Made by a program: the position numbers and the translations under genes. Below the pieces are notes generated by a model. It made no database searches and had not been told where the DNA came from. It saw only the letters and a program-made list of their open reading frames with translations. This document shows, piece by piece, positions 1 through 64,000 of a stretch of DNA of 64,000 nt. Within the stretch, counting starts at the first letter, position 1. Each line of letters starts with the position of its first letter. Origin of the DNA: Legionella bononiensis (lineage in GTDB: Bacteria > Pseudomonadota > Gammaproteobacteria > Legionellales > Legionellaceae); contig NZ_JADOBG010000002.1 of the NCBI RefSeq assembly GCF_016786215.1, positions 124,001 to 188,000 on the forward strand, given 5' to 3'.

Positions 1-253
1 TACCCCAGCACCTGGAGAAGAAATACTTTGGAAACCTGATAATATTGCTCGAGGTTATGATTATTTTGTAACAACAAACCTTTATGAGAAAGGCTATGTT
101 ACACAGTACAATTTTAAACCCTCCTCCTGGTCAGCAATGGCATCCGTCATCGGATTGAAATTCCAAAATGCTTCTCAAACAGCAAATACTTTAGATTATC
201 AACAAATAACAACTTTATTAAATGAGGGAGATTTTCACCTATTTTATCCCTAA
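1..253 (+). CDS. C-terminal end of an unidentified protein (partial)
   Basis: An open frame enters from the left edge and stops at TAA 251-253, leaving about 83 residues. The tail has no domain I recognise. It holds a Tyr/Phe-rich stretch and ends HLFYP. The next gene starts 48 bases downstream in the same direction, so it may be the upstream member of the same transcript. I make no function call. Confidence 0.55.
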   Translation, partial: TPAPGEEILWKPDNIARGYDYFVTTNLYEKGYVTQYNFKPSSWSAMASVIGLKFQNASQTANTLDYQQITTLLNEGDFHLFYP

Positions 254-301
254 AACCTCATACAAATTGGATAGAACTGAATCGATATATTAAGGATTAT
301 T

Positions 302-1021
302 ATGAAACTAAAGATCGAACATAGCTATGTTGAACTATGTAAGCGATTATCTCAACTGACAACGCCCTTAATCTGTGATGCTTTACCCAGTGTGCGTCTC
401 ATGGATTCAGATATTCATTCTTTTAACACATCGCCACAAACAAGAATTGTAGGAAGAGCTTATACTGTTAACTCGGCTCAAGATTCTTTATCTACCATGC
501 AGGCTTTGGATGACTTGCCTGATTTTATGCTTGCCCTTGGTTGTTATGATGATAGAGTTCCCATTTTATTGGTTATCGCTTCCTGCGGCACCAAGCTTGC
601 TGTAGCAGGTGGCATGTGTGCAGATGTAGCAAAAACGAAGGGTTTTGGTGGCATTATTACTGATGGAAATTGTCGAGATGTTTCTGAAGTCAGAACAACA
701 AATATCCCTTTTTTTGCTAAGGGACAATGCGCCAAATCAGGAAGTAAAAATAAAATTGGCAGTATAAGAAAACCAATCAATTGTGGTTCTGTTGAGGTAA
801 ATCCTGGTGAGCTGATATTTGCTGACGAAGACGGCATTATTGTCATGAATAAAGAAGAAGCAGTTAATGCTATTAATAAAGCGGAAGAGATTAAGGAAAA
901 AGAAGCGGCTGCCCTCACTCGAATTCATGAAGGTGCTCGTTTTGATGAAATTTGCAATCTAAAAGAGCACATGGAAAAGCTAGAAAATAATGAGGCATCC
1001 AGTCTAAAGCTAACTGTTTAA
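302..1021 (+). CDS. RraA-family protein (HMG/CHA aldolase-like)
   Basis: A 239-residue protein with the RraA fold signature GGIITDGNCRD at residues 116-126. The family uses the Arg-Asp pair to bind metal and substrate. Members are either 4-hydroxy-4-methyl-2-oxoglutarate/oxaloacetate aldolases or RNase E regulators, and sequence alone does not separate the two. The protein is somewhat longer than E. coli RraA (about 160 residues), which fits the aldolase-like or demethylmenaquinone-methyltransferase-annotated branch. The ATG at 302 follows TAAGGATT. The next gene starts 18 bases downstream, so the two are probably co-transcribed. Confidence 0.8.
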   Translation: MKLKIEHSYVELCKRLSQLTTPLICDALPSVRLMDSDIHSFNTSPQTRIVGRAYTVNSAQDSLSTMQALDDLPDFMLALGCYDDRVPILLVIASCGTKLAVAGGMCADVAKTKGFGGIITDGNCRDVSEVRTTNIPFFAKGQCAKSGSKNKIGSIRKPINCGSVEVNPGELIFADEDGIIVMNKEEAVNAINKAEEIKEKEAAALTRIHEGARFDEICNLKEHMEKLENNEASSLKLTV

Positions 1022-1039
1022 AACTAAGGAATTAAAATT

Positions 1040-1855
1040 ATGTTTTTCCATCCCAAAATGCTTTTTATGTTATTTATTTTATTAGTGTGTACTGAAGTAC
1101 TAGCACATAATGAAGATTATATCTTTGATCCCAATGATCCACATCACAGTCTTTATATTCCTGATGCAACGATGAGATCCCCTGCTATTTTATTATTGCA
1201 CGCGAGTACCGGTATCGAAAAAGTGAATTATGATTGGGCCACCCGATTAAAAGAGCATGGATACGTAGTCTATATGATAGACAGTTTTAAACCCAGAGGT
1301 TGGGAAGATCGTCGCTCAGTAGGCTGGGAAAGAGCAACACAAGCACAACTTGATGATATCGTTCCTGCCTATGAATACCTTAAGCAGCTTCCTTCTGTTG
1401 ATCCTGACCGAATAGGACTTTTGGGATTCTCTATGGGAGGCTTTGATGTATTGAAAATCATGGCGTTATCACAACAAGATCCGAAACCATACCAAAAGCT
1501 CTCTTTTAAAGCAGCGGCTTCTTTTTATGGCGTATGTCATCGACTTGAAGAAGGAACAAAACTAAGGGCAATCACCAAACTATTTATTGGAGAACATGAT
1601 GATCGTGCAACAACCCAAGATTGCATTCAGTTAGTCAACCAAAGTACTGGTAGCAATCAAAATGTTTCCATCCAAATTTATGAAAATGCATTGCATGGAT
1701 TTGATAACTTTGAGTTTCCAGTTTCAAAAGAAGTTATTGACGAAAAAGGAGAACATTATCATATTGGTTTTAATGAAGCAGCAAGAGCACAAGCATTGAA
1801 AGATTTACCCGAATTTTTTGATGGCTATCTCAAGATAAACCCTGAGAATAAATAA
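1040..1855 (+). CDS. Secreted dienelactone hydrolase-family protein
   Basis: A 271-residue alpha/beta hydrolase with an N-terminal signal peptide (hydrophobic residues 7-21, ending VLA-H). The nucleophile elbow is GFSMGG with Ser131, the acid is probably Asp187 or Asp188 (GEHDDR) and the base is His219 (ALHGFD). This matches the dienelactone hydrolase family, although most characterised members are cytoplasmic and use Cys. The substrate is unknown. The start has the ribosome site AAGGA. It lies between an RraA-like gene and a SnoaL-like gene in what looks like a three-gene operon. Confidence 0.78.
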   Translation: MFFHPKMLFMLFILLVCTEVLAHNEDYIFDPNDPHHSLYIPDATMRSPAILLLHASTGIEKVNYDWATRLKEHGYVVYMIDSFKPRGWEDRRSVGWERATQAQLDDIVPAYEYLKQLPSVDPDRIGLLGFSMGGFDVLKIMALSQQDPKPYQKLSFKAAASFYGVCHRLEEGTKLRAITKLFIGEHDDRATTQDCIQLVNQSTGSNQNVSIQIYENALHGFDNFEFPVSKEVIDEKGEHYHIGFNEAARAQALKDLPEFFDGYLKINPENK

Positions 1856-1868
1856 CCAATGGTGTTTT

Positions 1869-2324
1869 ATGATTATTAATAAATCAAAAATCTTTGCTAT
1901 AAGTTTGTTTCTATCAATTATTAACAATAGCTATGCATTTATTGATGAGCAACAAAAAATGAATAAACAAATAGTTACTGAGTTTTATAAAAAAGCAATT
2001 AATCAAAAAAATTTTGAAGCAGCATCAAAGTACCTGGGAACAAATTATAAACAACATAATCCTGCTGCCGCTGATGGACCTGAAGGTTTAAAAGCATTTA
2101 TTCAATATTTAATTGAATATTATCCTAATTCTCATAGTGAAATTAAAAAAATTTTTTCTGAGGGGGACTATGTTATTCTTCATGTACATTCTATTCGTGA
2201 GCCTGGCACTCGGGGTAGAGCTATTTTTGATTTATTCAAATTAGAAGACGGGAAAATCATAGAGCATTGGGACGCAATACAAGATATTCCGGTAAAATCA
2301 GCTAATCCAAATAGTATGTTTTAA
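1869..2324 (+). CDS. Secreted SnoaL/NTF2-like protein
   Basis: A 151-residue protein with a signal peptide (hydrophobic residues 9-24) followed by an NTF2-like cone fold of the SnoaL polyketide-cyclase type. Visible family features are the early NKQIVTEFYKKAINQKNFE helix, YKQHNP, and the late DLFKLEDGKIIEHWD strand. SnoaL-like proteins are often isomerases, cyclases or stress-associated proteins of unknown activity. The start is 13 bases after the upstream hydrolase and has only a weak ribosome site, so translation may be coupled. Confidence 0.75.
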   Translation: MIINKSKIFAISLFLSIINNSYAFIDEQQKMNKQIVTEFYKKAINQKNFEAASKYLGTNYKQHNPAAADGPEGLKAFIQYLIEYYPNSHSEIKKIFSEGDYVILHVHSIREPGTRGRAIFDLFKLEDGKIIEHWDAIQDIPVKSANPNSMF

Positions 2325-2449
2325 TATCACAATAATGAGCCACATCAATAATTAAAAAATAAGATATGCTTGTTCAATACAATAAAAAATTTATTATTTC
2401 ATGTTAAGATGTGCAGCTTTATAAATAAATTTACCACATAGTGACCATT

Positions 2450-3862
2450 ATGAATCCACGTTCTATTCAATTAACTCAAAATCATGGGGGACCGCTCCAT
2501 TATCTCGGAAATAGGTACCTGACTCTTCCAGATTTGACAGGGCATATGTCCCCTGATACTAGCTGGTTGAATGAGCATCTCTCTGTATTATTGGCAAATA
2601 ATAATGGTCAAAAATACAAGAAAGCAATCGAACCTTTTGCAGGGTCTGCTTCCTGGAGTATGGCCGCAATGGAGATCGGTCTTGCAGAGGAATATATCAT
2701 CAATGACAGCAATAAAATTCTTATTAATACACTTCAATTAATTAAAGACAAACCAGATCTAATCAAAGAGCCCTATGCAGCATTAGTAGAAAAATATGAT
2801 GCCTCATTATCAAAAAAAGATTTTTTCCTTGAAGTGATTAGGAATTACAACCAAATAACTGATGAAGAAAAAGCATTACTGCTCCCTTTTATCATTAATC
2901 ATTCATGGGGTGGAATCCTTTTTTATGATAAGGAATTAAACATTATCTACCGTGAAGGTGAACTATTTGAAGGAAAAAAGGCTGATAGATTTCTTGAGAA
3001 AGCGAACTTGTCTTTGGAAATGTTTTTAAGTGAAATTGACCGAGTATCTATTCTACTCAATGCTAATCGGGTTACCTTCAAAAGCGGGGATTTTATGGAA
3101 GTGATTTCGATTGCGTCACCTGGTGATTTTGTGGCGCTGAATCCTCCTTATCCAGAGAATGAACATTCGACGCTTGAAAAAGCTGGGATGTATATTGAAC
3201 TTTATTCGCCTGAAAAACTGCACCAGAATTTGGTGCAAATCATTCAACATCTTGAAAGCCAAGGTATTCATTACTACATGACTTATGGATTTTATAATCC
3301 CAAATTCAGAAACTATGTCTTAACTAATGAAAATCAGCAATCAATTAATTACTTTCGTGTTCTAGGCTATGAGGATTGTGCTTTCGGAATAGGCCTTGAT
3401 CAGATGTATTTTACTTCCCAATTTTCAATTCCCAAAGGTATAAACATATTCAAAGCAGAGGAGGTTTTGGGTACCCAGGATTTAACACCTGAAGAAGCGC
3501 TTGAACATTTTAAGCTGCTTTCAAAAAAATGTTTTGCTGTTATTTACCGAGCCTTTATTAAGCCTGGACTTGAGATGGAGTATCAAAAAGCTTGGCATCA
3601 GGTTGCTTCCTATTTTGTGCAATATCGCGGTGCCTTAGGTTCTTGCCTGCATAAAACTAACGATGGTATGTGGCTTGCTTATTCTCGTTGGCCCGATAAA
3701 GCTACTCGAGATGCTTCTTGGCCAGGCGACAATGCACCATCTGAGATGTTACCCAATGAAATTAGAAAAGCGGTTATAACCATCCAAGAGTGTATTGATC
3801 AAACACAAAAACTACCCGAAATTACTATGGAAGTGGTCAATGATTTATTGTATTCAAGCTAA
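2450..3862 (+). CDS. DNA adenine methylase (D12 class) fused to an ABM-like domain
   Basis: About 470 residues. The N-terminal two thirds is a D12-class N6-adenine methyltransferase: an opening HYLGNRYL segment, SAM motif EPFAGSASWSMAA near residues 61-73, and catalytic motif NPPY near 231-234. From about residue 360 a second domain begins (KKCFAVIYRAFIKPG through WLAYSRWPDKATRDASW) resembling antibiotic-biosynthesis-monooxygenase/Dabb dimeric barrels. I know of no standard methylase with such a tail. A GTG at 2441 would add three residues, and neither start has a strong ribosome site. No restriction endonuclease lies next to it, so it could be an orphan methylase. A GNAT gene follows 18 bases downstream. 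Confidence 0.72.
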   Translation: MNPRSIQLTQNHGGPLHYLGNRYLTLPDLTGHMSPDTSWLNEHLSVLLANNNGQKYKKAIEPFAGSASWSMAAMEIGLAEEYIINDSNKILINTLQLIKDKPDLIKEPYAALVEKYDASLSKKDFFLEVIRNYNQITDEEKALLLPFIINHSWGGILFYDKELNIIYREGELFEGKKADRFLEKANLSLEMFLSEIDRVSILLNANRVTFKSGDFMEVISIASPGDFVALNPPYPENEHSTLEKAGMYIELYSPEKLHQNLVQIIQHLESQGIHYYMTYGFYNPKFRNYVLTNENQQSINYFRVLGYEDCAFGIGLDQMYFTSQFSIPKGINIFKAEEVLGTQDLTPEEALEHFKLLSKKCFAVIYRAFIKPGLEMEYQKAWHQVASYFVQYRGALGSCLHKTNDGMWLAYSRWPDKATRDASWPGDNAPSEMLPNEIRKAVITIQECIDQTQKLPEITMEVVNDLLYSS

Positions 3863-3880
3863 TTTTAGAAGATATAACTC

Positions 3881-4318
3881 ATGAATCAATCGCAAATAAA
3901 TTACCAACTAGAGCTTGTTATAGACACCAATCTACTGGAACAGCAAGATAAAATTATTCGTGATGGGATAGTAAATTATAATGCTCCTTTTACGGGAACT
4001 AAACCAGAGCGTTACTCAGTCTATGTGAAAGGTAAGGAGGGTAATATTATTGGCGGAGCTATTGTGTATGCTCATAAAAGCTCAATATACGTTGATGTCC
4101 TCTGGGTTAAGGAAGAATACCGTGGCCTTGGTATCGGTGCTGAACTATTACGCAGCGTTGAAGCCGAAGCAATTAAGCGAGGTATTCCTGCATCAACATT
4201 AGATACTTTTTCTTTTCAAGCAGAAGGATTTTATTTAAAACAAGGTTATCAGCACATAGGGACAATTAAAAATTATTTAGAAGGACATGATCGGATCTAT
4301 TTTAGAAAACAATTGTAG
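3881..4318 (+). CDS. GNAT-family N-acetyltransferase
   Basis: 145 residues with the GNAT core. The acetyl-CoA binding motif is YRGLGIGAELLRSVEAEA and the closing motif is FYLKQGYQHIG. The N terminus (residues 1-50) carries YNAPFTG, seen in GNATs related to aminoglycoside or general small-molecule acetyltransferases, but the acceptor cannot be told. It follows the methylase fusion by 18 bases and converges with the leftward operon at 4439. Confidence 0.82.
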   Translation: MNQSQINYQLELVIDTNLLEQQDKIIRDGIVNYNAPFTGTKPERYSVYVKGKEGNIIGGAIVYAHKSSIYVDVLWVKEEYRGLGIGAELLRSVEAEAIKRGIPASTLDTFSFQAEGFYLKQGYQHIGTIKNYLEGHDRIYFRKQL

Positions 4319-4324
4319 AAAGAG

Positions 4325-4389
4325 TGGGGCATATCCCCCATAAGAGAGTATGCCTTGAAAAAGGAACAGAAGAAACGAAGCATCTGTTC
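4325..4389. terminator. Hairpins between convergent genes
   Basis: Two inverted repeats sit between the converging GNAT and SDR genes: TGGGG/CCCCA at 4325-4339 around a CATAT loop, and GAACAGA/TCTGTTC at 4364-4370 and 4383-4389. Neither is followed at once by a clean T-run, so terminator function is a guess from position and shape. Confidence 0.3.
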
Positions 4390-4438
4390 TCCAGAGTTGA
4401 ATTTTTATTGGAACTAATCATAAAAATTCATAAATAAA

Positions 4439-5236
4439 TTAGAAAGGAAAAGGAGGTAACTGATTCCTATCTTTAAGCCAGAATGGATGGTGCCACTCTT
4501 CATAAATGGAAACGGGCATATTGCTTTGCTTAAATTCATCAAAAGATAAGTCGCAAAGAAACCATTTAAGGAATTCCGCGCAAGTTTCCGGACTTATTAA
4601 TTGACCGGACTGATAAGCTTCATCAAACATTTTATGTAAATGAAATGAAGTCGTTTCTCTTAAAATTTTTTGAATTCTTGTATCCACTTCTCCTGGAATA
4701 ATACAAGACACACCAATATTTTTCTCTGCTAACTCTTTTCTCACAATAGCAGTTACTTCATCCAAACCTGCTTTGCTGGCACAGTATGTTGAACTTTCTT
4801 TAAGTTTCAGAGTAGCTGCTCTTGATGTAACAAATAAAATCCGAGACTTCTCAGGCATCTGCGCGGCAAGTAGTGCCGTAAGTTTCATTGGAGCTAATAA
4901 ATTAACCTGAAAAACTTCGTCAATACTGTCACAATCGTATTCGGTCAACGGACGTGGAGGACTTTTCATTCCTGCATTTTGAACTAAAAGATGAAGCGGT
5001 ATTCCAGAATCATTAATAGTTTTAGCAACCTGTTCGATATCACTATTGCGAGTAAAATCCGATTGAATGGGAACAAAACGAGGAAATAGCGCTTTAGTAT
5101 CCTCTAAGCTGCTCACATCCCGCCCTGTTCCATAGACAACCCAGCCGTCACCTAAAAGAATTTTAGCAAGTTCAAGACCAATTCCATGGCTGGCTCCGGT
5201 CACTAATGCAGCTTTATTATTGTTGATGTTCGTCAT
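4439..5236 (-). CDS. Short-chain dehydrogenase/reductase (SDR)
   Basis: 265 residues from the chosen ATG. The Rossmann NAD(P) motif is TGASHGIG near the N terminus, followed by NAG, and the catalytic pair lies in STYCASKAG (YxxxK). The ATG at 5236 has AAGGA seven bases upstream; an upstream start at 5284 would add 16 unlikely residues and lacks this site. It is the last gene of the long leftward operon. The substrate is unknown. Confidence 0.82.
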   Translation of the reverse strand: MTNINNNKAALVTGASHGIGLELAKILLGDGWVVYGTGRDVSSLEDTKALFPRFVPIQSDFTRNSDIEQVAKTINDSGIPLHLLVQNAGMKSPPRPLTEYDCDSIDEVFQVNLLAPMKLTALLAAQMPEKSRILFVTSRAATLKLKESSTYCASKAGLDEVTAIVRKELAEKNIGVSCIIPGEVDTRIQKILRETTSFHLHKMFDEAYQSGQLISPETCAEFLKWFLCDLSFDEFKQSNMPVSIYEEWHHPFWLKDRNQLPPFPF

Positions 5237-5296
5237 GAAGCATTCCTTGAAACTTAAGTTACTTTCGTGCGGTATGGTAATCAAAGTTGGCGAAAG

Positions 5297-6313
5297 TTAA
5301 AAGGTTATTCCTAATTCATGTGTTACTAATTGAGTTAATTCTGGAATACTCGCCTTGACTTGAATAATAGTAGGTAAAACCTGAAGCACCTGCTCAATAC
5401 CAATGTCCTGCTGCTCTTTATCAGAACTAAAAGAACGGTTTATATTATATACTAGCCAATTGATCCAATTGCCAAGAACACCATAAAAAGCAGCTTCCAA
5501 ATGATCTTGATTTATTGTTATTCCAGAAGACGCATATGTTTTTAGCATTTTTATAAATAAAGTTTTATTAAACAGCGGAGTAGTAATTCCACTCCAATCA
5601 AGAGCACAATTGACTATTTCATAAGTGGGATTAAGTTTTCGCGCAGACTCCCAATCAATGAGAAATGGAGTATCATTTTTATCCCATAAAACATTTTTTT
5701 GATCCAAATCACCATGGCTTACTACACTACTACTTTGTAAAATAGGTATTGCTTTTTGATAGATATCGTTAAGCTCAATTATAACTCGTTGATTACTTTT
5801 TAATTGCTCCTTAAACACCAAATTTTTGCTTGCTGACTGGTCTATTAACACACTAATTTTTTCATTGGGATGAATATCAAATTCTTGAGCACTTAGCTGG
5901 GGAACATTAAGATTAATACGATGAATTTTAGCCAAAAGAGTGGCTATTTTAAGCGCATGCATCTCAGATATAGCGTCTTTATCCAATGTTTTTGCTGTTA
6001 TCCAAGGATAAACAAGAAAGGCCTCATCTTCTGAAAGGATTAAGTAATTATTTTCTAATTTTAGAGCATGAACTGCGGGAATAGTACACTGGGAAAATTG
6101 GAAGGCTATCTCTTCTGTCAATTCATATTGGGATTTAACTTCTTCAGTTAACTGAAGCCTTTTATTGAGCTGTTTTACAGCAAATTGCGAGCCATTGCAC
6201 TTCAGATACCACATTTTATGTAAAAGACCACCGTGAACTCTTTGAGGCAAGTCGCAAGGTTGGTTCATCTTTAATTTTTTACAGATTGTTTCCAGTTGAT
6301 TTTTATTCACCAT
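5297..6313 (-). CDS. APH-type phosphotransferase (aminoglycoside/choline kinase-like)
   Basis: 338 residues. The catalytic loop SHGDLDQKNVLWD and the metal-binding LIDWESA identify the APH/choline-kinase superfamily. Family members phosphorylate aminoglycosides, macrolides, homoserine or choline, and the substrate here is not evident. I place the start at ATG 6313, which has AAGG upstream and overlaps the preceding gene by 11 bases; a longer frame from 6367 runs far into that gene. It is part of the packed leftward operon. Confidence 0.75.
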   Translation of the reverse strand: MVNKNQLETICKKLKMNQPCDLPQRVHGGLLHKMWYLKCNGSQFAVKQLNKRLQLTEEVKSQYELTEEIAFQFSQCTIPAVHALKLENNYLILSEDEAFLVYPWITAKTLDKDAISEMHALKIATLLAKIHRINLNVPQLSAQEFDIHPNEKISVLIDQSASKNLVFKEQLKSNQRVIIELNDIYQKAIPILQSSSVVSHGDLDQKNVLWDKNDTPFLIDWESARKLNPTYEIVNCALDWSGITTPLFNKTLFIKMLKTYASSGITINQDHLEAAFYGVLGNWINWLVYNINRSFSSDKEQQDIGIEQVLQVLPTIIQVKASIPELTQLVTHELGITF

Positions 6314-7340
6314 GAGCTGCCTTAAGAGTGCCTTGTGTTTCTGATTCCTCGTTAAAAAATTTAACAAAAAATGTCTTGCTTAACTTGGGATTTTTTTTAT
6401 TTATTCTCGTAAATTCTGCTATGAAGCCACACTTCTTATAAAACTCTGGGGCTTGAAAAGCACTGGTCACTAAATTGATATTATTAAAGCCCTGGCCTTT
6501 GAAGTGATGTTCTAGAGCAAGCAATAACTGCTTGCCATACCCTTTACCACGATAAGCACTGTCTACCCAAATATCATCCACATAAATTTCTGCAAATGCA
6601 GTAAAGGCATTAAGTGCACCAAAAATTTTTCCTTGGGCAGAAGAGATGGTCACTGAAAAACGTCGATAATTGACGTCAATACCATGCTGAGCTTCATAGG
6701 CAATAAATCCTTTTGTCATGCGTTTTTCTGTGGCTTCATCAAGCTCATCAACAAATTGGATTTGATATTCGTTCTCGCTTTCTAAAGGCTCGCTGCATTC
6801 ATGTGCTGTACTATCAAAACGAAAAATAACTCGTTGTGGTTGGTGCGTATCATAATTGATTGTTTTAATTTCTTCCTGATAATTGCCCGCTGTAACGCTT
6901 GAAATAGCCTTGCGCCAAAAACTAAGTCCTCGCTTGTTTTCTGGAATCACAGAAACCTCCCATAAGCCTGGATGCATTTTCCATAATTCAGAGGAAACTA
7001 AATAACCTAAACCTTTGCCTTGAAACTTAGCAGTAATAAAAAACTCGCCCATATTCCATGCAGTATCAGGGTAAACTCCTTCGTGATTTAATAGAGCGAA
7101 ACCAGCTAATTTATTACCAACTTTAATCAGAAAGGCTTTTCTTGTCGGCTCTTCAAAGTATTTTTTAAAATCGAAGCTTTCATACAGGCCATCGGAAGGC
7201 AAAGCCCAATCATCTGAAATAAAACCACAGTCACGCGAGAGTTCATATACATAAAATCGTGCCATGTTTTGGATGGTAGGATAATCATCTAATGTTGCTG
7301 TCTCAACTTTTAAAGCAGATTGTAATTCTTTGATGTTCAC
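6303..7340 (-). CDS. Tandem double-GNAT acetyltransferase
   Basis: 345 residues with two GNAT-like halves. The N-terminal half (about residues 10-170) has KFQGKGLGYLVSSELWK and SFWRKAI. The C-terminal half (about 195-335) has YRGKGYGKQLLLALEHHF and FYKKCGF. Tandem GNATs such as MshD or Eis-like enzymes often keep one active half. The start is GTG in a GTGA overlap with the upstream GNAT gene, which points to coupled translation. Confidence 0.78.
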   Translation of the reverse strand: MNIKELQSALKVETATLDDYPTIQNMARFYVYELSRDCGFISDDWALPSDGLYESFDFKKYFEEPTRKAFLIKVGNKLAGFALLNHEGVYPDTAWNMGEFFITAKFQGKGLGYLVSSELWKMHPGLWEVSVIPENKRGLSFWRKAISSVTAGNYQEEIKTINYDTHQPQRVIFRFDSTAHECSEPLESENEYQIQFVDELDEATEKRMTKGFIAYEAQHGIDVNYRRFSVTISSAQGKIFGALNAFTAFAEIYVDDIWVDSAYRGKGYGKQLLLALEHHFKGQGFNNINLVTSAFQAPEFYKKCGFIAEFTRINKKNPKLSKTFFVKFFNEESETQGTLKAAHGE

Positions 7341-7789
7341 AGCATTTTCCTTAAATACAGTTTCGCCATATGACCTTCATTCTGATATCCAAGCGATTTG
7401 TAAAAATCATGGGAGCCCTCTTTCGCTCGCCTAAGTCCAGATGTCAAATCAATGATACAGGGACTAAATTGCCTGGCAAACTCCTCAACAGTAATCATAA
7501 GCTTTTTACCTATTCCTTGATTACGATAACTTTGGTCGACCACAAGGCCTTCAATATGAAATCTTGTTGTTTCGGAAACAAAAAGATAGCTCTTAGACCA
7601 AGCAATCCAACCAACAACTTTTCCTGCAATTTCCGCAAGAAGAACACCGTAATGCAGTTCACTAGTAAATAGCTCAAGTCGTCTTTGCAACTCTTCAGAC
7701 GATTGTGGATAACCCAATTGCTCCATTAAAGGGTGAAGATGTTGAACATCATCAATTAATGCTTTGCGGATAATCAGTTCAGAAGACAC
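7337..7789 (-). CDS. GNAT-family N-acetyltransferase
   Basis: 150 residues of single-domain GNAT. The acetyl-CoA motif is YRNQGIGKKLMITVEEFA and the C-terminal motif is FYKSLGYQNEGHM. The start is GTG at 7789 with GGAG upstream, one base after the preceding stop, and it overlaps the next gene by four bases. Substrate unknown. Confidence 0.85.
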   Translation of the reverse strand: MSSELIIRKALIDDVQHLHPLMEQLGYPQSSEELQRRLELFTSELHYGVLLAEIAGKVVGWIAWSKSYLFVSETTRFHIEGLVVDQSYRNQGIGKKLMITVEEFARQFSPCIIDLTSGLRRAKEGSHDFYKSLGYQNEGHMAKLYLRKML

Positions 7790-7790
7790 T

Positions 7791-8648
7791 TTATGACTCC
7801 AGATTGACTCTATCCCCGATTAGATTAGGAGATGAAATTACCAAAAAAGAAACCAAATTTCCGGAACTATTTTTCACTTTATGGGTTATCCCTGCTTTAA
7901 TACTTATTCCTTCCTGTTCCTGTAACACCTGTTCATAGTCTTCAAACTCAATAACCAATTGTCCTTGCAAACAATAAAAAAATTGTTCTGTTTCCTGATG
8001 ATAATGTTTTACCTCAAAACTGCCTGAGGGCATCGTTTCATAAAGAACGTTAAACTGACCATCATTTTTTAACCACCATGCATCACAATTTTGTCCCCAC
8101 TTAAAATGAGGCGCATTGCTTATTGAGACAACCTCTTCTCTCACTACAGATTCTGATATAGACGATTTTAGATTTTGACTTAAGTCCGAGACTGAATCAT
8201 CATTTAAGAGCCCGATGTCTCTTGTTCCCTGAAATTCTTTACGCAAAAAATAAAAAATAGAGTTTTTCTGAAACCCATGCCGCTCAAACTCAAGTTCGAA
8301 ACCTAATTTTTTATAAAATTCTATTGCTTCCCAATCCATAGTATTAACTGTTGCAAAAGCACAGCCTTTCTCATTACCGTACTTCAATGCCTCTTGCATA
8401 AGCTTTGTTCCCCATCCTTGATGCCTGATGGACTCACTCACCCAAAGATTATCGACATGAAGTCCTCCATAGAGTGTTCCACCACTACAACCACCCACAA
8501 TGCTATTGTCTGCATCACGAATAAAGCATGCAAAGAAATCTAAGGACTCGAAGCCCCTTGCTTGTTTGGCGTACGCCTTAATCCCATTCGTTAATATTTG
8601 AACATCATCAGGGTTTGGATTTTCTAAAAACGATAATTTTAAAGTCAT
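7791..8648 (-). CDS. GNAT-cupin fusion protein
   Basis: 285 residues. Residues 1-135 are a GNAT (HQGWGTKLMQEALKYG, then FYKKLGFELEF). Residues 195-285 are a cupin barrel with HYHQETEQFFYCLQGQL and a later KAGITHKV motif, which supply the usual metal ligands. A cupin next to a GNAT could bind or sense the same small molecule. It starts in an ATGA overlap with the upstream cupin gene, so the two are coupled. Confidence 0.78.
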   Translation of the reverse strand: MTLKLSFLENPNPDDVQILTNGIKAYAKQARGFESLDFFACFIRDADNSIVGGCSGGTLYGGLHVDNLWVSESIRHQGWGTKLMQEALKYGNEKGCAFATVNTMDWEAIEFYKKLGFELEFERHGFQKNSIFYFLRKEFQGTRDIGLLNDDSVSDLSQNLKSSISESVVREEVVSISNAPHFKWGQNCDAWWLKNDGQFNVLYETMPSGSFEVKHYHQETEQFFYCLQGQLVIEFEDYEQVLQEQEGISIKAGITHKVKNSSGNLVSFLVISSPNLIGDRVNLES

Positions 8649-9040
8649 TTAATGTATTCCACTGTAGGAGGCCAGGCACCATGCTCCACATAACTTGCCT
8701 CATCACTGCCTGACCAAGGTGGCATAGTAACGCAAATAAACACCAAATCTGCTGCATCACTTCGATATTGAAAATGTGTTCCCAAGGGAATATCGATGCT
8801 GACTCCAGCAGTTAAAGGGGTAATGCTCTCTTCATCGTTCAACTTACGCCAAATTGCACCCTCACCAGAAAGGACATGCCAAAATTCAGATACAGTTTTA
8901 TGACGAACTGCTTTGGAAATTGTGCCTGCCTTCAAAGTACAGTGAGCCATTCCACCTAAATGATTATTCATCAGCAATCGAACTTCAGCTCCTGCTGGTG
9001 AAGTGTGTTGATATTCTTTGGGTATTTCTTGTGTATTCAT
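8645..9040 (-). CDS. Small cupin protein
   Basis: 131 residues forming one cupin domain: HCTLKAGTISKAVRHKTVSEFWHVLSGEG is spread over the first barrel motif and IPLGTHFQYRS over the second. The usual His pair appears partly replaced, so metal binding is uncertain. The ATG at 9040 has AGAGG upstream. It is coupled by ATGA to the GNAT-cupin fusion. Its role may be binding or isomerising a small molecule; I cannot say which. Confidence 0.72.
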   Translation of the reverse strand: MNTQEIPKEYQHTSPAGAEVRLLMNNHLGGMAHCTLKAGTISKAVRHKTVSEFWHVLSGEGAIWRKLNDEESITPLTAGVSIDIPLGTHFQYRSDAADLVFICVTMPPWSGSDEASYVEHGAWPPTVEYIK

Positions 9041-9099
9041 TTATGCCTCTATTAAACCAATGCTCTCATCAGTTTTATCAAGTGGTTATTTCTTCATTT

Positions 9100-9993
9100 T
9101 TAATTTTGAATCGTAACGCAAGTAGTATCTGCATCTAAAGTAACTACTTTGCCAATTGGAAGAATGCAATTTTGCTTACCATGTCCATAGGAAAACTCTT
9201 TAATACAAGGGACTTTTAATTTAGAAGCCCATTCATTGATTACATCTTCTACCGTACCATCGCTCTGATTCGACTTCTTACTTTTACATTGTTCAAATGT
9301 ACCAAAAATAACGCCGGAAACTTCATCAAAAATTCCTGCTAAATCTAATTGTGAGAACATGCCATCAATATTATAGGGCTCGACGCCAACATCTTCTACC
9401 AACAAAATACATCCTTTAAAAGTAGGCATGTAAGGCGTGCCCATTAAATTAGTCATAAGGGTTAAATTGCCACCAAGAAGAGTACCTCGGCTAACGCCTC
9501 CATGAACCTTTATTCCTTTGCGAATTGTGTACTCTTGGCCTAACAAAGAAGAAAATAATGTTTTTTTAACTTGGGTACTTAAATGAATGGTCAAAGTAAA
9601 CCCTGTATAACTTACTAAGCCAGTGTTTTTAAATAGGCCTAATTGCAACGCTGTAGTATCACTAAACCCGAATAATGGTTTTGGGTTTTTCTTAATCAAT
9701 TCATAATCTAAGAAAGGTAAAAGTCGTTGCGAACCTTGTCCTCCTCGGGTTGCAATAATTGCTTTCACTTCTGAGTCTATAAAGAAATCCATCACATCTT
9801 GTGCACGGTCACGGTCTTTACCAGCTAAAAATCGTTCTGATGCAAACATATGCTTTGCATACTTTACATTAAATCCATTCGACTTTAATAAATGAACTCC
9901 TACTTCTATTGCTTTTTCCGTAATAGGACTCGAGGGAGAAATAAGCCCCACGATATCTCCTCTTTGTAGTGGTTCTGGACATAGAATATTCAT
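9100..9993 (-). CDS. S66-family LD-carboxypeptidase / MccF-like peptidase
   Basis: 297 residues, normal length for family S66. The probable triad is Ser111 (GFSDTTAL), Glu200 (LVEDVG) and His271 (SYGHGKQ), spaced as in LdcA and MccF. LdcA recycles murein tetrapeptides in the cytoplasm; MccF cleaves the amide of microcin C and so gives immunity. No signal peptide is present, so it acts inside the cell. Its place among acetyltransferases and tRNA-editing genes favours the immunity-type role, but that is inference. The start has GAGG upstream. Confidence 0.83.
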   Translation of the reverse strand: MNILCPEPLQRGDIVGLISPSSPITEKAIEVGVHLLKSNGFNVKYAKHMFASERFLAGKDRDRAQDVMDFFIDSEVKAIIATRGGQGSQRLLPFLDYELIKKNPKPLFGFSDTTALQLGLFKNTGLVSYTGFTLTIHLSTQVKKTLFSSLLGQEYTIRKGIKVHGGVSRGTLLGGNLTLMTNLMGTPYMPTFKGCILLVEDVGVEPYNIDGMFSQLDLAGIFDEVSGVIFGTFEQCKSKKSNQSDGTVEDVINEWASKLKVPCIKEFSYGHGKQNCILPIGKVVTLDADTTCVTIQN

Positions 9994-10005
9994 TTATTAC
10001 CTCAA

Positions 10006-11256
10006 TTATTTTCTGCACTCAAAAACAATACTTTCGTCTGTTTCATTAGGCGATGCATTTCGGTCAAATGCTTTAACCGTTCGTACATTGCTAAAACCAA
10101 CCTCATTGAGCAAATTGAGCAAGAAAGAAAGATCTTGATAAATTCGAATTTTGTATTCCTCAACCTCTGTTTGAATGACACGGTTGTTATCAATCAGTTC
10201 ATATTTACCTATAGAGTAACAAATCTCCTCATCGAGCATAGCTAATTGGCTGAGTAGGATGATTGTGCCATCTTCTTTTGGCCATCTTGTGCCTCTCCAT
10301 ATACCTAATTCTTTAGGAACCGCATAGCGTGTTTCTACTTCAAATACAAAAAGTCCTTTATCTTCCATATGTTCATAAATGGTTTTTAAGGCTTTTTGGA
10401 TATCCACCTTTTCTGTGATGAGACCAAATGAACCACTGGGTATAAAAATTAAAGAATATTTAGCGGATTGATTTAAATCTTCAATAAAACCATGCCAGGC
10501 TTTTGGCTTAAGATTTTTGCTCTTCGCTTTTGCATGCAGTCGTTCTAGCATTGGTTGACTTGCATCAAAGCCATGAACATCAAATCCTTCTGCAGCCAAA
10601 GGCAGTAAAAATCGACCTGTGCCGCACATAGGCTCTAAAATCAAGCCTTTAACCTCTGCGGCATAGCTTCGATAGAATGAGTATTCATCTTGTGGTGCAT
10701 TAGGTTTACTTAAATCATATACTTCAGTACAAAGGCTCTGATAAGTATCCAGTTTTTTCATGGGTTCCTCATTGAAATCCAATACCATCAAATATTCATC
10801 ATAAAAGGTATCATTAATTTTAAGTGCTTTAGGTTCGGTACCATAAATTCGAAATCCTTGCTTTTGATAAAAAGCTTGAGCCACAAAATTACTTACTACA
10901 CAGGTTAGGTGCAATTGAGTAACGCTGGTTTTTGCATGTTGGATCAGGGTCTGAATTAATGCTGTTGCAATACCTTTCCCTCTGTATTCAAGACGAGTAT
11001 ACATACTCCAAAGCACACCACGGTGTTTTGTTTTAATTGAGTTAAGTGTATAGAATCCAGCACAAGACACCAATAAATCGTCAACAAATGCGCCCAATAC
11101 ATATCCTTTACTTAATCCATTTTGAAAATCAGCATCGGACATATGCACTTCATCTTCATAAGAAGAGCCAAAATTTTCTGGTGAATTATTCAAAGCTTCC
11201 AAACGAATTTCTTTCCATAGATGCCAATCCGTATCAAACAACTGTCTAATCTTCAC
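10006..11256 (-). CDS. GNAT-methyltransferase fusion
   Basis: 416 residues. Residues 1-160 form a GNAT (YRGKGIATALIQTLIQ at 91 onward, then FYQKQGF). From about residue 166 a class I SAM methyltransferase follows with motif I LEPMCGTGRF near 207-216 and GFDAS after it. An internal ATG at codon 166 has GAGGA just upstream, so the methyltransferase could also be made alone. The start is GTG in a GTGA overlap with the upstream GNAT gene. Fusion of two small-molecule modifying domains is unusual; the shared substrate is unknown. Confidence 0.78.
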   Translation of the reverse strand: MKIRQLFDTDWHLWKEIRLEALNNSPENFGSSYEDEVHMSDADFQNGLSKGYVLGAFVDDLLVSCAGFYTLNSIKTKHRGVLWSMYTRLEYRGKGIATALIQTLIQHAKTSVTQLHLTCVVSNFVAQAFYQKQGFRIYGTEPKALKINDTFYDEYLMVLDFNEEPMKKLDTYQSLCTEVYDLSKPNAPQDEYSFYRSYAAEVKGLILEPMCGTGRFLLPLAAEGFDVHGFDASQPMLERLHAKAKSKNLKPKAWHGFIEDLNQSAKYSLIFIPSGSFGLITEKVDIQKALKTIYEHMEDKGLFVFEVETRYAVPKELGIWRGTRWPKEDGTIILLSQLAMLDEEICYSIGKYELIDNNRVIQTEVEEYKIRIYQDLSFLLNLLNEVGFSNVRTVKAFDRNASPNETDESIVFECRK

Positions 11257-11723
11257 AACATTATCTCCATAACTGTTACAGGATGTCCTTTAAATTCATC
11301 CATGCCAATCATGCACCAACCAAGACGACTGTAATATTCTGGAAGAGTAGGATCAAAAGCAAAAAGATAAAGATTTTTAAACCCTAATGCTTGGGCTTCT
11401 TCTTTTACTCGATGAATAAGCTGTCTTGCAATACCTTGTTTTTGATGGCTTGGTGATACCACTAATGAGCCTAGCCATGGGGTTAATTCAGGGCGGATTC
11501 CATCATTCACGCGTAAAGAGCACATCCCAACAGGTTTATCTTCATCAAAGGCAACGATAGTGAGCGGTAACTGTTCGATGTTTAAATGATTTCGTAAATT
11601 TTCTTCTACACGTGAGGTGGGCACATCAGGAACCCAAATTTGCCCTAATACTTCATGCCAAATCTTAGCAAGCTCTGGTATGCAATCTGAGTGATGTTTT
11701 AAATAGGCTATTGTAATCATCAT
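11253..11723 (-). CDS. GNAT-family N-acetyltransferase
   Basis: 156 residues of GNAT with SPSHQKQGIARQLIHRVKEEA and the C-terminal YYSRLGW. It ends in a GTGA overlap with the GNAT-methyltransferase fusion. The start at ATG 11723 has AGG upstream. Substrate unknown. Confidence 0.83.
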   Translation of the reverse strand: MMITIAYLKHHSDCIPELAKIWHEVLGQIWVPDVPTSRVEENLRNHLNIEQLPLTIVAFDEDKPVGMCSLRVNDGIRPELTPWLGSLVVSPSHQKQGIARQLIHRVKEEAQALGFKNLYLFAFDPTLPEYYSRLGWCMIGMDEFKGHPVTVMEIML

Positions 11724-11744
11724 AATACCTGTAAAAATAAATTA

Positions 11745-12092
11745 TTACTCTTGGCAAGGCGTGCCTTGATGAAACACCATTTGCCAACGATTGTGTTTGT
11801 ATTGCCAGAGAGAAGAACGTAAAGAACTTTTTGAGGCAACAGTGACCCTATAAGTTGCCAACATGACTTCGGACGACACCTCTAAAACTGAAAAATCATT
11901 AACCATATAGCTCTGTGGCTCTTCTTCAGGGAGAGAATCAAGTAAGTCGTTCTTATTGTAAATTAAACCAGAAGCACCATACTCAATAAATTCATCAGCA
12001 ATCAGTAGCTTCAGTTGTGTAATCGATTTTCTCGTTTGCGGATTTAAAAGAGAAATCTCTAGCTCATAAATCAGTTGGTGTTCTTGTTTCAT
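11745..12092 (-). CDS. DUF4440/SnoaL-like small protein
   Basis: 115 residues from the chosen start, the usual size for DUF4440 NTF2-like proteins. It has the opening LEISLLNP...LLIADEFIEYGASG and the closing SLWQYKHNRWQMVFHQGT typical of the family. ATG 12092 overlaps the stop of the 45-codon frame upstream as ATGA, favouring this start; ATG 12125 with GAGAGG upstream is the alternative and would add 11 residues. Function unknown. Confidence 0.72.
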   Translation of the reverse strand: MKQEHQLIYELEISLLNPQTRKSITQLKLLIADEFIEYGASGLIYNKNDLLDSLPEEEPQSYMVNDFSVLEVSSEVMLATYRVTVASKSSLRSSLWQYKHNRWQMVFHQGTPCQE

Positions 12093-12226
12093 AGCGATAT
12101 TCTCATCAAATATCTGAGCTTGCATTCCTTCCTCTCGAGAAACAGAGCCAGCCAAAAAATAGCACGCGGTTCGGGTTGATGCTCATTACTTAATTTTTGA
12201 ATTGCTTCTTGAGGTAAATAACGCAT
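12089..12226 (-). CDS. 45-residue small protein, translationally coupled
   Basis: A short frame starts at ATG 12226, four bases after the upstream stop, with AAGGA about ten bases ahead, and ends in an ATGA overlap with the DUF4440 gene. The peptide begins MRYLPQEAIQKLSNEHQPEP and has a short hydrophobic AIFWLALFLE stretch. It exactly fills what would otherwise be a gap between two packed genes. It may be a real small protein, a leader that couples translation, or a remnant. Function unknown. Confidence 0.5.
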   Translation of the reverse strand: MRYLPQEAIQKLSNEHQPEPRAIFWLALFLERKECKLRYLMRISL

Positions 12227-12230
12227 TAAG

Positions 12231-12674
12231 TCAAATTCCTTGAGATTGCAATCGATCTAGATGATGAGTAATCAATGAATTAACCACTTCTTTATTAAAG
12301 TCAGGACAAAATCGTGGATAGTCACGTTCAAGACCATAAGACCATTTTTCCAAACGTTCATGGTCATATTCGATCATGTCTTCAAATAAATAACCTTCTC
12401 CATAAACTTCTTCACAATGAAGGCCAATTCCACCATCGTAAAGTTCTCCTGAAGGCATACGTAATGCAATATGCCAGCACTCTTCATGGGATGTCACCAT
12501 CACAAAAACAATATGCACTTTATCCTTAAATCGGCTATTCCACGCATCAAAAAATAATTTGGCAAACGCACCACAAGGACCATAATTAATCCTTGGTGTT
12601 TCTTCATGAAATCCCAGCAATTGGTTTATGTCGTTTTTTAAATCATTTAAGACTGTAATTTCTTGTGCATTCAC
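12231..12674 (-). CDS. Uncharacterised protein with a Cys/His/Asp pattern
   Basis: 147 residues. I do not recognise a named family. The order GPCGAFAK, then CWHIALRMPSGELYDGG resembles the Cys-His-Asp order of papain-like/transglutaminase-like folds, which would make it a possible cysteine hydrolase; this is inference. The start is GTG at 12674 with AGGA seven bases upstream. It belongs to the packed leftward operon, 67 bases below the AlaX-like gene. Confidence 0.65.
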   Translation of the reverse strand: MNAQEITVLNDLKNDINQLLGFHEETPRINYGPCGAFAKLFFDAWNSRFKDKVHIVFVMVTSHEECWHIALRMPSGELYDGGIGLHCEEVYGEGYLFEDMIEYDHERLEKWSYGLERDYPRFCPDFNKEVVNSLITHHLDRLQSQGI

Positions 12675-12741
12675 ACGTAATTCCTATGGTATTAAAAACT
12701 TCTTTTTTGGCTAACATCCAACACTCTACGTTTAGGCTGAT

Positions 12742-13377
12742 TTATTGTACCAGATAAATTTCAATTCGCTCTTTACCTTTACCCACATTCGCCCATTTTA
12801 ACGTAATATAGCCCACTTCCGCGGTTGATTTTACATGTGTTCCACCACAAGAAACCTTAGAGAATCCTTCGATTTCCCAATAACGTCTTTGACTCTTCTC
12901 ATCAGAAAACCCAGTGCGTATAGACATATCTTTTGCAATAATTTGATTGTATTCAAGCAAGAGAGTGTCAAAGATATCCGAGATATTGTGCTGATAGTTA
13001 AAATCGATTCTAGCCTTATGCTCAGCAATATGAGCACCTATTTTTTCAATAGGAAACATTCTTTGGACAAGTTCAAAGATTAATTCAGCAGCAAAATGAA
13101 GACGCATCAATTTGTAGCGACGAACGAAGTCAATTTCCATAAGGACAACATCGCCCTCAGAAAGCCCATGCTCCGAAGGTAATGTATAATAAATCAAGTC
13201 ATCTTCTATTTCAGAATGAGTGACCATCAGGCCATTCACGCGAACTGTATCACTTTCTTGACCACCGGAAAACGAAAAACCAATAGTCTCTGCAAAAAGT
13301 AGTCGATTCTCATTTGCCGACTCCACCTTAGTCATTAATTGGCGTTGATAGGGATTATCCCAAAATATTTTTTGCAT
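12742..13377 (-). CDS. AlaX-like alanyl-tRNA editing protein, altered zinc site
   Basis: 211 residues resembling free-standing AlaX proteins, which deacylate Ser- or Gly-tRNA(Ala). The beta-barrel GGQ segment is SGGQESD (residues 38-43). The C-terminal zinc motif CGGTH (Cys177, His181) is intact. The first zinc motif, normally HxxxH, reads HFAAE (His94, Glu98), so one ligand is replaced. That may change activity or substrate. It is followed by only three bases before the YbaK-like gene upstream, in the same operon. Confidence 0.78.
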   Translation of the reverse strand: MQKIFWDNPYQRQLMTKVESANENRLLFAETIGFSFSGGQESDTVRVNGLMVTHSEIEDDLIYYTLPSEHGLSEGDVVLMEIDFVRRYKLMRLHFAAELIFELVQRMFPIEKIGAHIAEHKARIDFNYQHNISDIFDTLLLEYNQIIAKDMSIRTGFSDEKSQRRYWEIEGFSKVSCGGTHVKSTAEVGYITLKWANVGKGKERIEIYLVQ

Positions 13378-13380
13378 AAC

Positions 13381-13872
13381 TTACTCTCTAATCTTTACCA
13401 CTATCCCATTGGTTAGCTGCTTAAGTGCTTCTGGAGATAATGAAAATACTGCGTTGGGCGTTCCTGCTGCGGCCCAGAGGACTTCATGGCATAACAAATC
13501 TTCATCGATAAGAACCGTATTAATAACATTTTTGTGGCCAACTGGAGGGATCCCACCAATCGCAAAACCAGTTATTTCTCGTGTAAAATCTGCATCAGCC
13601 TTCCCAATAGATTCATTGATGAGATTCCCAATCAGGCTCTCATTCACACGATTAACACCACTTGCTAATACCAATACCGGCTTGTTGGTTTTTTCAGTAC
13701 AAAATAATAGTGATTTCACAATTTGAGCAACACCACAACCCAAAGTATCAGCAGCATCTTTTGCAGTGCGTATGCTCGAATCAAGTTCCTTGACCTCACA
13801 CGATATCCCCTTTTGAGATAAAAAATCCTGTATGATTTGCGCGCTTTTACTTAAATTTTTACCTTCATTCAT
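13381..13872 (-). CDS. YbaK/ProX-like aminoacyl-tRNA deacylase
   Basis: About 163 residues of the YbaK/EbsC family, which hydrolyses mischarged tRNAs such as Cys-tRNA(Pro) or Ala-tRNA(Pro). Recognisable parts are AAxxLGCGVAQIVKSLLF with the family Lys near residue 53, the central GxxRVNxxL segment, and GFAIGGIPPVGH with the late AAAGTPNAVF. I chose ATG 13872; GTG 13881 is the alternative. It sits between the AlaX-like and DUF2000 genes, so three RNA-editing-like proteins are made together. Confidence 0.83.
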   Translation of the reverse strand: MNEGKNLSKSAQIIQDFLSQKGISCEVKELDSSIRTAKDAADTLGCGVAQIVKSLLFCTEKTNKPVLVLASGVNRVNESLIGNLINESIGKADADFTREITGFAIGGIPPVGHKNVINTVLIDEDLLCHEVLWAAAGTPNAVFSLSPEALKQLTNGIVVKIRE

Positions 13873-13888
13873 CGCTATCACCCACCCA

Positions 13889-14311
13889 TCATCGCCACAA
13901 AGAACACTTTCTAGTCAGCTCTGTCACCACATCCCAATCTCCAAACAAAACAATGCCATAGTAAATCAGATCATTCTCTTTAACCTGTGCCGTTCTTTCA
14001 ATTTGCTCTTGATAGGTACCCACAGTCATCGTATCGGTAAAATCATTAAAAAGAACATTTTTTGCTAAAGCATTCTGGCGTAATGTTCTAATTTTGTTGG
14101 GGTTCTCACAAAGAATGATAAAAGGTATTTCTGAAATATAAGGGTGAGATCCTCCATCTGCATCTCGATAATCGGTTAAACGCAGCTCTTCTTCACCAAT
14201 TACGGAACCTAAACCAATACACATATGAGCAAGCGCATTCATCACTTTGCCTGGCTCAATACGCTTATTAAGTACCGCAACCAGTTTGTTTTTAAAAGGG
14301 TGTTCAACCAT
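13889..14311 (-). CDS. DUF2000 family protein (PTH2-like fold)
   Basis: 140 residues of DUF2000: MVEHPFKNKLVAVLNKRIEP at the start, the NALAHMCIGLG helix, and KNVLFNDFTDTM near the C-terminal third. Structures of this family resemble type 2 peptidyl-tRNA hydrolase, but activity is not established. ATG 14311 has GGAG seven bases upstream; GTG 14323 would add four residues. It is the first gene of the leftward operon, next to the divergent regulator and its palindromes. Confidence 0.75.
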   Translation of the reverse strand: MVEHPFKNKLVAVLNKRIEPGKVMNALAHMCIGLGSVIGEEELRLTDYRDADGGSHPYISEIPFIILCENPNKIRTLRQNALAKNVLFNDFTDTMTVGTYQEQIERTAQVKENDLIYYGIVLFGDWDVVTELTRKCSLWR

Positions 14312-14341
14312 ACAGTTCTCCACAATCTACTTCCCAATTCG

Positions 14342-14355
14342 TGCGTTATAACGCA
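14342..14355. promoter_or_regulatory. Perfect 14-bp palindrome, probable operator
   Basis: TGCGTTATAACGCA reads the same on both strands. It lies in the 103-base divergent region between the DUF2000 gene and the XRE-cupin regulator, 31 bases from the leftward start. A second copy of the pattern sits 35 bases away. Binding by the adjacent XRE regulator is inferred. Confidence 0.6.
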
Positions 14356-14375
14356 TAATAAACCAGTATATGCCC

Positions 14376-14391
14376 GTGCGCTAAAACGCAC
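14376..14391. promoter_or_regulatory. Second operator-like inverted repeat
   Basis: GTGCGCTAAAACGCAC keeps the GTGCG/CGCAC arms and matches the palindrome at 14342 at most positions (shared TGCG..A.AACGCA). It is 23 bases ahead of the XRE-cupin start, where a bound regulator would block its own promoter. Confidence 0.58.
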
Positions 14392-14414
14392 AAGCTTTTT
14401 TATTAAGAGATATC

Positions 14415-14990
14415 ATGCAAGAAATTTCAAAACGTATTGCAAAAACATTAAAATCATTAAGACAAGAACGAGGTTGGAGTTTAGACAAAACAGCGCTTGA
14501 AACCGGCGTTTCTAAAGCGATGCTCGGGCAAATTGAACGAGAAGAATCAAGTCCAACGATTTCTACCTTATGGAAAATTGCGAGCGGCTTTCAAGCCTCC
14601 TTTTCTTCGTTTATTGAAGACAGTCTGGATAATTCAACCAATCCTGTTTATAGGGCGGGACATGCTGAAACCTTGCATCCAGATGATGAAAAAATACGAG
14701 TACTGCCTCTATTTCCTTTTGATGAGCAGTTACATTTTGAATTGTTTGTTATTGAGTTATTGCCCGAATGTGAACATCTTTCACCTCCCCATAAACATGG
14801 AGTCATTGAGCATGTCATTGTTGTGGATGGAACCATTGAGCTTTTGTTAGGCGGGAGCTGGAAAAAACTTTCTAAAGGAGAAGGGCTTCGTTTTAATGCC
14901 AATCAACCGCATGGCTACCGGAATCCAACCAATGAACTATCGCGCATCCATGATATTATTCATTACCCACCCCAATATAAATCGCCTTAA
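14415..14990 (+). CDS. XRE-cupin transcriptional regulator
   Basis: 191 residues. Residues 8-62 are a Cro/C1-type helix-turn-helix (KTLKSLRQERGWSLDKTALE, then SKAMLGQIEREESSPTISTLWKIA). Residues 110-185 are a cupin ligand-binding barrel (LSPPHKHGVIEHVIVVDG, then RFNANQPHGYRNP). Such regulators usually sense a small molecule and control the adjacent divergent operon. Two related palindromes lie in the shared upstream region. The stop is four bases from the end of the converging APH-type gene. Confidence 0.88.
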   Translation: MQEISKRIAKTLKSLRQERGWSLDKTALETGVSKAMLGQIEREESSPTISTLWKIASGFQASFSSFIEDSLDNSTNPVYRAGHAETLHPDDEKIRVLPLFPFDEQLHFELFVIELLPECEHLSPPHKHGVIEHVIVVDGTIELLLGGSWKKLSKGEGLRFNANQPHGYRNPTNELSRIHDIIHYPPQYKSP

Positions 14991-14994
14991 TCGA

Positions 14995-15948
14995 TTATGG
15001 TACATAAAACAAAGGCGTTAATGCCATAGTTTTTAAGTCATGAAGCCACTCATTGCGTGGCTTTCCTCCTGGCGCTGTTTCTTCAAACCAGTTGTATTTA
15101 CACCAAAGGTAGATATCCAAGCTTTTCATTTGCGAAAAATGATTCATTTCTTTTAATTCGTCTGAACTCAATGGCCGGATTTGCCTATACCCTTCTATAA
15201 ACCATTCAAACAGGGGTTTCCAGAGAGGCCATGGCTTATTGCATAAGTCCAAAAAAGGTTTAGCGATATCGGCAAGATACCAATGATAAACTGGCTCATC
15301 AAAATCAATCAGATGAACGCTCTCACCATCATAAAGCACATTGCCAGGACGATGGTCCCCATGGGTTAGGCCAAAATGTGCTGAGTTGATTGAAAAAGTT
15401 TTGAAGCGTGTCGTGATGGTTTGGTATAAATCCTGGATCAGAGCCTCTTCTTGACGCGCATAATCCCAAGTTTCACGCCACAAATCTTCCCAAGTTAAAA
15501 AATGATGTTCCGATGCAACATAACTTTGCGAGGCTTGATGCAATAGACCTAGGGCACGGCCCCATGTTAGATAAGCTTTTTTATCTGGATAATCAAAATT
15601 CATGATTTGCCCTGGCACCTCACGGCAAACATGAACAAAAAATTCCAAATCATCTTGGTGTACCGTTTCGACATCATTTCCTTCTTGGGATACAACCGGT
15701 TCACAAATAGGAACCTGATGCAAATATAAATGCTTCTGAAAATCAATGGCACTCAAAAGTTCATGAGCTTTTCGTATTTTTTCATGCGTCATGCGAAGGT
15801 AAAAGCCTTGGTTCTTAGATTCAAATCGATAAACACAGTTAATTTGATTATTGATAAGCTTAAGATGGGTAGGGTTTTTTACCCACTTATTAGCAGCACG
15901 ATTTGCCGTTTCATCCGTAATTTTTTTTAATGTGGTCTCCCAAATCAT
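14995..15948 (-). CDS. APH-type phosphotransferase (SrkA/YihE-like)
   Basis: 317 residues with the kinase catalytic loop LTHGDHRPGNVLYD and the metal motif LIDFDEP. Layout and the YLADIAKPFLDL segment resemble SrkA/YihE and homoserine-kinase-II-like enzymes rather than classical APH(3'), so it may phosphorylate a protein or a small molecule. It overlaps the upstream GNAT gene by four bases (ATGA) and is the last gene of a four-gene leftward set. Confidence 0.75.
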   Translation of the reverse strand: MIWETTLKKITDETANRAANKWVKNPTHLKLINNQINCVYRFESKNQGFYLRMTHEKIRKAHELLSAIDFQKHLYLHQVPICEPVVSQEGNDVETVHQDDLEFFVHVCREVPGQIMNFDYPDKKAYLTWGRALGLLHQASQSYVASEHHFLTWEDLWRETWDYARQEEALIQDLYQTITTRFKTFSINSAHFGLTHGDHRPGNVLYDGESVHLIDFDEPVYHWYLADIAKPFLDLCNKPWPLWKPLFEWFIEGYRQIRPLSSDELKEMNHFSQMKSLDIYLWCKYNWFEETAPGGKPRNEWLHDLKTMALTPLFYVP

Positions 15949-16511
15949 TTTTGGATACTCTTACTGTTCAGATAATCAGCTCTGGATAATCGATAAAGCA
16001 CATGTCGTTTCAATGGACTATTGTGCTCCAATTTGGGATGATCAAAATCATCCTTTGTATTATGTTGTAAACCAATTTTTTCCATAACACGTCTTGAAGC
16101 TAGATTATTCACTGCTGTAAATGAAACTACTTCGGGAAGATTTAAAGAGGTAAATGCATAATGCAAAACCGCTTTTGCTCCCTCCGTAGCATAACCCTGA
16201 TTCCAATGCGTTGAGGAAAGTCTCCAGCCAATTTCAACAGCAGGGGTAAAGTGCGCTTCAAAAGAAGGGGTCATTAACCCTAAAAATCCTATCATTTCTC
16301 CAGTATTTTTTAGTTCAACAGCATACAAAGAAAATCCCTTCTCTTTATCATGTGCAATCATCCGCTCAATGCCTGCTTTTGTAGCACTCCTGTTCCCTAT
16401 TCCGGGTAAAAATTGGCATACCTTTTTATCTTGATCAATAAGTGACATAGGATCAAGATCAGCTTCTCTCCAAGTACGTAAAATCAGACGGGAAGTTTCA
16501 AGAATATTCAT
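15945..16511 (-). CDS. RimJ/RimL-type GNAT acetyltransferase
   Basis: 188 residues. The opening ETSRLILRTWREADLDPM and the acetyl-CoA region WNQGYATEGAKAVLHYAF followed by NLASRRVMEKIGL are typical of the RimJ/RimL/SpeG branch of GNATs, which acetylate protein N termini or small molecules. It overlaps its neighbours on both sides (14 and 4 bases), so it is translated from one message. Confidence 0.83.
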   Translation of the reverse strand: MNILETSRLILRTWREADLDPMSLIDQDKKVCQFLPGIGNRSATKAGIERMIAHDKEKGFSLYAVELKNTGEMIGFLGLMTPSFEAHFTPAVEIGWRLSSTHWNQGYATEGAKAVLHYAFTSLNLPEVVSFTAVNNLASRRVMEKIGLQHNTKDDFDHPKLEHNSPLKRHVLYRLSRADYLNSKSIQK

Positions 16512-17634
16512 AGGAGCCTCTATAAGAAAGCATGTTTATCATGAGTAGGTAATTAGCGTCTTCACTGTATTGCGTGGGAAGAAAACCAGCCTTTTGATAG
16601 CACGCAATGGCTTGCTCGTTTCCAATTTGTGGATCAACCACAACGGCTTTAAATTTGGAGAGTTGTTCGGCAATAAAACGCCTTATAATTTGTCTGCCCA
16701 ACCCTACTCCACGAAACGATGGCTCTGCAATAAAAAGGTCGATACCAGCCAATTGTTCAGGTGTTGCCTCGTCAAACAAGGAAGCATTATGTCCTGAAAT
16801 TCCTTCGGGTAAATGGTCGGAAAGACAGTAATATTGAATAAAACCAATTGGTTTTTGATTTAAATAAATAATAAAACTGGGGATACACTCAATGCCTTCA
16901 ATTCGGGGTGAGTACTTTGCACTAATATCTTCCAAAGAAAACTGTTGATTTCGTGCGTATCCTTGTTTTACCGTAGGCTCTGCAAACCATTGGGTCATTA
17001 AGTTCAAATCTCTTTGACCCAATGGTTTAAATTCAAGATTCTGATTTTTACTCCCATAAACTAAGGAAGTCCAATCCAAAATACGACGCGCTGACTCCTC
17101 TGCTGAAAGACAGCTAACATCTAGAGTCATTTCATACGGCTCTTTGCTAAAATAAACGTCTTCTTCAAACAGTCTTTTTGTAATGAGTGCCTCATCCTGT
17201 GTTTTAAAATAGCCTTTTCGATCTGAATATTTTAAGCGTTTAACAAGCTCTGCACCATTACAAATCAATCGGATAGGAACAAACATAGCTTCCCGTTTTT
17301 GAGCAACGGCTTGTACTTGATTAAAAAACTCCTGATGCCAAGAATTATTCGCTAAGAGCTCATAGGTAATAACAAAGCTCGTTTCTTTAGAACAAACCTC
17401 AGTCATCGTATCAAAAATCACATCTCGGGCCTTGTTAAGCGCTGCCCATCCTTTATCATCAAGAGACCAAAATACTTGATCATCGTTACCTAGAAGTTTT
17501 AGAACCGGATCGATCCAAGCATGGTGATGCGCTAATCGAAACTGAGAAGCCAGTGTTGTAATTGCCTCGCCTATGGTTTTTTTACCGGTACCTGCAATAC
17601 CCATCAAGAGTATCATCATATTCGTCGGCATCAT
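16498..17634 (-). CDS. P-loop kinase-GNAT fusion, AAC(6')-like C terminus
   Basis: 378 residues. Residues 7-190 form a P-loop NTPase/kinase-like domain with Walker A GIAGTGKKT at 12-20. Residues 200-378 form a GNAT of the aminoglycoside 6'-N-acetyltransferase type (PSFRGVGLGRQIIRRFI, then IGNEQAIACYQKAGF). Joining a nucleotide-binding domain to an AAC(6')-like domain recalls bifunctional resistance enzymes, although the N-terminal domain here is not an APH. Resistance activity is inferred, not shown. Confidence 0.75.
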   Translation of the reverse strand: MMPTNMMILLMGIAGTGKKTIGEAITTLASQFRLAHHHAWIDPVLKLLGNDDQVFWSLDDKGWAALNKARDVIFDTMTEVCSKETSFVITYELLANNSWHQEFFNQVQAVAQKREAMFVPIRLICNGAELVKRLKYSDRKGYFKTQDEALITKRLFEEDVYFSKEPYEMTLDVSCLSAEESARRILDWTSLVYGSKNQNLEFKPLGQRDLNLMTQWFAEPTVKQGYARNQQFSLEDISAKYSPRIEGIECIPSFIIYLNQKPIGFIQYYCLSDHLPEGISGHNASLFDEATPEQLAGIDLFIAEPSFRGVGLGRQIIRRFIAEQLSKFKAVVVDPQIGNEQAIACYQKAGFLPTQYSEDANYLLMINMLSYRGSYEYS

Positions 17635-17637
17635 TTA

Positions 17638-18180
17638 TTAAAATCCTGTCACAATACTGTACTCTTCTTTATGTGTAAGCACACGCATCAAGTGCGCCAC
17701 ATCATATGGACTACGCAGCTCAATGAATTTCACTTTTGGATATTGGTTCTTTAAAGCATTTAATAAAGGGTTAATCCGTTGTTCATAGTTCCACATATAA
17801 CTTAATAGCGACCATCGTACCGTTTCATTGCAACCAGCGGCTCTATCATCGATTTCTGAAGCCTTATAAAACAAGCGTTTAAATACCCGCCAATAACATA
17901 GCCATTTGGGTAAATTAAAGTACAAGCACATGTCGGCTTCGCGATAACGTATCTCGAATGATTTACTGGAATTACCATCAATAATCCAGCAAGGATTAGC
18001 AACTAATTCTTTTTGGAGTGACAAAAAATCCTCATATTCTCGTGGCACCCAATCGGCAATAAAAAAATATTTGTCTAAATGGAACAAGGGAATATTTAGA
18101 CTCTTTTGCAACTTAACAGAAAAAGTGGATTTGCCACTTCCTGGTCGACCAATAATCATGATGCGTTGTAAGTTTATCAT
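17638..18180 (-). CDS. P-loop topology-modulation (FlaR-like) NTPase
   Basis: 180 residues resembling the small adenylate-kinase-like proteins annotated as DNA topology modulation protein FlaR. Walker A is GRPGSGKST at residues 11-19, followed by the family's FHLDKYFFIADW and WIIDGN segments. The real substrate of the family is poorly known. It is the first gene of the leftward set that ends at 14995. Confidence 0.75.
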   Translation of the reverse strand: MINLQRIMIIGRPGSGKSTFSVKLQKSLNIPLFHLDKYFFIADWVPREYEDFLSLQKELVANPCWIIDGNSSKSFEIRYREADMCLYFNLPKWLCYWRVFKRLFYKASEIDDRAAGCNETVRWSLLSYMWNYEQRINPLLNALKNQYPKVKFIELRSPYDVAHLMRVLTHKEEYSIVTGF

Positions 18181-18262
18181 TTCATTCAGAGTTTAATTTA
18201 CTGTGTTCTTTTCTTAAGGATGCAAATGATTGTTGTACTCATCCACTACACTATCTAAAACT

Positions 18263-18721
18263 TTAAGTAGTCTGTTCTTCACTTAACTGTTTAAGTACGG
18301 TTTTTATCGTAGCATGGGAAAAACCTCGGCCACTTAAGAAACGAGCCAATTTTGTATTTATCGTCTCATCTGTATCATTTTTAAATCCACGCATTTTTTT
18401 CCGAGCTTCATCTAGGGCGCGAACTTCTTCCAGTTCAATATGTTCTAAGATTTGCTCAATCACCTCTTCTTTAACGCCCTTTTGTTTTAATATTTGTTGA
18501 ATAAAACGGTTTCCTTTATGGATATAACGGGCACTTAATGATTCAGCCAAACGATTATCATTAATTAAATGTAATTCCCGAAGGCGAGCTATGGTTGCAT
18601 GAATCTGAGCATCTAACTCGGGTACATGCGAAAAATCCCTCTCTAATTGCCTTATGAGCTCTTTTTCACTGCAATAATGATTGGAAAGATATTTTATTGC
18701 TGCATCGATGAGTGTATTCAT
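18263..18721 (-). CDS. recX: RecX-family regulatory protein
   Basis: 152 residues, normal for RecX. It shows the three-helix repeats of the family: KYLSNHYCSEKELIRQL, LIDNRLAES-like LINDNRLAESLSARYI, and LSGRGFSHATIKTVL at the end. RecX binds RecA filaments and damps recombination. No recA is adjacent. It is divergent from the tyrosine recombinase gene, with 99 bases between the starts. Plasmid copies of recX are known; a role in limiting RecA on the plasmid is inference. Confidence 0.85.
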   Translation of the reverse strand: MNTLIDAAIKYLSNHYCSEKELIRQLERDFSHVPELDAQIHATIARLRELHLINDNRLAESLSARYIHKGNRFIQQILKQKGVKEEVIEQILEHIELEEVRALDEARKKMRGFKNDTDETINTKLARFLSGRGFSHATIKTVLKQLSEEQTT

Positions 18722-18820
18722 ACTAAAGCTCTACTATAAACCACAATTTTATTTTTGCTTTTGCCAAGACAGCCTGATTTATTTAGAATACCATTATAAC
18801 AGGAAAATATTGAGTCTTTT

Positions 18821-19405
18821 ATGCCAAAAGAAGGAAAGGCCAGAGTCTTAAGTGAAGCAGAGTTTAAGCGACTGCTTATTGTTGCCAAAGATGGGCAATT
18901 CGCTATAAGAAATAGTGCCCTTGTGTATTGTTCTTTTGGACTTGGATTGCGAGTGAAAGAAATCGCCTCTCTCACTATTGCAGATGTAGCCGATTACAAC
19001 TATCAATTGACTGAAGAGATTTGTTTGAAGCGCTCAATGACCAAAGGTGAAAAGCAGCGTTACGCTTATCTTGCCAATGAAAAAATCCGTAAAGCACTCC
19101 AAGCTCATCTCGATACCCTAAAACCTGTTGCACGAGACAAACCCTTATTTCAGACCCAACGTAAAAGTCGCTTTACACCCAATAGTTTGCAAAAATGGTT
19201 CAAGTCACTCTATGATAAGGCAGGAATCATTGGGGCAAGCTCCCATTCTGGTCGACGTACTTTCATTACCCGCTTAATTGAGCAAGGCGCTGATATTAAA
19301 GCAGTCTCTCGTCTTGCAGGTCATGCCAACATTGTCACCACCGCAATTTATGTTGAAGACAACCCTGATCGCCTGAAACGTATTGCTAACTTGGCTATTT
19401 TCTAA
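18821..19405 (+). CDS. Small tyrosine recombinase/integrase
   Basis: 194 residues, essentially a catalytic domain without the usual arm-binding region. The conserved residues are all present: Arg44 (GLRVKEIASL), His142 and Arg145 (SSHSGRRTF), His168 (AGHANIVTT) and Tyr177 (IYVED). Small integrases of this kind are common on plasmids and may resolve multimers or carry out insertion. Its stop is followed directly by the start of the next gene (TAAATG). Confidence 0.85.
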   Translation: MPKEGKARVLSEAEFKRLLIVAKDGQFAIRNSALVYCSFGLGLRVKEIASLTIADVADYNYQLTEEICLKRSMTKGEKQRYAYLANEKIRKALQAHLDTLKPVARDKPLFQTQRKSRFTPNSLQKWFKSLYDKAGIIGASSHSGRRTFITRLIEQGADIKAVSRLAGHANIVTTAIYVEDNPDRLKRIANLAIF

Positions 19406-19873
19406 ATGACACCATGGTTTATTACTTTACCTTGGTTACACTATTTGGATTTTACCTACAATGAAGTCTACCATGAGGCACGCTTTGAAAAAGACAAACG
19501 CTATTATGTACTTCGTTTAGAGAAAGATTTACTAGATGATTGGACAATCACCGCTATTAACGGACGAATAAAATCCAAGTTGGGACAAAGAAGAATATTG
19601 GATTTTTCAACGTACACAAATGCGTTTGCTCAATTCTTAATCATGATAAAAATCCGTTATCAGCATAATTATCGACTTAAAATTTTGTATAGTGAAAATA
19701 TTTTTTCCCTTCACAATCTGCTGTTTCTTTTAGTATCACAAAAATATGCTAATAAAACCCATGCCAAAAGGAAGGAAAAACCAAGATCCGAGTTGAGTCA
19801 AAATAATTGTTCCACGACTGTTCAAAACAACTTATCTCATACAAAAGCATTCCAACTTGACTTATTTTTTTAA
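19406..19873 (+). CDS. WGR-like protein with C-terminal clamp-binding motif
   Basis: 155 residues. The middle (about residues 25-75: YYVLRLEKDLLDDWTITAIN then GRIKSKLGQRRI) resembles a WGR domain, a nucleic-acid-associated fold. The last residues are QLDLFF, an exact match to the bacterial sliding-clamp binding consensus QL(S/D)LF. This suggests recruitment to DNA by DnaN. It begins immediately after the recombinase stop, so the two are probably co-expressed. The WGR call is my own reading and moderate. Confidence 0.65.
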   Translation: MTPWFITLPWLHYLDFTYNEVYHEARFEKDKRYYVLRLEKDLLDDWTITAINGRIKSKLGQRRILDFSTYTNAFAQFLIMIKIRYQHNYRLKILYSENIFSLHNLLFLLVSQKYANKTHAKRKEKPRSELSQNNCSTTVQNNLSHTKAFQLDLFF

Positions 19874-20074
19874 TTTCTAAAAAGAAAAGTGATCATTAAA
19901 TAATCAGACCGATTTAAGAGCGCTCTAATAGTGATTAGAAAGAAGCTGAGCTCTTGCCACACTTTACCATTCGCCGTAGTCCAATCGTCTCTTGAAGGTA
20001 AAATTTGGAGGTCATTTTTTTCCAGTATACCAGTAAAATTATAACTACAGACTCGAGGGCAAACATCTTCTAAT

Positions 20075-20095
20075 TTTTCCACATAGTTATCCACT
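20075..20095. other. Two DnaA-box-like sequences
   Basis: TTTTCCACA (20075-20083) and TTATCCACT (20087-20095) each differ by one base from the DnaA box TTATCCACA. They sit just beyond the 3' end of parB. The 246-base gap 19874-20119 otherwise has only a 74-codon frame with no recognisable product. Similar boxes follow the parB at the right end of the window. Confidence 0.4.
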
Positions 20096-20119
20096 AATTT
20101 TGTGAATAAAAAAATAGCC

Positions 20120-20965
20120 CTACCCTTCCACCTTAAGATGGGCCATTAACCAATCTGCTTCCTCTAAAGAGTCAAAACTTATCACCACCCTACCTTTTCC
20201 TCCATCATTAAAATGCATGTTAACTTTGGATGAAAGTTTTTTCGATAATTGTGCCATCCAATCTTTCGTTTTTTGTTCAAATTGGGGATCTAGAAAAAAC
20301 TCTTGTTTATCTTCTGGCATATTTAAGCGCTGAACCAATTTTTCAGTTTCCCTAACGGATAAAGACTTATTGATAATTATTTTTGCTGTTTCTGCTTGTT
20401 GTATACTCGACAAACTTAATAAAGCTCTGGCATGCCCCATTTCTAGTAATCCCATTTTTAACATTTCTTTTACTTCATCCGTGAGAGTAAGCAATCTAAG
20501 AAGATTAGTAACTGTTGTTCGCGATCTACCTAAAGTTTCAGCAACTTCACCATGCGTCATGTAACACTCTTCTATTAACCGCTGTATAGCTTGTGCTTCT
20601 TCCAATGGGTTTAAATCTTCTCTTTGAATGTTTTCAATTAAAGAAACTGCCATCCCGTTTGCTTTATTATATTTTCTGATGATTGCAGGGATTTTTTCTA
20701 ATCCTACTATTTTAGCTGCACGCCAACGCCGTTCACCCGCAATAATTTGATATTCATTCCTATTATGATCTCTTTCTTTGACAAGAATAGGCTGTATAAT
20801 CCCATGCTGTCGAATTGACGAGGCCAGTTCTTCTAGTGAAGCATCGCTAAAAAACTTTCTAGCCTGATTTTGATCTGGATAAATTTTTGATAAACACAGA
20901 TCAATTGCTTCCAAGGATTGTATGTCATTTTTTAGATTAATTGGTTCAAAGGCAGGAAATTTCAT
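20120..20965 (-). CDS. parB: ParB/Spo0J-type partition protein
   Basis: 281 residues with the chromosomal-type ParB layout: N-terminal CTPase/nuclease-like domain with GERRWRAA, the SLIENIQREDLNPLEEA segment, a helix-turn-helix (THGEVAETLGRSRTTVTNLL) and a C-terminal dimer domain. ParB loads on parS and works with ParA in segregation. No ParA lies next to it. It starts one base after the rep gene, in the same leftward transcript. Related to, but clearly different from, the partial ParB at 63249. Confidence 0.9.
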   Translation of the reverse strand: MKFPAFEPINLKNDIQSLEAIDLCLSKIYPDQNQARKFFSDASLEELASSIRQHGIIQPILVKERDHNRNEYQIIAGERRWRAAKIVGLEKIPAIIRKYNKANGMAVSLIENIQREDLNPLEEAQAIQRLIEECYMTHGEVAETLGRSRTTVTNLLRLLTLTDEVKEMLKMGLLEMGHARALLSLSSIQQAETAKIIINKSLSVRETEKLVQRLNMPEDKQEFFLDPQFEQKTKDWMAQLSKKLSSKVNMHFNDGGKGRVVISFDSLEEADWLMAHLKVEG

Positions 20966-20966
20966 A

Positions 20967-22148
20967 TTAAACCGCCTCCATTTTAATGGGCTTCTCTAAA
21001 TAATGTTGCTTTAATTTTTCCCGGGTTTCCAGAACAAATTTCTGCATGTTTTTAACATGCTCTTGATTATCTCCAGCTTTAGTATAACCTGATAGTTTTT
21101 CCCAATGATTAAGCTCTGCCTGTAAAGCGAATAATTTCTTTTCCCACTCAATTTGTTCATTAGATTCTTTTTCTTGAGAACCGTCTGGCTTAGATTCTTC
21201 CTTGAATTTATAATCATATTTTAAAGCACTAATAAAATATGGAATTGGATAAAAACCTGTGCGCTCTTTTTTTGCATATTTCTTGGTATAGTTAATCTTC
21301 TCTTGAATATATTCTTCTGAGTAGTTATTTATAATATTTTCTAATATAGACTCATTTAATATACCAAAAGTTACTTTTATTTCTTTATGCATCTTCTCAT
21401 TTTCATAATCAATACAGCTGACTTCTGATTTTATTGTATTTTTTTTATTCTGGACTAACACCTCAAATCCAGTAATTTTTCTACCAACTCTTATTGGATC
21501 CAAACTAACAGCAAAATTAGCTCGATCATTAACCTCTTCTAATGAAGGCGAAATGACATTTCTTGTAAGTTCCCGCATACTTGGATATTTATCTTCAGGA
21601 ACTCCTAAAATTTTTCTAAATGTATCTAACGAAATAATTTTATTTTTTTGTAAGTTAATAAACCGTGTACTATTTTCATAAAGAGCATGACCATATTTCG
21701 ATTCAAATTCAGATTGCAGATCAATGTCAATAGTACCGTATATAGATGGATTAACTAGTAAATCAAGCATGATTTTATGAAAAGAAAAATTGATGGTATT
21801 ATCCTGATAGAACGTAGGTGCACCATGTAAAACTCGTAAATTTAAAAAAGAGATATCTGTAGGTACCTTATCTTTCAATAAATTCCATTCTATTTTTAAT
21901 GATGCCAACCCATCAATGGACTCTTTTAGATATTGGGTATTATTACTATTGAACTTAACTGCTTTTAACAGCTTAGAAAAAGGCATATTGCATTCGACAG
22001 CGACCGAATTTTGATGGTTATTTATGCGGCCATCTCCTTTTATTGCTTCATACAAAAGCACATTGACAATTTTCCGTTGCAATACACTCATTAAAGAGTA
22101 TGCATGAATAATTGTTACATGTTTACGTATTGTTTTTTCAGCGAACAT
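20967..22148 (-). CDS. Plasmid replication initiator, Rep_3 family
   Basis: 393 residues. The N-terminal half matches Rep_3 initiators, with two winged-helix domains: SLMSVLQRKIVNVLLYEAIK near residue 20, then the second domain around KNKIISLDTFRKILGVPEDK. These proteins bind iterons and open the origin. The only iterons seen lie upstream of parA, not next to rep, so origin firing may occur across the operon. The C terminus is coiled and charged. No repression site was found. Confidence 0.83.
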   Translation of the reverse strand: MFAEKTIRKHVTIIHAYSLMSVLQRKIVNVLLYEAIKGDGRINNHQNSVAVECNMPFSKLLKAVKFNSNNTQYLKESIDGLASLKIEWNLLKDKVPTDISFLNLRVLHGAPTFYQDNTINFSFHKIMLDLLVNPSIYGTIDIDLQSEFESKYGHALYENSTRFINLQKNKIISLDTFRKILGVPEDKYPSMRELTRNVISPSLEEVNDRANFAVSLDPIRVGRKITGFEVLVQNKKNTIKSEVSCIDYENEKMHKEIKVTFGILNESILENIINNYSEEYIQEKINYTKKYAKKERTGFYPIPYFISALKYDYKFKEESKPDGSQEKESNEQIEWEKKLFALQAELNHWEKLSGYTKAGDNQEHVKNMQKFVLETREKLKQHYLEKPIKMEAV

Positions 22149-22173
22149 TACCCATTCCGTTTGGCCTTTTTTC

Positions 22174-22554
22174 TTATTTTTTCCTCATCATTCTACTCAA
22201 AATAGCAGCGCGTATTATGGCAGTTTGAGGGCCTCTTATATCAGGATATTCCTTTACAACTTCACTTCTCATATCAGAAAAAAAACATCGTTGCTTAAAT
22301 GTCATGTAAATTTTATCAAATACAAAATTTTCACTATTCCCTTCTGCATTGAGTACCATTTCTTTGTAATCAGGATTTTCCTTTAACATTATGATGGCTT
22401 CGTTTACCCAATCAGTTTTCTTTTTTAAATTATATTTTTCAGAATTTAACAGAATTTCTCTGAGTGACTCTTTAATTTCTTTATTAATAGTAAATGTAAT
22501 AATTTTCTTATCGTCTTCATTATTATTGAGTTTCAGTTTATTCATTTTAATCAC
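22174..22554 (-). CDS. Unrecognised small protein in the par-rep operon
   Basis: 126 residues, Asn/Lys-rich at the start (MIKMNKLKLNNNEDDKK), then ITFTINKEIKESLREIL and WVNEAIIMLKENPDY, a pattern like a ribbon-helix-helix/CopG-type start followed by helices. It overlaps the parB-like gene by four bases and precedes rep by 25 bases. It could be an accessory DNA-binding or copy-control protein; that is inference. Confidence 0.6.
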   Translation of the reverse strand: MIKMNKLKLNNNEDDKKIITFTINKEIKESLREILLNSEKYNLKKKTDWVNEAIIMLKENPDYKEMVLNAEGNSENFVFDKIYMTFKQRCFFSDMRSEVVKEYPDIRGPQTAIIRAAILSRMMRKK

Positions 22555-23576
22555 ACTTCCTGAGCAATTAGAGGAATTATTTTTTTAAAGCACTCCTCAA
22601 CTGATTTACCATTATTCCATTGGACATTATTGCTTAACATATTCATTTGCTCGACGATGCTCTCGTGTAGAATGTTGCTTGAAACTAAGGCATCAAAGAT
22701 AATTTTGGCAATATTGGGTTTTACCTTACCTAAACTAACATTTAATTGTTTACGTCCTCTTATTTCTTTTTTTGTAACTAATGAAAATTCGAGTTCTTTT
22801 TTTAGCTTAACAATTGCTTCAAAGGATAGATTTTCTATGGCAGCCTTTAAAAGAACTTGTTGATGTTCTGCATTTTCAACTGAAATAATTAATTCAATTA
22901 ACTTTATATTCTCTATTTTTCCTTCAACAATCGCTTGTTTTATGTCTGGGCTAGCTTGCAGAATCAGAATATATCTTCGAGATTGTGTTATGGACATTCC
23001 TGTTAAGTCACTTAAAACTTTTGATGTTATTTTCTCGTTATCATTTTTTCCTTTATTTTCGTTTAAATATTCCTTAACAATAGCCTCAATGCTCGCAACT
23101 CTTTCAGCCAGAGATAAGTCAACACGCTCATTATTCTCAATCCACTGTAGAACTCTTAACTTTGTACCAACAGGTCGTTGACTTGCAATTCTTGCTATAA
23201 TTTCCTTTTTACCAGCAATCGCTGAGGCCAAGGTTCTACGTTCACCAGCGATTAAACGACATTTGTTCCCAAACCTGTATACAAATATGGGGTTAATTAA
23301 CTGATCATCTAGTATAGTTTTTGCTAATGACTCAAGTGACTTCCAATCATTTTTCTTTTTTGCATAGTCAGGATCAGAAGGATCTATTCCATTCATAGCA
23401 TCATGAAGAGTTAGTGCTAGTTCACGATTGTTTTCTGGATCAAGTTCTATTTTATCTAAGGATAATACTTCTATTGACAGTTCCCCAGCATAATCATTGG
23501 CAATCGCCAGTGTTCTTGATATGGCTTCCTTTGTCTCTCCGGTTTTGACTGGATTTAGTTTGAATTTACTAACCAT
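22551..23576 (-). CDS. parB: ParB-like plasmid partition protein
   Basis: 341 residues, longer than the Spo0J-type. It has the ParB N-terminal motif LIAGERRTLASAIAG, a helix-turn-helix region (SKVLSDLTGMSITQSRRYIL) and a C-terminal extension. It overlaps parA by eight bases. With parA it makes the plasmid's own type I partition pair. parS was not identified; repeats upstream of parA are candidates. Confidence 0.85.
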   Translation of the reverse strand: MVSKFKLNPVKTGETKEAISRTLAIANDYAGELSIEVLSLDKIELDPENNRELALTLHDAMNGIDPSDPDYAKKKNDWKSLESLAKTILDDQLINPIFVYRFGNKCRLIAGERRTLASAIAGKKEIIARIASQRPVGTKLRVLQWIENNERVDLSLAERVASIEAIVKEYLNENKGKNDNEKITSKVLSDLTGMSITQSRRYILILQASPDIKQAIVEGKIENIKLIELIISVENAEHQQVLLKAAIENLSFEAIVKLKKELEFSLVTKKEIRGRKQLNVSLGKVKPNIAKIIFDALVSSNILHESIVEQMNMLSNNVQWNNGKSVEECFKKIIPLIAQEV

Positions 23577-24483
23577 AAGAAGCCTCCTTTTCTTCTATTT
23601 TGTTGTATACATTATGAAATACCCTGTCATATACATAAGAACACCATTTTTCACTCTCAATTCTAGCTAGATGTGTTTGCGGTAGATTAAATACACAATT
23701 AGGTTTTGCATCTTCTACTACCAATTCTGAATAAATAGTTCTTTGGGCGATCGGAGGTAACAACCATTCTTCTGATTTCTCTATCGAACGCAAGTCATTA
23801 AGGAACTTAGTATGTACTGCTGTTTTACGAACTTGGTTAGGTAAAATTCCCGCTATTTTGATTGTGTCATCTTTTACTCTTCTAAGTTGCTCTTGTGAAA
23901 TTGCTTGGATCATACCTATGGTTCCATTAATACCATATTGTTCTAGTTCGGTTGGCAATAGTCCATGAGTTGCTGCTCGCAACCCTGCCATTGTTAGTGG
24001 GCCAAACTGTGGATTCGTATCAATAATAACAAATTGGTAATCACTGTGGGTTGACAGCATTTCGGTAAATTCTTTAAGACGATTTATAACTTTTTCTTTT
24101 ACATCAACTTTTAGAACACGTTGTGCATCTTCCAGTAATGAAGCAAAAGAAGGGAAACAATGTAAATTGTCAACCCATGTTGGGTATGGATAAATAGATT
24201 TACCTATGAATATATCTGCAATACTACTAACACCATCCCAATGTGGATCATCTTCTGGTAAGTTATTAGGATCCCACTCTGGATGCGCTTTAGGCATATA
24301 ACCCGTTGGGTGAGCAGGATCTCTGGTAGTTGGAATTAGGCTAGATGAAGAATTACCTTGTGGGTCTAAATCAATAAATGCCCCTTTCATGTTTTTACAT
24401 TTAGCTAGATATTGTGCAAGAGTGAGTGCAATAGTTGATTTGCCAATCCCTCCTTTGTTTCCGGCTGTTGTAATTACTTTCAT
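23569..24483 (-). CDS. parA: ParA-family partition ATPase
   Basis: 304 residues. The deviant Walker A KGGIGKST at residues 9-16 and the later FVIIDTNPQFGPLT identify the ParA/MinD family, which moves plasmids over the nucleoid. The N terminus is short, so this is a type Ib-like ParA without an obvious DNA-binding domain, although its length exceeds most Ib members. The ribosome site AAGGGGGA precedes the start. It heads the parA-parB-x-rep-parB transcript. Confidence 0.9.
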   Translation of the reverse strand: MKVITTAGNKGGIGKSTIALTLAQYLAKCKNMKGAFIDLDPQGNSSSSLIPTTRDPAHPTGYMPKAHPEWDPNNLPEDDPHWDGVSSIADIFIGKSIYPYPTWVDNLHCFPSFASLLEDAQRVLKVDVKEKVINRLKEFTEMLSTHSDYQFVIIDTNPQFGPLTMAGLRAATHGLLPTELEQYGINGTIGMIQAISQEQLRRVKDDTIKIAGILPNQVRKTAVHTKFLNDLRSIEKSEEWLLPPIAQRTIYSELVVEDAKPNCVFNLPQTHLARIESEKWCSYVYDRVFHNVYNKIEEKEASYG

Positions 24484-24509
24484 CCATCCCCCTTCTTACA
24501 ATAAGGTGT

Positions 24510-24574
24510 TTTGTACTATTTGTTATTAGGCTATCTTCTTTGAAATGAATTTGCAAGCGGTAATTTGTACTATT
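24510..24574. repeat. Direct repeat TTTGTACTATT upstream of parA
   Basis: The 11-mer TTTGTACTATT occurs at 24510-24520 and 24564-24574, 54 bases apart, just upstream of parA. The spacing is close to five helical turns, which suits an operator pair or a partition site. No binding protein is shown. Confidence 0.45.
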
Positions 24575-24684
24575 CTTTTAAATTTATAAAAAAGAAAAAT
24601 ATATATCTTTTTTCTTCTATTCATAGATTCCTTATATAAAACACAGTAACTAATTGATTTTAAATGATTTATGAAAGGATAATT

Positions 24685-24826
24685 GTGTATCTATTTGGGA
24701 GTGATAGTGTAGGTTTATGAGTTTTTCTGTGTAGTAATATGGGGTTCAAAAGGTTTTTTAATCATATGTGTAGCTTTATGGGGTATTGTGGTGTAGTTAT
24801 ATGATAATGGTGTAGATTTATGGGAG
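24685..24826. repeat. Iteron-like array, probable replication origin
   Basis: Six copies of a motif close to GTGTAGNTTTATGGG start at 24685, 24707, 24729, 24768, 24791 and 24810, mostly 19-23 bases apart and on one helical face. The first and fifth are degenerate. A DnaA-box-like TTATCCATA lies at 24839-24847. Rep_3 plasmids use such iterons as origin and copy control. Origin function is inferred from the repeats and the operon next to it. Confidence 0.65.
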
Positions 24827-25368
24827 AGATTTTAACTTTTATCCATAATCTACCTAATGCAATGAATGCTAGATTTTAGGCGGCTGGATCTTTTGCTCTA
24901 GAAACTTTGAAAATTCGGAGTGGCAAGTGGTATTGCGAATCTCAGTAAAAGATTATCCTGATGTTTGTTTGGGTATACTTATCTTTTGTATTAAATCTCT
25001 ACCCTGCAATAAGATATGTTTAACTGGATAGTACCACACTATACTTTTTGCGTTTGCTCGAATAAGTCGCACATTGATTAACTTTGATAATAGAATAAAT
25101 TCGGGAATAGATATAAACGAATGTTATTTCCATATTCTAGATTTCATTTCTAGTTGTAACAGAATAACTTCATTTGCGATTAAATAATCATACCAATTGC
25201 TACTTTGTAGCGGTGTTAGTTTGTGATTAATTCTTGCTAAGTATCTTGGTTATTCAGCTATATATGCCCGTAATAAGGGTCCACGTATTGAGTTAAATCT
25301 ATTATAAGTAACCATCCAAAAACATTTATAACAACTCCCGATATGCGTTAAACTCAAATTGAATAGGG
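24827..25368. other. AT-rich intergenic region, no gene seen
   Basis: About 540 bases between the iterons and the IS630-like transposase. I see the DnaA-like box at its left end and no convincing coding frame. AT-rich stretches here could be the unwinding region of the origin. Confidence 0.5.
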
Positions 25369-26394
25369 TCAAGCAAATTTATTTTCATTGTAATGCCAGA
25401 TAAATTTTCTAATACGAGCAATCAATTGCTCAATACAAGTAAATCCATTCGCACCATATATTTTCCTCTTCAACCACTTCCAAAATAGCTCAATTGGATT
25501 ATATTCAGGTGAATATGGTGGTAAAAAAAATAACTCCACCCATTCGTGTTTTTTCACAAATTTTGAAACCTTTTTGCTGCGATGAATAGAGCCATTATCA
25601 ATAATCATCACTATCTTTTTGTTGGGTTTAGCTTTTATGTAATTGATGTAGAAATTGAATAAATATCTTAGAGTTCCTCTTTCGGCTTGTTTCCAATAAA
25701 AAGCTTGTGAGCTTAAACTCAGAGCACCAAATAATGTTTTACTTTCTCTCATTTTGTTGGTGTGGACGGGTTTTTTTTCGCCACGTTTAAACCAACCTCT
25801 CTCTACATAGGGTTCGTTTGAGAAGTGAGACTCATCTGCAAATAATATTTCTATTTCATGCTCTAACTTTTGTTTACTTAGCGATGCAACCATTTTTTCA
25901 ATATAAGCTGCTTTATCTTCTTTACTCGGCGCATTCAGTGGGGGCTTTTTAGAATAGCGTTTATATACCCATCCATGCTCATGAAGTGCTCGCTTTACTG
26001 TTGTCGCACTCACAGAGCCAACCGTTTTAGTCAATTGATCTAATTGAAGATTAATTTGCCATCCAGACTGTTGGTAACCGTACTCCTTGGGCGATACACT
26101 TAGCAATTGGTTGAGCTCTTCCTTGACTTTTTCTCTCAATTGATTCGGTCGACCGCTTGAATTTTTATCTATTAATCCTGAAATGCCAAAATGTAAATAA
26201 CGTTTTATCCAACATCTCACCGTGTGTGGATTACGACTCAATTGCGCTGAGATTTCACCTATACTTTTGCCTGATGAGGACAGTAAAACATAATACGCTC
26301 GCTCCCCTATATTTTTTCCCGTTCGCGAGCCTCTTAGTTTTAGAAGTGTTTGTTTTTGCTCTTGCGTGATAATCACTTTTATCGCTTTACCCAT
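25369..26394 (-). CDS. IS630-family transposase, apparently intact
   Basis: 341 residues. An N-terminal helix-turn-helix pair (IGEISAQLSRNPHTVRCWIK) is followed by the DDE catalytic domain: Asp in FADESHFS, Asp in IIDNGSIHRSK and Glu in YSPEYNPIELFWKWLK. Length is typical. I could not fix terminal inverted repeats with confidence: the flanks near 25341 and 26436 show only a partial match. It lies between the iteron cluster and a stray iteron copy, so it may have split the origin region. Confidence 0.88.
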   Translation of the reverse strand: MGKAIKVIITQEQKQTLLKLRGSRTGKNIGERAYYVLLSSSGKSIGEISAQLSRNPHTVRCWIKRYLHFGISGLIDKNSSGRPNQLREKVKEELNQLLSVSPKEYGYQQSGWQINLQLDQLTKTVGSVSATTVKRALHEHGWVYKRYSKKPPLNAPSKEDKAAYIEKMVASLSKQKLEHEIEILFADESHFSNEPYVERGWFKRGEKKPVHTNKMRESKTLFGALSLSSQAFYWKQAERGTLRYLFNFYINYIKAKPNKKIVMIIDNGSIHRSKKVSKFVKKHEWVELFFLPPYSPEYNPIELFWKWLKRKIYGANGFTCIEQLIARIRKFIWHYNENKFA

Positions 26395-26962
26395 CCTTAA
26401 AACTCAGCTACTCCTTAAAAGTTGATGCGGACATTACACTATCTTTATGTTTTATAAAAGATTATGGATGGTTGCTTATTTGTCTTTGTCCATAGCGAAG
26501 ATTATATTTTTTTAACGAATATTGATCGCTGGTGTTGTTGGAGCTGAGATTAGCTTCTCTACTTGAATGGATAAATTAGTTTTTATAACTATGTATCTAT
26601 TATCAAGTTAAATAGGTTTATCGCTTAACATTTTTCAATAATCCATTTAACGATAAGATCTTTTCTCTCGCAGTATTTATTTAACTCATTTATAGATCTA
26701 AGAAATTTATTCCTGATTTAAGCAAAGCTTGTTGTTTTTTAAATATTAAAGTAATCAACCTATACTAAATGTGTGACGAATTAATTATCTACAAATATTA
26801 ATTAATAGGGTTGCATTCTAATTTTATGATAATCTTAATTATCTTTAGGATGATGTTTTTTGTTTTTGGACTGTTGAATTTTTTATTAAATTCGATCCTG
26901 TCTCTGTTTCAACAAGCGCTTTTAATTTTACGAGACTTCTACTAGGAATTATCGGTTTCATA

Positions 26963-26983
26963 AATTGTCCCCGGGGGATAATT
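26963..26983. promoter_or_regulatory. 21-bp near-perfect palindrome
   Basis: The sequence AATT-G-TCCCC-G-GGGGA-T-AATT is symmetric around 26973 with one mismatched pair. A GC core inside very AT-rich DNA is striking and looks like a protein-binding site. It is near the stray iteron and upstream of the receiver-domain gene. Confidence 0.45.
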
Positions 26984-27053
26984 TTAGTAACTTATTGATT
27001 ATAAACAATAAAAATAAACAATATTCTGTAATTCACATGGGGGTTATGGAATG

Positions 27054-27068
27054 GTGTAGATTTATGAG
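27054..27068 (+). repeat. Isolated iteron-like copy
   Basis: GTGTAGATTTATGAG matches the array motif at 24685-24826 and is almost identical to the copy at 24810. It lies 2.2 kb away, on the far side of the IS630-like element. Confidence 0.5.
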
Positions 27069-27375
27069 GCGGCAAATTTTAAAGCAAATTATGGTGATTA
27101 CAAATTAACAAACGTTTGAGAGAAAAAAAATTAACAGGAAAAGTATTCAAACTTAATCGCAAAATATAAACAACTACAACTTAAGTGACAAAATATAAAA
27201 TTGAGGAGGAAAAAATTTGAATAATCATTTATTATACAAAGCGACATCCATGTTAGTTTAATTTTCCTTAACAGCAATGATAATGGAACAATACAGTATA
27301 AATTAGGAGTCTGAAATATTGGCGATTTATCATGGGTGTGATGCAATTAAAGCTGTAACGTAGAGGAATTACTAT

Positions 27376-28368
27376 ATGACTATTATTGATGCAAGACCTA
27401 CCTGTTTTTATCATCCGATAAAAGTCATTTTTTTAGATGATAACCGTGCATTTTTGGATGCGTTAGATTTAGAATTTGGCGAAAAATTTAATATACTGAC
27501 ACTTACAAGCTCAGATATGGCTTTTCATCTGATTGATAATGATAGTCAGGATGTTACCCAATCAATTTTCAAATTGATGAATGATGTTAATCTAGATACT
27601 ACTAATGATCGGGTTATTGGCTTTGATGTTAGTAAAATGTTAAACCTGATTTATGATAAAGCAAGGTTTGAGCATGCCCCACTGTTAGTAGTGGATTATC
27701 AAATGCCCGTTATTAATGGAATTGAATTTTGCAAAAAAATTAAAGAGAAAAAAATCTTTAAAATTATGCTAACGGCAGAAGCAGATAAAGATACAGCGAT
27801 CAGCGCGTTCAATAACGGTTTAATTGATAAATTTATACTCAAGACAAGCGAAAATCTATATCCAGAAATTACATTAGCTGTCGATGACCTAACTCAGCGC
27901 TATTTTAGAGAGTTAACAAAGAATATAGTTAATGCGTATGAAAACTCCATTAGTGATTTATTTGGTAATGAATTATATCAACAATTATTTGCCAGTGTTT
28001 TACTGCAAGCACAGGCTGTTGAATATTATCTAGTTGATAATTCAGGGAGTGTTTTATTTCTTGATAAAGATGCCAAACCTACATGGCTTATCATTAGACA
28101 TGTAAAAGAGCTATCTGATCAATTAGATTTAATGCAGGGATATGAACTACCCAAACAGACTATAGCCGCTGTTGCAAAAAAAGAGAAAATATTATTCTTG
28201 TTATCAGAAAAAGAATATAAAAAACCAATAAGTGAGTGGATTAACTATTTATTTGATGCGAAAAAGCTAGATAACAATTACTACTACAGTATTACCAAAG
28301 ATCATTTAACTGATTCTATAAATTGGGGAAGGGTGGTTTCATATTCCTCATATCTAGCAGAGAGATAA
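27376..28368 (+). CDS. Receiver-domain response regulator with unknown output domain
   Basis: 330 residues. A CheY-like receiver spans about 13-170: acidic pair Asp21/Asp22 (FLDDNRAF), phospho-acceptor Asp107 (VVDYQMPVINGIEF), Thr133 (MLTAEAD) and Lys156 (FILKTSE). An insert of about 45 residues lies between the second and third strands. Residues 180-330 do not match a DNA-binding or enzymatic output I know. The size and arrangement recall LqsR of the Legionella quorum-sensing system, but I cannot verify this. It converges with the DHp-like gene, ten bases apart, and has the ribosome site AGAGGAA. Confidence 0.8.
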   Translation: MTIIDARPTCFYHPIKVIFLDDNRAFLDALDLEFGEKFNILTLTSSDMAFHLIDNDSQDVTQSIFKLMNDVNLDTTNDRVIGFDVSKMLNLIYDKARFEHAPLLVVDYQMPVINGIEFCKKIKEKKIFKIMLTAEADKDTAISAFNNGLIDKFILKTSENLYPEITLAVDDLTQRYFRELTKNIVNAYENSISDLFGNELYQQLFASVLLQAQAVEYYLVDNSGSVLFLDKDAKPTWLIIRHVKELSDQLDLMQGYELPKQTIAAVAKKEKILFLLSEKEYKKPISEWINYLFDAKKLDNNYYYSITKDHLTDSINWGRVVSYSSYLAER

Positions 28369-28378
28369 TTTGGCAGAA

Positions 28379-28606
28379 TTATTCATTCAAAAGAGATAGA
28401 AAATAATTTTCAATCTTTACAGTCTGCTCACGAATAGTGCTCATGGAATATAAAAATTTTTCCATCTGTTTTTGATTAATATCGCTGGTCTCCATTGACT
28501 GTGAAATTGTATTAATGAAACTCGAAGCCGATTTTGTCATGCTGTTGATGATAACAATTGAGTTTAAAAAATCGTGTTTTAATTTATCTTTATCCGTTGA
28601 GTTCAT
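28379..28606 (-). CDS. Stand-alone DHp-like (histidine phosphotransfer) small protein
   Basis: 75 residues, predicted as two helices. Helix 1 holds KLKHDFLNSIVIINSM, an H-box-like motif with candidate phospho-His11; helix 2 runs from about 45 to 72. There is no ATPase domain. This is the size of a bare dimerisation/histidine-phosphotransfer hairpin, as in Spo0B-type proteins. It starts in an ATGA overlap with the hybrid kinase stop, so the two are coupled. The phosphotransfer role is inference. Confidence 0.6.
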   Translation of the reverse strand: MNSTDKDKLKHDFLNSIVIINSMTKSASSFINTISQSMETSDINQKQMEKFLYSMSTIREQTVKIENYFLSLLNE

Positions 28607-30720
28607 GTTAAATTCCCGTGTGCAAATCGAAAAGGTGGTTCTTTACCAACAATGGATTTAATCCATGGCATTTGGCTAAATCGATCTCTTGAATGGCCAG
28701 TGGCAAGATGAACATCAATAAAGCCCTTATCAAAAAGGAGTTTTGCACAATCCTCGCCTCTAACATTGTTTCCTAGATCTGAATCAATATAAATAAGAGT
28801 ATTCTCACCATAATTATTTATTTCATTTATGAACTCATCAAATGAAGAATAAGTTGAAATACATTGTCCAGCCTCTTCAGCAGCAAAGATCCAAGTCATT
28901 CGCATCATTTCATCGTCATCAATAAAAACAACCGTATTTATATGTTCTTTCTTTGGAGTTTCAATAATTTTAATATAGGGTACATAAGATTTTGGTATGA
29001 TTTTTACACCAATATTTTCGCACCGATTTCGTATAGCAATATCTTCAAAGCAACTGGTAACTAAAATAGCTTTGCCATTTAAATTAAGCTCTTCAATCAC
29101 ATCTAAACCATTTTTAACATCAGCGAGCAGCTCATAATCTACTAAATATAATACTGGGATTTCTGGATCAACTTTATACTGTAATAAGTCGATCGCGTTA
29201 TAAAAATGAAACATTTTAACGTGTGAAATATTTGAAAACCGTTCATTCCATGCATCATGGATGGATATATCGTCATCTAATACGACAATATTAGTACCAT
29301 GCCTAATATTCATTGAATCACAGAACCAGCTAGGAGGGGTAGACCGAATTAGAGTGATCTGAATTTTTGTTCCAACTTTTTCTTCGGAGTGAATATGCAT
29401 TGAACCATTGATTTGCTCTAAATATTGTTTAGCATAAGATAAGCCAAAACCAGCACCAGTTTTCTTATTAAAGCTAAATCCTTGCTCCGTAACCTTTGGC
29501 AAGATATCGCGAGGAATGCCGCAGCCATTATCTTCTATAATAATTTCGACATGGGTAGCATTGCAGGTTAGAGAGATAATAATAGAGCCATTAGAATTAA
29601 CTGCTTCAATACCATTATTAATGAGATTGGATAGAACACGCTTAAAAGAATCAGGGTGTATGTTAGAAAAACAATTATATGAGTAGTCCGACCCAAGTAA
29701 GTTGATTTGAATGTTGGTTCCGTAATATTCATATCTTTTTTCTGCAACGATATTATCTAAAACAACAAATATTAATTCTGGAGAATTATTCATATTTATT
29801 TCGCTACTCTTACAGTCAAGCAAATTATTTTTTGATTGTATGAGTAGGTTATTAGCAATATCATTGATTCTTTTAGCTGCATTTCTGATCATAATGCGTT
29901 TATTTTCAGGAATTGATGTTACATCAGCTACTGCGGTATTTATTGCCGCTAATGGTGATCGAATATCGTGAGCAACAAGCTCAGCAATATTTTTTCTTAC
30001 CTCGTAATAGGCTTTTTCTTTCTGTAAATTGATTATTTGTCGATGTTCATCAATAAATTTATTAGCAATTTGTCTGTATTCATTAATTTCAACTTTTGCA
30101 AAATCAACAGCATTATTAGTTTGATGTGATGAAATGAAATCGAGCAAGTATTCGGTATTGTTTGCTATTTTCTTTCTCATGGAAAGGAATAAAAATAAGA
30201 AATTAAAAAGAAATATTCCAAGTACGATCAATAAAATTAACAAAAGACCATAGGATACTGGCAAAGTATAGATGGAATTATATTGCTTACTTGCAACCAC
30301 CGAGCCCAATATCTTTTCATCATTTTTAATTAATGTTATACCAGAAATTTGCCCATTATCTTTTTTGCATAGAAGGTAATTGCTTTTGCTGTTTTCTTCG
30401 CAAGTACCTACATCTTCTATTTTATTTTTTAAAGGAACAAATTTTATTGAGTCTAGTTTGCGTTCATTACCTAAATTGTATAGTACTAAATCAAGAGCAT
30501 CCTTATTATTAAGCAGCTGATACCTACCAATTTCATCAGTGGTAAATGAGTCATTAATAATTAAATTTCTGGAAAAAACACTCATCTGATTATGAAAATA
30601 ATCTTTTGCAAGCATGAGTATAAATCCAAAAATAATAAATTGGATTAGAGCAGAATATGCCATTTTCTTGATAAAAATTGCTTTGATTGAAGAGCTTTTA
30701 TTTTTCATAAGCATATCCAT
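28603..30720 (-). CDS. Hybrid sensor histidine kinase with two receiver domains
   Basis: 705 residues. TM segments at about 20-38 and 155-180 enclose a periplasmic domain of about 115 residues. HisKA has His251 (LVAHDIRSPLAAI). HATPase_c has NLINNGIEAV (N-box), DNGCGIP and GAGFGL. Receiver 1 (about 477-590) has Asp528 and Lys577; receiver 2 (about 596-700) has DDD at 601-603, Asp646 and Lys693. The start overlaps the periplasmic-protein gene by 23 bases; ATGs at 30714 and 30708 are alternatives. The neighbour binding protein may present the ligand to the periplasmic domain. Confidence 0.9.
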   Translation of the reverse strand: MDMLMKNKSSSIKAIFIKKMAYSALIQFIIFGFILMLAKDYFHNQMSVFSRNLIINDSFTTDEIGRYQLLNNKDALDLVLYNLGNERKLDSIKFVPLKNKIEDVGTCEENSKSNYLLCKKDNGQISGITLIKNDEKILGSVVASKQYNSIYTLPVSYGLLLILLIVLGIFLFNFLFLFLSMRKKIANNTEYLLDFISSHQTNNAVDFAKVEINEYRQIANKFIDEHRQIINLQKEKAYYEVRKNIAELVAHDIRSPLAAINTAVADVTSIPENKRIMIRNAAKRINDIANNLLIQSKNNLLDCKSSEINMNNSPELIFVVLDNIVAEKRYEYYGTNIQINLLGSDYSYNCFSNIHPDSFKRVLSNLINNGIEAVNSNGSIIISLTCNATHVEIIIEDNGCGIPRDILPKVTEQGFSFNKKTGAGFGLSYAKQYLEQINGSMHIHSEEKVGTKIQITLIRSTPPSWFCDSMNIRHGTNIVVLDDDISIHDAWNERFSNISHVKMFHFYNAIDLLQYKVDPEIPVLYLVDYELLADVKNGLDVIEELNLNGKAILVTSCFEDIAIRNRCENIGVKIIPKSYVPYIKIIETPKKEHINTVVFIDDDEMMRMTWIFAAEEAGQCISTYSSFDEFINEINNYGENTLIYIDSDLGNNVRGEDCAKLLFDKGFIDVHLATGHSRDRFSQMPWIKSIVGKEPPFRFAHGNLT

Positions 30721-31789
30721 TGCTATTAACTGATAAAATAACGTAATTGGTCGATCGATAAAATTGACCGTTTTTTAAATAAGCTCCAGTAATTCCTGTA
30801 TAATTAGTATTTAATATGCTATTTGTATTGACGATACCGGTTCTATCCAATGCTTTTAAAATGATCTTCATTGAATCATAAGTGTATACTGCCAATACAG
30901 TGGGTTTTTCATGGTATTTTTGAACATAAATATTTTCAAATCTGGTTAAAGCATCATAGGGCTGTATAAAATCCAAATTACGGATAAAATGAGAACGAAT
31001 GACTTTATCATTTAGTCGCATAAAAAATGTTTGACTGACTGAAGAACCAAAGTTTTCTGTGCCAATAAAAACAGTACAATGGTTATTCATAATATTGGCA
31101 ATTTTTGCTGATGCTATTGCACCTGACAATAAAAAAACGTATTGATATTTTCGCTCATTCAAAAATTTCTTCAGTTTTCCCTCTATATCGCTGTCATTTT
31201 CTAGAAAATCGAATGTAGAATATTGTATGTGTTCTTTTTTTAGAGTGCTGGAGTACACTTCCTTATACTTTAGCATCTCATCACGGTTAATTTCCGTTAT
31301 AAGTAACACGTTGTTTATATTTTTATAACGATCTTGTAAGTAGCTCATCATTTTATCAGCTTGGTAATTATAGCTGGGCATAAAGATAAAAATATTCTTG
31401 GGTAATTGATCAGAGTTAGTGGTGCTAGCGTAAGAAGTAAAAATAGGTATGGTGTCATTTTTCTGTTCTTTTACAGCTAATAACAAGTCGGAAAGATATT
31501 CAAACCCAATAATTGCGGAGCAGGAGTCATTTACCATTTGATTATAAATATGCATTGGCTCCAATGGTCTGTTATTATAAAAATAACTCTTGATTTCAAC
31601 TTTATTAGCAGGATCATTTTCTTCTTTGGCAAGATATGCCGCATTTAAAAAAGACTGGCCATATGATTTTAAATTTTCAACAACTCTTCCGGTTAAACAT
31701 ATTTTAATTTTAGATTGTGCGTAAACAACAGTGGATATCAGTATAGAAAATAATAATATGATGGCCTTAGAGCTACTTAATAAATTCAT
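30698..31789 (-). CDS. Periplasmic ligand-binding protein (type I fold)
   Basis: 363 residues with a signal peptide (hydrophobic residues 8-24, VVYA-Q). The rest resembles Leu/Ile/Val-binding-type periplasmic proteins: IKICLTGRVVENLKSYGQSF, AAYLAKEEND, SAIIGFEYLSDLLLAV and YTYDSMKIILKALDRTG. No ABC permease or ATPase gene is near, so it is likely a sensory partner of the kinase whose gene it overlaps, like LuxP or other sensor-linked binding proteins. The ligand is unknown. Confidence 0.78.
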   Translation of the reverse strand: MNLLSSSKAIILLFSILISTVVYAQSKIKICLTGRVVENLKSYGQSFLNAAYLAKEENDPANKVEIKSYFYNNRPLEPMHIYNQMVNDSCSAIIGFEYLSDLLLAVKEQKNDTIPIFTSYASTTNSDQLPKNIFIFMPSYNYQADKMMSYLQDRYKNINNVLLITEINRDEMLKYKEVYSSTLKKEHIQYSTFDFLENDSDIEGKLKKFLNERKYQYVFLLSGAIASAKIANIMNNHCTVFIGTENFGSSVSQTFFMRLNDKVIRSHFIRNLDFIQPYDALTRFENIYVQKYHEKPTVLAVYTYDSMKIILKALDRTGIVNTNSILNTNYTGITGAYLKNGQFYRSTNYVILSVNSNGYAYEK

Positions 31790-32666
31790 TTAAAAGCTCA
31801 CTAAAACGATCATTCTCTTCTAGATGTGGGTAGTGGGAAGATTTATTGAAAGTTATAATTTCATGATTGTTTGACAATACTATTTGGTGTCCGTTAATGA
31901 CAAAATCATGAAAACCATTTATCCATAATTTGCGGATTTTAAGCTCATCAATATTAACAGAAAAATTCGCCTCTTTTGAATAAAGATCTTTTCTTACACT
32001 GATAAACGTGTTTGTATTTAATGGTAAATTGATATGCTTTTGAATATCTTGGACCAAATTATAATATTCTAAATTGGCCCAATACAGATAAGGCCTGTCT
32101 TTATTTTCTTGGAAAACTGGAGTTAATTGTTCTGATAGTTCCCAGATTTTATTAAGATCAAGATTATTAATTTCTTTTAATATTTTGTTATATAGGTCTA
32201 AATTACTTTTTTTCAAATAGGATAGGTCAAGCATTAAATTATTCAAACGAGGCGTTAGTATTGATTTAGCGGTAGAAACAAAAACGCCAGGGATGGTAGA
32301 CTCATAACTTTTGTAGTAATCAAAAAGAAGTTTTGCACCATAACTATGTCCAATCAATGCATTGATGTTAAGATTAAAATGGTCAGCAAGGTATAGAATT
32401 ATTTTTTGCAAATCAATTATATTATCTTGCTGTAGTACTAGCTTTTTAATTTTATTAGATTTACCGCAATTTCGTTGATCATATAGAATAATATTGCACT
32501 GCAGAGGATTAAATAAATTATGATGCTCAATAAGATACTCTATGGTTCCACAATTAAGGCCAGGACCACCATGAATGAAAAGAGCATAAGGTAGGCTGGA
32601 GCTTTTAGTAAATCTGACTATATAAAATTCTTGATGTGGCAAAATATCTTTTTTGTAAGCTTTCAT
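31773..32666 (-). CDS. Alpha/beta hydrolase, proline-iminopeptidase-like
   Basis: 297 residues without a signal peptide. The oxyanion motif is HGGPG (32-36), then YDQRNCGKS, the nucleophile is Ser108 (GHSYGA) and the base is His278 or His281 near the C terminus. The HGGPG/DQR pair marks the proline-iminopeptidase/lipase-like branch. It overlaps the binding-protein gene by 17 bases and the repressor stop by one base (TAATG). It might make, modify or destroy the signal detected by the module; inferred. Confidence 0.8.
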   Translation of the reverse strand: MKAYKKDILPHQEFYIVRFTKSSSLPYALFIHGGPGLNCGTIEYLIEHHNLFNPLQCNIILYDQRNCGKSNKIKKLVLQQDNIIDLQKIILYLADHFNLNINALIGHSYGAKLLFDYYKSYESTIPGVFVSTAKSILTPRLNNLMLDLSYLKKSNLDLYNKILKEINNLDLNKIWELSEQLTPVFQENKDRPYLYWANLEYYNLVQDIQKHINLPLNTNTFISVRKDLYSKEANFSVNIDELKIRKLWINGFHDFVINGHQIVLSNNHEIITFNKSSHYPHLEENDRFSELLNEFIK

Positions 32667-33313
32667 TAATTACTTTCTCGAAATATTCTGCGGATCCATA
32701 CAATTGGGGCAGCAAATTTAATAGCGGTATTTTTTATTTCTTTTTTCACTAATGTGGTTTTTTCATTTAAACAAACTAAGTCATAGCGAGCTGGTTCTTC
32801 TCCATGCTTTAAGATCCTAACGAATACTTCATCATTGTCCGCAATAATAATACAATCTTTGCCAATGGCACTCTCAATATTGTTGACTATTATACCGCCA
32901 ACATAATTGCCAGGGTATAAGAAAGGTATCATGCCATCATCTTTTATGACAGTGTCAATAGAGTTTTGTAGTTCTCTGAATAGTAGTAATTCTTTAGCTA
33001 TGTGGCTTTCGTCACCCTCTTGGATATCTAAATCTTTTGTGATTCTTGTGGCATTTTTACCAATGCCATGCATTAACCATGACTCTGTGCAATAAATATT
33101 TAACTCTTTAGATCGCTTAACGATTTTTACAGCCCCCTGTTGGGATAAACCCCCTCCCCAAGCCAATTCCCATCCCTTTAATGATTGAGCAGTAAAATTA
33201 GAATCGCGACAAAAATCTTCTCGTGTAAAAGACAGAAGATGCTCGCGTATGAATCTTATTCTTTTGCCCCGAGACTCGGGGGATGAAACATTGTCTATTA
33301 CAGGATTGCTCAT
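32666..33313 (-). CDS. XRE repressor with catalytically dead S24-like domain
   Basis: 215 residues. The N-terminal half is a Cro/C1-like DNA-binding region (about 15-90, ending ESWLMHGIGKN as in phage repressors). The C-terminal half is a LexA/CI-type domain, but the Ser of the DSM motif is Gly127 (DDGMIPFLYPG) and the usual Lys is Arg166 (VFVRILK). It cannot self-cleave by the standard mechanism. It faces lvrA across 236 bases holding two TACCnnnnnGGTA-type palindromes and shares an operon with the signalling genes. It holds the place of the phage-type repressor beside Legionella lvr loci. Confidence 0.78.
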   Translation of the reverse strand: MSNPVIDNVSSPESRGKRIRFIREHLLSFTREDFCRDSNFTAQSLKGWELAWGGGLSQQGAVKIVKRSKELNIYCTESWLMHGIGKNATRITKDLDIQEGDESHIAKELLLFRELQNSIDTVIKDDGMIPFLYPGNYVGGIIVNNIESAIGKDCIIIADNDEVFVRILKHGEEPARYDLVCLNEKTTLVKKEIKNTAIKFAAPIVWIRRIFRESN

Positions 33314-33353
33314 ATTTAAATAATTCAGTCAGATACATGTTTATTCTATGATA

Positions 33354-33366
33354 TACCAAAATGGTT
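33354..33366. promoter_or_regulatory. Operator-like inverted repeat near repressor
   Basis: TACCAAAATGGTT: arms ACC/GGT with a 5-base spacer. It lies 41 bases upstream of the repressor start. The arms and spacer match the larger palindrome at 33461. Confidence 0.45.
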
Positions 33367-33460
33367 AATAAATCTTCGTAAGAATTTACCAAAAAAATAG
33401 TTTAAAAAACATCAAAATACAATGCGTTATAGCATTCTAGGTGTGATAAAGCATTATAAA

Positions 33461-33477
33461 TTTACCTTTATGGTAAA
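33461..33477. promoter_or_regulatory. 17-bp operator palindrome in the divergent region
   Basis: TTTACC-TTTAT-GGTAAA is a perfect six-base inverted repeat with a five-base spacer, placed between the repressor and lvrA. Half sites TTTACC occur nearby (about 33385 and 33493). It is a good candidate operator for the XRE repressor. Confidence 0.55.
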
Positions 33478-33484
33478 AATATCA

Positions 33485-33513
33485 TTGTAATTTTTACCAT
33501 AAACTGATACTCT
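33485..33513 (+). promoter_or_regulatory. Possible lvrA promoter
   Basis: TTGTAA (33485-33490) and TACTCT (33508-33513) are 17 bases apart, about 37 bases ahead of the lvrA start. The match to consensus is modest. A half operator TTTTACC lies in the spacer, so a bound repressor would block it. Confidence 0.35.
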
Positions 33514-33549
33514 TATCTAAATAAATTATGTAAATAAAAGGACTTGTTG

Positions 33550-34527
33550 ATGAAGTTGGATGTTGAGTTATACATTAATGCTAGGAAACAAATAGAAAAA
33601 AAGTTTCAATTATTGCCCTATGGTCCTAGATTAATTATTTATGAGCTATTAAATCTTGCAAATCCTCTTACAGGCATTGTATCTGATATTAGTTATCGTG
33701 ATCTATCAAAAGCCTTGGAGATTAAATCCGCTCCAGGTCGAATCAACAGTGGTATTCCATCCAAGCAAACCATCAGAAATTTCATAAAGTCTATAGAACA
33801 TGAGTGTGGTGAATACTTTAAAGTTATAACTGAAGGGCAAAATTTAAAATTTATGTTCCCTGAGGCTCCTCAGATCTATAATCAATTGATTAGAAAGAAA
33901 GAAGTTAACACAGATCTTAATTCACCTAAATCCCTTATGGATTCTGATATAGAAGGAAAGTTGGAGGTACAATCTAACATAGAAGTTAACAGAGAAGCTA
34001 ACACACTCAAAAGTCCTGCAAAGAATATTAAAATATTTAATATAACTAACTCAAACAAACAAACTCAAACTGCGAATAATGATTTTTGTTGCAGCAAAAA
34101 ACAAATTCATGACGACTTTTATCCAAACCCAAAAACCATCGAAATGGCATTTTCCATGGGACTCACCAAAGTCACCGATTTAAAAGAAATTCAGGCATTC
34201 ATAAAACATAACAAAAAACACAACACTCAATGGGCTGATTTTAATCCAGTATTCATTAACTGGTTGGAAAGAGATTCCCAATATACCCAAAACAAACAAC
34301 AAAAGGCACAAGGACAATTAAGGAGTCATCACAATGAGCGTGGTACCAATCAAAGCACTCTTAACCAAACAGCACTTGAACGAGTCAGCGAACATCATGG
34401 CATTTCAATCGACTCACTCTGGGACACCCAGGACAGTGAACTCAACTCCGGTGCATTTATCGAAGGAACACTTGTCCAGCCTCTGGATGAAGCTGACCGC
34501 AATATACGGGCAACTTTTTATCAGTAA
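33550..34527 (+). CDS. lvrA: LvrA-like protein (winged-helix and DnaT-like domains)
   Basis: 325 residues from ATG 33550 (AAGGA upstream). The N-terminal 110 residues look like a winged-helix replication/regulatory domain (YGPRLIIYELLNLA, SKQTIRNFIKSIE). After a polar linker, residues about 195-250 (FYPNPKTIEMAFSMGLTKVT, then WADFNPVFINWLERD) resemble the DnaT C-terminal domain. Gene order with a lambda-P-like protein and a CsrA paralogue is the Legionella lvr set upstream of conjugation genes, which is the basis for the symbol. Confidence 0.7.
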   Translation: MKLDVELYINARKQIEKKFQLLPYGPRLIIYELLNLANPLTGIVSDISYRDLSKALEIKSAPGRINSGIPSKQTIRNFIKSIEHECGEYFKVITEGQNLKFMFPEAPQIYNQLIRKKEVNTDLNSPKSLMDSDIEGKLEVQSNIEVNREANTLKSPAKNIKIFNITNSNKQTQTANNDFCCSKKQIHDDFYPNPKTIEMAFSMGLTKVTDLKEIQAFIKHNKKHNTQWADFNPVFINWLERDSQYTQNKQQKAQGQLRSHHNERGTNQSTLNQTALERVSEHHGISIDSLWDTQDSELNSGAFIEGTLVQPLDEADRNIRATFYQ

Positions 34528-35008
34528 GCATGGAGTGAAAGATACGGGAGTTTGGTTTGCCGCACTTAAAGATTTAACTCCAAAAGCATTAGACAGTGGT
34601 GTGGAACGATTAATGGCTTTGAATAAAGGCGACAAGTTTTGTGAATTTCCACCCAATTGCCTGCAGTTTCGAGCTTTGTGTCTTGGCTTTTATAGTGATT
34701 TGCGACTGCCTTCTGCTGCCCAGGCGCATAGGGAGGTATTAAACAGCGCTTATTCAACGAACCCAAACTGGAGTCATGCAGTGGTTAAATTTACTGCTAA
34801 AAGACTGGGGCTTAAATTTCTGGAAATTGATAATGAAGGCCATTCTTTTGCAGTATTTAAAGAAGCCTATGAACAGGTATGTCATTTAATGAGACAAGGA
34901 CACCAGATCCCGGAAATTAAAGAGAAGGTCTTGTGCGCTTTGCCTCAATCAAAGGACATTGCAACAACACACCTTGCGAAAATTCGCCAGTTATTGGGAG
35001 TTGCATGA
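34334..35008 (+). CDS. lvrB: LvrB-like protein (phage replication protein P-like)
   Basis: 224 residues. WFAALKDLTPKALDSGVERL and KFCEFPPNCLQFRALC match replication-protein-P-like proteins, which load helicase. The start has an excellent ribosome site (AAGGAG, 9 bases) placed inside lvrA, so the two genes overlap out of frame by 194 bases. Second gene of the lvr set. Confidence 0.72.
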   Translation: MSVVPIKALLTKQHLNESANIMAFQSTHSGTPRTVNSTPVHLSKEHLSSLWMKLTAIYGQLFISKHGVKDTGVWFAALKDLTPKALDSGVERLMALNKGDKFCEFPPNCLQFRALCLGFYSDLRLPSAAQAHREVLNSAYSTNPNWSHAVVKFTAKRLGLKFLEIDNEGHSFAVFKEAYEQVCHLMRQGHQIPEIKEKVLCALPQSKDIATTHLAKIRQLLGVA

Positions 35009-35208
35009 TGAAACAAATTCCATGTTTAAAACTGTTTACAAAGGAAGAGCTGTACTGTCTTTTAAACGCCTGCTCCGAGTCATTGGCTCTGGCCTATCAG
35101 GAAATCCCTGAATGCGATTTCTGGCACATTGCGATGGAGGCACGATTGGCATGCGAAGCGCTTCGATTCGAAATTGATTCACAAAAAAAAGAATATTCAA
35201 TTCACTAA
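35005..35208 (+). CDS. Small uncharacterised protein in the lvr operon
   Basis: About 67 residues beginning at ATG 35005 or 35008, in an ATGA overlap with lvrB. It is mostly helical in character (FTKEELYCLLNACSESLALA) with four Cys residues. No family recognised. It is 19 bases ahead of the CsrA-like gene and in the same transcript. Confidence 0.6.
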   Translation: MMKQIPCLKLFTKEELYCLLNACSESLALAYQEIPECDFWHIAMEARLACEALRFEIDSQKKEYSIH

Positions 35209-35227
35209 CCAATAAAAGGAACACAGC

Positions 35228-35452
35228 ATGTTAATACTTACACGTAGAATAGGCGAAACCGTACTAATCAATGATGACATTTATATCACCGTGCTCGGTG
35301 TTAAAGGGAATCAAGTCCGCTTAGGGTTCGATGCACCACAAGATGTAATTATTCATCGTCAGGAAATACATCAAAAAATTAAAAATGAACAATCTCTGTT
35401 TTTAAATAAGCCTGGTAAGTGGAAGGAAGAGCGTGGCGTACAGACTCATTAA
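35228..35452 (+). CDS. lvrC: CsrA paralogue (LvrC/CsrT type)
   Basis: 74 residues with a complete CsrA core: [14 protein letters not shown], the [16 protein letters not shown] strands and [10 protein letters not shown]. CsrA proteins bind GGA motifs near ribosome sites and control translation. Paralogues of this kind accompany Legionella conjugative elements and are thought to govern element genes. The C-terminal tail is longer than in standard CsrA (61 residues) and divergent. Its own leader contains AAAGGAAC. Confidence 0.88.
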
Positions 35453-35490
35453 CCAATCAAATCATCATACTAACGAGTTAAGGGAATAAA

Positions 35491-36243
35491 ATGAAACCAT
35501 GCATTAACCAGATACAAAAGGCAATTACCACTTTAGCTTTAACTGGATCTTTTGCCCTGTTGGTGAGCTGTGCTGCTACATCAACAGTAATTGAACATCG
35601 TAACTTAGAAACAGATACAAAACTCAGCCAAACGATTTTTCTTGATCCTGTGGCTCAAAGTCAAAAAACGATTTACATCACAATTAAGAATACTTCTCAA
35701 GAGTCATTATCCATTGATAAGTCACTAAAGCAGGCATTAGAAGAACATGGCTATAAAGTGGTTGGAAATCCATCCAAAGCCCATTACCTGCTACAAGCCA
35801 ATATTTTAAAGGTTGGAAAAATGAGCGTGTCTGCAAGTCAGTCTGCGCTAGGTGGCGGGTATGGCAGTGCATTGGCGGGGGCTGCAACAGGAACTGCACT
35901 GGGTGCATTAAGCGGTCATTCAAGCACCATGATTGGTGCAGGTATTGGTGGAGGAATTATTGGTTTGGCTGCAGATTCTCTAGTCAAGGCAGTGAATTAC
36001 ACGATGATTACCGATGTACAAATTTCTGAGCGCGTTGGAAAGGGTGCCGTTCATGAACAGTTTAATTCCAACCTTCAAAATGGCACTGCATCTGGAACCA
36101 CCCAGACATTGAGCAAACACAGTGATTACCAACGCTATAGAACGCGGGTGGTATCCAATGCCGATAAAGTCAATCTGAGTTTTGCAGAGGCAAGACCAGC
36201 ACTGGAACAAGGTCTGGTAAAAACATTAGCGGGCATTTTTTGA
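35491..36243 (+). CDS. traT: TraT surface-exclusion lipoprotein
   Basis: 250 residues. A lipoprotein signal ends at LLVSC (Cys27). The body has the glycine-rich TraT segments (GGGYGSALAGAATGTALGAL and GAGIGGGIIGLAADSLV) and the C-terminal YQRYRTRVVS. TraT sits in the outer membrane and blocks entry of related plasmids. In F it lies after traG/traS; here it leads the locus. Confidence 0.9.
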   Translation: MKPCINQIQKAITTLALTGSFALLVSCAATSTVIEHRNLETDTKLSQTIFLDPVAQSQKTIYITIKNTSQESLSIDKSLKQALEEHGYKVVGNPSKAHYLLQANILKVGKMSVSASQSALGGGYGSALAGAATGTALGALSGHSSTMIGAGIGGGIIGLAADSLVKAVNYTMITDVQISERVGKGAVHEQFNSNLQNGTASGTTQTLSKHSDYQRYRTRVVSNADKVNLSFAEARPALEQGLVKTLAGIF

Positions 36244-36320
36244 TGCAGCCTGATTAGAGCTTCATGAAAAAAAGCGCATAGGATTTAAAAAAACAATAAT
36301 TAGTTAAAGAGGGAATAGTA

Positions 36321-36722
36321 ATGAGAATCAATGTAATAGCAGGACTTATCATCACCGCACTGGGTTCACCCTGTGCTGTTGCAACCAGTTCGAATCACTA
36401 CGATTTAGAAAGACGAATTTTTGAGACGTCTTATCAACTAAACCAGATTGCCGAAGAAAACAACTCCGATTTATGTTCTGGAGATGTCGCAATTGCTGCA
36501 GCCTACCTGGAATCAGCAGGAGCGCAATTGCAGCATCATAAAAAAGACAGAGCAGTTGTTTCTATGGCTTATGGATACAATGAATTAAAAGCAATCAGCA
36601 ATGTAAGAAGCTACTGTACACATTTATCACCGAAGGTAAAACCCTATCTTGCACGAGTCATTGTGATGAAAAGTGAACTTGAGAACATCGACATGCCAGA
36701 AACAGACCAAACATCGGACTAA
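36321..36722 (+). CDS. Exported uncharacterised protein of the tra locus
   Basis: 133 residues with a signal peptide (residues 1-21, ending AVA-TSS). The mature part has a charged helical segment and four Cys. Not recognised; possibly a periplasmic accessory of the conjugation system, judged from position between traT and traA. Confidence 0.65.
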   Translation: MRINVIAGLIITALGSPCAVATSSNHYDLERRIFETSYQLNQIAEENNSDLCSGDVAIAAAYLESAGAQLQHHKKDRAVVSMAYGYNELKAISNVRSYCTHLSPKVKPYLARVIVMKSELENIDMPETDQTSD

Positions 36723-36765
36723 GTTTAAAGGCTTAAGTTCATAACAAAAATAAAAGGAGCTCTTA

Positions 36766-37137
36766 ATGAACCCGATTAAAACACTCATGCTGTCGATGAC
36801 TCTCATCGTTGTGACTGGAGTTATTCACGCAGAGCCCACAACACTGCCTGAAAACAACTTTAAGATTAATCAGAATCTGACTGCCGTTTCAACTGAAAAT
36901 GATGAACAGGATGTCGAATATTTTAAACACATTCTTTCCGGTGGAGCGCTTTTTACGCTTTTGCTATCAATGGATAAGGAGGTTCCTGACGTAGCCAAAG
37001 CAGTTGAGTATGTGGCTTTGTTCAAAAAACTGGATTCTGCAAATCACCTACTGACACAAATTTTAGTTGAACTTAAAAAGAACAACCACCTATTAAGTCA
37101 AAGCATGCTCGATAAAGGAGTAACCATGAATGGATAA
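36766..37137 (+). CDS. Exported uncharacterised protein of the tra locus
   Basis: 123 residues with a signal peptide (residues 1-23, ending IHA-EP). A second hydrophobic patch (GGALFTLLLSM) and a leucine-rich C-terminal helix follow. Ribosome site AAGGAG. Not recognised; probably tra accessory by location. Confidence 0.62.
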   Translation: MNPIKTLMLSMTLIVVTGVIHAEPTTLPENNFKINQNLTAVSTENDEQDVEYFKHILSGGALFTLLLSMDKEVPDVAKAVEYVALFKKLDSANHLLTQILVELKKNNHLLSQSMLDKGVTMNG

Positions 37138-37191
37138 ACGCTCTTTATAAAACCACAAAAACACGATTCATTAAATAAAAAGAATAAAAAA

Positions 37192-37223
37192 TGAGCACAA
37201 ATTGGGGCTCAGGGGATTTTTTT
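37192..37223 (+). terminator. Possible terminator/attenuator before traA
   Basis: Arms TGAGC (37192-37196) and GCTCA (37207-37211) with a 10-base loop, followed five bases later by seven T (37217-37223). The stem is short; it may only attenuate transcription into the tra genes. Confidence 0.35.
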
Positions 37224-37243
37224 AACCAAAAAAGGAGAATGTG

Positions 37244-37555
37244 ATGAACTATAGAACAGCAATGAACGATTTGAGCATTAAAGGATATCTGTATGCCAGG
37301 CAGCTGCTCCCTTTTTTAATGATTGGTTTGGCACTGTTGTGTTTGATGCCTGACTCTTGTTTCGCTGCTGAGAATCGGCTTTCTGGATTAAAAGAGGAAG
37401 TAAAGGCAACCTTTGGAGCGGATTCAGATCTCCCTTATTTTCTTTTGTTAGCAGAAGGGCTTGCAGGGGCTTATGCCTACATCAAAACCAAAAATATCGC
37501 AGTCCTTGCGGGTGTTCCGGTATTGATGGTGTTTACTCACTGGGCATTGAAATAA
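37244..37555 (+). CDS. traA: Conjugative pilin TraA (propilin)
   Basis: 103 residues from ATG 37244, with AAGGAG upstream. A long leader (about 41 residues, hydrophobic, ending SCFA-AE) precedes a short mature pilin with two hydrophobic stretches (YFLLLAEGLAGAYAYI and AVLAGVPVLMVFTHWAL). This matches F-type propilin. The following order traL-traE-traK supports the call. Confidence 0.8.
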   Translation: MNYRTAMNDLSIKGYLYARQLLPFLMIGLALLCLMPDSCFAAENRLSGLKEEVKATFGADSDLPYFLLLAEGLAGAYAYIKTKNIAVLAGVPVLMVFTHWALK

Positions 37556-37845
37556 TGGCTCGCAATTACCAAACCTTTATGCTCTCTGATGAGCCCAAAA
37601 TTGCGGGTATTCCTGTTACCACAGGCCTGCCCATTTTTTTACTCACGGGAATTGGGCTTTTAACAGGACTTGCCTATCAGCTTTTTATGATAGGCGCAGC
37701 CCTAAGCGTTGCGATGCATATCAAGTATGGCGGACTGCCTCTTCGGAGTCTGTTTGCCATCGTATACTGGTCGCTGCCTCACCGGTTAACGTCCCTTTTA
37801 TTTCGAGCTTTGCCCGATTCTGCCAACCGAATTTATATCAGGTGA
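37555..37845 (+). CDS. traL: TraL, F-type pilus assembly protein
   Basis: 96 residues with two central membrane segments (about 27-60) and the C-terminal SLPHRLTSLLFRALPDSANR signature of TraL (VirB3-like). It starts in a TAATG overlap with traA. Inner-membrane component of pilus assembly. Confidence 0.88.
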   Translation: MARNYQTFMLSDEPKIAGIPVTTGLPIFLLTGIGLLTGLAYQLFMIGAALSVAMHIKYGGLPLRSLFAIVYWSLPHRLTSLLFRALPDSANRIYIR

Positions 37846-37849
37846 TTTA

Positions 37850-38410
37850 ATGGATACTTCATTTCGTGATAATGCGATTGCAAAAAACAGACTGTTATTC
37901 AAGCTGACGCTGATTTGGGCGCTATCGAGTACGTTTGCAGTTATTGTTCTTTGTGCCTTAAATTTTTATACCTTACTGCATAAGCAGGTTCACTGGCTTC
38001 CAGTGTGCACTGGTTCTGAGTTTAGCATTGGTGATAAAGGCTATTCACCCGAGTACCTGAAAGAAATGACGCAGAAAGCAGCCGACTTACGCCTGACCTA
38101 CAACCCTGAAACCATTGATGCACGCTACACCATGCTGTCTCATCTGATTCCAGCGAAATACCAGGAATCGTTTTCCAAACTATTGGATGCCGAGCGAAAA
38201 ACAGTACATGACAAAAACGTAAGCTCAGTATTTTACGCTGAAAAAGTATCGGTGGATGTCACTAAAAACCAAGGTCAAATCGAAGGGCAGTTGTATCGCA
38301 CAAGCCATGGACTTCAATTAAAGCCACAACACAAAATGTATCGAGTTCAGTTTTCACATCAATCAGGCCTTTTAAATCTTGTGTCCATTCAGGAGATACA
38401 CCATGACTAA
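37850..38410 (+). CDS. traE: TraE, VirB8-like core protein
   Basis: 186 residues. One N-terminal membrane helix (about 17-43) and a periplasmic domain with YSPEYLKEMTQKAADLRLTYNP and SVFYAEKVSVDV, characteristic of F-type TraE. It acts as a VirB8-like scaffold. It overlaps traK by eight bases. Confidence 0.9.
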   Translation: MDTSFRDNAIAKNRLLFKLTLIWALSSTFAVIVLCALNFYTLLHKQVHWLPVCTGSEFSIGDKGYSPEYLKEMTQKAADLRLTYNPETIDARYTMLSHLIPAKYQESFSKLLDAERKTVHDKNVSSVFYAEKVSVDVTKNQGQIEGQLYRTSHGLQLKPQHKMYRVQFSHQSGLLNLVSIQEIHHD

Positions 38411-39137
38411 CTCAATTTATGATAAAGCTAAAAAAACCATTTTTCTTATAAGTTGTTTGTGCTCAGGAATTGTTGGTGCAAGCACAGCTCCTTCGATCAT
38501 CGCTTTTGAAGAAGGAGAGCAGTTTAATCTGACCTTATCGAGTATTAACTTTAATCGTGTGTTTGTTGAAGGGGAATCGATCACTAAATTAAGTTACCCA
38601 GAGCATGCTATTACAGTAGATAAAAGTGAGATGGATAATCCCGAAAGCACGGATTCTTCGGTGTATATAAAGCCCAATTTTCAAGTTCCCATTACCCTGT
38701 TCCTAACTACAGATAAAGGACATCACGTATCACTTACCTTGACACCTGATGAATCGGTTGGAAAAACCTTAAGACTTGTGCCTCGCGCTCAAACAAAATT
38801 GAAATTTGTGAAACTGGATACCCCTGATGCCAGCGAAGTAGATGAGGCAATCGCTGCCATGAAAGCAGGGGAGACTCCCAAAGAATTTAATGAGAAACGG
38901 GTTATTCCAAGTCCTTTTTACATTAAAAAAAACATTAAGGTAACTCTTGAAAAGCAATATCAGGGTAAGCGTTTCACGGGCTATGTCTATCGGTTAGAAA
39001 ATACATCAAATCATGAACTAGCGCTTACAACAGCCTTATTTGCCCATAAGGATGCAGAGTCCCTGTCATTAAGTGATGAGGCACTCCCACCTAAAAAAAT
39101 CGCTTATTTATACGGGTTATACAGCAATCAGGGATAA
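38403..39137 (+). CDS. traK: TraK, VirB9-like secretin partner
   Basis: 244 residues from ATG 38403, with AGGAGA upstream. Signal peptide (about 1-28, ending GAS-T). The body has the TraK pattern with DESVGKTLRLVPR in mid-protein and PPKKIAYLYGLY near the end. Part of the outer-membrane core with TraB and TraV. Confidence 0.88.
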   Translation: MTNSIYDKAKKTIFLISCLCSGIVGASTAPSIIAFEEGEQFNLTLSSINFNRVFVEGESITKLSYPEHAITVDKSEMDNPESTDSSVYIKPNFQVPITLFLTTDKGHHVSLTLTPDESVGKTLRLVPRAQTKLKFVKLDTPDASEVDEAIAAMKAGETPKEFNEKRVIPSPFYIKKNIKVTLEKQYQGKRFTGYVYRLENTSNHELALTTALFAHKDAESLSLSDEALPPKKIAYLYGLYSNQG

Positions 39138-39177
39138 ACCAGGAGCGGCTTAAAATGAGTTGGAAGGAGAGTAGGTA

Positions 39178-40644
39178 ATGTTTAAAAAAATAAAACAATG
39201 GTTGACGCTAAAGCCTCAAAACGCCAATAAGCTCGCTAAAAAGGAACAATTGAAGCATGCAGCCATTCTATTACTGGTGGGTGGCGCGTCCTATGGATTT
39301 TATTGTTACTCATCGGCTGAGAAAAAAAAGCCAATCCACCCGGAAGAAGCTTCGTTCGAGAGTATTTTTGAAAGTACTTTTAACCAGGGCAGTGACGAAG
39401 CACTCCTTCTGCAACAGCAGCAACAAATTGATTCTTTAAAAGAGTTAGTGGCAGAACATCATAAAAAACAGCAGGAAGCAGCACCTGTGAATACAGAAAA
39501 TTCGGAAACAAAAGCCTTGATCCAGGCCATGAAAGAGCAGCTTGCACACCTTGAAGAAGAAAATAAAAAAATGAACGAACAATTACAGGTTGCACTGGTT
39601 TCTACCCGTCAGGCAAGCCTGGTCACCGTAAGGCCGCCAACTCGTGAAGAAATGGAAGCACAGCAAAAGAAAAAGCATCAGGCAGAGCGCGAACTGCTGG
39701 CAAAATCAGGACTGGAAACAGTGCAATTTAACAACCGGAACAAAAGAAACAAGGAAGTACGAACCGCTAAAAATTACGTTTGGGCGGGAACCTTTGTTGA
39801 AGGGGTGTTGCTGACTGGGGTTTTAGGTGATGCAGGAATAAACGGCTCAAAAAATATGGGAACTGCTTTAATCCGCCTTACCAGCGGAGGAATCATGCCT
39901 AACAACCAGCATTCTCATCTGGAAGACTGTGTCGCACTGGTATCCACTTATGGTGATTTATCAGGAAGCTCCGTGGTGATGCATTTAGAAACACTGTCTT
40001 GCGCAGGAAACAATATCAATTTTGAACAAAAGGCCTACGGCTCTGTATTTGATTTGGATGCCATGCAGGATTTACGCGGGACTTCCATTTTAAAAACAAA
40101 ACCTCTGTTAACTTATTCGGCAGCGGCAGGCATGCTGGCAGGATTTGGTGATGGTTTAAAGAATTTAAATACCGCTCAAACAATCAATCCAGGGGCTGGC
40201 ACCATTACGACCTATGGACAGGCATCAACCCTTGCTCAATCGGCTGCTGGTGGTGCGCTTAGTAATCCTGCCAATCGTATTTCAGATTATGTAATGCGCA
40301 TTGCCGATATTTACCATCCACTGGTTGTGGCACGTGCGGGTCGTCGTGTTTCAGTTTTATTTACTAAAGGCTTTTGGATAGACAAAGAACATCAGGTGTA
40401 TGAGTCAGGACGAGCCATCAATGAAGGACGTGCCCAAAACGAGTCTGGGGTTACAACCACTGTAAGCCGTGCCTATGAATTAAATACACACCCAGTGAAT
40501 GGCGCTTCATTGATGCAGTCCAATAATCAAGAGCCCATGGTTCAAACCGTTAATCCTGTTGAGAATCCACTATTAAATCAACCAGGACAACCCATTACTC
40601 CATTATTTTCAACCGTACAAAATGAGGAGCCACTTCATGATTAA
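39178..40644 (+). CDS. traB: TraB, VirB10-like core protein
   Basis: 488 residues. A membrane helix near residues 27-45, a coiled coil/Gln-rich region (about 75-140), then the VirB10-like beta domain from about 195 (YVWAGTFVEGVLLTGVLGDA through RVSVLFTKGFWID). It bridges inner and outer membranes. Its end overlaps traV by eight bases. Confidence 0.92.
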   Translation: MFKKIKQWLTLKPQNANKLAKKEQLKHAAILLLVGGASYGFYCYSSAEKKKPIHPEEASFESIFESTFNQGSDEALLLQQQQQIDSLKELVAEHHKKQQEAAPVNTENSETKALIQAMKEQLAHLEEENKKMNEQLQVALVSTRQASLVTVRPPTREEMEAQQKKKHQAERELLAKSGLETVQFNNRNKRNKEVRTAKNYVWAGTFVEGVLLTGVLGDAGINGSKNMGTALIRLTSGGIMPNNQHSHLEDCVALVSTYGDLSGSSVVMHLETLSCAGNNINFEQKAYGSVFDLDAMQDLRGTSILKTKPLLTYSAAAGMLAGFGDGLKNLNTAQTINPGAGTITTYGQASTLAQSAAGGALSNPANRISDYVMRIADIYHPLVVARAGRRVSVLFTKGFWIDKEHQVYESGRAINEGRAQNESGVTTTVSRAYELNTHPVNGASLMQSNNQEPMVQTVNPVENPLLNQPGQPITPLFSTVQNEEPLHD

Positions 40645-40864
40645 ACCTCTATTTTTATTGAGTACCCTTTTCTTAGTGTCGCAGTTATCTGCCTGCTCCA
40701 AATCCATCCTGGACAACGAGGATGCCAGATGCCCCTTTGCTGACAGGGGTGGTTGTCAAAGCATGGAGATGGTGAATCGCATGGTACAGGAAAAACGCTA
40801 CACACCCGATGGTCAATTCGTGCAGCAGGCAAAAAGCCAGGTTCTTTATTCAGGTTATAAGTAG
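40637..40864 (+). CDS. traV: TraV, VirB7-like lipoprotein (short)
   Basis: 75 residues from ATG 40637, with GAGGAG upstream. The lipoprotein signal ends LSAC. The remainder holds two Cys (CPFADRGGCQS), as in TraV. It is shorter than F TraV (about 170 residues) but standard for reduced variants. It anchors the core complex in the outer membrane. Confidence 0.78.
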   Translation: MIKPLFLLSTLFLVSQLSACSKSILDNEDARCPFADRGGCQSMEMVNRMVQEKRYTPDGQFVQQAKSQVLYSGYK

Positions 40865-40892
40865 GCGCTGACCAGTTCACAGGAGAGAAGCC

Positions 40893-43442
40893 ATGTTTAC
40901 AAACGCTATAGAATGGGTCCAAGATACTTATGAGTTGCTAAAGGAGACCTGGAATGACAAAGGGCTAACGGGCAATGAATCCGATTTTGACCTCAAGACA
41001 CATCAATATCCTTCGTTTACTGAAAAAATACTGCCTTATCAATATTTTGATGAGGAATCGAAGCTATTTTTTAACGAATACAACGCAGGATTAATTTATC
41101 GCATTATTCCTTTAACAGGTGCGAATGAACACATAGCGGAACAACTGGATACGCTGCTTCAATCTAAAGTGTCGCATGAGTTCACCTTACAGTTGATTTG
41201 CGTCAAACACAATCAAGTTGGGAATGATATTGAAGCGTTTACTTCTCAGTTTGCAAAAAGCGAATTTGAAAATTTAAGCCTGTTAGGAGATAACCTTAAG
41301 GCCTTTTATCAAAAAGCCGCCATCCATGGTTTTAAAACCAACACGATGCTTGCACCGCGATTAACGCATACAGATTGCTATATCGTTATTGATAAAATCA
41401 AAAAAGAATCCGAGAGTAATTTAACAGCCTGTTTTGGCCAGTTTCGCGTTTCGTTTGAAGCATCCTTAAGTGCTGCAAAAATTGGATTCAAGCAAGCGGA
41501 TGCAACCGATTTTTTGCATTTGCTTCATTTTTATCTGGATAATTGTCCTGATGTCATTACTCCACGCCCTGTAATTTATGATAAAACCAAGTTACTCAAA
41601 GAGCAGGCACTGTCTCATGACTTTGATATTGAATTTAAAAATAATGAAGTAGTGATTAAAGGGGTTAATGAATCTGGGCGTGCTTATGAAACAGCCGTAT
41701 CTGTTCTGACCATTGATCGCCTGCCTCGCCAGTATTGTTTATGGGAGAACATTAATAATACCAGCAATATTTTTCATCCTGATAAAAGAATATCCTGCAA
41801 TCACATCATCTCGGTCATCTATCTGGTCGAAGAGCAAGGACGCGCTCAGGGTAGGGCGAATCGTAAAACCCGTGATTTGGATAAAAAATCTAAAAGTGAT
41901 TACGCATTAAATGTGGCGGGAACAGAGGAGCAGGCACGGGTATGGCGTACCTTTCGTGATGATTTATCCTCACAAAAGACTCGCTCTGTAAAGATGCTTT
42001 ATAACGTGGTTCTTTTTTCAAGACCTCATGAGAAAGAGCGTGATGTAGAAGCTGCTCGCACAGTATTTGCGTTTAATGACATTAAACTGGCATTGTGTAA
42101 ACGCATGCAATGTCCCTATTTTTTAGTCTCGATGCCGTTTTTTTTCACAGGAAATCTGGTTAAGGATTTTTCTCTTCCCACAATGATGTGGCCAATTTCT
42201 TCATGGAATGCAACTCAATACATGCCCATTCTTTCTGACTGGCGCGGAGTAGGTAAGGGTATCTTGTTGCCTACCATGCGCGATCAATTTGCCTGCATCG
42301 ATCCTTTCTCTGGTGTATTTGGCAGCAATTACAACATGGCTGTCACCGGAACCTCGGGCGGTGGAAAAAGCTTTTTTATTCAGATGCTGATGCTCAATAT
42401 CCTGTTTAATGGCGGAGATATTTTCATTATTGATGTAGGTGGGAGCTATAGAAAACTGTGTGAGGCGCTCGGTGGGACTTATCTTGAGTACAGCAATTTG
42501 GCGATGAATCCCTTTACCCATGTAACGGACATTTTACGAGAGATTGATGACATTATTGCCTTGTTTGAATTATTAACCTGCCCTACTAGCGGTGCTACAG
42601 ATGACGACCGAGGCACTTTAAGAGAAGCTATTTTAACTGCTTTTGGAGCAACTCAGAATCAAACACGCATTGATGAGGTTGCAGGAGTCTTATTATCGTT
42701 GTACGAGCACGACCGCGAAACCTATCCTACAGCGCGTATTTTGTCTAAGAACCTCCAGCGTTACTGTTCTGCCTCAGAGCATGGCAAAGCCTTTAATGAG
42801 CCATCTCAACTATCACCTGATGCCCGTATGATTGTAGTGGACTTAAAGGAAATTGAGGACAATCAAAGTATTCGCGCCCCGGTTCTTCTGTCCGTTATTT
42901 CCCAGTTTCAAAGACGTATGTTCAACTCAGACAGGAACAAACAAAAGATGTGCATCATTGATGAAGCCTGGTCATTTTTTACAGGAGATTCAATTGCGGT
43001 CAACTTTATTACCAAAGGCTTTCGTACTGGTCGGCGGCATAAAGCATCATTTGTCACGATTACCCAGGGAATTGAGGATTATTTCGAATTTTCAGAAGCG
43101 CGCGCCGCCTGGGAAAATTCCGCATTAAAGCTTGTTTTTTTACAAGAGGAATCACCGCTTTTAGAACATCAAAAAAAGCATGAGACTTTTTCAGACTACG
43201 AGATGACTATTCTCAAATCATTCCCAATAGCGAAAGAAGCGGGTTTTTCTCAAGTCTTGCTGCGTGCTAATGGTATTTCCTCCTTTCATCGCTTGTTTGT
43301 TGATCCGTTTACTCGCGTGCTTTTATCTTCCGATGGTGATGATTATCAGGCAGTCATTAATTATGTGGCACAGGGACTGTTATTTCTTGATGCCGTATCG
43401 CAAGTGGCAAAGGAGCATTATGGGAGGGCTTATGCGGCTTAA
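40893..43442 (+). CDS. traC: TraC, VirB4-like ATPase
   Basis: 849 residues. Walker A GTSGGGKS lies near residue 486 and Walker B CIIDEAWSFF near 687, with the TraC_F_IV N-terminal domain before them. TraC energises pilus assembly at the inner membrane. Length is normal and I see no break. Confidence 0.93.
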   Translation: MFTNAIEWVQDTYELLKETWNDKGLTGNESDFDLKTHQYPSFTEKILPYQYFDEESKLFFNEYNAGLIYRIIPLTGANEHIAEQLDTLLQSKVSHEFTLQLICVKHNQVGNDIEAFTSQFAKSEFENLSLLGDNLKAFYQKAAIHGFKTNTMLAPRLTHTDCYIVIDKIKKESESNLTACFGQFRVSFEASLSAAKIGFKQADATDFLHLLHFYLDNCPDVITPRPVIYDKTKLLKEQALSHDFDIEFKNNEVVIKGVNESGRAYETAVSVLTIDRLPRQYCLWENINNTSNIFHPDKRISCNHIISVIYLVEEQGRAQGRANRKTRDLDKKSKSDYALNVAGTEEQARVWRTFRDDLSSQKTRSVKMLYNVVLFSRPHEKERDVEAARTVFAFNDIKLALCKRMQCPYFLVSMPFFFTGNLVKDFSLPTMMWPISSWNATQYMPILSDWRGVGKGILLPTMRDQFACIDPFSGVFGSNYNMAVTGTSGGGKSFFIQMLMLNILFNGGDIFIIDVGGSYRKLCEALGGTYLEYSNLAMNPFTHVTDILREIDDIIALFELLTCPTSGATDDDRGTLREAILTAFGATQNQTRIDEVAGVLLSLYEHDRETYPTARILSKNLQRYCSASEHGKAFNEPSQLSPDARMIVVDLKEIEDNQSIRAPVLLSVISQFQRRMFNSDRNKQKMCIIDEAWSFFTGDSIAVNFITKGFRTGRRHKASFVTITQGIEDYFEFSEARAAWENSALKLVFLQEESPLLEHQKKHETFSDYEMTILKSFPIAKEAGFSQVLLRANGISSFHRLFVDPFTRVLLSSDGDDYQAVINYVAQGLLFLDAVSQVAKEHYGRAYAA

Positions 43443-43797
43443 CCAGATCAAAACCATGCATTGGGTCTTTGCAGGAATTGGCGGATTAATTGGAATCCTG
43501 GCGGGTATTTGGGTGATGTGGCCTAAGTCTTTACCTCTTTTGGTGGTTGACATGAATCGTGCCATTGAAGCGCCTTCGGTAATGCTTGCTCGTTCCAAAC
43601 TGACTCATGAAGAACAATTAAAAATAATGGAGCGCTTTTCACGCACCCTCCCAGAAGTCATCAAGGATTATGGGGCGTCACATCAGGTAACCCTTGTGAG
43701 TGCGTCCGTATTGTCGAGTTTTAAACCGTCCCCTGTGGATGTGACGGATGAGCTTATTGCCTTGACCATAACAAGGATAAAACATGAGGCACGCTAA
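43420..43797 (+). CDS. trbI: TrbI, F-type conjugation protein
   Basis: About 125 residues. One N-terminal membrane helix (WVFAGIGGLIGILAGIWVMW), then LLVVDMNRAIEAPSVMLARS and LTITRIKH, the F-type TrbI pattern, involved in pilus outgrowth and retraction. ATG 43420 has AGGAG upstream; ATG 43432 is nearly as good. It overlaps both traC and traW. Confidence 0.82.
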   Translation: MGGLMRLNQIKTMHWVFAGIGGLIGILAGIWVMWPKSLPLLVVDMNRAIEAPSVMLARSKLTHEEQLKIMERFSRTLPEVIKDYGASHQVTLVSASVLSSFKPSPVDVTDELIALTITRIKHEAR

Positions 43798-44419
43798 CAA
43801 ACAGTTGTTTCTCCTTATTCTAGGTTTTTTCTGTCTATTAGAACCTGTGAGTCATGCAAAAAATATAGGTCATTATGGTCAGACATTCCCTGTCAATGAA
43901 GAGGATATAAGGAAAGTCATTATGAACAAACTCTATGCATTGCAGCAAAGCGGTGATTTAGAGCATGTTCAACGCGATTTAGAGCAGAAAGCTGCACGTC
44001 AGGCGATGAGGCCAACCCCTTTGGCATTGAGCACGACTCGCAAGCCTAAGACGTTTCGCATTTCACCGGCAGTGACTGTATCTCATGATATCTGGACACC
44101 TGATGGACATTTAATTGCAAAAGCAGGAACTCGGATCAATCCATTTGAGCGTGTTCACTTCCTTAAAACCCTGATTTTTTTTAATGCAGATGATACAGGA
44201 CAAGTTGCCTGGGTTAAAAAACATTACACCGACTTTAAGCACGTTAAGTATATTTTGACTGGTGGGGATGTGCGAGTTGCTGCAAAGCTTTTTGGTCGAA
44301 TTTATTTTGATGTGAACGGCAACATTTCATCCAGGCTTCACCTTCAACACGTCCCAAGCATAGTCAGCCAGGAAGGTCTTGATTGGCAGGTTAAAGAAAT
44401 TGGAGTGAACGATGAATAA
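43784..44419 (+). CDS. traW: TraW, pilus assembly protein
   Basis: 211 residues with a signal peptide (ending SHA-K). Family markers: GHYGQTFPVNEEDI near the start, NPFERVHFLKTLIFFNADD in the middle and YILTGGDVRVAAKLFGRIYF after. Periplasmic partner of TraU and TrbC. Confidence 0.9.
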   Translation: MRHANKQLFLLILGFFCLLEPVSHAKNIGHYGQTFPVNEEDIRKVIMNKLYALQQSGDLEHVQRDLEQKAARQAMRPTPLALSTTRKPKTFRISPAVTVSHDIWTPDGHLIAKAGTRINPFERVHFLKTLIFFNADDTGQVAWVKKHYTDFKHVKYILTGGDVRVAAKLFGRIYFDVNGNISSRLHLQHVPSIVSQEGLDWQVKEIGVNDE

Positions 44420-45389
44420 ACGTTTCTTCTATTCGATTGTTGTGGGCTTATTCTTCATAGGTTCACTGCATGCATCACAATGTAAGGGGCATTTTGTCAA
44501 TCCTATAACCGACATTTGCTGGGATTGTTTGTTCCCATTAACCATTGGCTCCTCCGAAGTGGTAAAGAGCCAATATCCTGATACGAAAAACCCTGGCAAC
44601 CCTATCTGCTCCTGCCCAAACAAATTACAACTTTTAGGAGTTACTATAGGTTATTGGGAACCCTTTGCGTTAGTGGATGTGACACGAAAGCCTTATTGCA
44701 TGGTGAATCTTGGGGTGCAATTACACATTAAAGATCAGGGGCTGGGTGGTTCACAAATGCCTGATACCGATGGGCGGGGCGCATTTTATTACGTGCATTG
44801 GTACAAATACCCACTGATGTATTGGCTGCAGGTACTCACTTCCATCGGCTGTATGGAGACAGAAGATTTCGATGTGATGTATTTGAGTGAACTTGATCCA
44901 ACATGGAATGACTCTGAGTTTGCTTTTGTTCTTAATCCTGAGGCCACTTTATTTACCACACCGCCAGTGCGTGCATCTTGCGCTGCAGATGCAACCAAAG
45001 CATTGGCAGGGACGGCCATGGATTCTTTATTCTGGTGCATGGGCGCACAAGGTTCCACCTATCCTCTCAATGGTTTTGTTGCCAATCAGGCAAGTCCCAT
45101 TAGTGCCGCAACGCTTCTGACAGAACGCACCGACTTTAAGCTTCATCGCCTTGGAGCAATTAAAGATTCCGTTGGTAAAGATTGGCCTGCACTTTGTAGC
45201 ACCTATCGCTCTTCCATTTTACCTAAAAGCCGGTATCGCTACCAATTAGTCAATACATTGCCTGATGCAAAACGCTGCCAGCCCTTTGGCCGTTCAGTCA
45301 TTACCTGGGAAGCCGGACATACCTATCCTGGGGATGGGGATAATTTTGGTTTCATGATTTGGCGCAAGAGAAATTGTTGCTTTTTATAA
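44412..45389 (+). CDS. traU: TraU, mating-pair/DNA-transfer protein
   Basis: 325 residues with a signal peptide (ending LHA-S). CKGHFVNPITDICWDCLFPL is the diagnostic TraU N terminus, and the protein is Cys-rich throughout, ending WRKRNCCFL. TraU functions in the periplasm in DNA transfer. Many disulphides fit with the TrbB thiol isomerase downstream. Confidence 0.92.
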   Translation: MNKRFFYSIVVGLFFIGSLHASQCKGHFVNPITDICWDCLFPLTIGSSEVVKSQYPDTKNPGNPICSCPNKLQLLGVTIGYWEPFALVDVTRKPYCMVNLGVQLHIKDQGLGGSQMPDTDGRGAFYYVHWYKYPLMYWLQVLTSIGCMETEDFDVMYLSELDPTWNDSEFAFVLNPEATLFTTPPVRASCAADATKALAGTAMDSLFWCMGAQGSTYPLNGFVANQASPISAATLLTERTDFKLHRLGAIKDSVGKDWPALCSTYRSSILPKSRYRYQLVNTLPDAKRCQPFGRSVITWEAGHTYPGDGDNFGFMIWRKRNCCFL

Positions 45390-45400
45390 GGAGGCCTTTC

Positions 45401-46066
45401 ATGGCGCACTACATTAAAATCATTATTCTGTTTCTAACTGGGATTGGCGGATGCCTTGCAAACACTAATGATGAGTTAAGGCATTATCAAGAGGAGGGGG
45501 TTCACCAGGTATCAACCATTTCGAATAAGACAATTGAAACGTTAAAGCGCACGTCCTCACGGAATCAATCAGAGCACCAATTATTAATTGATACAATCAT
45601 GCAACGCAGCACAGACGGTTTACAAAGCAATCAAAAACCGCAGGGAGCTGAAGGTGCCATTTTATTTGTATCCTTTTCCATGCCCGACTCACTTTTATTT
45701 GCATTGAGCGATGAAGCAGCACGGTTTCATATTCCCGTGGTCATTAATGGGTTAGTGGATGGTGATTTTAAACAGACCATAGAAACATTTAAACGTCTTA
45801 ATAGCGAAGCCCAAAAGCAGCATTTGAACTTTAAGGGAATTTCTATTGACCCAGTCTGGTTTAATCAATTCCACATTACAACGGTTCCAGCGCTTGTAGT
45901 AACAGAGCCCTCCAGGTCTTGCGGTTCAGGGCAGCACTGCACCAATCAACCGTTTGATGTAGTGTATGGCAATGCAAGCATTAAAAAAGGACTCGAGCTC
46001 ATCGCCCAGAAAGGAGACGCAGGAGCGACATTAGCGGCCACCATTTTGGAGAAAGGCCATGTTTAG
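45401..46066 (+). CDS. trbC: TrbC, pilin assembly protein (F-type)
   Basis: 221 residues from ATG 45401, with AAGGAGG upstream. Signal peptide, then a thioredoxin-like TrbC/TraW-N domain with AILFVSFSMPDSLLFALSDE and VPALVV. Needed for pilus assembly with TraW. It overlaps traN by eight bases. Confidence 0.88.
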   Translation: MAHYIKIIILFLTGIGGCLANTNDELRHYQEEGVHQVSTISNKTIETLKRTSSRNQSEHQLLIDTIMQRSTDGLQSNQKPQGAEGAILFVSFSMPDSLLFALSDEAARFHIPVVINGLVDGDFKQTIETFKRLNSEAQKQHLNFKGISIDPVWFNQFHITTVPALVVTEPSRSCGSGQHCTNQPFDVVYGNASIKKGLELIAQKGDAGATLAATILEKGHV

Positions 46067-47870
46067 AAGTTTGTTGACCATCGCCTGTATTTTTGGTTTT
46101 TGCACTTTCTCGGCTGCCAATACAACAGCCCAAGACTTTCAGAAATTAAAAGAATACGCAAAATCTTTGGGGAATCAACCACTGAGCGCCATGAATGAAT
46201 TTAAGCCCCAGAATACCTTCAAAGACTATACGGAAACTCCCTCGCAATCGCTTCATTATCAGGGGGTTGAAACTGAAAAAACCGATTTAAGTACCTTTGC
46301 TGCCAATGCCTTACACAATGATGCCGGTGGACGTACTGTGACTGAGCATTTTGGTCAGCGCCAATTTGAAATCAATACCAAAAATGAAGCGATTAAAAAC
46401 GCTAAATTAATTGAAGAAGAAAGTTATGCCATTACTCATGGACAATCCAATGAGCGAGTCAAATGTGATGAAAAACCACAGGCTTGTCAAATTAAATCGC
46501 ATGAGGAAATCTGTCATACATCAAGGCAATTGCCCGAGCAGCAGTGTTTTAAAAAACGTAAAGTAACCGTGAATACCGAGCGTTTAAGTCAAAGAGCTGA
46601 TTTTGAGGTATGGGTTCATAAAAAATGGACGGGGCTTATTGCGGTTAATCTTATAACGGGCGCCATGACCAATAGCGCAGGCGGGCACTTAACCAATCCT
46701 GTGAAGTTAAATCATCCCTGTGAAGAAATGAAAGCCACGGTTCACTCCATTTTAAATAATGGTGGTTCTGCTCATTGGGTGCATGTTGTGGGACTCCCAA
46801 CTTGCCAGAATGGAGGCGTAATCACCTTGTATATTTCAGATAAGTTCAGTCGCTATTACCCAATTCAGGTGGCATTGACGATTAATGCCCATTCCAAATC
46901 CTATGTGGAAGAAGAGCACTGGGATAATGAATGCGCCACTCTTGAGACAAACAACCTATGTCAAAAAACACAAGAGCAGTGTACTGATTCCAATCCAACC
47001 CGTGTCATTAATGGTCTGCCCGTCACCCGTGATTGCTGGGAGCTTAATGCACGATACCAGTGTGCATCCGCTGCAGCCGATGAATGTAAAACGCAACGGG
47101 AAAAAGGATGCTTACAGGCAAGCTCGCGCTGCACATTAATGAACAATAATACCTGCTCGCTCTATGAGCAGGTATATCGTTGCGATGAGACAGTCTGCCC
47201 ACAGCCTGTGGCCTGTGTGCGTGATCTCTTTTGTGCCGATGGAGACTGCACGGAACATGCAGCAACTCAGAATGATGGTTTTGGAGAGGCCATGGCACCC
47301 ATGGCCGTTGCAGGGGCTGCTGGCGCTGAGTTTGGTAAAACGCAGGCTACCTTATTTTCAGGCCATCCTGTGCAGTGCAAAATCTGGGTTTGGGACATTA
47401 TTGATTGTTGTTCGAATGAAGGCTGGGCTGACAAACTCCATATCGATTTGTGTCGTGAAGAAGATAAGGCTTTAGGCAAAGCCAAATTGAATTACCTGGC
47501 TCATTATGTAGGCGAGTTTTGCAGCCAGAAAGATCCCATTTTTGGCACCTGTCTGGAGCACAAACGCACCTATTGTGTCTTTGACAGCAAAATGGCGCGC
47601 ATTATCCAGGCCGAAGGACGTTTAAGACAATTAAATCCCAACGCTTTAGGAGATGCAGAGCATACACGCTGTGCGGGGCTCAGTGTGAATGAATTACAAA
47701 GCCTTGATATGGGACGCATCGATTTTTTAAACCCTGTGTATCCATTTCCCCAGGGACAGCCAACAAAAGAAGCAGGAATTGTAGGCGATGTCGTTTTAAA
47801 TAGCCCCGACGCTTCAAAAGCCATGGATGAAATCAAACGGCGAGTCCAGAAAAAGGCGGAACAAAAATGA
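46059..47870 (+). CDS. traN: TraN, outer-membrane mating-pair stabilisation protein
   Basis: 603 residues with a signal peptide (ending SAA-N) and a very Cys-rich body (for example the CKTQREKGCLQASSRC region), the hallmark of TraN adhesins that contact the recipient surface. Length equals F TraN (602). The C-terminal CCSNEGWADKLHIDLC region is the conserved part. Confidence 0.9.
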   Translation: MFRSLLTIACIFGFCTFSAANTTAQDFQKLKEYAKSLGNQPLSAMNEFKPQNTFKDYTETPSQSLHYQGVETEKTDLSTFAANALHNDAGGRTVTEHFGQRQFEINTKNEAIKNAKLIEEESYAITHGQSNERVKCDEKPQACQIKSHEEICHTSRQLPEQQCFKKRKVTVNTERLSQRADFEVWVHKKWTGLIAVNLITGAMTNSAGGHLTNPVKLNHPCEEMKATVHSILNNGGSAHWVHVVGLPTCQNGGVITLYISDKFSRYYPIQVALTINAHSKSYVEEEHWDNECATLETNNLCQKTQEQCTDSNPTRVINGLPVTRDCWELNARYQCASAAADECKTQREKGCLQASSRCTLMNNNTCSLYEQVYRCDETVCPQPVACVRDLFCADGDCTEHAATQNDGFGEAMAPMAVAGAAGAEFGKTQATLFSGHPVQCKIWVWDIIDCCSNEGWADKLHIDLCREEDKALGKAKLNYLAHYVGEFCSQKDPIFGTCLEHKRTYCVFDSKMARIIQAEGRLRQLNPNALGDAEHTRCAGLSVNELQSLDMGRIDFLNPVYPFPQGQPTKEAGIVGDVVLNSPDASKAMDEIKRRVQKKAEQK

Positions 47871-48649
47871 GATTATTCACTATTATTTTAATGTTACTTT
47901 CCATGCCGGTCATGGCTGATTTAGTAAGTCCACCCGCTCATGGGTTTCATTGGTACAGTACAGAAAACAAAGAGCCTCAGGTGAAACCTGTTCAAAATCC
48001 AAAGGTATCAAAGCCTTTGCTGACTCCTTATGAGCAGCTCATGGAAGTCCGCAAAGCCACAATGAATAAGCTCGCAACGGCATTAATTGCTCCATCATTT
48101 GATGCAACCTATGAGTACATGAAAGCCCAGCAGGTGTATGCCAAAAACAATCAGAAATTTGTCCAGTACTGGCAACAGGTGCTGTTGTCTCATCCTGAGC
48201 TGGATCATTCCTTAAATTTTCCAACCGACAATACGGCTGTGGCCATTCGCAATGATTCAATGAATCTTTTAATGGAGAGGGTAGTCCAAGAAGGGGCGAA
48301 ACGTTATGGATTAATCCTTTTTTACAAAGGGAACAGTTCCATTTCGCAAAAATTCATCACTCATCTTGTGCCATTCGTCAATTTGACCCATTTTTCCATG
48401 ATTTCAGTCACGACAGATGGGCAACCTATTGAAGGTCTGCCTAATCCTAAAAACATACCTCTTCATGAAATACAAAAAACAATGAATTTGCAGTCACGCT
48501 ACATGCCAGCACTGTTTCTTGTTGATTTAAAAACACAACACATGTCGCCCTTGTCCTACGGTTTTGTCTCCACAACCGAGCTAAAGGAACGTCTGCTGGA
48601 TGTGGCGACTCATTACAAACGATACAGCTATGAGGGGTTTGAAGCATGA
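47867..48649 (+). CDS. traF: TraF, thioredoxin-like pilus assembly protein
   Basis: 260 residues with a signal peptide (ending VMA-D). The opening GFHWYSTENKEP is typical of TraF. The thioredoxin fold region (RYGLILFYKGNSSISQKF) lacks the CxxC pair, as in F TraF. It joins its neighbours by four-base overlaps. Confidence 0.9.
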   Translation: MRLFTIILMLLSMPVMADLVSPPAHGFHWYSTENKEPQVKPVQNPKVSKPLLTPYEQLMEVRKATMNKLATALIAPSFDATYEYMKAQQVYAKNNQKFVQYWQQVLLSHPELDHSLNFPTDNTAVAIRNDSMNLLMERVVQEGAKRYGLILFYKGNSSISQKFITHLVPFVNLTHFSMISVTTDGQPIEGLPNPKNIPLHEIQKTMNLQSRYMPALFLVDLKTQHMSPLSYGFVSTTELKERLLDVATHYKRYSYEGFEA

Positions 48650-49140
48650 TTGTCCGCATCATTTTTTTACTGCTTTTTTCTGTAATTAATCCATTGCACG
48701 CCAATGTCGCAGTTGAAGAACTCAATGCACTGTTATTGAAAAAGCAAGCCCCTAAAGCTTTTGCACAGAAGGAATCAGCTGAAGCTAAAGATTTATCCCA
48801 AAATTATTATTTTGCATTTATTTATCGAAGCACCTGCCCACATTGTAAAAAATTCTCCCCTGTTTTAAAGGATTTTTCAGAAACATTCCATATTAAGGTT
48901 CGTGCTTTTAGCCTGGATGGAGAATCCCTGGATGGACTCGATACCACACCATTAACACCTGAACTTTTTCAAACGTTCTATGTATCAGGAGGGTATAAGC
49001 CTACGGTTCCCGCCTTGTTTTTAGTCAATCGACATACCCTGGAAGCCTACGCTGTCTTGTTTGGGCAAGCTTCACCTTATCAGCTGGCACAAAGAGTTCA
49101 TGAATTAAAGCAACACATTGAGGAGAAATTTAATGATTAG
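48646..49140 (+). CDS. trbB: TrbB, periplasmic thiol-disulphide isomerase
   Basis: 164 residues with a signal peptide (ending LHA-N). The thioredoxin active site reads CPHC (RSTCPHCKKFSPVL), followed by cis-Pro in PTVPALFLV. It likely shuffles disulphides of TraU, TraN and TraH. It overlaps traH by eight bases. Confidence 0.9.
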   Translation: MIVRIIFLLLFSVINPLHANVAVEELNALLLKKQAPKAFAQKESAEAKDLSQNYYFAFIYRSTCPHCKKFSPVLKDFSETFHIKVRAFSLDGESLDGLDTTPLTPELFQTFYVSGGYKPTVPALFLVNRHTLEAYAVLFGQASPYQLAQRVHELKQHIEEKFND

Positions 49141-50515
49141 AGCTCTTGTGCTAGCCGTTGTTGCGTCTTTTACTTGTGTTGCAGGAAATGGTGTTCATGC
49201 ATCAGCCAGTGCCGATTTAAATCATTTTTTTAATAATCTTGGTTATTCTGCGAATGTCACAGGTAGCCATTCCTATGAATCACAGGCAGCAGGATTTGCA
49301 TCATTAGGCTCAGTCTATGCCAGAAATCAGGTGCGCTCCATTCAGATAGCTCACGTTGATGTACCTGGTTTTCGCTCAGGATGTGGCGGAATTGATATTT
49401 TTGCAGGTGGTTTTTCCTTTATTAAATCAGAGCAGATTGTTTCATTTATGCAGAACATTTTAAGTAACGGGGCAGGCTATGCAATGAACCTGGCACTCGA
49501 GACCGAGCTGCCTGAAATTGCTCATGCCATGCAGTACATGCAAAAGCTGGCAAATGACATTAATGGAACTAATTTTAATTCGTGTGAGATGGGAGAAAAT
49601 CTGACTGCAGCGCTTTATCCCAAAAATAGAGCGGCACATCAGCGTTTGTGTGAGGACATCGGGCGTAACCGTAATGTATACACCGATTGGGCAGAAGCCC
49701 GACATAAATGTTCGACAGGAGGGGAGATTGAAAAGCGATTAGAACAGGCAAAAAACGATTCAGAATATAAAGACAGGGCTCTTTTGAATACCAACGTAGT
49801 TTGGGATGCATTACAACTGAATGAATTCATCAAATCAGATACAGAAATTTCAGAAGTCTATATGTCAATTTCAGGAACGCTGGTATTTGATGCCAAAGGA
49901 GGGATGCAAACGTATCCCTCTTTAGCGACTAATCAGGATTTTGTAAAAGCCTTGCTTTATGGAGGCAAATTACCCAGCTATAAGTGCACTGATTCGAACA
50001 AGCCTATAAAATGTGTTGCCATCAATGTGAAAGGAAGCCAGGAGATTAGCAGCAAAGACGCTCTGGTATCTCAAGTACAGGCCATCCTGCAGGGAGTTTA
50101 TGAGAATATCAAATCAGGGACAGCCTTAACGCCCCAACAAAAAGGGTTAATTGAACTCACCCAGCCGTCCGTATTTCAGCTTATTTCAGCCAGCGCACAG
50201 CAGAATATTGGCATACAAAGCAGTTATGAGCTTGCCCAGAGTGTAGCAACGGATTTGCTTGCCCAATATCTTGCAAACTCACTTGAAGTGATTCGAGCAT
50301 CCCTTGCAGGGCGTGATATAGGAAATGCCCATGAAGAAAAACTATTTAAAAATCTACAGGTGGCACAACAATTTGTAGATAATTTTAATAGCGAATCAAG
50401 AGCACGTTTTAATGCGGCACTGACCACCAATCAATTGGTTCAAAACAACGTGAAGCAGGCACTTAATGCCCTTAATCCCATCTTAAGACAATCCTATACC
50501 GGAGGCGCACAATGA
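49133..50515 (+). CDS. traH: TraH, pilus assembly protein
   Basis: 460 residues from ATG 49133, with GAGGAG upstream. Signal peptide (ending VHA-S), then SGCGGIDIFAGGFSFIKSEQ, the signature of TraH, and a long helical C-terminal half. Periplasmic/outer-membrane partner of TraF and TraW. Confidence 0.92.
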   Translation: MIRALVLAVVASFTCVAGNGVHASASADLNHFFNNLGYSANVTGSHSYESQAAGFASLGSVYARNQVRSIQIAHVDVPGFRSGCGGIDIFAGGFSFIKSEQIVSFMQNILSNGAGYAMNLALETELPEIAHAMQYMQKLANDINGTNFNSCEMGENLTAALYPKNRAAHQRLCEDIGRNRNVYTDWAEARHKCSTGGEIEKRLEQAKNDSEYKDRALLNTNVVWDALQLNEFIKSDTEISEVYMSISGTLVFDAKGGMQTYPSLATNQDFVKALLYGGKLPSYKCTDSNKPIKCVAINVKGSQEISSKDALVSQVQAILQGVYENIKSGTALTPQQKGLIELTQPSVFQLISASAQQNIGIQSSYELAQSVATDLLAQYLANSLEVIRASLAGRDIGNAHEEKLFKNLQVAQQFVDNFNSESRARFNAALTTNQLVQNNVKQALNALNPILRQSYTGGAQ

Positions 50516-50832
50516 GCCCATTATTAATCTATACCCCACAAAATGGGATTTATTTAAAAGAGCTGCTTGATGGTATGGCCACTTTGCTTACTGAATCTAC
50601 CTTTAGTACGGCGTGTGACATTATCATGATTCTATCCGTTGGTATGGTCGGTTATCAGTACGTGATGGGGAAAAAGCTCGAATCATTAACTCGCTTTATG
50701 CTGACCACCTTTTTAGTCATGTATTGCGTGCTGGGCATTAAAGTGCCTGTGGCTATTATTGACATGCAGACAGCCGAAGGAGCAGGGGAAGCCTTAACGG
50801 TTGATCGTAAAAAGTTGCTTGGCGGTGTTTGA
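50512..50832 (+). pseudogene. traG: traG, N-terminal fragment only
   Basis: The frame encodes about 100 residues of the TraG N-terminal membrane domain (ATLLTESTFSTACDIIMIL, VGYQYVMGKKLESL, AEGAGEALTVD) and then leaves the family within a few codons and stops at 50832. Full TraG proteins have about 900 or more residues. The rest is not in this window. TraG is needed for pilus tip and mating-pair stabilisation, so conjugation from this locus is probably impaired unless the gene continues elsewhere. The junction is near 50802. Confidence 0.85.
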
Positions 50833-50937
50833 CTATAAATTCGCACCAGGAAGTTATTAAAAAACGAAAATTGAAAGACGTTGATAAAAAGTTGATTATT
50901 CAGTTGCTAAACGACCCCTTGATAAAACGTCATATAT

Positions 50938-50975
50938 GGGGTAGCGACCCCATCTTTGTCAGAATTTACGGTTTG
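50938..50975. repeat. Left 38-bp inverted repeat of cassette
   Basis: Begins GGGGTAGCGACCCCAT and ends GTCAGAATTTACGGTTTG. It matches the reverse complement of 51545-51582 at 35 of 38 positions, the mismatches lying in one 4-base patch. Confidence 0.75.
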
Positions 50976-51077
50976 ACGCTTAAGTTTGATATTACCAACT
51001 CTAAATTGACAAACATTTCGTTTTATCCTGACGTTAGAATAGAGTACACTTCAGGCTGACAGTATATAGAGATTATT

Positions 51078-51554
51078 ATGACCCCTATTATTATTCGAGA
51101 ATATATACCTGACGATGCACAACAGTTAGTCAATATTTATTATTACACTATTCATAATATTAATGTTCAAGATTACTCTGAAGAGCAGGTTAAGGCCTGG
51201 GCACCATCTTCCTCTTTAGAATTAACCGGCTGGAAGAAAAAATGGGAAACAATTACACCATTGGTTGCTTTAATGGATAATAAAATAGTTGGATTTACTG
51301 AGTTTGAACCGAATGGCCACATCGATTGCTTCTACGTTCATCATGAATATCAAGGCGCTGGTATTGGCACTTCGTTGATGAATGAAATCTTTAAGAAGGC
51401 AAATGACTTGAACATAAAGAGGGTATTTGCTGAAGTAAGCATCACAGCAAAACCATTTTTTGAAGCCAAAGGATTTAAAGTTGTAAAACAGCAAAATGTG
51501 GATATTAGGGGAGTAAAATTAACAAACTTCATTATGGAGAATAGCAAACCGTAA
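51078..51554 (+). CDS. GNAT acetyltransferase inside the cassette
   Basis: 158 residues. The acetyl-CoA motif is YQGAGIGTSLMNEIFKKA, with FFEAKGFKVV afterwards, and the opening IIIREYIPDDAQQLVNIYY is typical of the YafP-like branch. The last codons run into the right inverted repeat. Substrate unknown. Confidence 0.83.
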   Translation: MTPIIIREYIPDDAQQLVNIYYYTIHNINVQDYSEEQVKAWAPSSSLELTGWKKKWETITPLVALMDNKIVGFTEFEPNGHIDCFYVHHEYQGAGIGTSLMNEIFKKANDLNIKRVFAEVSITAKPFFEAKGFKVVKQQNVDIRGVKLTNFIMENSKP

Positions 51555-51582
51555 ATTCTGACATGAATGGGGTCGCTACCCC
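51545..51582. repeat. Right 38-bp inverted repeat of cassette
   Basis: Begins CAAACCGTAAATTCTGAC and ends ATGGGGTCGCTACCCC. It is the mirror copy of 50938-50975 and begins inside the last codons of the GNAT gene. Confidence 0.75.
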
Positions 51583-52163
51583 TATATATTATTAAAGGTT
51601 TCATCTAATGTTTAAATTCTTTCAGACTTCAACAATAGTTCGAAAAGTTAAGTTCACTCTGGGAATGCAGTCCTTTTTTGTGGGTGGGAGCCGGTGAAGC
51701 CAATTACTTTGTGTTGTTCCTTTCATTATCAACAGACTACCGTGTTGAAGAACCCTTGAGATCGTTTCCTTTGTTTTTTTATGTTTAAATGAAAACTTTC
51801 GTTCCGCCCCAAAACTAAGTGAACCTATTGCTCCATTTTTCTTTAAATCTCTTTCAGCATCACTATGCCAAGCCATACCTTCATTCCCATCATGATATAA
51901 ATTGAGAAGGCATGAGTTATAATTTCGCCACTTTCTCCTTCTACAATTGCTTTTAACTCATCAAGAATAGGAATCCAAGGCTTTGCTGTTTTAGTTATCT
52001 TTGAATAGGTATATGAAAAAGGTTGGTTTGCATACCAAGCTACTTTTCTCTTAGTAATTATCTTTTTTCCATAGATAATTGCTTCATCATTTTCCCATTG
52101 AATAGTTCTTATTAGTGAATTATAGAAATCATTGGCCATTTCTAATGACATAATAGAGCCGTA

Positions 52164-53292
52164 TTACCCTGGCGCCTAAAAGTTATTGATTTTATGTGAT
52201 ATTCTACTGTTTTTTGATTAAATGAATTTGTCTAAGATGAGTAACAGGGAATTATCAGTAGAAGTATTATTAGAATTACGGAAAAAAGTGGTTTACGCAG
52301 TTGTAGAGCAAGGCATAAAAAAGACGAAAGCAGCGAAGCTATTCGGTTTTAGCCTGACCTCAGTAAGCAAATACGTACGTGAATTTAAACTCAATGGCGA
52401 ATCCAGTTTTCACTATAAAAAGCGCGGTGTAAAAGAGTCTGAGCGGTGCTTTTTATCTGGAGAGCAAATAGAGGCGTTATTAAAAACGTTGCTGAATCAA
52501 ACTCCGGATGAAATTGGCCTTGCTTACACCTTGTGGAACAGTAAAGCGATATGCGTCTACATTGAAAAGGCATTTGGAATCAGGTATTCAGGTCGTGGGT
52601 TGCGAGATTTTCTAAAGCGTCTGGGCTTTTCATCACAAAAGCCAATAAAACAGGCATATCAACGTGATCCTGATAAAGTGAACCGATGGCTAACTGAGAC
52701 TTATCCCGCAATCAAAGCAAGAGCGATGCAGGAAGGAGCCAGGATTTACTGGGCAGATGAAATGGGGCTTCAATCTTGCGACAATCGTGGGAGAACCTAC
52801 GGCCTTGTGAACCAAACACCTGTGATAAAGAAAACAGGCAGTCGTTTTAAAGTCAATATGCTTGCAGCAATTAGCCCACAGGGATTTATGAACTGGATGG
52901 TCTTTGAGAATAATTGCGACAGTAAGAAATTCATGGAGTTTTTGGGGCGGTTACGCCGTCAGGTAAAACAAAAAGTTTTTTTGATTGTAGATAATCATCG
53001 TATGCATCACAGCAAGAAAGTAATGCAGTATGTTGAGAAATTTAAAAGAGAGATAGAAATTTTTTTTGCCTCCCTATTCCCCAGAGCTAAATCCCCAAGA
53101 ATTAGTTAATCAGGATGTGAAGGCTAGCGCTTGCTTATTTAAACCAGTCAGAAATGTCGCGGATTTACTCATCAACATCAGACTTTACCTGACTAAAATA
53201 CAATTTAATGCGTTTAAAATTATGAATTTTTTTAAGAAAAATGAGACTAAATATGCTGCATGGGATTAATCAACTTTTAGACGCCAGGGTAA
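52164..53292. mobile_element. IS630-family insertion sequence inserted in alkB
   Basis: A 1129-base element with terminal inverted repeats beginning TTACCCTGGCG and continuing CTAAAAGTT at both ends. TA dinucleotides flank it (52162-52163 and 53293-53294), the IS630-type target duplication. The insertion interrupts the AlkB-like reading frame. Confidence 0.88.
52222..53269 (+). pseudogene. IS630-family transposase with frameshift
   Basis: The first frame (52222-53109) has the helix-turn-helix and the two Asp of the DDE triad (WADEMGLQS and IVDNHRMHHS). At a run of eight T near 53061-53068 the frame must shift to reach LPPYSPELNPQELVNQDVK, which holds the Glu, and the end at 53269. The T-run could be a decayed site or a programmed slippage signal, known in some IS630 relatives. 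Either way the protein is not made in one frame. Confidence 0.8.
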
Positions 53293-53449
53293 TAATAATG
53301 CACTGTACCTTCATAAGGTAGTAGATTATGCAATTGCCCATTTATTTGTTCGATAAGATCCATGCGTTATACTCTTTTTTCATACAATGACCGCAAAGTC
53401 GCTAATTATTTTCTATCACCTCTTCAATCCAACAAGTATTTTTCGTCAT

Positions 53450-54547
53450 TTACAAATCAAATAAAGGCAGCTGCCTCAGCTCATAGACTTTTTCTTGTTT
53501 TAATTTAATCCCCACCCCTAAAAGTCTTACAGGAAGCCGTTTTCGTAAATAACCTTCTTGGATTAATCGACATAAAATAGGGAGGTCAATTTGTTGAAAT
53601 ACTTGCTCGACCGCGGTTTGTTGAAAATCATTGAATTTCAATTTAACAAAAAGCGTATGAATTCCTGAAATCTCTCCTGCACGTCGAATGCGTGCTTCAA
53701 GACGCGTGACAAGCTCAGGCAAAGCGGCAAGACATGCCTCAACATTGGGTAAATCATTTAAATAAGTTTCCTCGACACTAATTGATTTGCGAATACGCTC
53801 CGGATTAACCGGGCGATTATCGATACCCCGAGCTAATTCATAAAGTCTTTGTCCCATAATGCCAAACTCATGAAATAAATATTCAGCTGAGTACTGCTGC
53901 GCATCAGCACATGTTTTAATATTGTATGCACTTAATTTTTCTTCCATTTTTGGTCCCACTCCAAATAATTTACGCACGGGTAAATTATTCATAAAGGCTG
54001 ATATTTCACTTGGTCTAATAACCATTTGCCCATTGGGCTTATGCCAATCACTGGCAATTTTCGCCAAACTTTTATTCGGTGCAATGCCAGCACTTGCCGT
54101 GAGTCGTCGTGTTTGAAAAATTCGCTCTCGTATCTCTTGAGCCATCCAGGTCGCACTGCCTTTGCAGTTGGGGGAATGAGTAACATCAAGATAAGCTTCG
54201 TCTAAAGATAACGGCTCAATCAAATCAGTGTAGTCTGCAAATACTTTTCGAATGTATTGGCTTTCTTGTTTATATACATCCATTCGCCCAGGTCGCACTA
54301 TGAGATGAGGACAAAGTTTCAAGGCTTTTGCGGTGGACATCGCAGAGCGGACACCATATTTTCTTGCCGCATAATTACTGGTTGAAATAACGCCACGCTG
54401 AGTTGCAAGCCCACCTACTGCCAGGGGCTTGTTGGCAAGCTCTGGGAAATCGCGCATCTCAATCGCCGCATAAAAACAATCCATATCAATATGGATAATT
54501 TTTCGCACAGCTTCCAGCTCCGCTTCGTCCTCGAGCAAAACATTCAT
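53450..54547 (-). CDS. dinB: DNA polymerase IV (DinB, Y family)
   Basis: 365 residues. Catalytic acids are Asp21 (HIDMDCFYAAIE) and Asp116/Glu117 (SLDEAYLDVT). The C terminus QLPLFDL carries a sliding-clamp motif. DinB performs translesion synthesis. It follows umuC by one base in the same transcript. It begins with about 16 residues before the usual start IIHIDMD, so an internal start is not excluded. Confidence 0.93.
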   Translation of the reverse strand: MNVLLEDEAELEAVRKIIHIDMDCFYAAIEMRDFPELANKPLAVGGLATQRGVISTSNYAARKYGVRSAMSTAKALKLCPHLIVRPGRMDVYKQESQYIRKVFADYTDLIEPLSLDEAYLDVTHSPNCKGSATWMAQEIRERIFQTRRLTASAGIAPNKSLAKIASDWHKPNGQMVIRPSEISAFMNNLPVRKLFGVGPKMEEKLSAYNIKTCADAQQYSAEYLFHEFGIMGQRLYELARGIDNRPVNPERIRKSISVEETYLNDLPNVEACLAALPELVTRLEARIRRAGEISGIHTLFVKLKFNDFQQTAVEQVFQQIDLPILCRLIQEGYLRKRLPVRLLGVGIKLKQEKVYELRQLPLFDL

Positions 54548-54548
54548 T

Positions 54549-55826
54549 TTAATAAAAACTCACTTGAGGTACATCGCTCCAGCGAGTTGTGTAAGCAGGT
54601 GATTTAAGTTGCGCTCTCATATCCCACGGTTTGGAATAGCCCTCAGCAGCCAATCGAATCGTACTTCGTCCGTATTTCTGATTAACCTTATCCAACACAC
54701 TCATCAGTTGTTCGGTATGTTGTAGTTGTTCATCCGTTGGCTGATGAAACATATCCAACTGGCGGGGGTCTTTAGGAATTAAATCCTCAAGGCACACCCC
54801 TGCTTTCTTATAATAATATCCTGATCTAAAAATACGTCGCAAACAGCGTTTGGCGATTTTGGTAATTAAGCGCAAATCATCCGTTGCATTGACCAAGCGA
54901 AACTCCATAGCTTGAAAATGCTGTGCTAAATCCTCACGAAATCGATTCGTATGCACAAACACGTACAGGCGTTGGGCTACCAAACCTTGCCCGCGCATTT
55001 TTTCCACCGCACGCGCACAATGACTACTGACCGATTGTGCCACACACTCAAAATCAGTTTGCATCTTCCCAAAACTTTTAGATGACATAATGTTTTGCTT
55101 GGGCGCTTCCTCCTCCAACCCACCGCAAGCAATGCCTTGAAGCTCCATCGCAGTGCGCATAAGCACTACATTAAACCCCTTTTTCAAATGATGCGGATTG
55201 GTATTTGCTAAGTCATAAGCTGTGTAAATACCACGCGCTATTAATTTCTTTTCCCATTGCCGACCTACTCCCCAAACATCACCTACGGATATCTGCTTTA
55301 GTAATTGCTCGCGATTGGCAGTGATATTAAACACAGGAATTTTAAACACCTTCTTACAACAATAATTGGCTAGTTTTGCCAGGGTCTTAGTCTGACCAAT
55401 ACCAATAGAAGTTGGAATCCCGGTATGTTTTAGGATTTTCTTTTGTAACATCGCACAAAAGGAAGCATGCGACTCAACAGGCATACTACTTAAATCCAAA
55501 AAAGCCTCATCAATTGAATACACTTCTGCATGGGGCCAAGATTCTTCAATCGTACACATTACGCGATGGCTGATGTTGCCATATAAAGTGTAATTAGAAG
55601 AAAAGGCTTTAACTCCATGTTTGGCACATAGGCTCTTGATTTTAAAATAGGGCTCACCCATAGCAATGCCTAATGCTTTGGCCTCATTCGAGCGTGCAAT
55701 ACAACACCCATCATTATTAGATAACACTACAATGGGAGCATCTCGTAGATCAGGACGAAACAACCGCTCACAACTGGCGTAAAAATTATTGCAATCAATT
55801 AAGGCAAACATGTTAGGCCGGCTCAT
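54549..55826 (-). CDS. umuC: UmuC, DNA polymerase V catalytic subunit
   Basis: 425 residues, full length. Catalytic acids Asp11 (IDCNNFYASCERLF) and Asp106/Glu107 (SIDEAFLDLS). A clamp-binding motif QLDMF lies near residue 365, and the C-terminal UmuC domain is present (YGRSTIRLAAEG). It overlaps the umuD end by 14 bases. With umuD disrupted, an active UmuD'2C complex would need a UmuD from elsewhere. Confidence 0.93.
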   Translation of the reverse strand: MSRPNMFALIDCNNFYASCERLFRPDLRDAPIVVLSNNDGCCIARSNEAKALGIAMGEPYFKIKSLCAKHGVKAFSSNYTLYGNISHRVMCTIEESWPHAEVYSIDEAFLDLSSMPVESHASFCAMLQKKILKHTGIPTSIGIGQTKTLAKLANYCCKKVFKIPVFNITANREQLLKQISVGDVWGVGRQWEKKLIARGIYTAYDLANTNPHHLKKGFNVVLMRTAMELQGIACGGLEEEAPKQNIMSSKSFGKMQTDFECVAQSVSSHCARAVEKMRGQGLVAQRLYVFVHTNRFREDLAQHFQAMEFRLVNATDDLRLITKIAKRCLRRIFRSGYYYKKAGVCLEDLIPKDPRQLDMFHQPTDEQLQHTEQLMSVLDKVNQKYGRSTIRLAAEGYSKPWDMRAQLKSPAYTTRWSDVPQVSFY

Positions 55827-56008
55827 GAAGCACTAAAGTAACGACACCCCAAATCACCATTTCACAATCTTGTGTAATATCAATGGGTTTGAATTTGGAA
55901 TTGGCTGGAAGTAATTGTACCCTCCCCTTTTTTTTAGAAAGGCGCTTGACAGTTAGCTCCCCATTAACCGCAGCAATCACAATGCGTCCGTCGCTGGCTT
56001 CAATACTT
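55813..56008 (-). pseudogene. umuD: umuD, 3' part (split by Tn3-family element)
   Basis: This piece encodes IEASDGRIVIAAVNGELTVK onward to the stop, including the catalytic Lys of the UmuD/LexA peptidase (ELTVKRL). It ends at a 5-bp target duplication next to the transposon. Joined to 61772-62087 it reads DWLLVDRS-IEASDG without a break, so the gene was intact before insertion. Confidence 0.92.
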
Positions 56009-56048
56009 GGGGTGTGACAATCATTGGAACGAAAAGGTACTCTAAGCA
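56009..56048. repeat. Left terminal inverted repeat of transposon
   Basis: 40 bases starting GGGG, as in the Tn3 family. Identical to the reverse complement of 61732-61771. It lies eight bases from the tnpA stop, as usual for the family. Confidence 0.93.
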
Positions 56049-56055
56049 AAAATCA

Positions 56056-59000
56056 TTAAGCCAGCTCTAGCTTTTCAGCAACATTTAATGGTCTCAATTG
56101 ACCTTCTGCCACAACTTTAGGCAACATAAATGAAAAGTGTCCCAAGAAATTAATATGTTTCCGCCCTAATGGCGATAACCTTGCTTCATCTTCTTCATTT
56201 ATCACTTCACCCTGTGCGCGCAAATAATCTAATGCAGCCTGCATGTAAACCGTATTCCATAATACAATAGCGTTGGTTGCCAATCCTAATGCATTGAGTT
56301 GGTCTTCCTGCCCCTCGCGATATTTTTCGTGAATTTCACCACGTTTTCCATGATACACGGTGCGTGCCAAGCTGTGGCGACTTTCACCTTTATTGAGTTG
56401 TATCAAAATATGACGTCGGTACTCTTCGCTATCAATATAATTGAGCAGATATAACGTCTTAATAATACGACCTAAGTTCATTAAGGCTTTGGCCAGGCCA
56501 GATGGTCTATTCTTTCGAAATAAGGAACGTATTAAATCTGAAGCACTGACATGACCTAATTTCAAGGAAACAGCGACTCGTAGAATATCCTCCCAATGCT
56601 TGCGTATTGATGCTTCGTTAATTTTGTGATTTGAAATATCATTAAGCACCCCATAATCCGCTTTAGAATCAACTCTCCAAAAACGTGCACCACCAACATC
56701 AGCAAGCCTTGGACTAAATTGGTATCCCAACAACCAAAATAACGCAAAGATTATTTCGCTAGCACCAGCCGTATCAGTCATTATCTCTTTTATATCGAGA
56801 CTTGTTTGTTGATCCTGCATGCCATCCAATAAATAAAGAGAATCACGAAGAGTACCAGTAATTACAATTCCATGAAATCCTGCATTTTGATCCGATACAA
56901 AATTGTAATAAGTTAGCCCGCGTTTTGGCCCATAGTATTTTTTATTAGGCCCAGAATTTACTGTTTTTACAGCGCAGGTAAATCTTACGCCATCAGCAGA
57001 AGCAATATTACCAGTACCCATCTTTTTCGCAAGTGGTTGTTGGAAGTGCAGGTCTACCAATTTCGCATTAGATCTAGCAATTGTTTCAGCACGGATGCAA
57101 TTTTGCTGAATCCAACTTAATCGATTGCGTGTCAATTCTGGGCTGTCTTCATTAATCAATGGTTCAATACCAATGTTGCATGCTTCCGCCATAATGACTG
57201 CACATAATGAGACTTCAATTCCAGATATGCGTGAATTATTATCGCTAATATGAGTGCACTCATCTGTAAAATCAGACATACGGTTGGCTTCGAGCAATAA
57301 TTCTGGAAAATCAATGCGAGGCATCAGCTTGTCGATTTTACTTTTCAATATTTTTAGGCTTTCTGGTTCCTCAATTTTTTCTAATCTGGATAATTTGATT
57401 CTATCTTTTCCCTTACTGTTTTTCACAATCTCAATCGCATCATTTTGGGGTAATCTTTGCAGCACATTCTGGTATTTATCTTCTAATATTGAAGACAGGT
57501 AACCAAACTCCTTATCAAAATCAATACTTAAATTGAGTGATCGGCATACTGGAATTTTATGTTCATCCCAGGCAGCACCTCTTAACAATTTAGTGCGAGG
57601 GTCACACCATCGTTCACTAAGTACTACGTGCATATCTCGGCTGCGCATATTAGTTTGTAGATGATCCATGACACATAAGGTATAACCTGGTCTATCAATT
57701 TCCTTGGTCTTAGGGTTGATAACAATATTTCGCCAACCAGTATTAATAATATCAAGTGGCGCATTTTGAAATGAAGGTTTTCTCTTCCCTTCTATAGACG
57801 CTAAAAATTCTATTGCTGCTTGTACCGGTTTGCCTTCTTTAGTTGTTTGGAATTTAACCGTGCTAAGTAATGTTGGCAGGAATCGACGTACGGTTTTATA
57901 TTGCTCAAGCAGCTCATCGTAGTATTTGTCATGATGGGGTTTGGCAATTTGCCTAATGATCTCTACCGCATTGGATATTGTATCTTTAGAAATAGCTTTG
58001 TAAATTACAGCTGGCAAGTTTTGTTCCCCATCATATTGTAAAAACAAGTCACCAAAATCAGACAGCTTTAATGCAGCTTTATCCAAATCACCCAAGCTAC
58101 GAATACGTTTTCTCTCACCTAATCGTTTTGCTGCAGCAGTAATTTCTGTGATCAACATGACCAACAGATCTAATGCATCATCAAGCGCATTGATTTCATA
58201 AACATATGCAAATGAAAACAGCACTGCAATGCGTCTATCATCAGGCATTCGTGCAATCGATGGCGCCCATGAGACAGTGACATATCTGGCCAAGTGATTA
58301 ATTTTTGCTTTGGGTATATTGCCAATGTTTGTTTGACCTAAGCCTAAGTCACGTATGTATTGATAACGTTTTAGTGCCTGCACTAATCCAGCACTGCTGA
58401 TATGTGTTGGTCCATTTTTTAATTCATCAAGTTTACTATAACGTTTACCGTCAGGTACCAACAATAAGTTTTCGAGTTGCTGCCTCTGGTTGATATCTAC
58501 CAACAAAGTCAGTCGCTGCCATAGCCGTTTTGAAACCCGGTCTCGAACTTTTGCTATTAAAACGGTCAATGTACTTATGCCTGGTAATAGAACTTTTCTA
58601 CTGATGAGCCACAGCGTGCAACGTTCAAACAAAATGCTTGGTCTTTCATTGCCATACCATGCTTGATCATACAGCCAGCGAGTTAATCGATAGCCCCAGA
58701 TGCCGCCAAGATCTTTATAATCAAATACAGTCTTTATTTCACCACAATGATCTAATCGCGTTGCTTTACGATCCATATAAGATGCGAGTACTACTGGAAG
58801 TTCAATCGCTAATTGTTTTGCAATGTAATGGACAACTTGATTGGGCACATCAATTGGGTTCGCAAGAAAAGTACCAAGGAATCTAACCGTAGTTAATTGT
58901 ATTGCATATCCCAGTTTATTGTAATCACGGCGACATGCCTTGATTAATTCTTTGTCCTTATCATCCAAGTAAAAATATTTATCAAGTTGATCTTGTGTCA

Positions 59001-59061
59001 GAGTTTCAGGATATTTTGCATAGGACTGATATTGCTCATCGGTTAAAAAATCAACAGGCAT
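56056..59061 (-). CDS. tnpA: Tn3-family transposase TnpA
   Basis: 1001 residues, standard length. The DDE domain lies in the C-terminal third: Asp in ASADGVRF, Asp in IMTDTAGASE and Glu in YREGQEDQLNALGL. The N-terminal part has the DUF4158-type region common to Tn3 transposases. It is divergent from tnpR across the probable res site. Confidence 0.95.
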   Translation of the reverse strand: MPVDFLTDEQYQSYAKYPETLTQDQLDKYFYLDDKDKELIKACRRDYNKLGYAIQLTTVRFLGTFLANPIDVPNQVVHYIAKQLAIELPVVLASYMDRKATRLDHCGEIKTVFDYKDLGGIWGYRLTRWLYDQAWYGNERPSILFERCTLWLISRKVLLPGISTLTVLIAKVRDRVSKRLWQRLTLLVDINQRQQLENLLLVPDGKRYSKLDELKNGPTHISSAGLVQALKRYQYIRDLGLGQTNIGNIPKAKINHLARYVTVSWAPSIARMPDDRRIAVLFSFAYVYEINALDDALDLLVMLITEITAAAKRLGERKRIRSLGDLDKAALKLSDFGDLFLQYDGEQNLPAVIYKAISKDTISNAVEIIRQIAKPHHDKYYDELLEQYKTVRRFLPTLLSTVKFQTTKEGKPVQAAIEFLASIEGKRKPSFQNAPLDIINTGWRNIVINPKTKEIDRPGYTLCVMDHLQTNMRSRDMHVVLSERWCDPRTKLLRGAAWDEHKIPVCRSLNLSIDFDKEFGYLSSILEDKYQNVLQRLPQNDAIEIVKNSKGKDRIKLSRLEKIEEPESLKILKSKIDKLMPRIDFPELLLEANRMSDFTDECTHISDNNSRISGIEVSLCAVIMAEACNIGIEPLINEDSPELTRNRLSWIQQNCIRAETIARSNAKLVDLHFQQPLAKKMGTGNIASADGVRFTCAVKTVNSGPNKKYYGPKRGLTYYNFVSDQNAGFHGIVITGTLRDSLYLLDGMQDQQTSLDIKEIMTDTAGASEIIFALFWLLGYQFSPRLADVGGARFWRVDSKADYGVLNDISNHKINEASIRKHWEDILRVAVSLKLGHVSASDLIRSLFRKNRPSGLAKALMNLGRIIKTLYLLNYIDSEEYRRHILIQLNKGESRHSLARTVYHGKRGEIHEKYREGQEDQLNALGLATNAIVLWNTVYMQAALDYLRAQGEVINEEDEARLSPLGRKHINFLGHFSFMLPKVVAEGQLRPLNVAEKLELA

Positions 59062-59183
59062 GAATGTCTCATAAAACGTTCGTTTGTTAAGAAGAAAAAA
59101 TTGATAGAATAAAAGCGGTCATAAGTGTATCATCTATCCATCTTAATAAACAAAGTATTATTTTCCCAATTTATCAATCAATA
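59062..59183. promoter_or_regulatory. Probable res site and divergent promoters
   Basis: The 122-134 base space between divergent tnpA and tnpR is where Tn3-type elements place res and both promoters. It is AT-rich with several short inverted repeats. The sub-sites were not resolved by eye. Confidence 0.45.
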
Positions 59184-59195
59184 ATGAGAAAATAC

Positions 59196-59765
59196 ATGCC
59201 AAAATTAGTAGGGTATGCCCGCGTTAGTACAAATGACCAGGATGTTCAATTGCAACTCAATGCACTTGAGTCAGCAGGCTGTGCAAAAAATAAAATATTT
59301 ATCGATAAAATTTCAGGTATTCGTACTGAAAGACCTGGATTAGATAAGTGCATGGAAGAATTGGAAGTTGGTGATACTCTTTTAGTATGGCGATTAGACC
59401 GATTGGGTCGCTCAATGGTTCATTTAGTGAAATTAATTGAGGATTTGGGAAATAAAGGGATTGGATTTCGTTCTCTCTGCGACGGCGCTATTGACACAAC
59501 AACAGCTTCAGGAGAGTTAATTTTTAATATTTTTTCCTCTCTTGCTCAATTTGAACGAAGATTAATCCAAGAAAGAACCAAAGCCGGTTTAGATGCAGCG
59601 CGTGCCAGAGGCAGAAGCGGAGGAAGAAAGAAAATTGCACCAGACAATCCAAAAGTGCTTACAGCTAAGCGCATGCATAAAAATCATGGGATGAGTGTTG
59701 ATGATATCTGCAAAACCCTAAAAATTTCTCGGGCTAGCTTTTATCGGTATATATCTTTGGAGTAA
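59196..59765 (+). CDS. tnpR: Serine resolvase TnpR
   Basis: 189 residues from ATG 59196; an ATG at 59184 would add four residues. Catalytic Ser11 lies in GYARVSTNDQD, with LLVWRLDRLGRS and EFERR-type FERRLIQERT following and a Hin-like helix-turn-helix at the end (MSVDDICKTLKISRASFYRY). It resolves transposition cointegrates at res. Confidence 0.93.
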   Translation: MPKLVGYARVSTNDQDVQLQLNALESAGCAKNKIFIDKISGIRTERPGLDKCMEELEVGDTLLVWRLDRLGRSMVHLVKLIEDLGNKGIGFRSLCDGAIDTTTASGELIFNIFSSLAQFERRLIQERTKAGLDAARARGRSGGRKKIAPDNPKVLTAKRMHKNHGMSVDDICKTLKISRASFYRYISLE

Positions 59766-59808
59766 TATTGCACATTCATAACCCTCTAACATTATAAGTA
59801 TTTAAAAA

Positions 59809-60672
59809 ATGAAAAAACTATTATTTCTTCTATTAGCTACTAGCTCACTTTCCATAAATGTTAATGCAAAAACCACACAAGAATATTCTGAATTGTTTAA
59901 AAACTACGATGCCTGCTTTATTCTTTATAACCTTAATGAGCATAAAATAGTTAGTGAGTATAATCCGAATAATTATTGTAACCAGAGAATTTCTCCAGAT
60001 TCAACATTTAAAATTCCTTTATCATTAATGGCTTTTAATCAAGGAGTCATAAACCAGAAGACAGTCTTTAAATGGGATGGCAAAAAAGGTGTAATACCTG
60101 AACATGAACAAGATCAAACCCCTAATAGTTGGCTGAAATATTCGGTTCTTTGGGTATCTCAACAGATTACTCCGCAATTGGGCTATGCTCGCATCAAACA
60201 CTATTTAGCAGGTTTTGATTATGGCAATCAAAATTTTAATGGCGATCAAGGCGAGAATAATGGTATCACTCATGCCTGGTTAGGTAGCAGCTTAAAAATT
60301 TCTGCTATGGAACAACTTAATTTCTTAAAATCAATGTTCAGCAATGAGCTGCCCGTTTCAACTGAAGTCGTGTTAAATACAAAGGAAAATTTATATCTCG
60401 GAAAACTAGATAACGGTGCTGATTATTTTGGTAAAACAGGCTCTGGTCGACATGGTCGTAACGAGCGATTAACTAATCCCAGTAAATTGCGTGATGGCTG
60501 GTTTGTCGGATTTATTCAAAATGGTAATCAACAATATATTTTTGTAAGTAATTTAACTGACAAAAAGGTACAAGCATCCATAGATAAATCGGATGGTAGT
60601 TTAAAACCATTCGGTAGCCAGTTATTAAAACCAATCACAATTAAGATATTAAATGATTATTTCACTAACTAG
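59809..60672 (+). CDS. Class D (OXA) beta-lactamase
   Basis: 287 residues with a signal peptide (ending VNA-K). Active-site motifs: Ser65-Thr-Phe-Lys68 (STFK), Tyr138-Gly-Asn (FDYGN) and Lys209-Thr-Gly (GKTGSG), with GWFVGF at the end. The second motif, usually SxV, reads Ser112-Val-Leu114, so the hydrophobic Val position is Leu. The whole resembles Legionella OXA-29/LoxA-type enzymes. It hydrolyses beta-lactams in the periplasm. It is 43 bases from tnpR and probably read with it. Confidence 0.92.
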   Translation: MKKLLFLLLATSSLSINVNAKTTQEYSELFKNYDACFILYNLNEHKIVSEYNPNNYCNQRISPDSTFKIPLSLMAFNQGVINQKTVFKWDGKKGVIPEHEQDQTPNSWLKYSVLWVSQQITPQLGYARIKHYLAGFDYGNQNFNGDQGENNGITHAWLGSSLKISAMEQLNFLKSMFSNELPVSTEVVLNTKENLYLGKLDNGADYFGKTGSGRHGRNERLTNPSKLRDGWFVGFIQNGNQQYIFVSNLTDKKVQASIDKSDGSLKPFGSQLLKPITIKILNDYFTN

Positions 60673-60712
60673 AGACTTATGCCGTGAGAAATGCTGGCCA
60701 GATACCTCATTG

Positions 60713-61738
60713 ATGAAATATGTAAAACGGAAAATTAGAAAAATATTGCTTTTAGGGCTTCTATCATTTTTTAGTAGCACTAGTTTCGCAGAAGGTGGGT
60801 TACCAAAATTATTTTTGTTTTTGGGTGGAAACGAGGCAATTTCATATGAACATGTCCTCAAGAATAACTGTATAAATGGAGTGCAAATTGTTTACTCTTG
60901 GAAACAATTAGAACCTAAAAAAGGCGTTTATGATTTTTCAAAAATTGAAAATGACTTAGAATTTCTTAATAAAGTCCATAAAAAACTCTTTATCCAAATA
61001 CAAGACCGATCATTTACTCCCGATGTATTTAACGTTCCTGACTATATCCGCGAAGAAGACATATATCATGGTGGAGTGGAAATGCAATATGATTTTCCTG
61101 GGGAAGGAAAACCTATTACAACAGGATGGGTAGCACGAACATGGGATCCTGCTGTAAAAGCTCGTTTTCAATTATTAATAAAAAAATTAGGATCTCAATT
61201 TGATGGGAAAATTTACGGTATAAACCTACCAGAAACATCGGCTGATTTTGACCCTGACCATATGCCTAAAGACTTCACATCAGATAAGTATTTTTATTCA
61301 GTAATTGATAATATTAGTTACCTAAAAAATGCTTTTCAAAAAAGTAGCGTTATCCAGTATGTCAATTTTTTTCCAGGAGAATGGAACAATGACCATCATT
61401 ATATGAGTAGGCTATTTGATTTCGCCATGAATCACCACATTGGTTTAGGTGGCCCTGATGTTGTACCTTATAAAGATTCTCAAATGAAAAATAGCTATCC
61501 TTTTTTTCATAAATTTAAAGGTAAACTATTGACGGCTATAGCTATCCAAGAACCTGATTACACTTATAAAAACCCAAGTACCGGTGATTTTTACAGTTTT
61601 TCTGATTTCTATTCTTTCTCGAAAGAATACTTAGGTGCTTCAATTCTATTTTGGAACGTAGAAGAACCATTTTTTTCTGATCAGCTTTTACCTAGATTAG
61701 GTACTAACTATTTTAAATGCCATGAACAAAATGCTTAG
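60713..61738 (+). CDS. Secreted TIM-barrel glycosidase-like protein, transposon cargo
   Basis: 341 residues from ATG 60713, with a signal peptide (ending SFA-E). GVQIVYSWKQLEPKKGVYDF resembles the start of GH42/GH10-like TIM-barrel glycosidases. Candidate catalytic Glu residues lie in INLPETSAD and FWNVEEPF, and the late TYKNPSTGDF is unassigned. The last codons run into the right terminal repeat. I know no such gene as regular Tn3 cargo. The start lacks a clear ribosome site; an upstream start at 60653 overlaps the beta-lactamase end. Confidence 0.65.
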   Translation: MKYVKRKIRKILLLGLLSFFSSTSFAEGGLPKLFLFLGGNEAISYEHVLKNNCINGVQIVYSWKQLEPKKGVYDFSKIENDLEFLNKVHKKLFIQIQDRSFTPDVFNVPDYIREEDIYHGGVEMQYDFPGEGKPITTGWVARTWDPAVKARFQLLIKKLGSQFDGKIYGINLPETSADFDPDHMPKDFTSDKYFYSVIDNISYLKNAFQKSSVIQYVNFFPGEWNNDHHYMSRLFDFAMNHHIGLGGPDVVPYKDSQMKNSYPFFHKFKGKLLTAIAIQEPDYTYKNPSTGDFYSFSDFYSFSKEYLGASILFWNVEEPFFSDQLLPRLGTNYFKCHEQNA

Positions 61739-61771
61739 AGTACCTTTTCGTTCCAATGATTGTCACACCCC
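61732..61771. repeat. Right terminal inverted repeat of transposon
   Basis: 40 bases, mirror of 56009-56048, followed by the TACTT duplication at 61772-61776. The glycosidase-like stop lies within its first bases. Confidence 0.93.
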
Positions 61772-62087
61772 TACTTCTATCCACCAATAACCAATCGCCT
61801 GAAAAGATTCCCGCATCCACCATGGAGTCTCCCGTGGCTTGCAACACAAAAGTCGCAGAAGGATGCCTAATGAACTTGGTATTTAAATCCAAATATCCTT
61901 CAATGTAATCATCGGCAGGTGATGGGAATCCGGCTTGGACTTTACTGGAAAAAACCGGAAGCTGATAGTTAGGCTTCTCTTTTAATCGCTCAAGCTCCGC
62001 CAATAGCGACATAGGTATCCGAACCGCTTTAGTAGGTTCTCCTTTTGGACGACCTGCCCCTGCTCTTGTTCCACCTCGTGGTGACAT
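61772..62087 (-). pseudogene. umuD: umuD, 5' part (split by Tn3-family element)
   Basis: This piece starts at ATG 62087 with GAGGG upstream. It has an N-terminal extension (GGTRAGAGRPKGEPTKAVRI) not present in E. coli UmuD, then the self-cleavage region AGFPSPADDYIE with Ala-Gly instead of Cys-Gly, and the catalytic Ser in GDSMVDAG. The frame is lost when it enters the transposon at 61771. Confidence 0.92.
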
Positions 62088-62118
62088 GATACCCTCTTTT
62101 TTGATTTTTGTTACAAAT

Positions 62119-62147
62119 ATCATAGACAGGGAAAATTATGCTGTAAA
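62119..62147 (-). promoter_or_regulatory. Probable umuD promoter
   Basis: On the minus strand TTTACA (62142-62147) and TATGAT (62119-62124) are exactly 17 bases apart, each five of six to the sigma-70 consensus, about 32 bases before the umuD start. An ACAG...CTGT pair overlaps the spacer. I found no E. coli-type LexA box. Confidence 0.6.
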
Positions 62148-62213
62148 GATCACCAAAGGTACAAAAGTGGGGGAAGATGACTTAAGTCAACGGGAATATT
62201 AGGAAAAATATTT

Positions 62214-62891
62214 TTATCTTTTTATTTGGGGCAAGGGCTCCATAGCCAAAGGATGGTCGAAATCGGCTTTATTGACTAAAGTCGACACGCGATACCCTTC
62301 TAAATCGTCATAAGAATATGGTTTTAACAAAGCCAATAGATCCTCTTTTGGGCATTGTGAATTATCTAGCCAAAGAGATTGGGCCTCCCTATCTAAAATT
62401 ACAGGCATTCGATGATGAACTGATTGCATCAGTGGATTGGCATCGGTGGTGATTAAGCAACACGAATGAATCACTTCAGTCCTAAGTTGCCACGTATCCC
62501 AAAGAGCTGCTACAGCGAGCAACTCCTGATTGATCTTGCGAAAGAAATAGGGTTGCTTTACACTTCCTTCCACATGCCACTCATAAAATCCGCTCATCGG
62601 CATTAAACATCGTTTAGATTTCATGGCATTTCGAAAAGCTGGTTTTTCAAAAAGAGTTTCAGCGCGTGCATTAATAAGGCTTCCAATTTTTTTCCTGTCA
62701 GCTGTCCAGGAAGGAATTAATCCCCAGCGCAATACAACACTTTGCAATTCATCGGTATTGGTTTTGACAAGGCAAACCACATCGGCACCCGGAGCAATAT
62801 TAAATCGTGGAGTAATTTCAACAGAATTAGATAAATGAAATTCATACTTTAACTTCTCATAAGAAGCCACATAAGCAAATCGACCACACAT
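62214..62891 (-). CDS. HMCES/YedK abasic-site DNA-protein crosslinking enzyme
   Basis: 225 residues of the SRAP family. The processed N terminus has catalytic Cys2 (MCGRFA). Other active-site residues are Asn74 (INARAETL), Glu104 (GFYEW) and His160 (SVHHRMPVIL). It shields abasic sites in single-stranded DNA by covalent attachment. It lies upstream of the umuD promoter in the same direction, in line with a damage-response role. Ribosome site AAGAGGG. Confidence 0.93.
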   Translation of the reverse strand: MCGRFAYVASYEKLKYEFHLSNSVEITPRFNIAPGADVVCLVKTNTDELQSVVLRWGLIPSWTADRKKIGSLINARAETLFEKPAFRNAMKSKRCLMPMSGFYEWHVEGSVKQPYFFRKINQELLAVAALWDTWQLRTEVIHSCCLITTDANPLMQSVHHRMPVILDREAQSLWLDNSQCPKEDLLALLKPYSYDDLEGYRVSTLVNKADFDHPLAMEPLPQIKR

Positions 62892-63248
62892 GCCTTTACC
62901 CTCTTAAGATGCATAGAATGAGTATAGTCGGAATAATCGCAACGTTAGCCATCGAGTATTAGGCTAAGAAAATGACTTGGGGACACTAGATTTTTCAATT
63001 GTTAGGGATAGAGAGCAGAAATGGATAGTTTTTTAGTCAAAAATCATTGTCTTTAAAATGCTGATTCAATGCTCATAATTCTAATTGGTGGCATGAGTAG
63101 AGAAAAGTTTATAAGCAACCAGAACATTGCTATAAAGACCAGAGAACATGATCCGTTGCTTGTTTTGCAAATATTTTCCCATTAATAGGCATAATTACGT
63201 TATAACCCACGAACTTTACACAACGTTATCAACAGATATTGTGGATAA
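62892..63248. other. Intergenic region with DnaA-box-like sites
   Basis: A 357-base gene-free stretch between HMCES and parB. TGTGGATAA at 63240-63248 is a perfect DnaA box on the minus strand; TTATCAACA at 63226-63234 is one mismatch away. Nothing else recognised. It may be an origin-proximal region of a second replicon. Confidence 0.45.
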
Positions 63249-64000
63249 CTAACCTCTTTCGCTCATTAGCTTAATAAGCCAATCCACCTCACTAGCAGAA
63301 TTCACCTCAATAATCACTTTTCCTTTACCTTCAGCATTTACTTTTACAGAAACATTAGTGGTAAATTGTTGGGATAGATAAGTACTCCACTCCTCACATT
63401 TATCATGAGGTATAGCCGAAGAAATAGTTTTGTTATGCCCCTCATCACTGGAGGACTTCAATCGATTGGCTAAGGCCTCGGTATCACGCACATTAAGTTG
63501 TTTATCAATAACGATGCATGCAACCTGATATTGCTGTTCTTGGGAAAGTTTCAAAAGGGATCTAGCGTGCCCCATATCAATCTTACCCTCGCTCAACATC
63601 TCTATTACTCTAGGCTCTAAAGATAATAAGCGAAGCGAATTAGTAATCGAAACCCTAGAACGCCCTATCATCTGTGCCATGTCCTCATGAGTCATTTGAA
63701 AGTCTTCACGAAACCGATTCAATGCTAATGCCTCTTCGATTGGATTTAGATTTTCACGTTGAATATTTTCAATCAGTGAAAATGCAAGGGCAACATTATC
63801 ATCAATATTTCTGACGATAACAGGTACATAAGTTAATCCAGCCTTTTTCGCTGCTCGCCAACGTCTTTCACCAGCAATAATCTCATAACGATCTTCTGCT
63901 ATCTTTCTAACAATAAGGGGTTGGATAATCCCTTGAACTTTAATGGAGTTTGCGAGCTCATCTAAAATAGATTCGTCAAATTGTTTTCGAGGCTGGTATT
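63249..64000 (-). CDS. parB: ParB/Spo0J-type partition protein (partial, 5' end off window)
   Basis: The frame is open to the right edge (about 250 codons) and stops at 63249. It has QPRKQFDESILDELANSIKV, GERRWRAAKKAGL, FSLIENIQRENLNPIEEALA, the helix-turn-helix MTHEDMAQMIGRSRVSITNS and a C-terminal dimer domain. It is similar in type to the ParB at 20120 but clearly diverged. Its ParA partner, if any, lies beyond the window. Confidence 0.9.
   Translation of the reverse strand, partial: YQPRKQFDESILDELANSIKVQGIIQPLIVRKIAEDRYEIIAGERRWRAAKKAGLTYVPVIVRNIDDNVALAFSLIENIQRENLNPIEEALALNRFREDFQMTHEDMAQMIGRSRVSITNSLRLLSLEPRVIEMLSEGKIDMGHARSLLKLSQEQQYQVACIVIDKQLNVRDTEALANRLKSSSDEGHNKTISSAIPHDKCEEWSTYLSQQFTTNVSVKVNAEGKGKVIIEVNSASEVDWLIKLMSERG

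What the first reader, a model, noticed from the sequence alone, without database searches (positions are those of the whole stretch)
27376..33313. Candidate plasmid-borne phosphorelay tied to the conjugation repressor
An overlapping operon encodes a repressor, an alpha/beta hydrolase, a periplasmic binding protein, a hybrid kinase (His251, Asp528, Asp646) and a 75-residue DHp-like protein (His11). A receiver protein (Asp107) of unknown output converges on it. These are all the parts of a His-Asp-His-Asp relay plus a possible signal-handling enzyme and binding protein. The repressor gene faces lvrA and the tra locus. I infer a signalling system that times plasmid transfer, perhaps quorum-like. 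I know of no described system with this exact set.
Basis: partly seen in the sequence, partly recalled or inferred. Interest (0 to 1): 0.9.

Follow-up and report, generated by a model that had tools for sequence, protein, structure and literature searches.

The report
LqsR-type signalling cassette on Legionella plasmids
Legionella conjugative plasmids carry a swappable chemical-sensing relay, ending in a relative of the bacterium's own quorum-sensing regulator, next to the likely repressor of the plasmid transfer genes, so these plasmids may decide when to move by listening to a small-molecule signal.

Summary
Main correction: the receiver of 'unknown output' is a full-length relative of LqsR, the Legionella quorum-sensing regulator (PDB 6sy9, E=2.4e-39), in its own clade. 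The 75-residue protein lies near such a regulator in 29 of 29 genomes that have it and keeps its His in 18 of 18 aligned rows; its model is a two-helix hairpin. Hydrolase, binding protein and two-helix sensor form a detachable input module; other cassettes use a dipeptidyl-peptidase-like enzyme with a peptide-type binding protein, or a multi-pass sensor. The repressor is LvrR-like, probably unable to cleave itself, and faces a dyad (GGTWAAA-N13-TTTWACC) exact in 12 of 17 regions and found once in this genome. In one pair of elements with 95-99% identical transfer genes, the cassettes are only 38-70% alike, exchanged as a block inside lvrA. I infer a signal-driven relay that lifts LvrR repression of transfer. 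Phosphotransfer, ligand and tra control are untested. Quorum sensing is plausible, not shown. I found no printed description in the searches listed.

The parts
27376..28368 (+). LqsR-type response regulator, 330 aa, acceptor Asp107
   Evidence: phmmer to 6sy9 over residues 8-329, E=2.4e-39; Asp21, Asp22, Asp107, Thr133, Lys156 invariant in 11 rows including the chromosomal LqsR
28379..28606 (-). 75-aa helical hairpin, candidate stand-alone DHp-type phosphotransferase, His11
   Evidence: His11 invariant in 18 rows; helices 3-37 and 45-73, pLDDT 91; no family match
28603..30720 (-). Hybrid histidine kinase: two membrane helices with about 120 periplasmic residues, His251, receivers with Asp528 and Asp646
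30698..31789 (-). Periplasmic binding protein, LivJ-like (Peripla_BP_6); signal peptide by eye
   Evidence: 9.7e-8; 4gnr 7.5e-7 with the family profile
31773..32666 (-). Alpha/beta hydrolase, nearest to proline iminopeptidases; Ser108, Asp254, His278 invariant in 10 rows
32666..33313 (-). LvrR-like repressor; Gly127 and Arg166 where self-cleaving repressors have Ser and Lys (motif recalled)
33467..33503 (.). Inverted repeat, 14-bp perfect arms and 9-bp spacer, candidate operator between lvrR and lvrA
33550..34527 (+). lvrA-like gene; block-exchange breakpoint at about 34.0-34.4 kb lies inside it
   Evidence: name by position and from PMC3864950
34334..35008 (+). lvrB-like gene
   Evidence: name by position
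35228..35452 (+). csrA-like gene (lvrC position)
   Evidence: relative annotated csrA

Best explanation
A signal-controlled phosphorelay attached to the lvrR-lvrABC transfer switch. Shown by sequence: the parts, their intact acceptor residues, co-inheritance, the LqsR identity of the regulator, the detachable input module, and a conserved dyad between lvrR and lvrA. Inferred steps: (1) the periplasmic protein binds a small ligand, probably amino-acid- or peptide-like, and docks on the kinase's periplasmic domain, as LuxP does on LuxQ (recalled); (2) the cytoplasmic hydrolase makes or destroys that ligand; (3) phosphate moves His251 > Asp528/Asp646 > His11 of the small protein > Asp107 of the LqsR-type regulator; (4) that regulator has no recognised DNA-binding domain, so it acts by protein contact, most simply on the LvrR-like repressor that sits on the dyad and shuts lvrA, thereby releasing (or locking) lvrABC-tra. 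The repressor appears unable to cleave itself, so it would need such an outside release.
For: LqsR identity and separate clade with 100/99 support. Small protein: 31 matches in 29 of 143 genomes, each within 7 kb of a regulator, 27 of 31 within about 150 bp. Binding protein in 24 of 143 genomes, all 24 with the hydrolase; the two occur with two-helix kinases (8 type A loci) and with none of 6 multi-pass kinases. Dyad GGTWAAA-N13-TTTWACC exact in 12 of 17 regions examined, 0 in 100 shuffles of the window, one place in the 4.2-Mb genome. Repressor and regulator are the most tightly co-inherited pair over 13 loci (r 0.94; partial 0.70, 0 of 1000 permutations) although kinase genes lie between them in most. 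Whole cassette exchanged as a block. LqsR is phosphorylated on Asp by LqsS/LqsT and dimerises (PMC4669118, passages).
Against: No phosphotransfer, ligand or tra control is shown. The DHp reading of the small protein rests on His11, a hairpin model and analogous proteins in two sister loci with sub-threshold HisKA matches; direct profile and fold searches found nothing. Distance correlations are not corrected for phylogeny, and block exchange alone could produce them; the regulator also correlates with the kinase core (partial 0.44, 1 of 1000). The dyad is absent in L040 and replaced by other palindromes in type C; the reversed control pattern also has one place in the genome. L076 keeps a Ser at the S24 position. 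The reported output fold of LqsR had no detected cyclase activity (PMC10653808, passages), so its action is unknown.
Confidence: 0.45

Rival explanations
1. It is a quorum-type system: carriers make the ligand, export it and sense it back, so transfer follows the density of carriers or recipients.
For: LqsR-family regulators go with quorum sensing (PMC10653808, PMC4669118, passages). Other cassettes pair peptidase-like enzyme and peptide-type binding protein; L088 strings repressor, HisKA-like protein, regulator pieces, ATP-grasp ligase, MFS transporter, hydrolase, binding protein and kinase on one strand; L042 has dapdiamide/bacilysin-like synthesis genes divergent from its cassette.
Against: No signal synthase or exporter is in the window's cassette or in most others seen. 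The most divergent parts between two cassettes are small protein (38%) and regulator (44%), not the sensor (70%), unlike recalled pherotype systems.
Confidence: 0.3
2. The cassette senses a nutrient or host-cell metabolite (amino acid or peptide), not a self-made signal; the hydrolase degrades the ligand for reset.
For: Binding protein nearest to branched-chain amino-acid binding proteins; hydrolase nearest to proline iminopeptidases; hydrolase, binding protein and kinase without receivers stand as a trio without repressor or LqsR-type regulator in L126 and L128.
Against: A catabolic hydrolase or transporter operon is not seen; LqsR-type output is unusual for nutrient sensing (recalled).
Confidence: 0.4
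3. The small protein is not a relay member but an inhibitor or adaptor of the kinase; the kinase's own receivers or His251 pass phosphate straight to the regulator, as LqsS does.
For: No HPt or significant HisKA match. LqsS and LqsT phosphorylate LqsR without such a protein (PMC4669118, passages). Type C loci L042, L078 and L087 have a one-receiver kinase and no small protein found.
Against: His11 invariant in 18 rows; two fused receivers call for an intermediate His; analogous HisKA-like proteins in L080 and L088; distances of the small protein follow regulator and REC2 rather than the kinase core (partials 0.40, 0.34, 0.03).
Confidence: 0.25
4. The relay regulates host traits (as LqsR does for competence, virulence and motility) and only travels beside lvrR; it does not control transfer.
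For: LqsR and PhcX are broad regulators (PMC4669118, PMC10653808, passages). Of 18 same-genus genomes with a cassette, 13 have no chromosomal LqsR-type hit at 1e-20 (my sorting), so the plasmid could supply one. Six distant lvrR-like loci (L043-L048) have no such regulator within the stretch fetched.
Against: Repressor and regulator are the most tightly co-inherited pair although exchanged genes lie between them; the repressor is the first gene of the same overlapping operon; type C cassettes also join repressor and regulator, in L078 beside lvrA, lvrB and tra genes.
Confidence: 0.2

Closest known systems
Lqs quorum sensing of Legionella (LqsA, LqsS/LqsT, LqsR)
   Same: Full-length LqsR-type regulator with the same acceptor residues
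   Different: No LqsA-like synthase or LqsS-like kinase in the window's cassette; hybrid kinase, small His protein, binding protein, hydrolase and repressor instead; lies with conjugation genes
PhcX of Ralstonia and JqsR of Janthinobacterium
   Same: LqsR-family regulators tied to quorum sensing (PMC10653808 passages; PMC3566124 search listing only)
   Different: Not described with lvrR on conjugative elements in the passages read
Vibrio LuxP/LuxQ-LuxU-LuxO relay (recalled)
   Same: Logic: binding protein, two-helix hybrid kinase, separate His protein, receiver protein
   Different: Peripla_BP_6 instead of the LuxP type, no HPt match, two fused receivers, LqsR-type instead of an NtrC-type output
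lvrRABC regulatory module of Legionella conjugative elements (PMC3864950, passages)
   Same: Repressor divergent from lvrA, then lvrB, csrA-like gene and transfer genes
   Different: Here the repressor gene heads a sensor-relay operon; six distant lvrR-like loci lack a matching regulator
ChpT and Spo0B, dimeric DHp-type phosphotransferases (ChpT: abstract in search listing; Spo0B recalled)
   Same: Separate His protein between receiver and regulator, expected to dimerise into a four-helix bundle
   Different: Only 75 aa, no ATPase-like second domain, no detectable sequence relation
Peptide control of conjugation in Gram-positive elements (PrgX/cCF10, Rap-Phr of ICEBs1; recalled)
   Same: Mobile element with its own signal input acting near the transfer repressor
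   Different: Gram-negative, periplasmic receptor and phosphorelay; signal unknown

Membership tests
LqsR-family response regulator | Homology over receiver and C-terminal output domain | tested here: met
   6sy9 residues 27-352 against 8-329, E=2.4e-39
LqsR-family response regulator | Phosphorylation-dependent dimerisation | not testable with these tools
   Acceptor residues conserved
Lqs quorum-sensing system | LqsA-like synthase and LqsS-like kinase in the cluster | tested here: not met
   No LqsA, LqsS or HdeD match in the window; the chromosomal set is in L034
HPt phosphotransfer proteins | Pfam Hpt match | tested here: not met
   None for the small protein; 9 Hpt matches in the genome, none on the window's contig
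Stand-alone DHp-type phosphotransferase | Invariant His in a two-helix hairpin | tested here: met
   18 of 18 rows; model
Stand-alone DHp-type phosphotransferase | Detectable relation to HisKA/DHp | tested here: inconclusive
   None for the window protein; sub-threshold HisKA (4.4e-4, 7.3e-4) in analogous proteins of L080 and L088
LuxPQ/LuxU/LuxO relay | HPt-type LuxU and NtrC-type LuxO | tested here: not met
S24/LexA-type self-cleaving repressor | Ser-Lys catalytic pair (recalled) | tested here: not met
   Gly in 8 of 9 rows at the Ser place, Arg in 9 of 9 at the Lys place; L076 keeps Ser, still has Arg
lvrRABC module | Repressor divergent from lvrA, lvrB and csrA-like gene before transfer genes | tested here: met
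   names by position and PMC3864950
Proline iminopeptidase | Curated family score | tested here: not met
   Best NCBIfam hit 52 of 167.65 bits needed; closest solved structures are of that family, 8e-7; activity not tested

The most novel reading that the evidence does not exclude
A family of modular, peptide-like quorum-sensing cassettes of Gram-negative conjugative elements: interchangeable inputs (binding protein plus peptidase-like enzyme, or multi-pass sensor plus acyltransferase) feed one conserved output (stand-alone DHp protein plus LqsR-type regulator) that acts as an anti-repressor on an LvrR that cannot cleave itself, and elements change 'language' by swapping the whole cassette at lvrA.
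Probability: 0.25. Interest if true: 0.9.

Novelty: new variant of a known kind. Interest (0 to 1): 0.72.

Why it matters
LqsR-type regulators were known as chromosomal quorum-sensing outputs whose action is unclear. Finding them as the output of mobile cassettes, beside one repressor and one operator-like dyad, narrows the question of how this family acts to a single candidate partner. It would also be a concrete route by which Legionella plasmids could time conjugation to an outside signal without an SOS trigger.

Tried and rejected
Profile comparison of the small protein with the kinase family: no useful alignment. Foldseek with its model: 232 matches, none at E<=0.001; a few kinase chains among unrelated helical hairpins. 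Rfam over 24000-36000: nothing up to E=1. CsrA-type A(N)GGA motifs before the regulator gene, prompted by CsrA control of lqsR (PMC5338858, passages): beyond those near the start codon they are not conserved in 13 loci. Half-site search of the window: 15 hits against 8.4 expected, so only the lvrR-lvrA dyad is taken as a site. A YcaO/TfuA/ATP-grasp cluster as signal source: among the 7 Legionella plasmids with that YcaO gene is none of the five cassette plasmids, so not adopted. Genome-wide scan for named carriers: 113 stretches, 33 relatives, 32 loci, 16 named species plus unnamed ones and MAGs, within Legionellales wherever the title says more than the phylum; it rests on two peptide patterns and will miss distant relatives.

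A first distance analysis had one repressor (L067) read out of frame and gave misleading correlations; one search replaces it. One search failed. The control at the end used gaps of 14-16, not 13; replace it.

In print: I searched for LqsR on plasmids or mobile elements, lvrR, and Legionella conjugation with quorum sensing. I found no description of an LqsR-type regulator on a conjugative element; most subscription papers are not held (PMC3624539 was not held). Papers were seen as passages only, the rest as listings.
Full report
WHAT IS THERE. Five minus-strand genes, each overlapping the next, run from the repressor (33313) to a 75-residue protein (28379), and a receiver protein converges on them (27376-28368). 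Upstream and divergent lie lvrA, lvrB, a csrA-like gene and an F-type tra region. The same arrangement stands on plasmids of L. sainthelensi and L. anisa typed as conjugative and on L. longbeachae plasmids (in one search kinase and regulator are split). The window's own contig is 425 kb and carries two tRNA genes, so whether this copy is a free plasmid is open.

THE REGULATOR IS LqsR-TYPE. phmmer against PDB gives chain 6sy9 over residues 8-329 at E=2.4e-39; the next entry has 1.4e-5. The PDB table names 6sy9 only 'Response regulator'. I take it to be LqsR because its sequence, by eye, is close to that of the chromosomal regulator of this genome (L034), which lies in what I read as the lqs order (lqsS, hdeD, lqsR, lqsA; labels partly recalled, order as in PMC4669118), and because an LqsR structure is cited in PMC11237717 and PMC10653808 (passages). 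In a tree of 40 regulators, cassette types A and B form one clade (23 rows, 100/99), type C with L080 and L081 another (5 rows, 100/99), the chromosomal LqsR group a third (9 rows, 100/99); deeper joins are weak and the tool warns of long branches. LqsR is phosphorylated by LqsS and LqsT and then dimerises (PMC4669118, passages); its output domain resembles a diguanylate cyclase fold without detected activity (PMC10653808, passages).

CONSERVATION. Regulator search: 37 of 45 same-genus genomes have some match at 1e-3, many of them weak receiver-only hits; at 1e-20, 86 of 143 genomes of the order match, chromosomal LqsR included. I then read 35 sources, nearly all chosen for regulator hits. Among the 21 with a type A/B regulator, the small protein is present in 19, kinase or kinase remnant in 18, repressor in 15 (two weak: L069, L070). 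Misses: small protein L068, L070; kinase L068, L070, L073; repressor L037, L066, L068, L071, L073, L084; most of these contigs are short or cut. Less biased: a separate search for the small protein finds 31 matches in 29 of 143 genomes, each within 7 kb of a regulator and 27 of 31 within about 150 bp; the others are G003 (6.5 kb), G029 (3.5 kb), G119 (3.2 kb) and one copy in G136 (0.7 kb). Gene order is scrambled in L040, L074, L076 and L077, yet the parts stay together. Named carriers include L. bozemanae, L. anisa, L. parisiensis, L. erythra and 12 more species.

MODULES. Type A (window, L036, L038, L041, L065, L067, L074, L076): hydrolase, binding protein, kinase with two predicted membrane helices (a third weak segment in L076). 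Type B (L012, L040, L071, L072, L075, L077): kinase with 6-10 predicted membrane segments, neither gene; instead a GNAT enzyme in five (L012, L040, L072, L075, L077; L071's contig starts too close) and a cyclase-family enzyme in L075. Type C (L042, L078, L087): S9 dipeptidyl-peptidase-like enzyme, SBP_bac_5 binding protein and a two-helix kinase with one receiver (Pfam names from L042, the others by similarity to it); no repressor was found in L087, and L078 sits beside lvrA-, lvrB-, csrA- and tra-like genes. Across the order the binding protein occurs in 24 of 143 genomes at 1e-30 and all 24 have the hydrolase; 2 more have the hydrolase only. In L126 and L128 the trio hydrolase, binding protein and a 457- or 498-residue kinase stands without repressor or LqsR-type regulator; in L127 it stands beside a weakly similar repressor and receiver protein. 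So hydrolase and binding protein are an input module rather than part of the core.

THE SMALL PROTEIN. His11, Asn15, Lys25, Ser26, Phe51 and Met55 are invariant in 18 rows, some of them near-copies. The model is a two-helix hairpin, pLDDT 91. No profile or fold match names it. In two sister loci (L080, L088) a 93- and a 99-residue protein beside the regulator match HisKA below the curated cut-off (4.4e-4 and 7.3e-4) with an HFIRTPLASI box.

REPRESSOR AND OPERATOR. The S24 match is weak. Where self-cleaving repressors have Ser and Lys (recalled), this one has Gly127 and Arg166; the Arg is in all 9 aligned rows, the Gly in 8 of 9; L076, not in that alignment, keeps Ser with Arg. A perfect 14-bp inverted repeat with a 9-bp spacer lies at 33467-33503; the window has two repeats of that kind and 40 shuffles had none. 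Its core GGTWAAA-N13-TTTWACC is exact in 12 of 17 repressor-side regions (window, L009, L036, L065, L067, L038, L041, L012, L049, L075, L074, L076), one mismatch in L072 and, with another gap, in L077, absent in L040 and in the two type C regions, which carry a different palindrome. It occurs once in the window (0 in 100 shuffles) and at one place in the genome; the reversed control pattern also has one place there. By eye the right half-site falls between plausible -35 and -10 boxes of lvrA; this was not tested.

EXCHANGE AND CO-INHERITANCE. Window and L067 share TraT 99%, CsrA-like 95% and LvrB 97%, but LvrA 65, repressor 64, hydrolase 70, binding protein 68, kinase core 67, small protein 38 and regulator 44%. 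At DNA level identity falls from 94-98% to 52-80% between 34.4 and 33.8 kb, inside lvrA. In the opposite sense L036 and G043 share repressor 95, hydrolase 94, small protein 96 and regulator 89% but LvrB 46 and LvrA 46%. L012 has repressor (92%), REC2 (76%), small protein (66%) and regulator (67%) close to L038, with another sensor and a kinase core nearer the window's (73 against 67%). Over 13 loci repressor and regulator distances correlate at 0.94, small protein and regulator at 0.91, kinase core and regulator at 0.74. I read this as a co-inherited output set (repressor, small protein, regulator) with exchangeable inputs. Block recombination without contact remains possible.

HOSTS. Of 18 same-genus genomes with a cassette regulator, 5 (G000, G013, G017, G029, G043) also have a chromosomal LqsR-type hit and 13 do not (my sorting at 1e-20). 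L. longbeachae is reported to lack LqsS/LqsR (PMC2824747, passage), yet two of its plasmids carry the cassette. So the cassette need not depend on host Lqs.

VERDICT. A real, conserved, modular signalling cassette of Legionellales elements, with an LqsR-type output beside an LvrR-type repressor. Relay chemistry, ligand and transfer control are inference.

Noticed in passing
L042:929-7226 and 7574-15128: A type C cassette stands divergent from genes resembling dapdiamide/bacilysin synthesis (ATP-grasp ligase, cupin, two SDRs, prephenate dehydratase-like, DAHP synthase, EamA transporter), which may be its target or signal source.
   Followed up: partly
L088:792-9565: One-strand array: repressor, HisKA-like 99-aa protein, regulator in pieces, ATP-grasp ligase, MFS transporter, alpha/beta hydrolase, binding protein, kinase; looks like a signal-making and signal-sensing set.
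   Followed up: partly
G000:C12, about 192.8-201.6 kb (L123); pLLO-F1157CHC (L125): A YcaO/TfuA/ThiF/ATP-grasp cluster on the same contig; in pLLO-F1157CHC the same kind of cluster sits directly before tra genes 96% identical to the window's, where the lvr cassette would be.
   Followed up: partly
L076:6309-7184: The small His protein and a cyclase-family (PF04199) enzyme share one open frame; fusion or lost stop is open.
   Followed up: no
window 25369-26394: A DDE-type insertion-sequence transposase lies between the regulator gene and parA; the closest plasmids lack it there.
   Followed up: no
   Followed up: no
L034:1262-7621: The same genome carries what I read as a canonical chromosomal lqsS-hdeD-lqsR-lqsA cluster.
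   Followed up: partly
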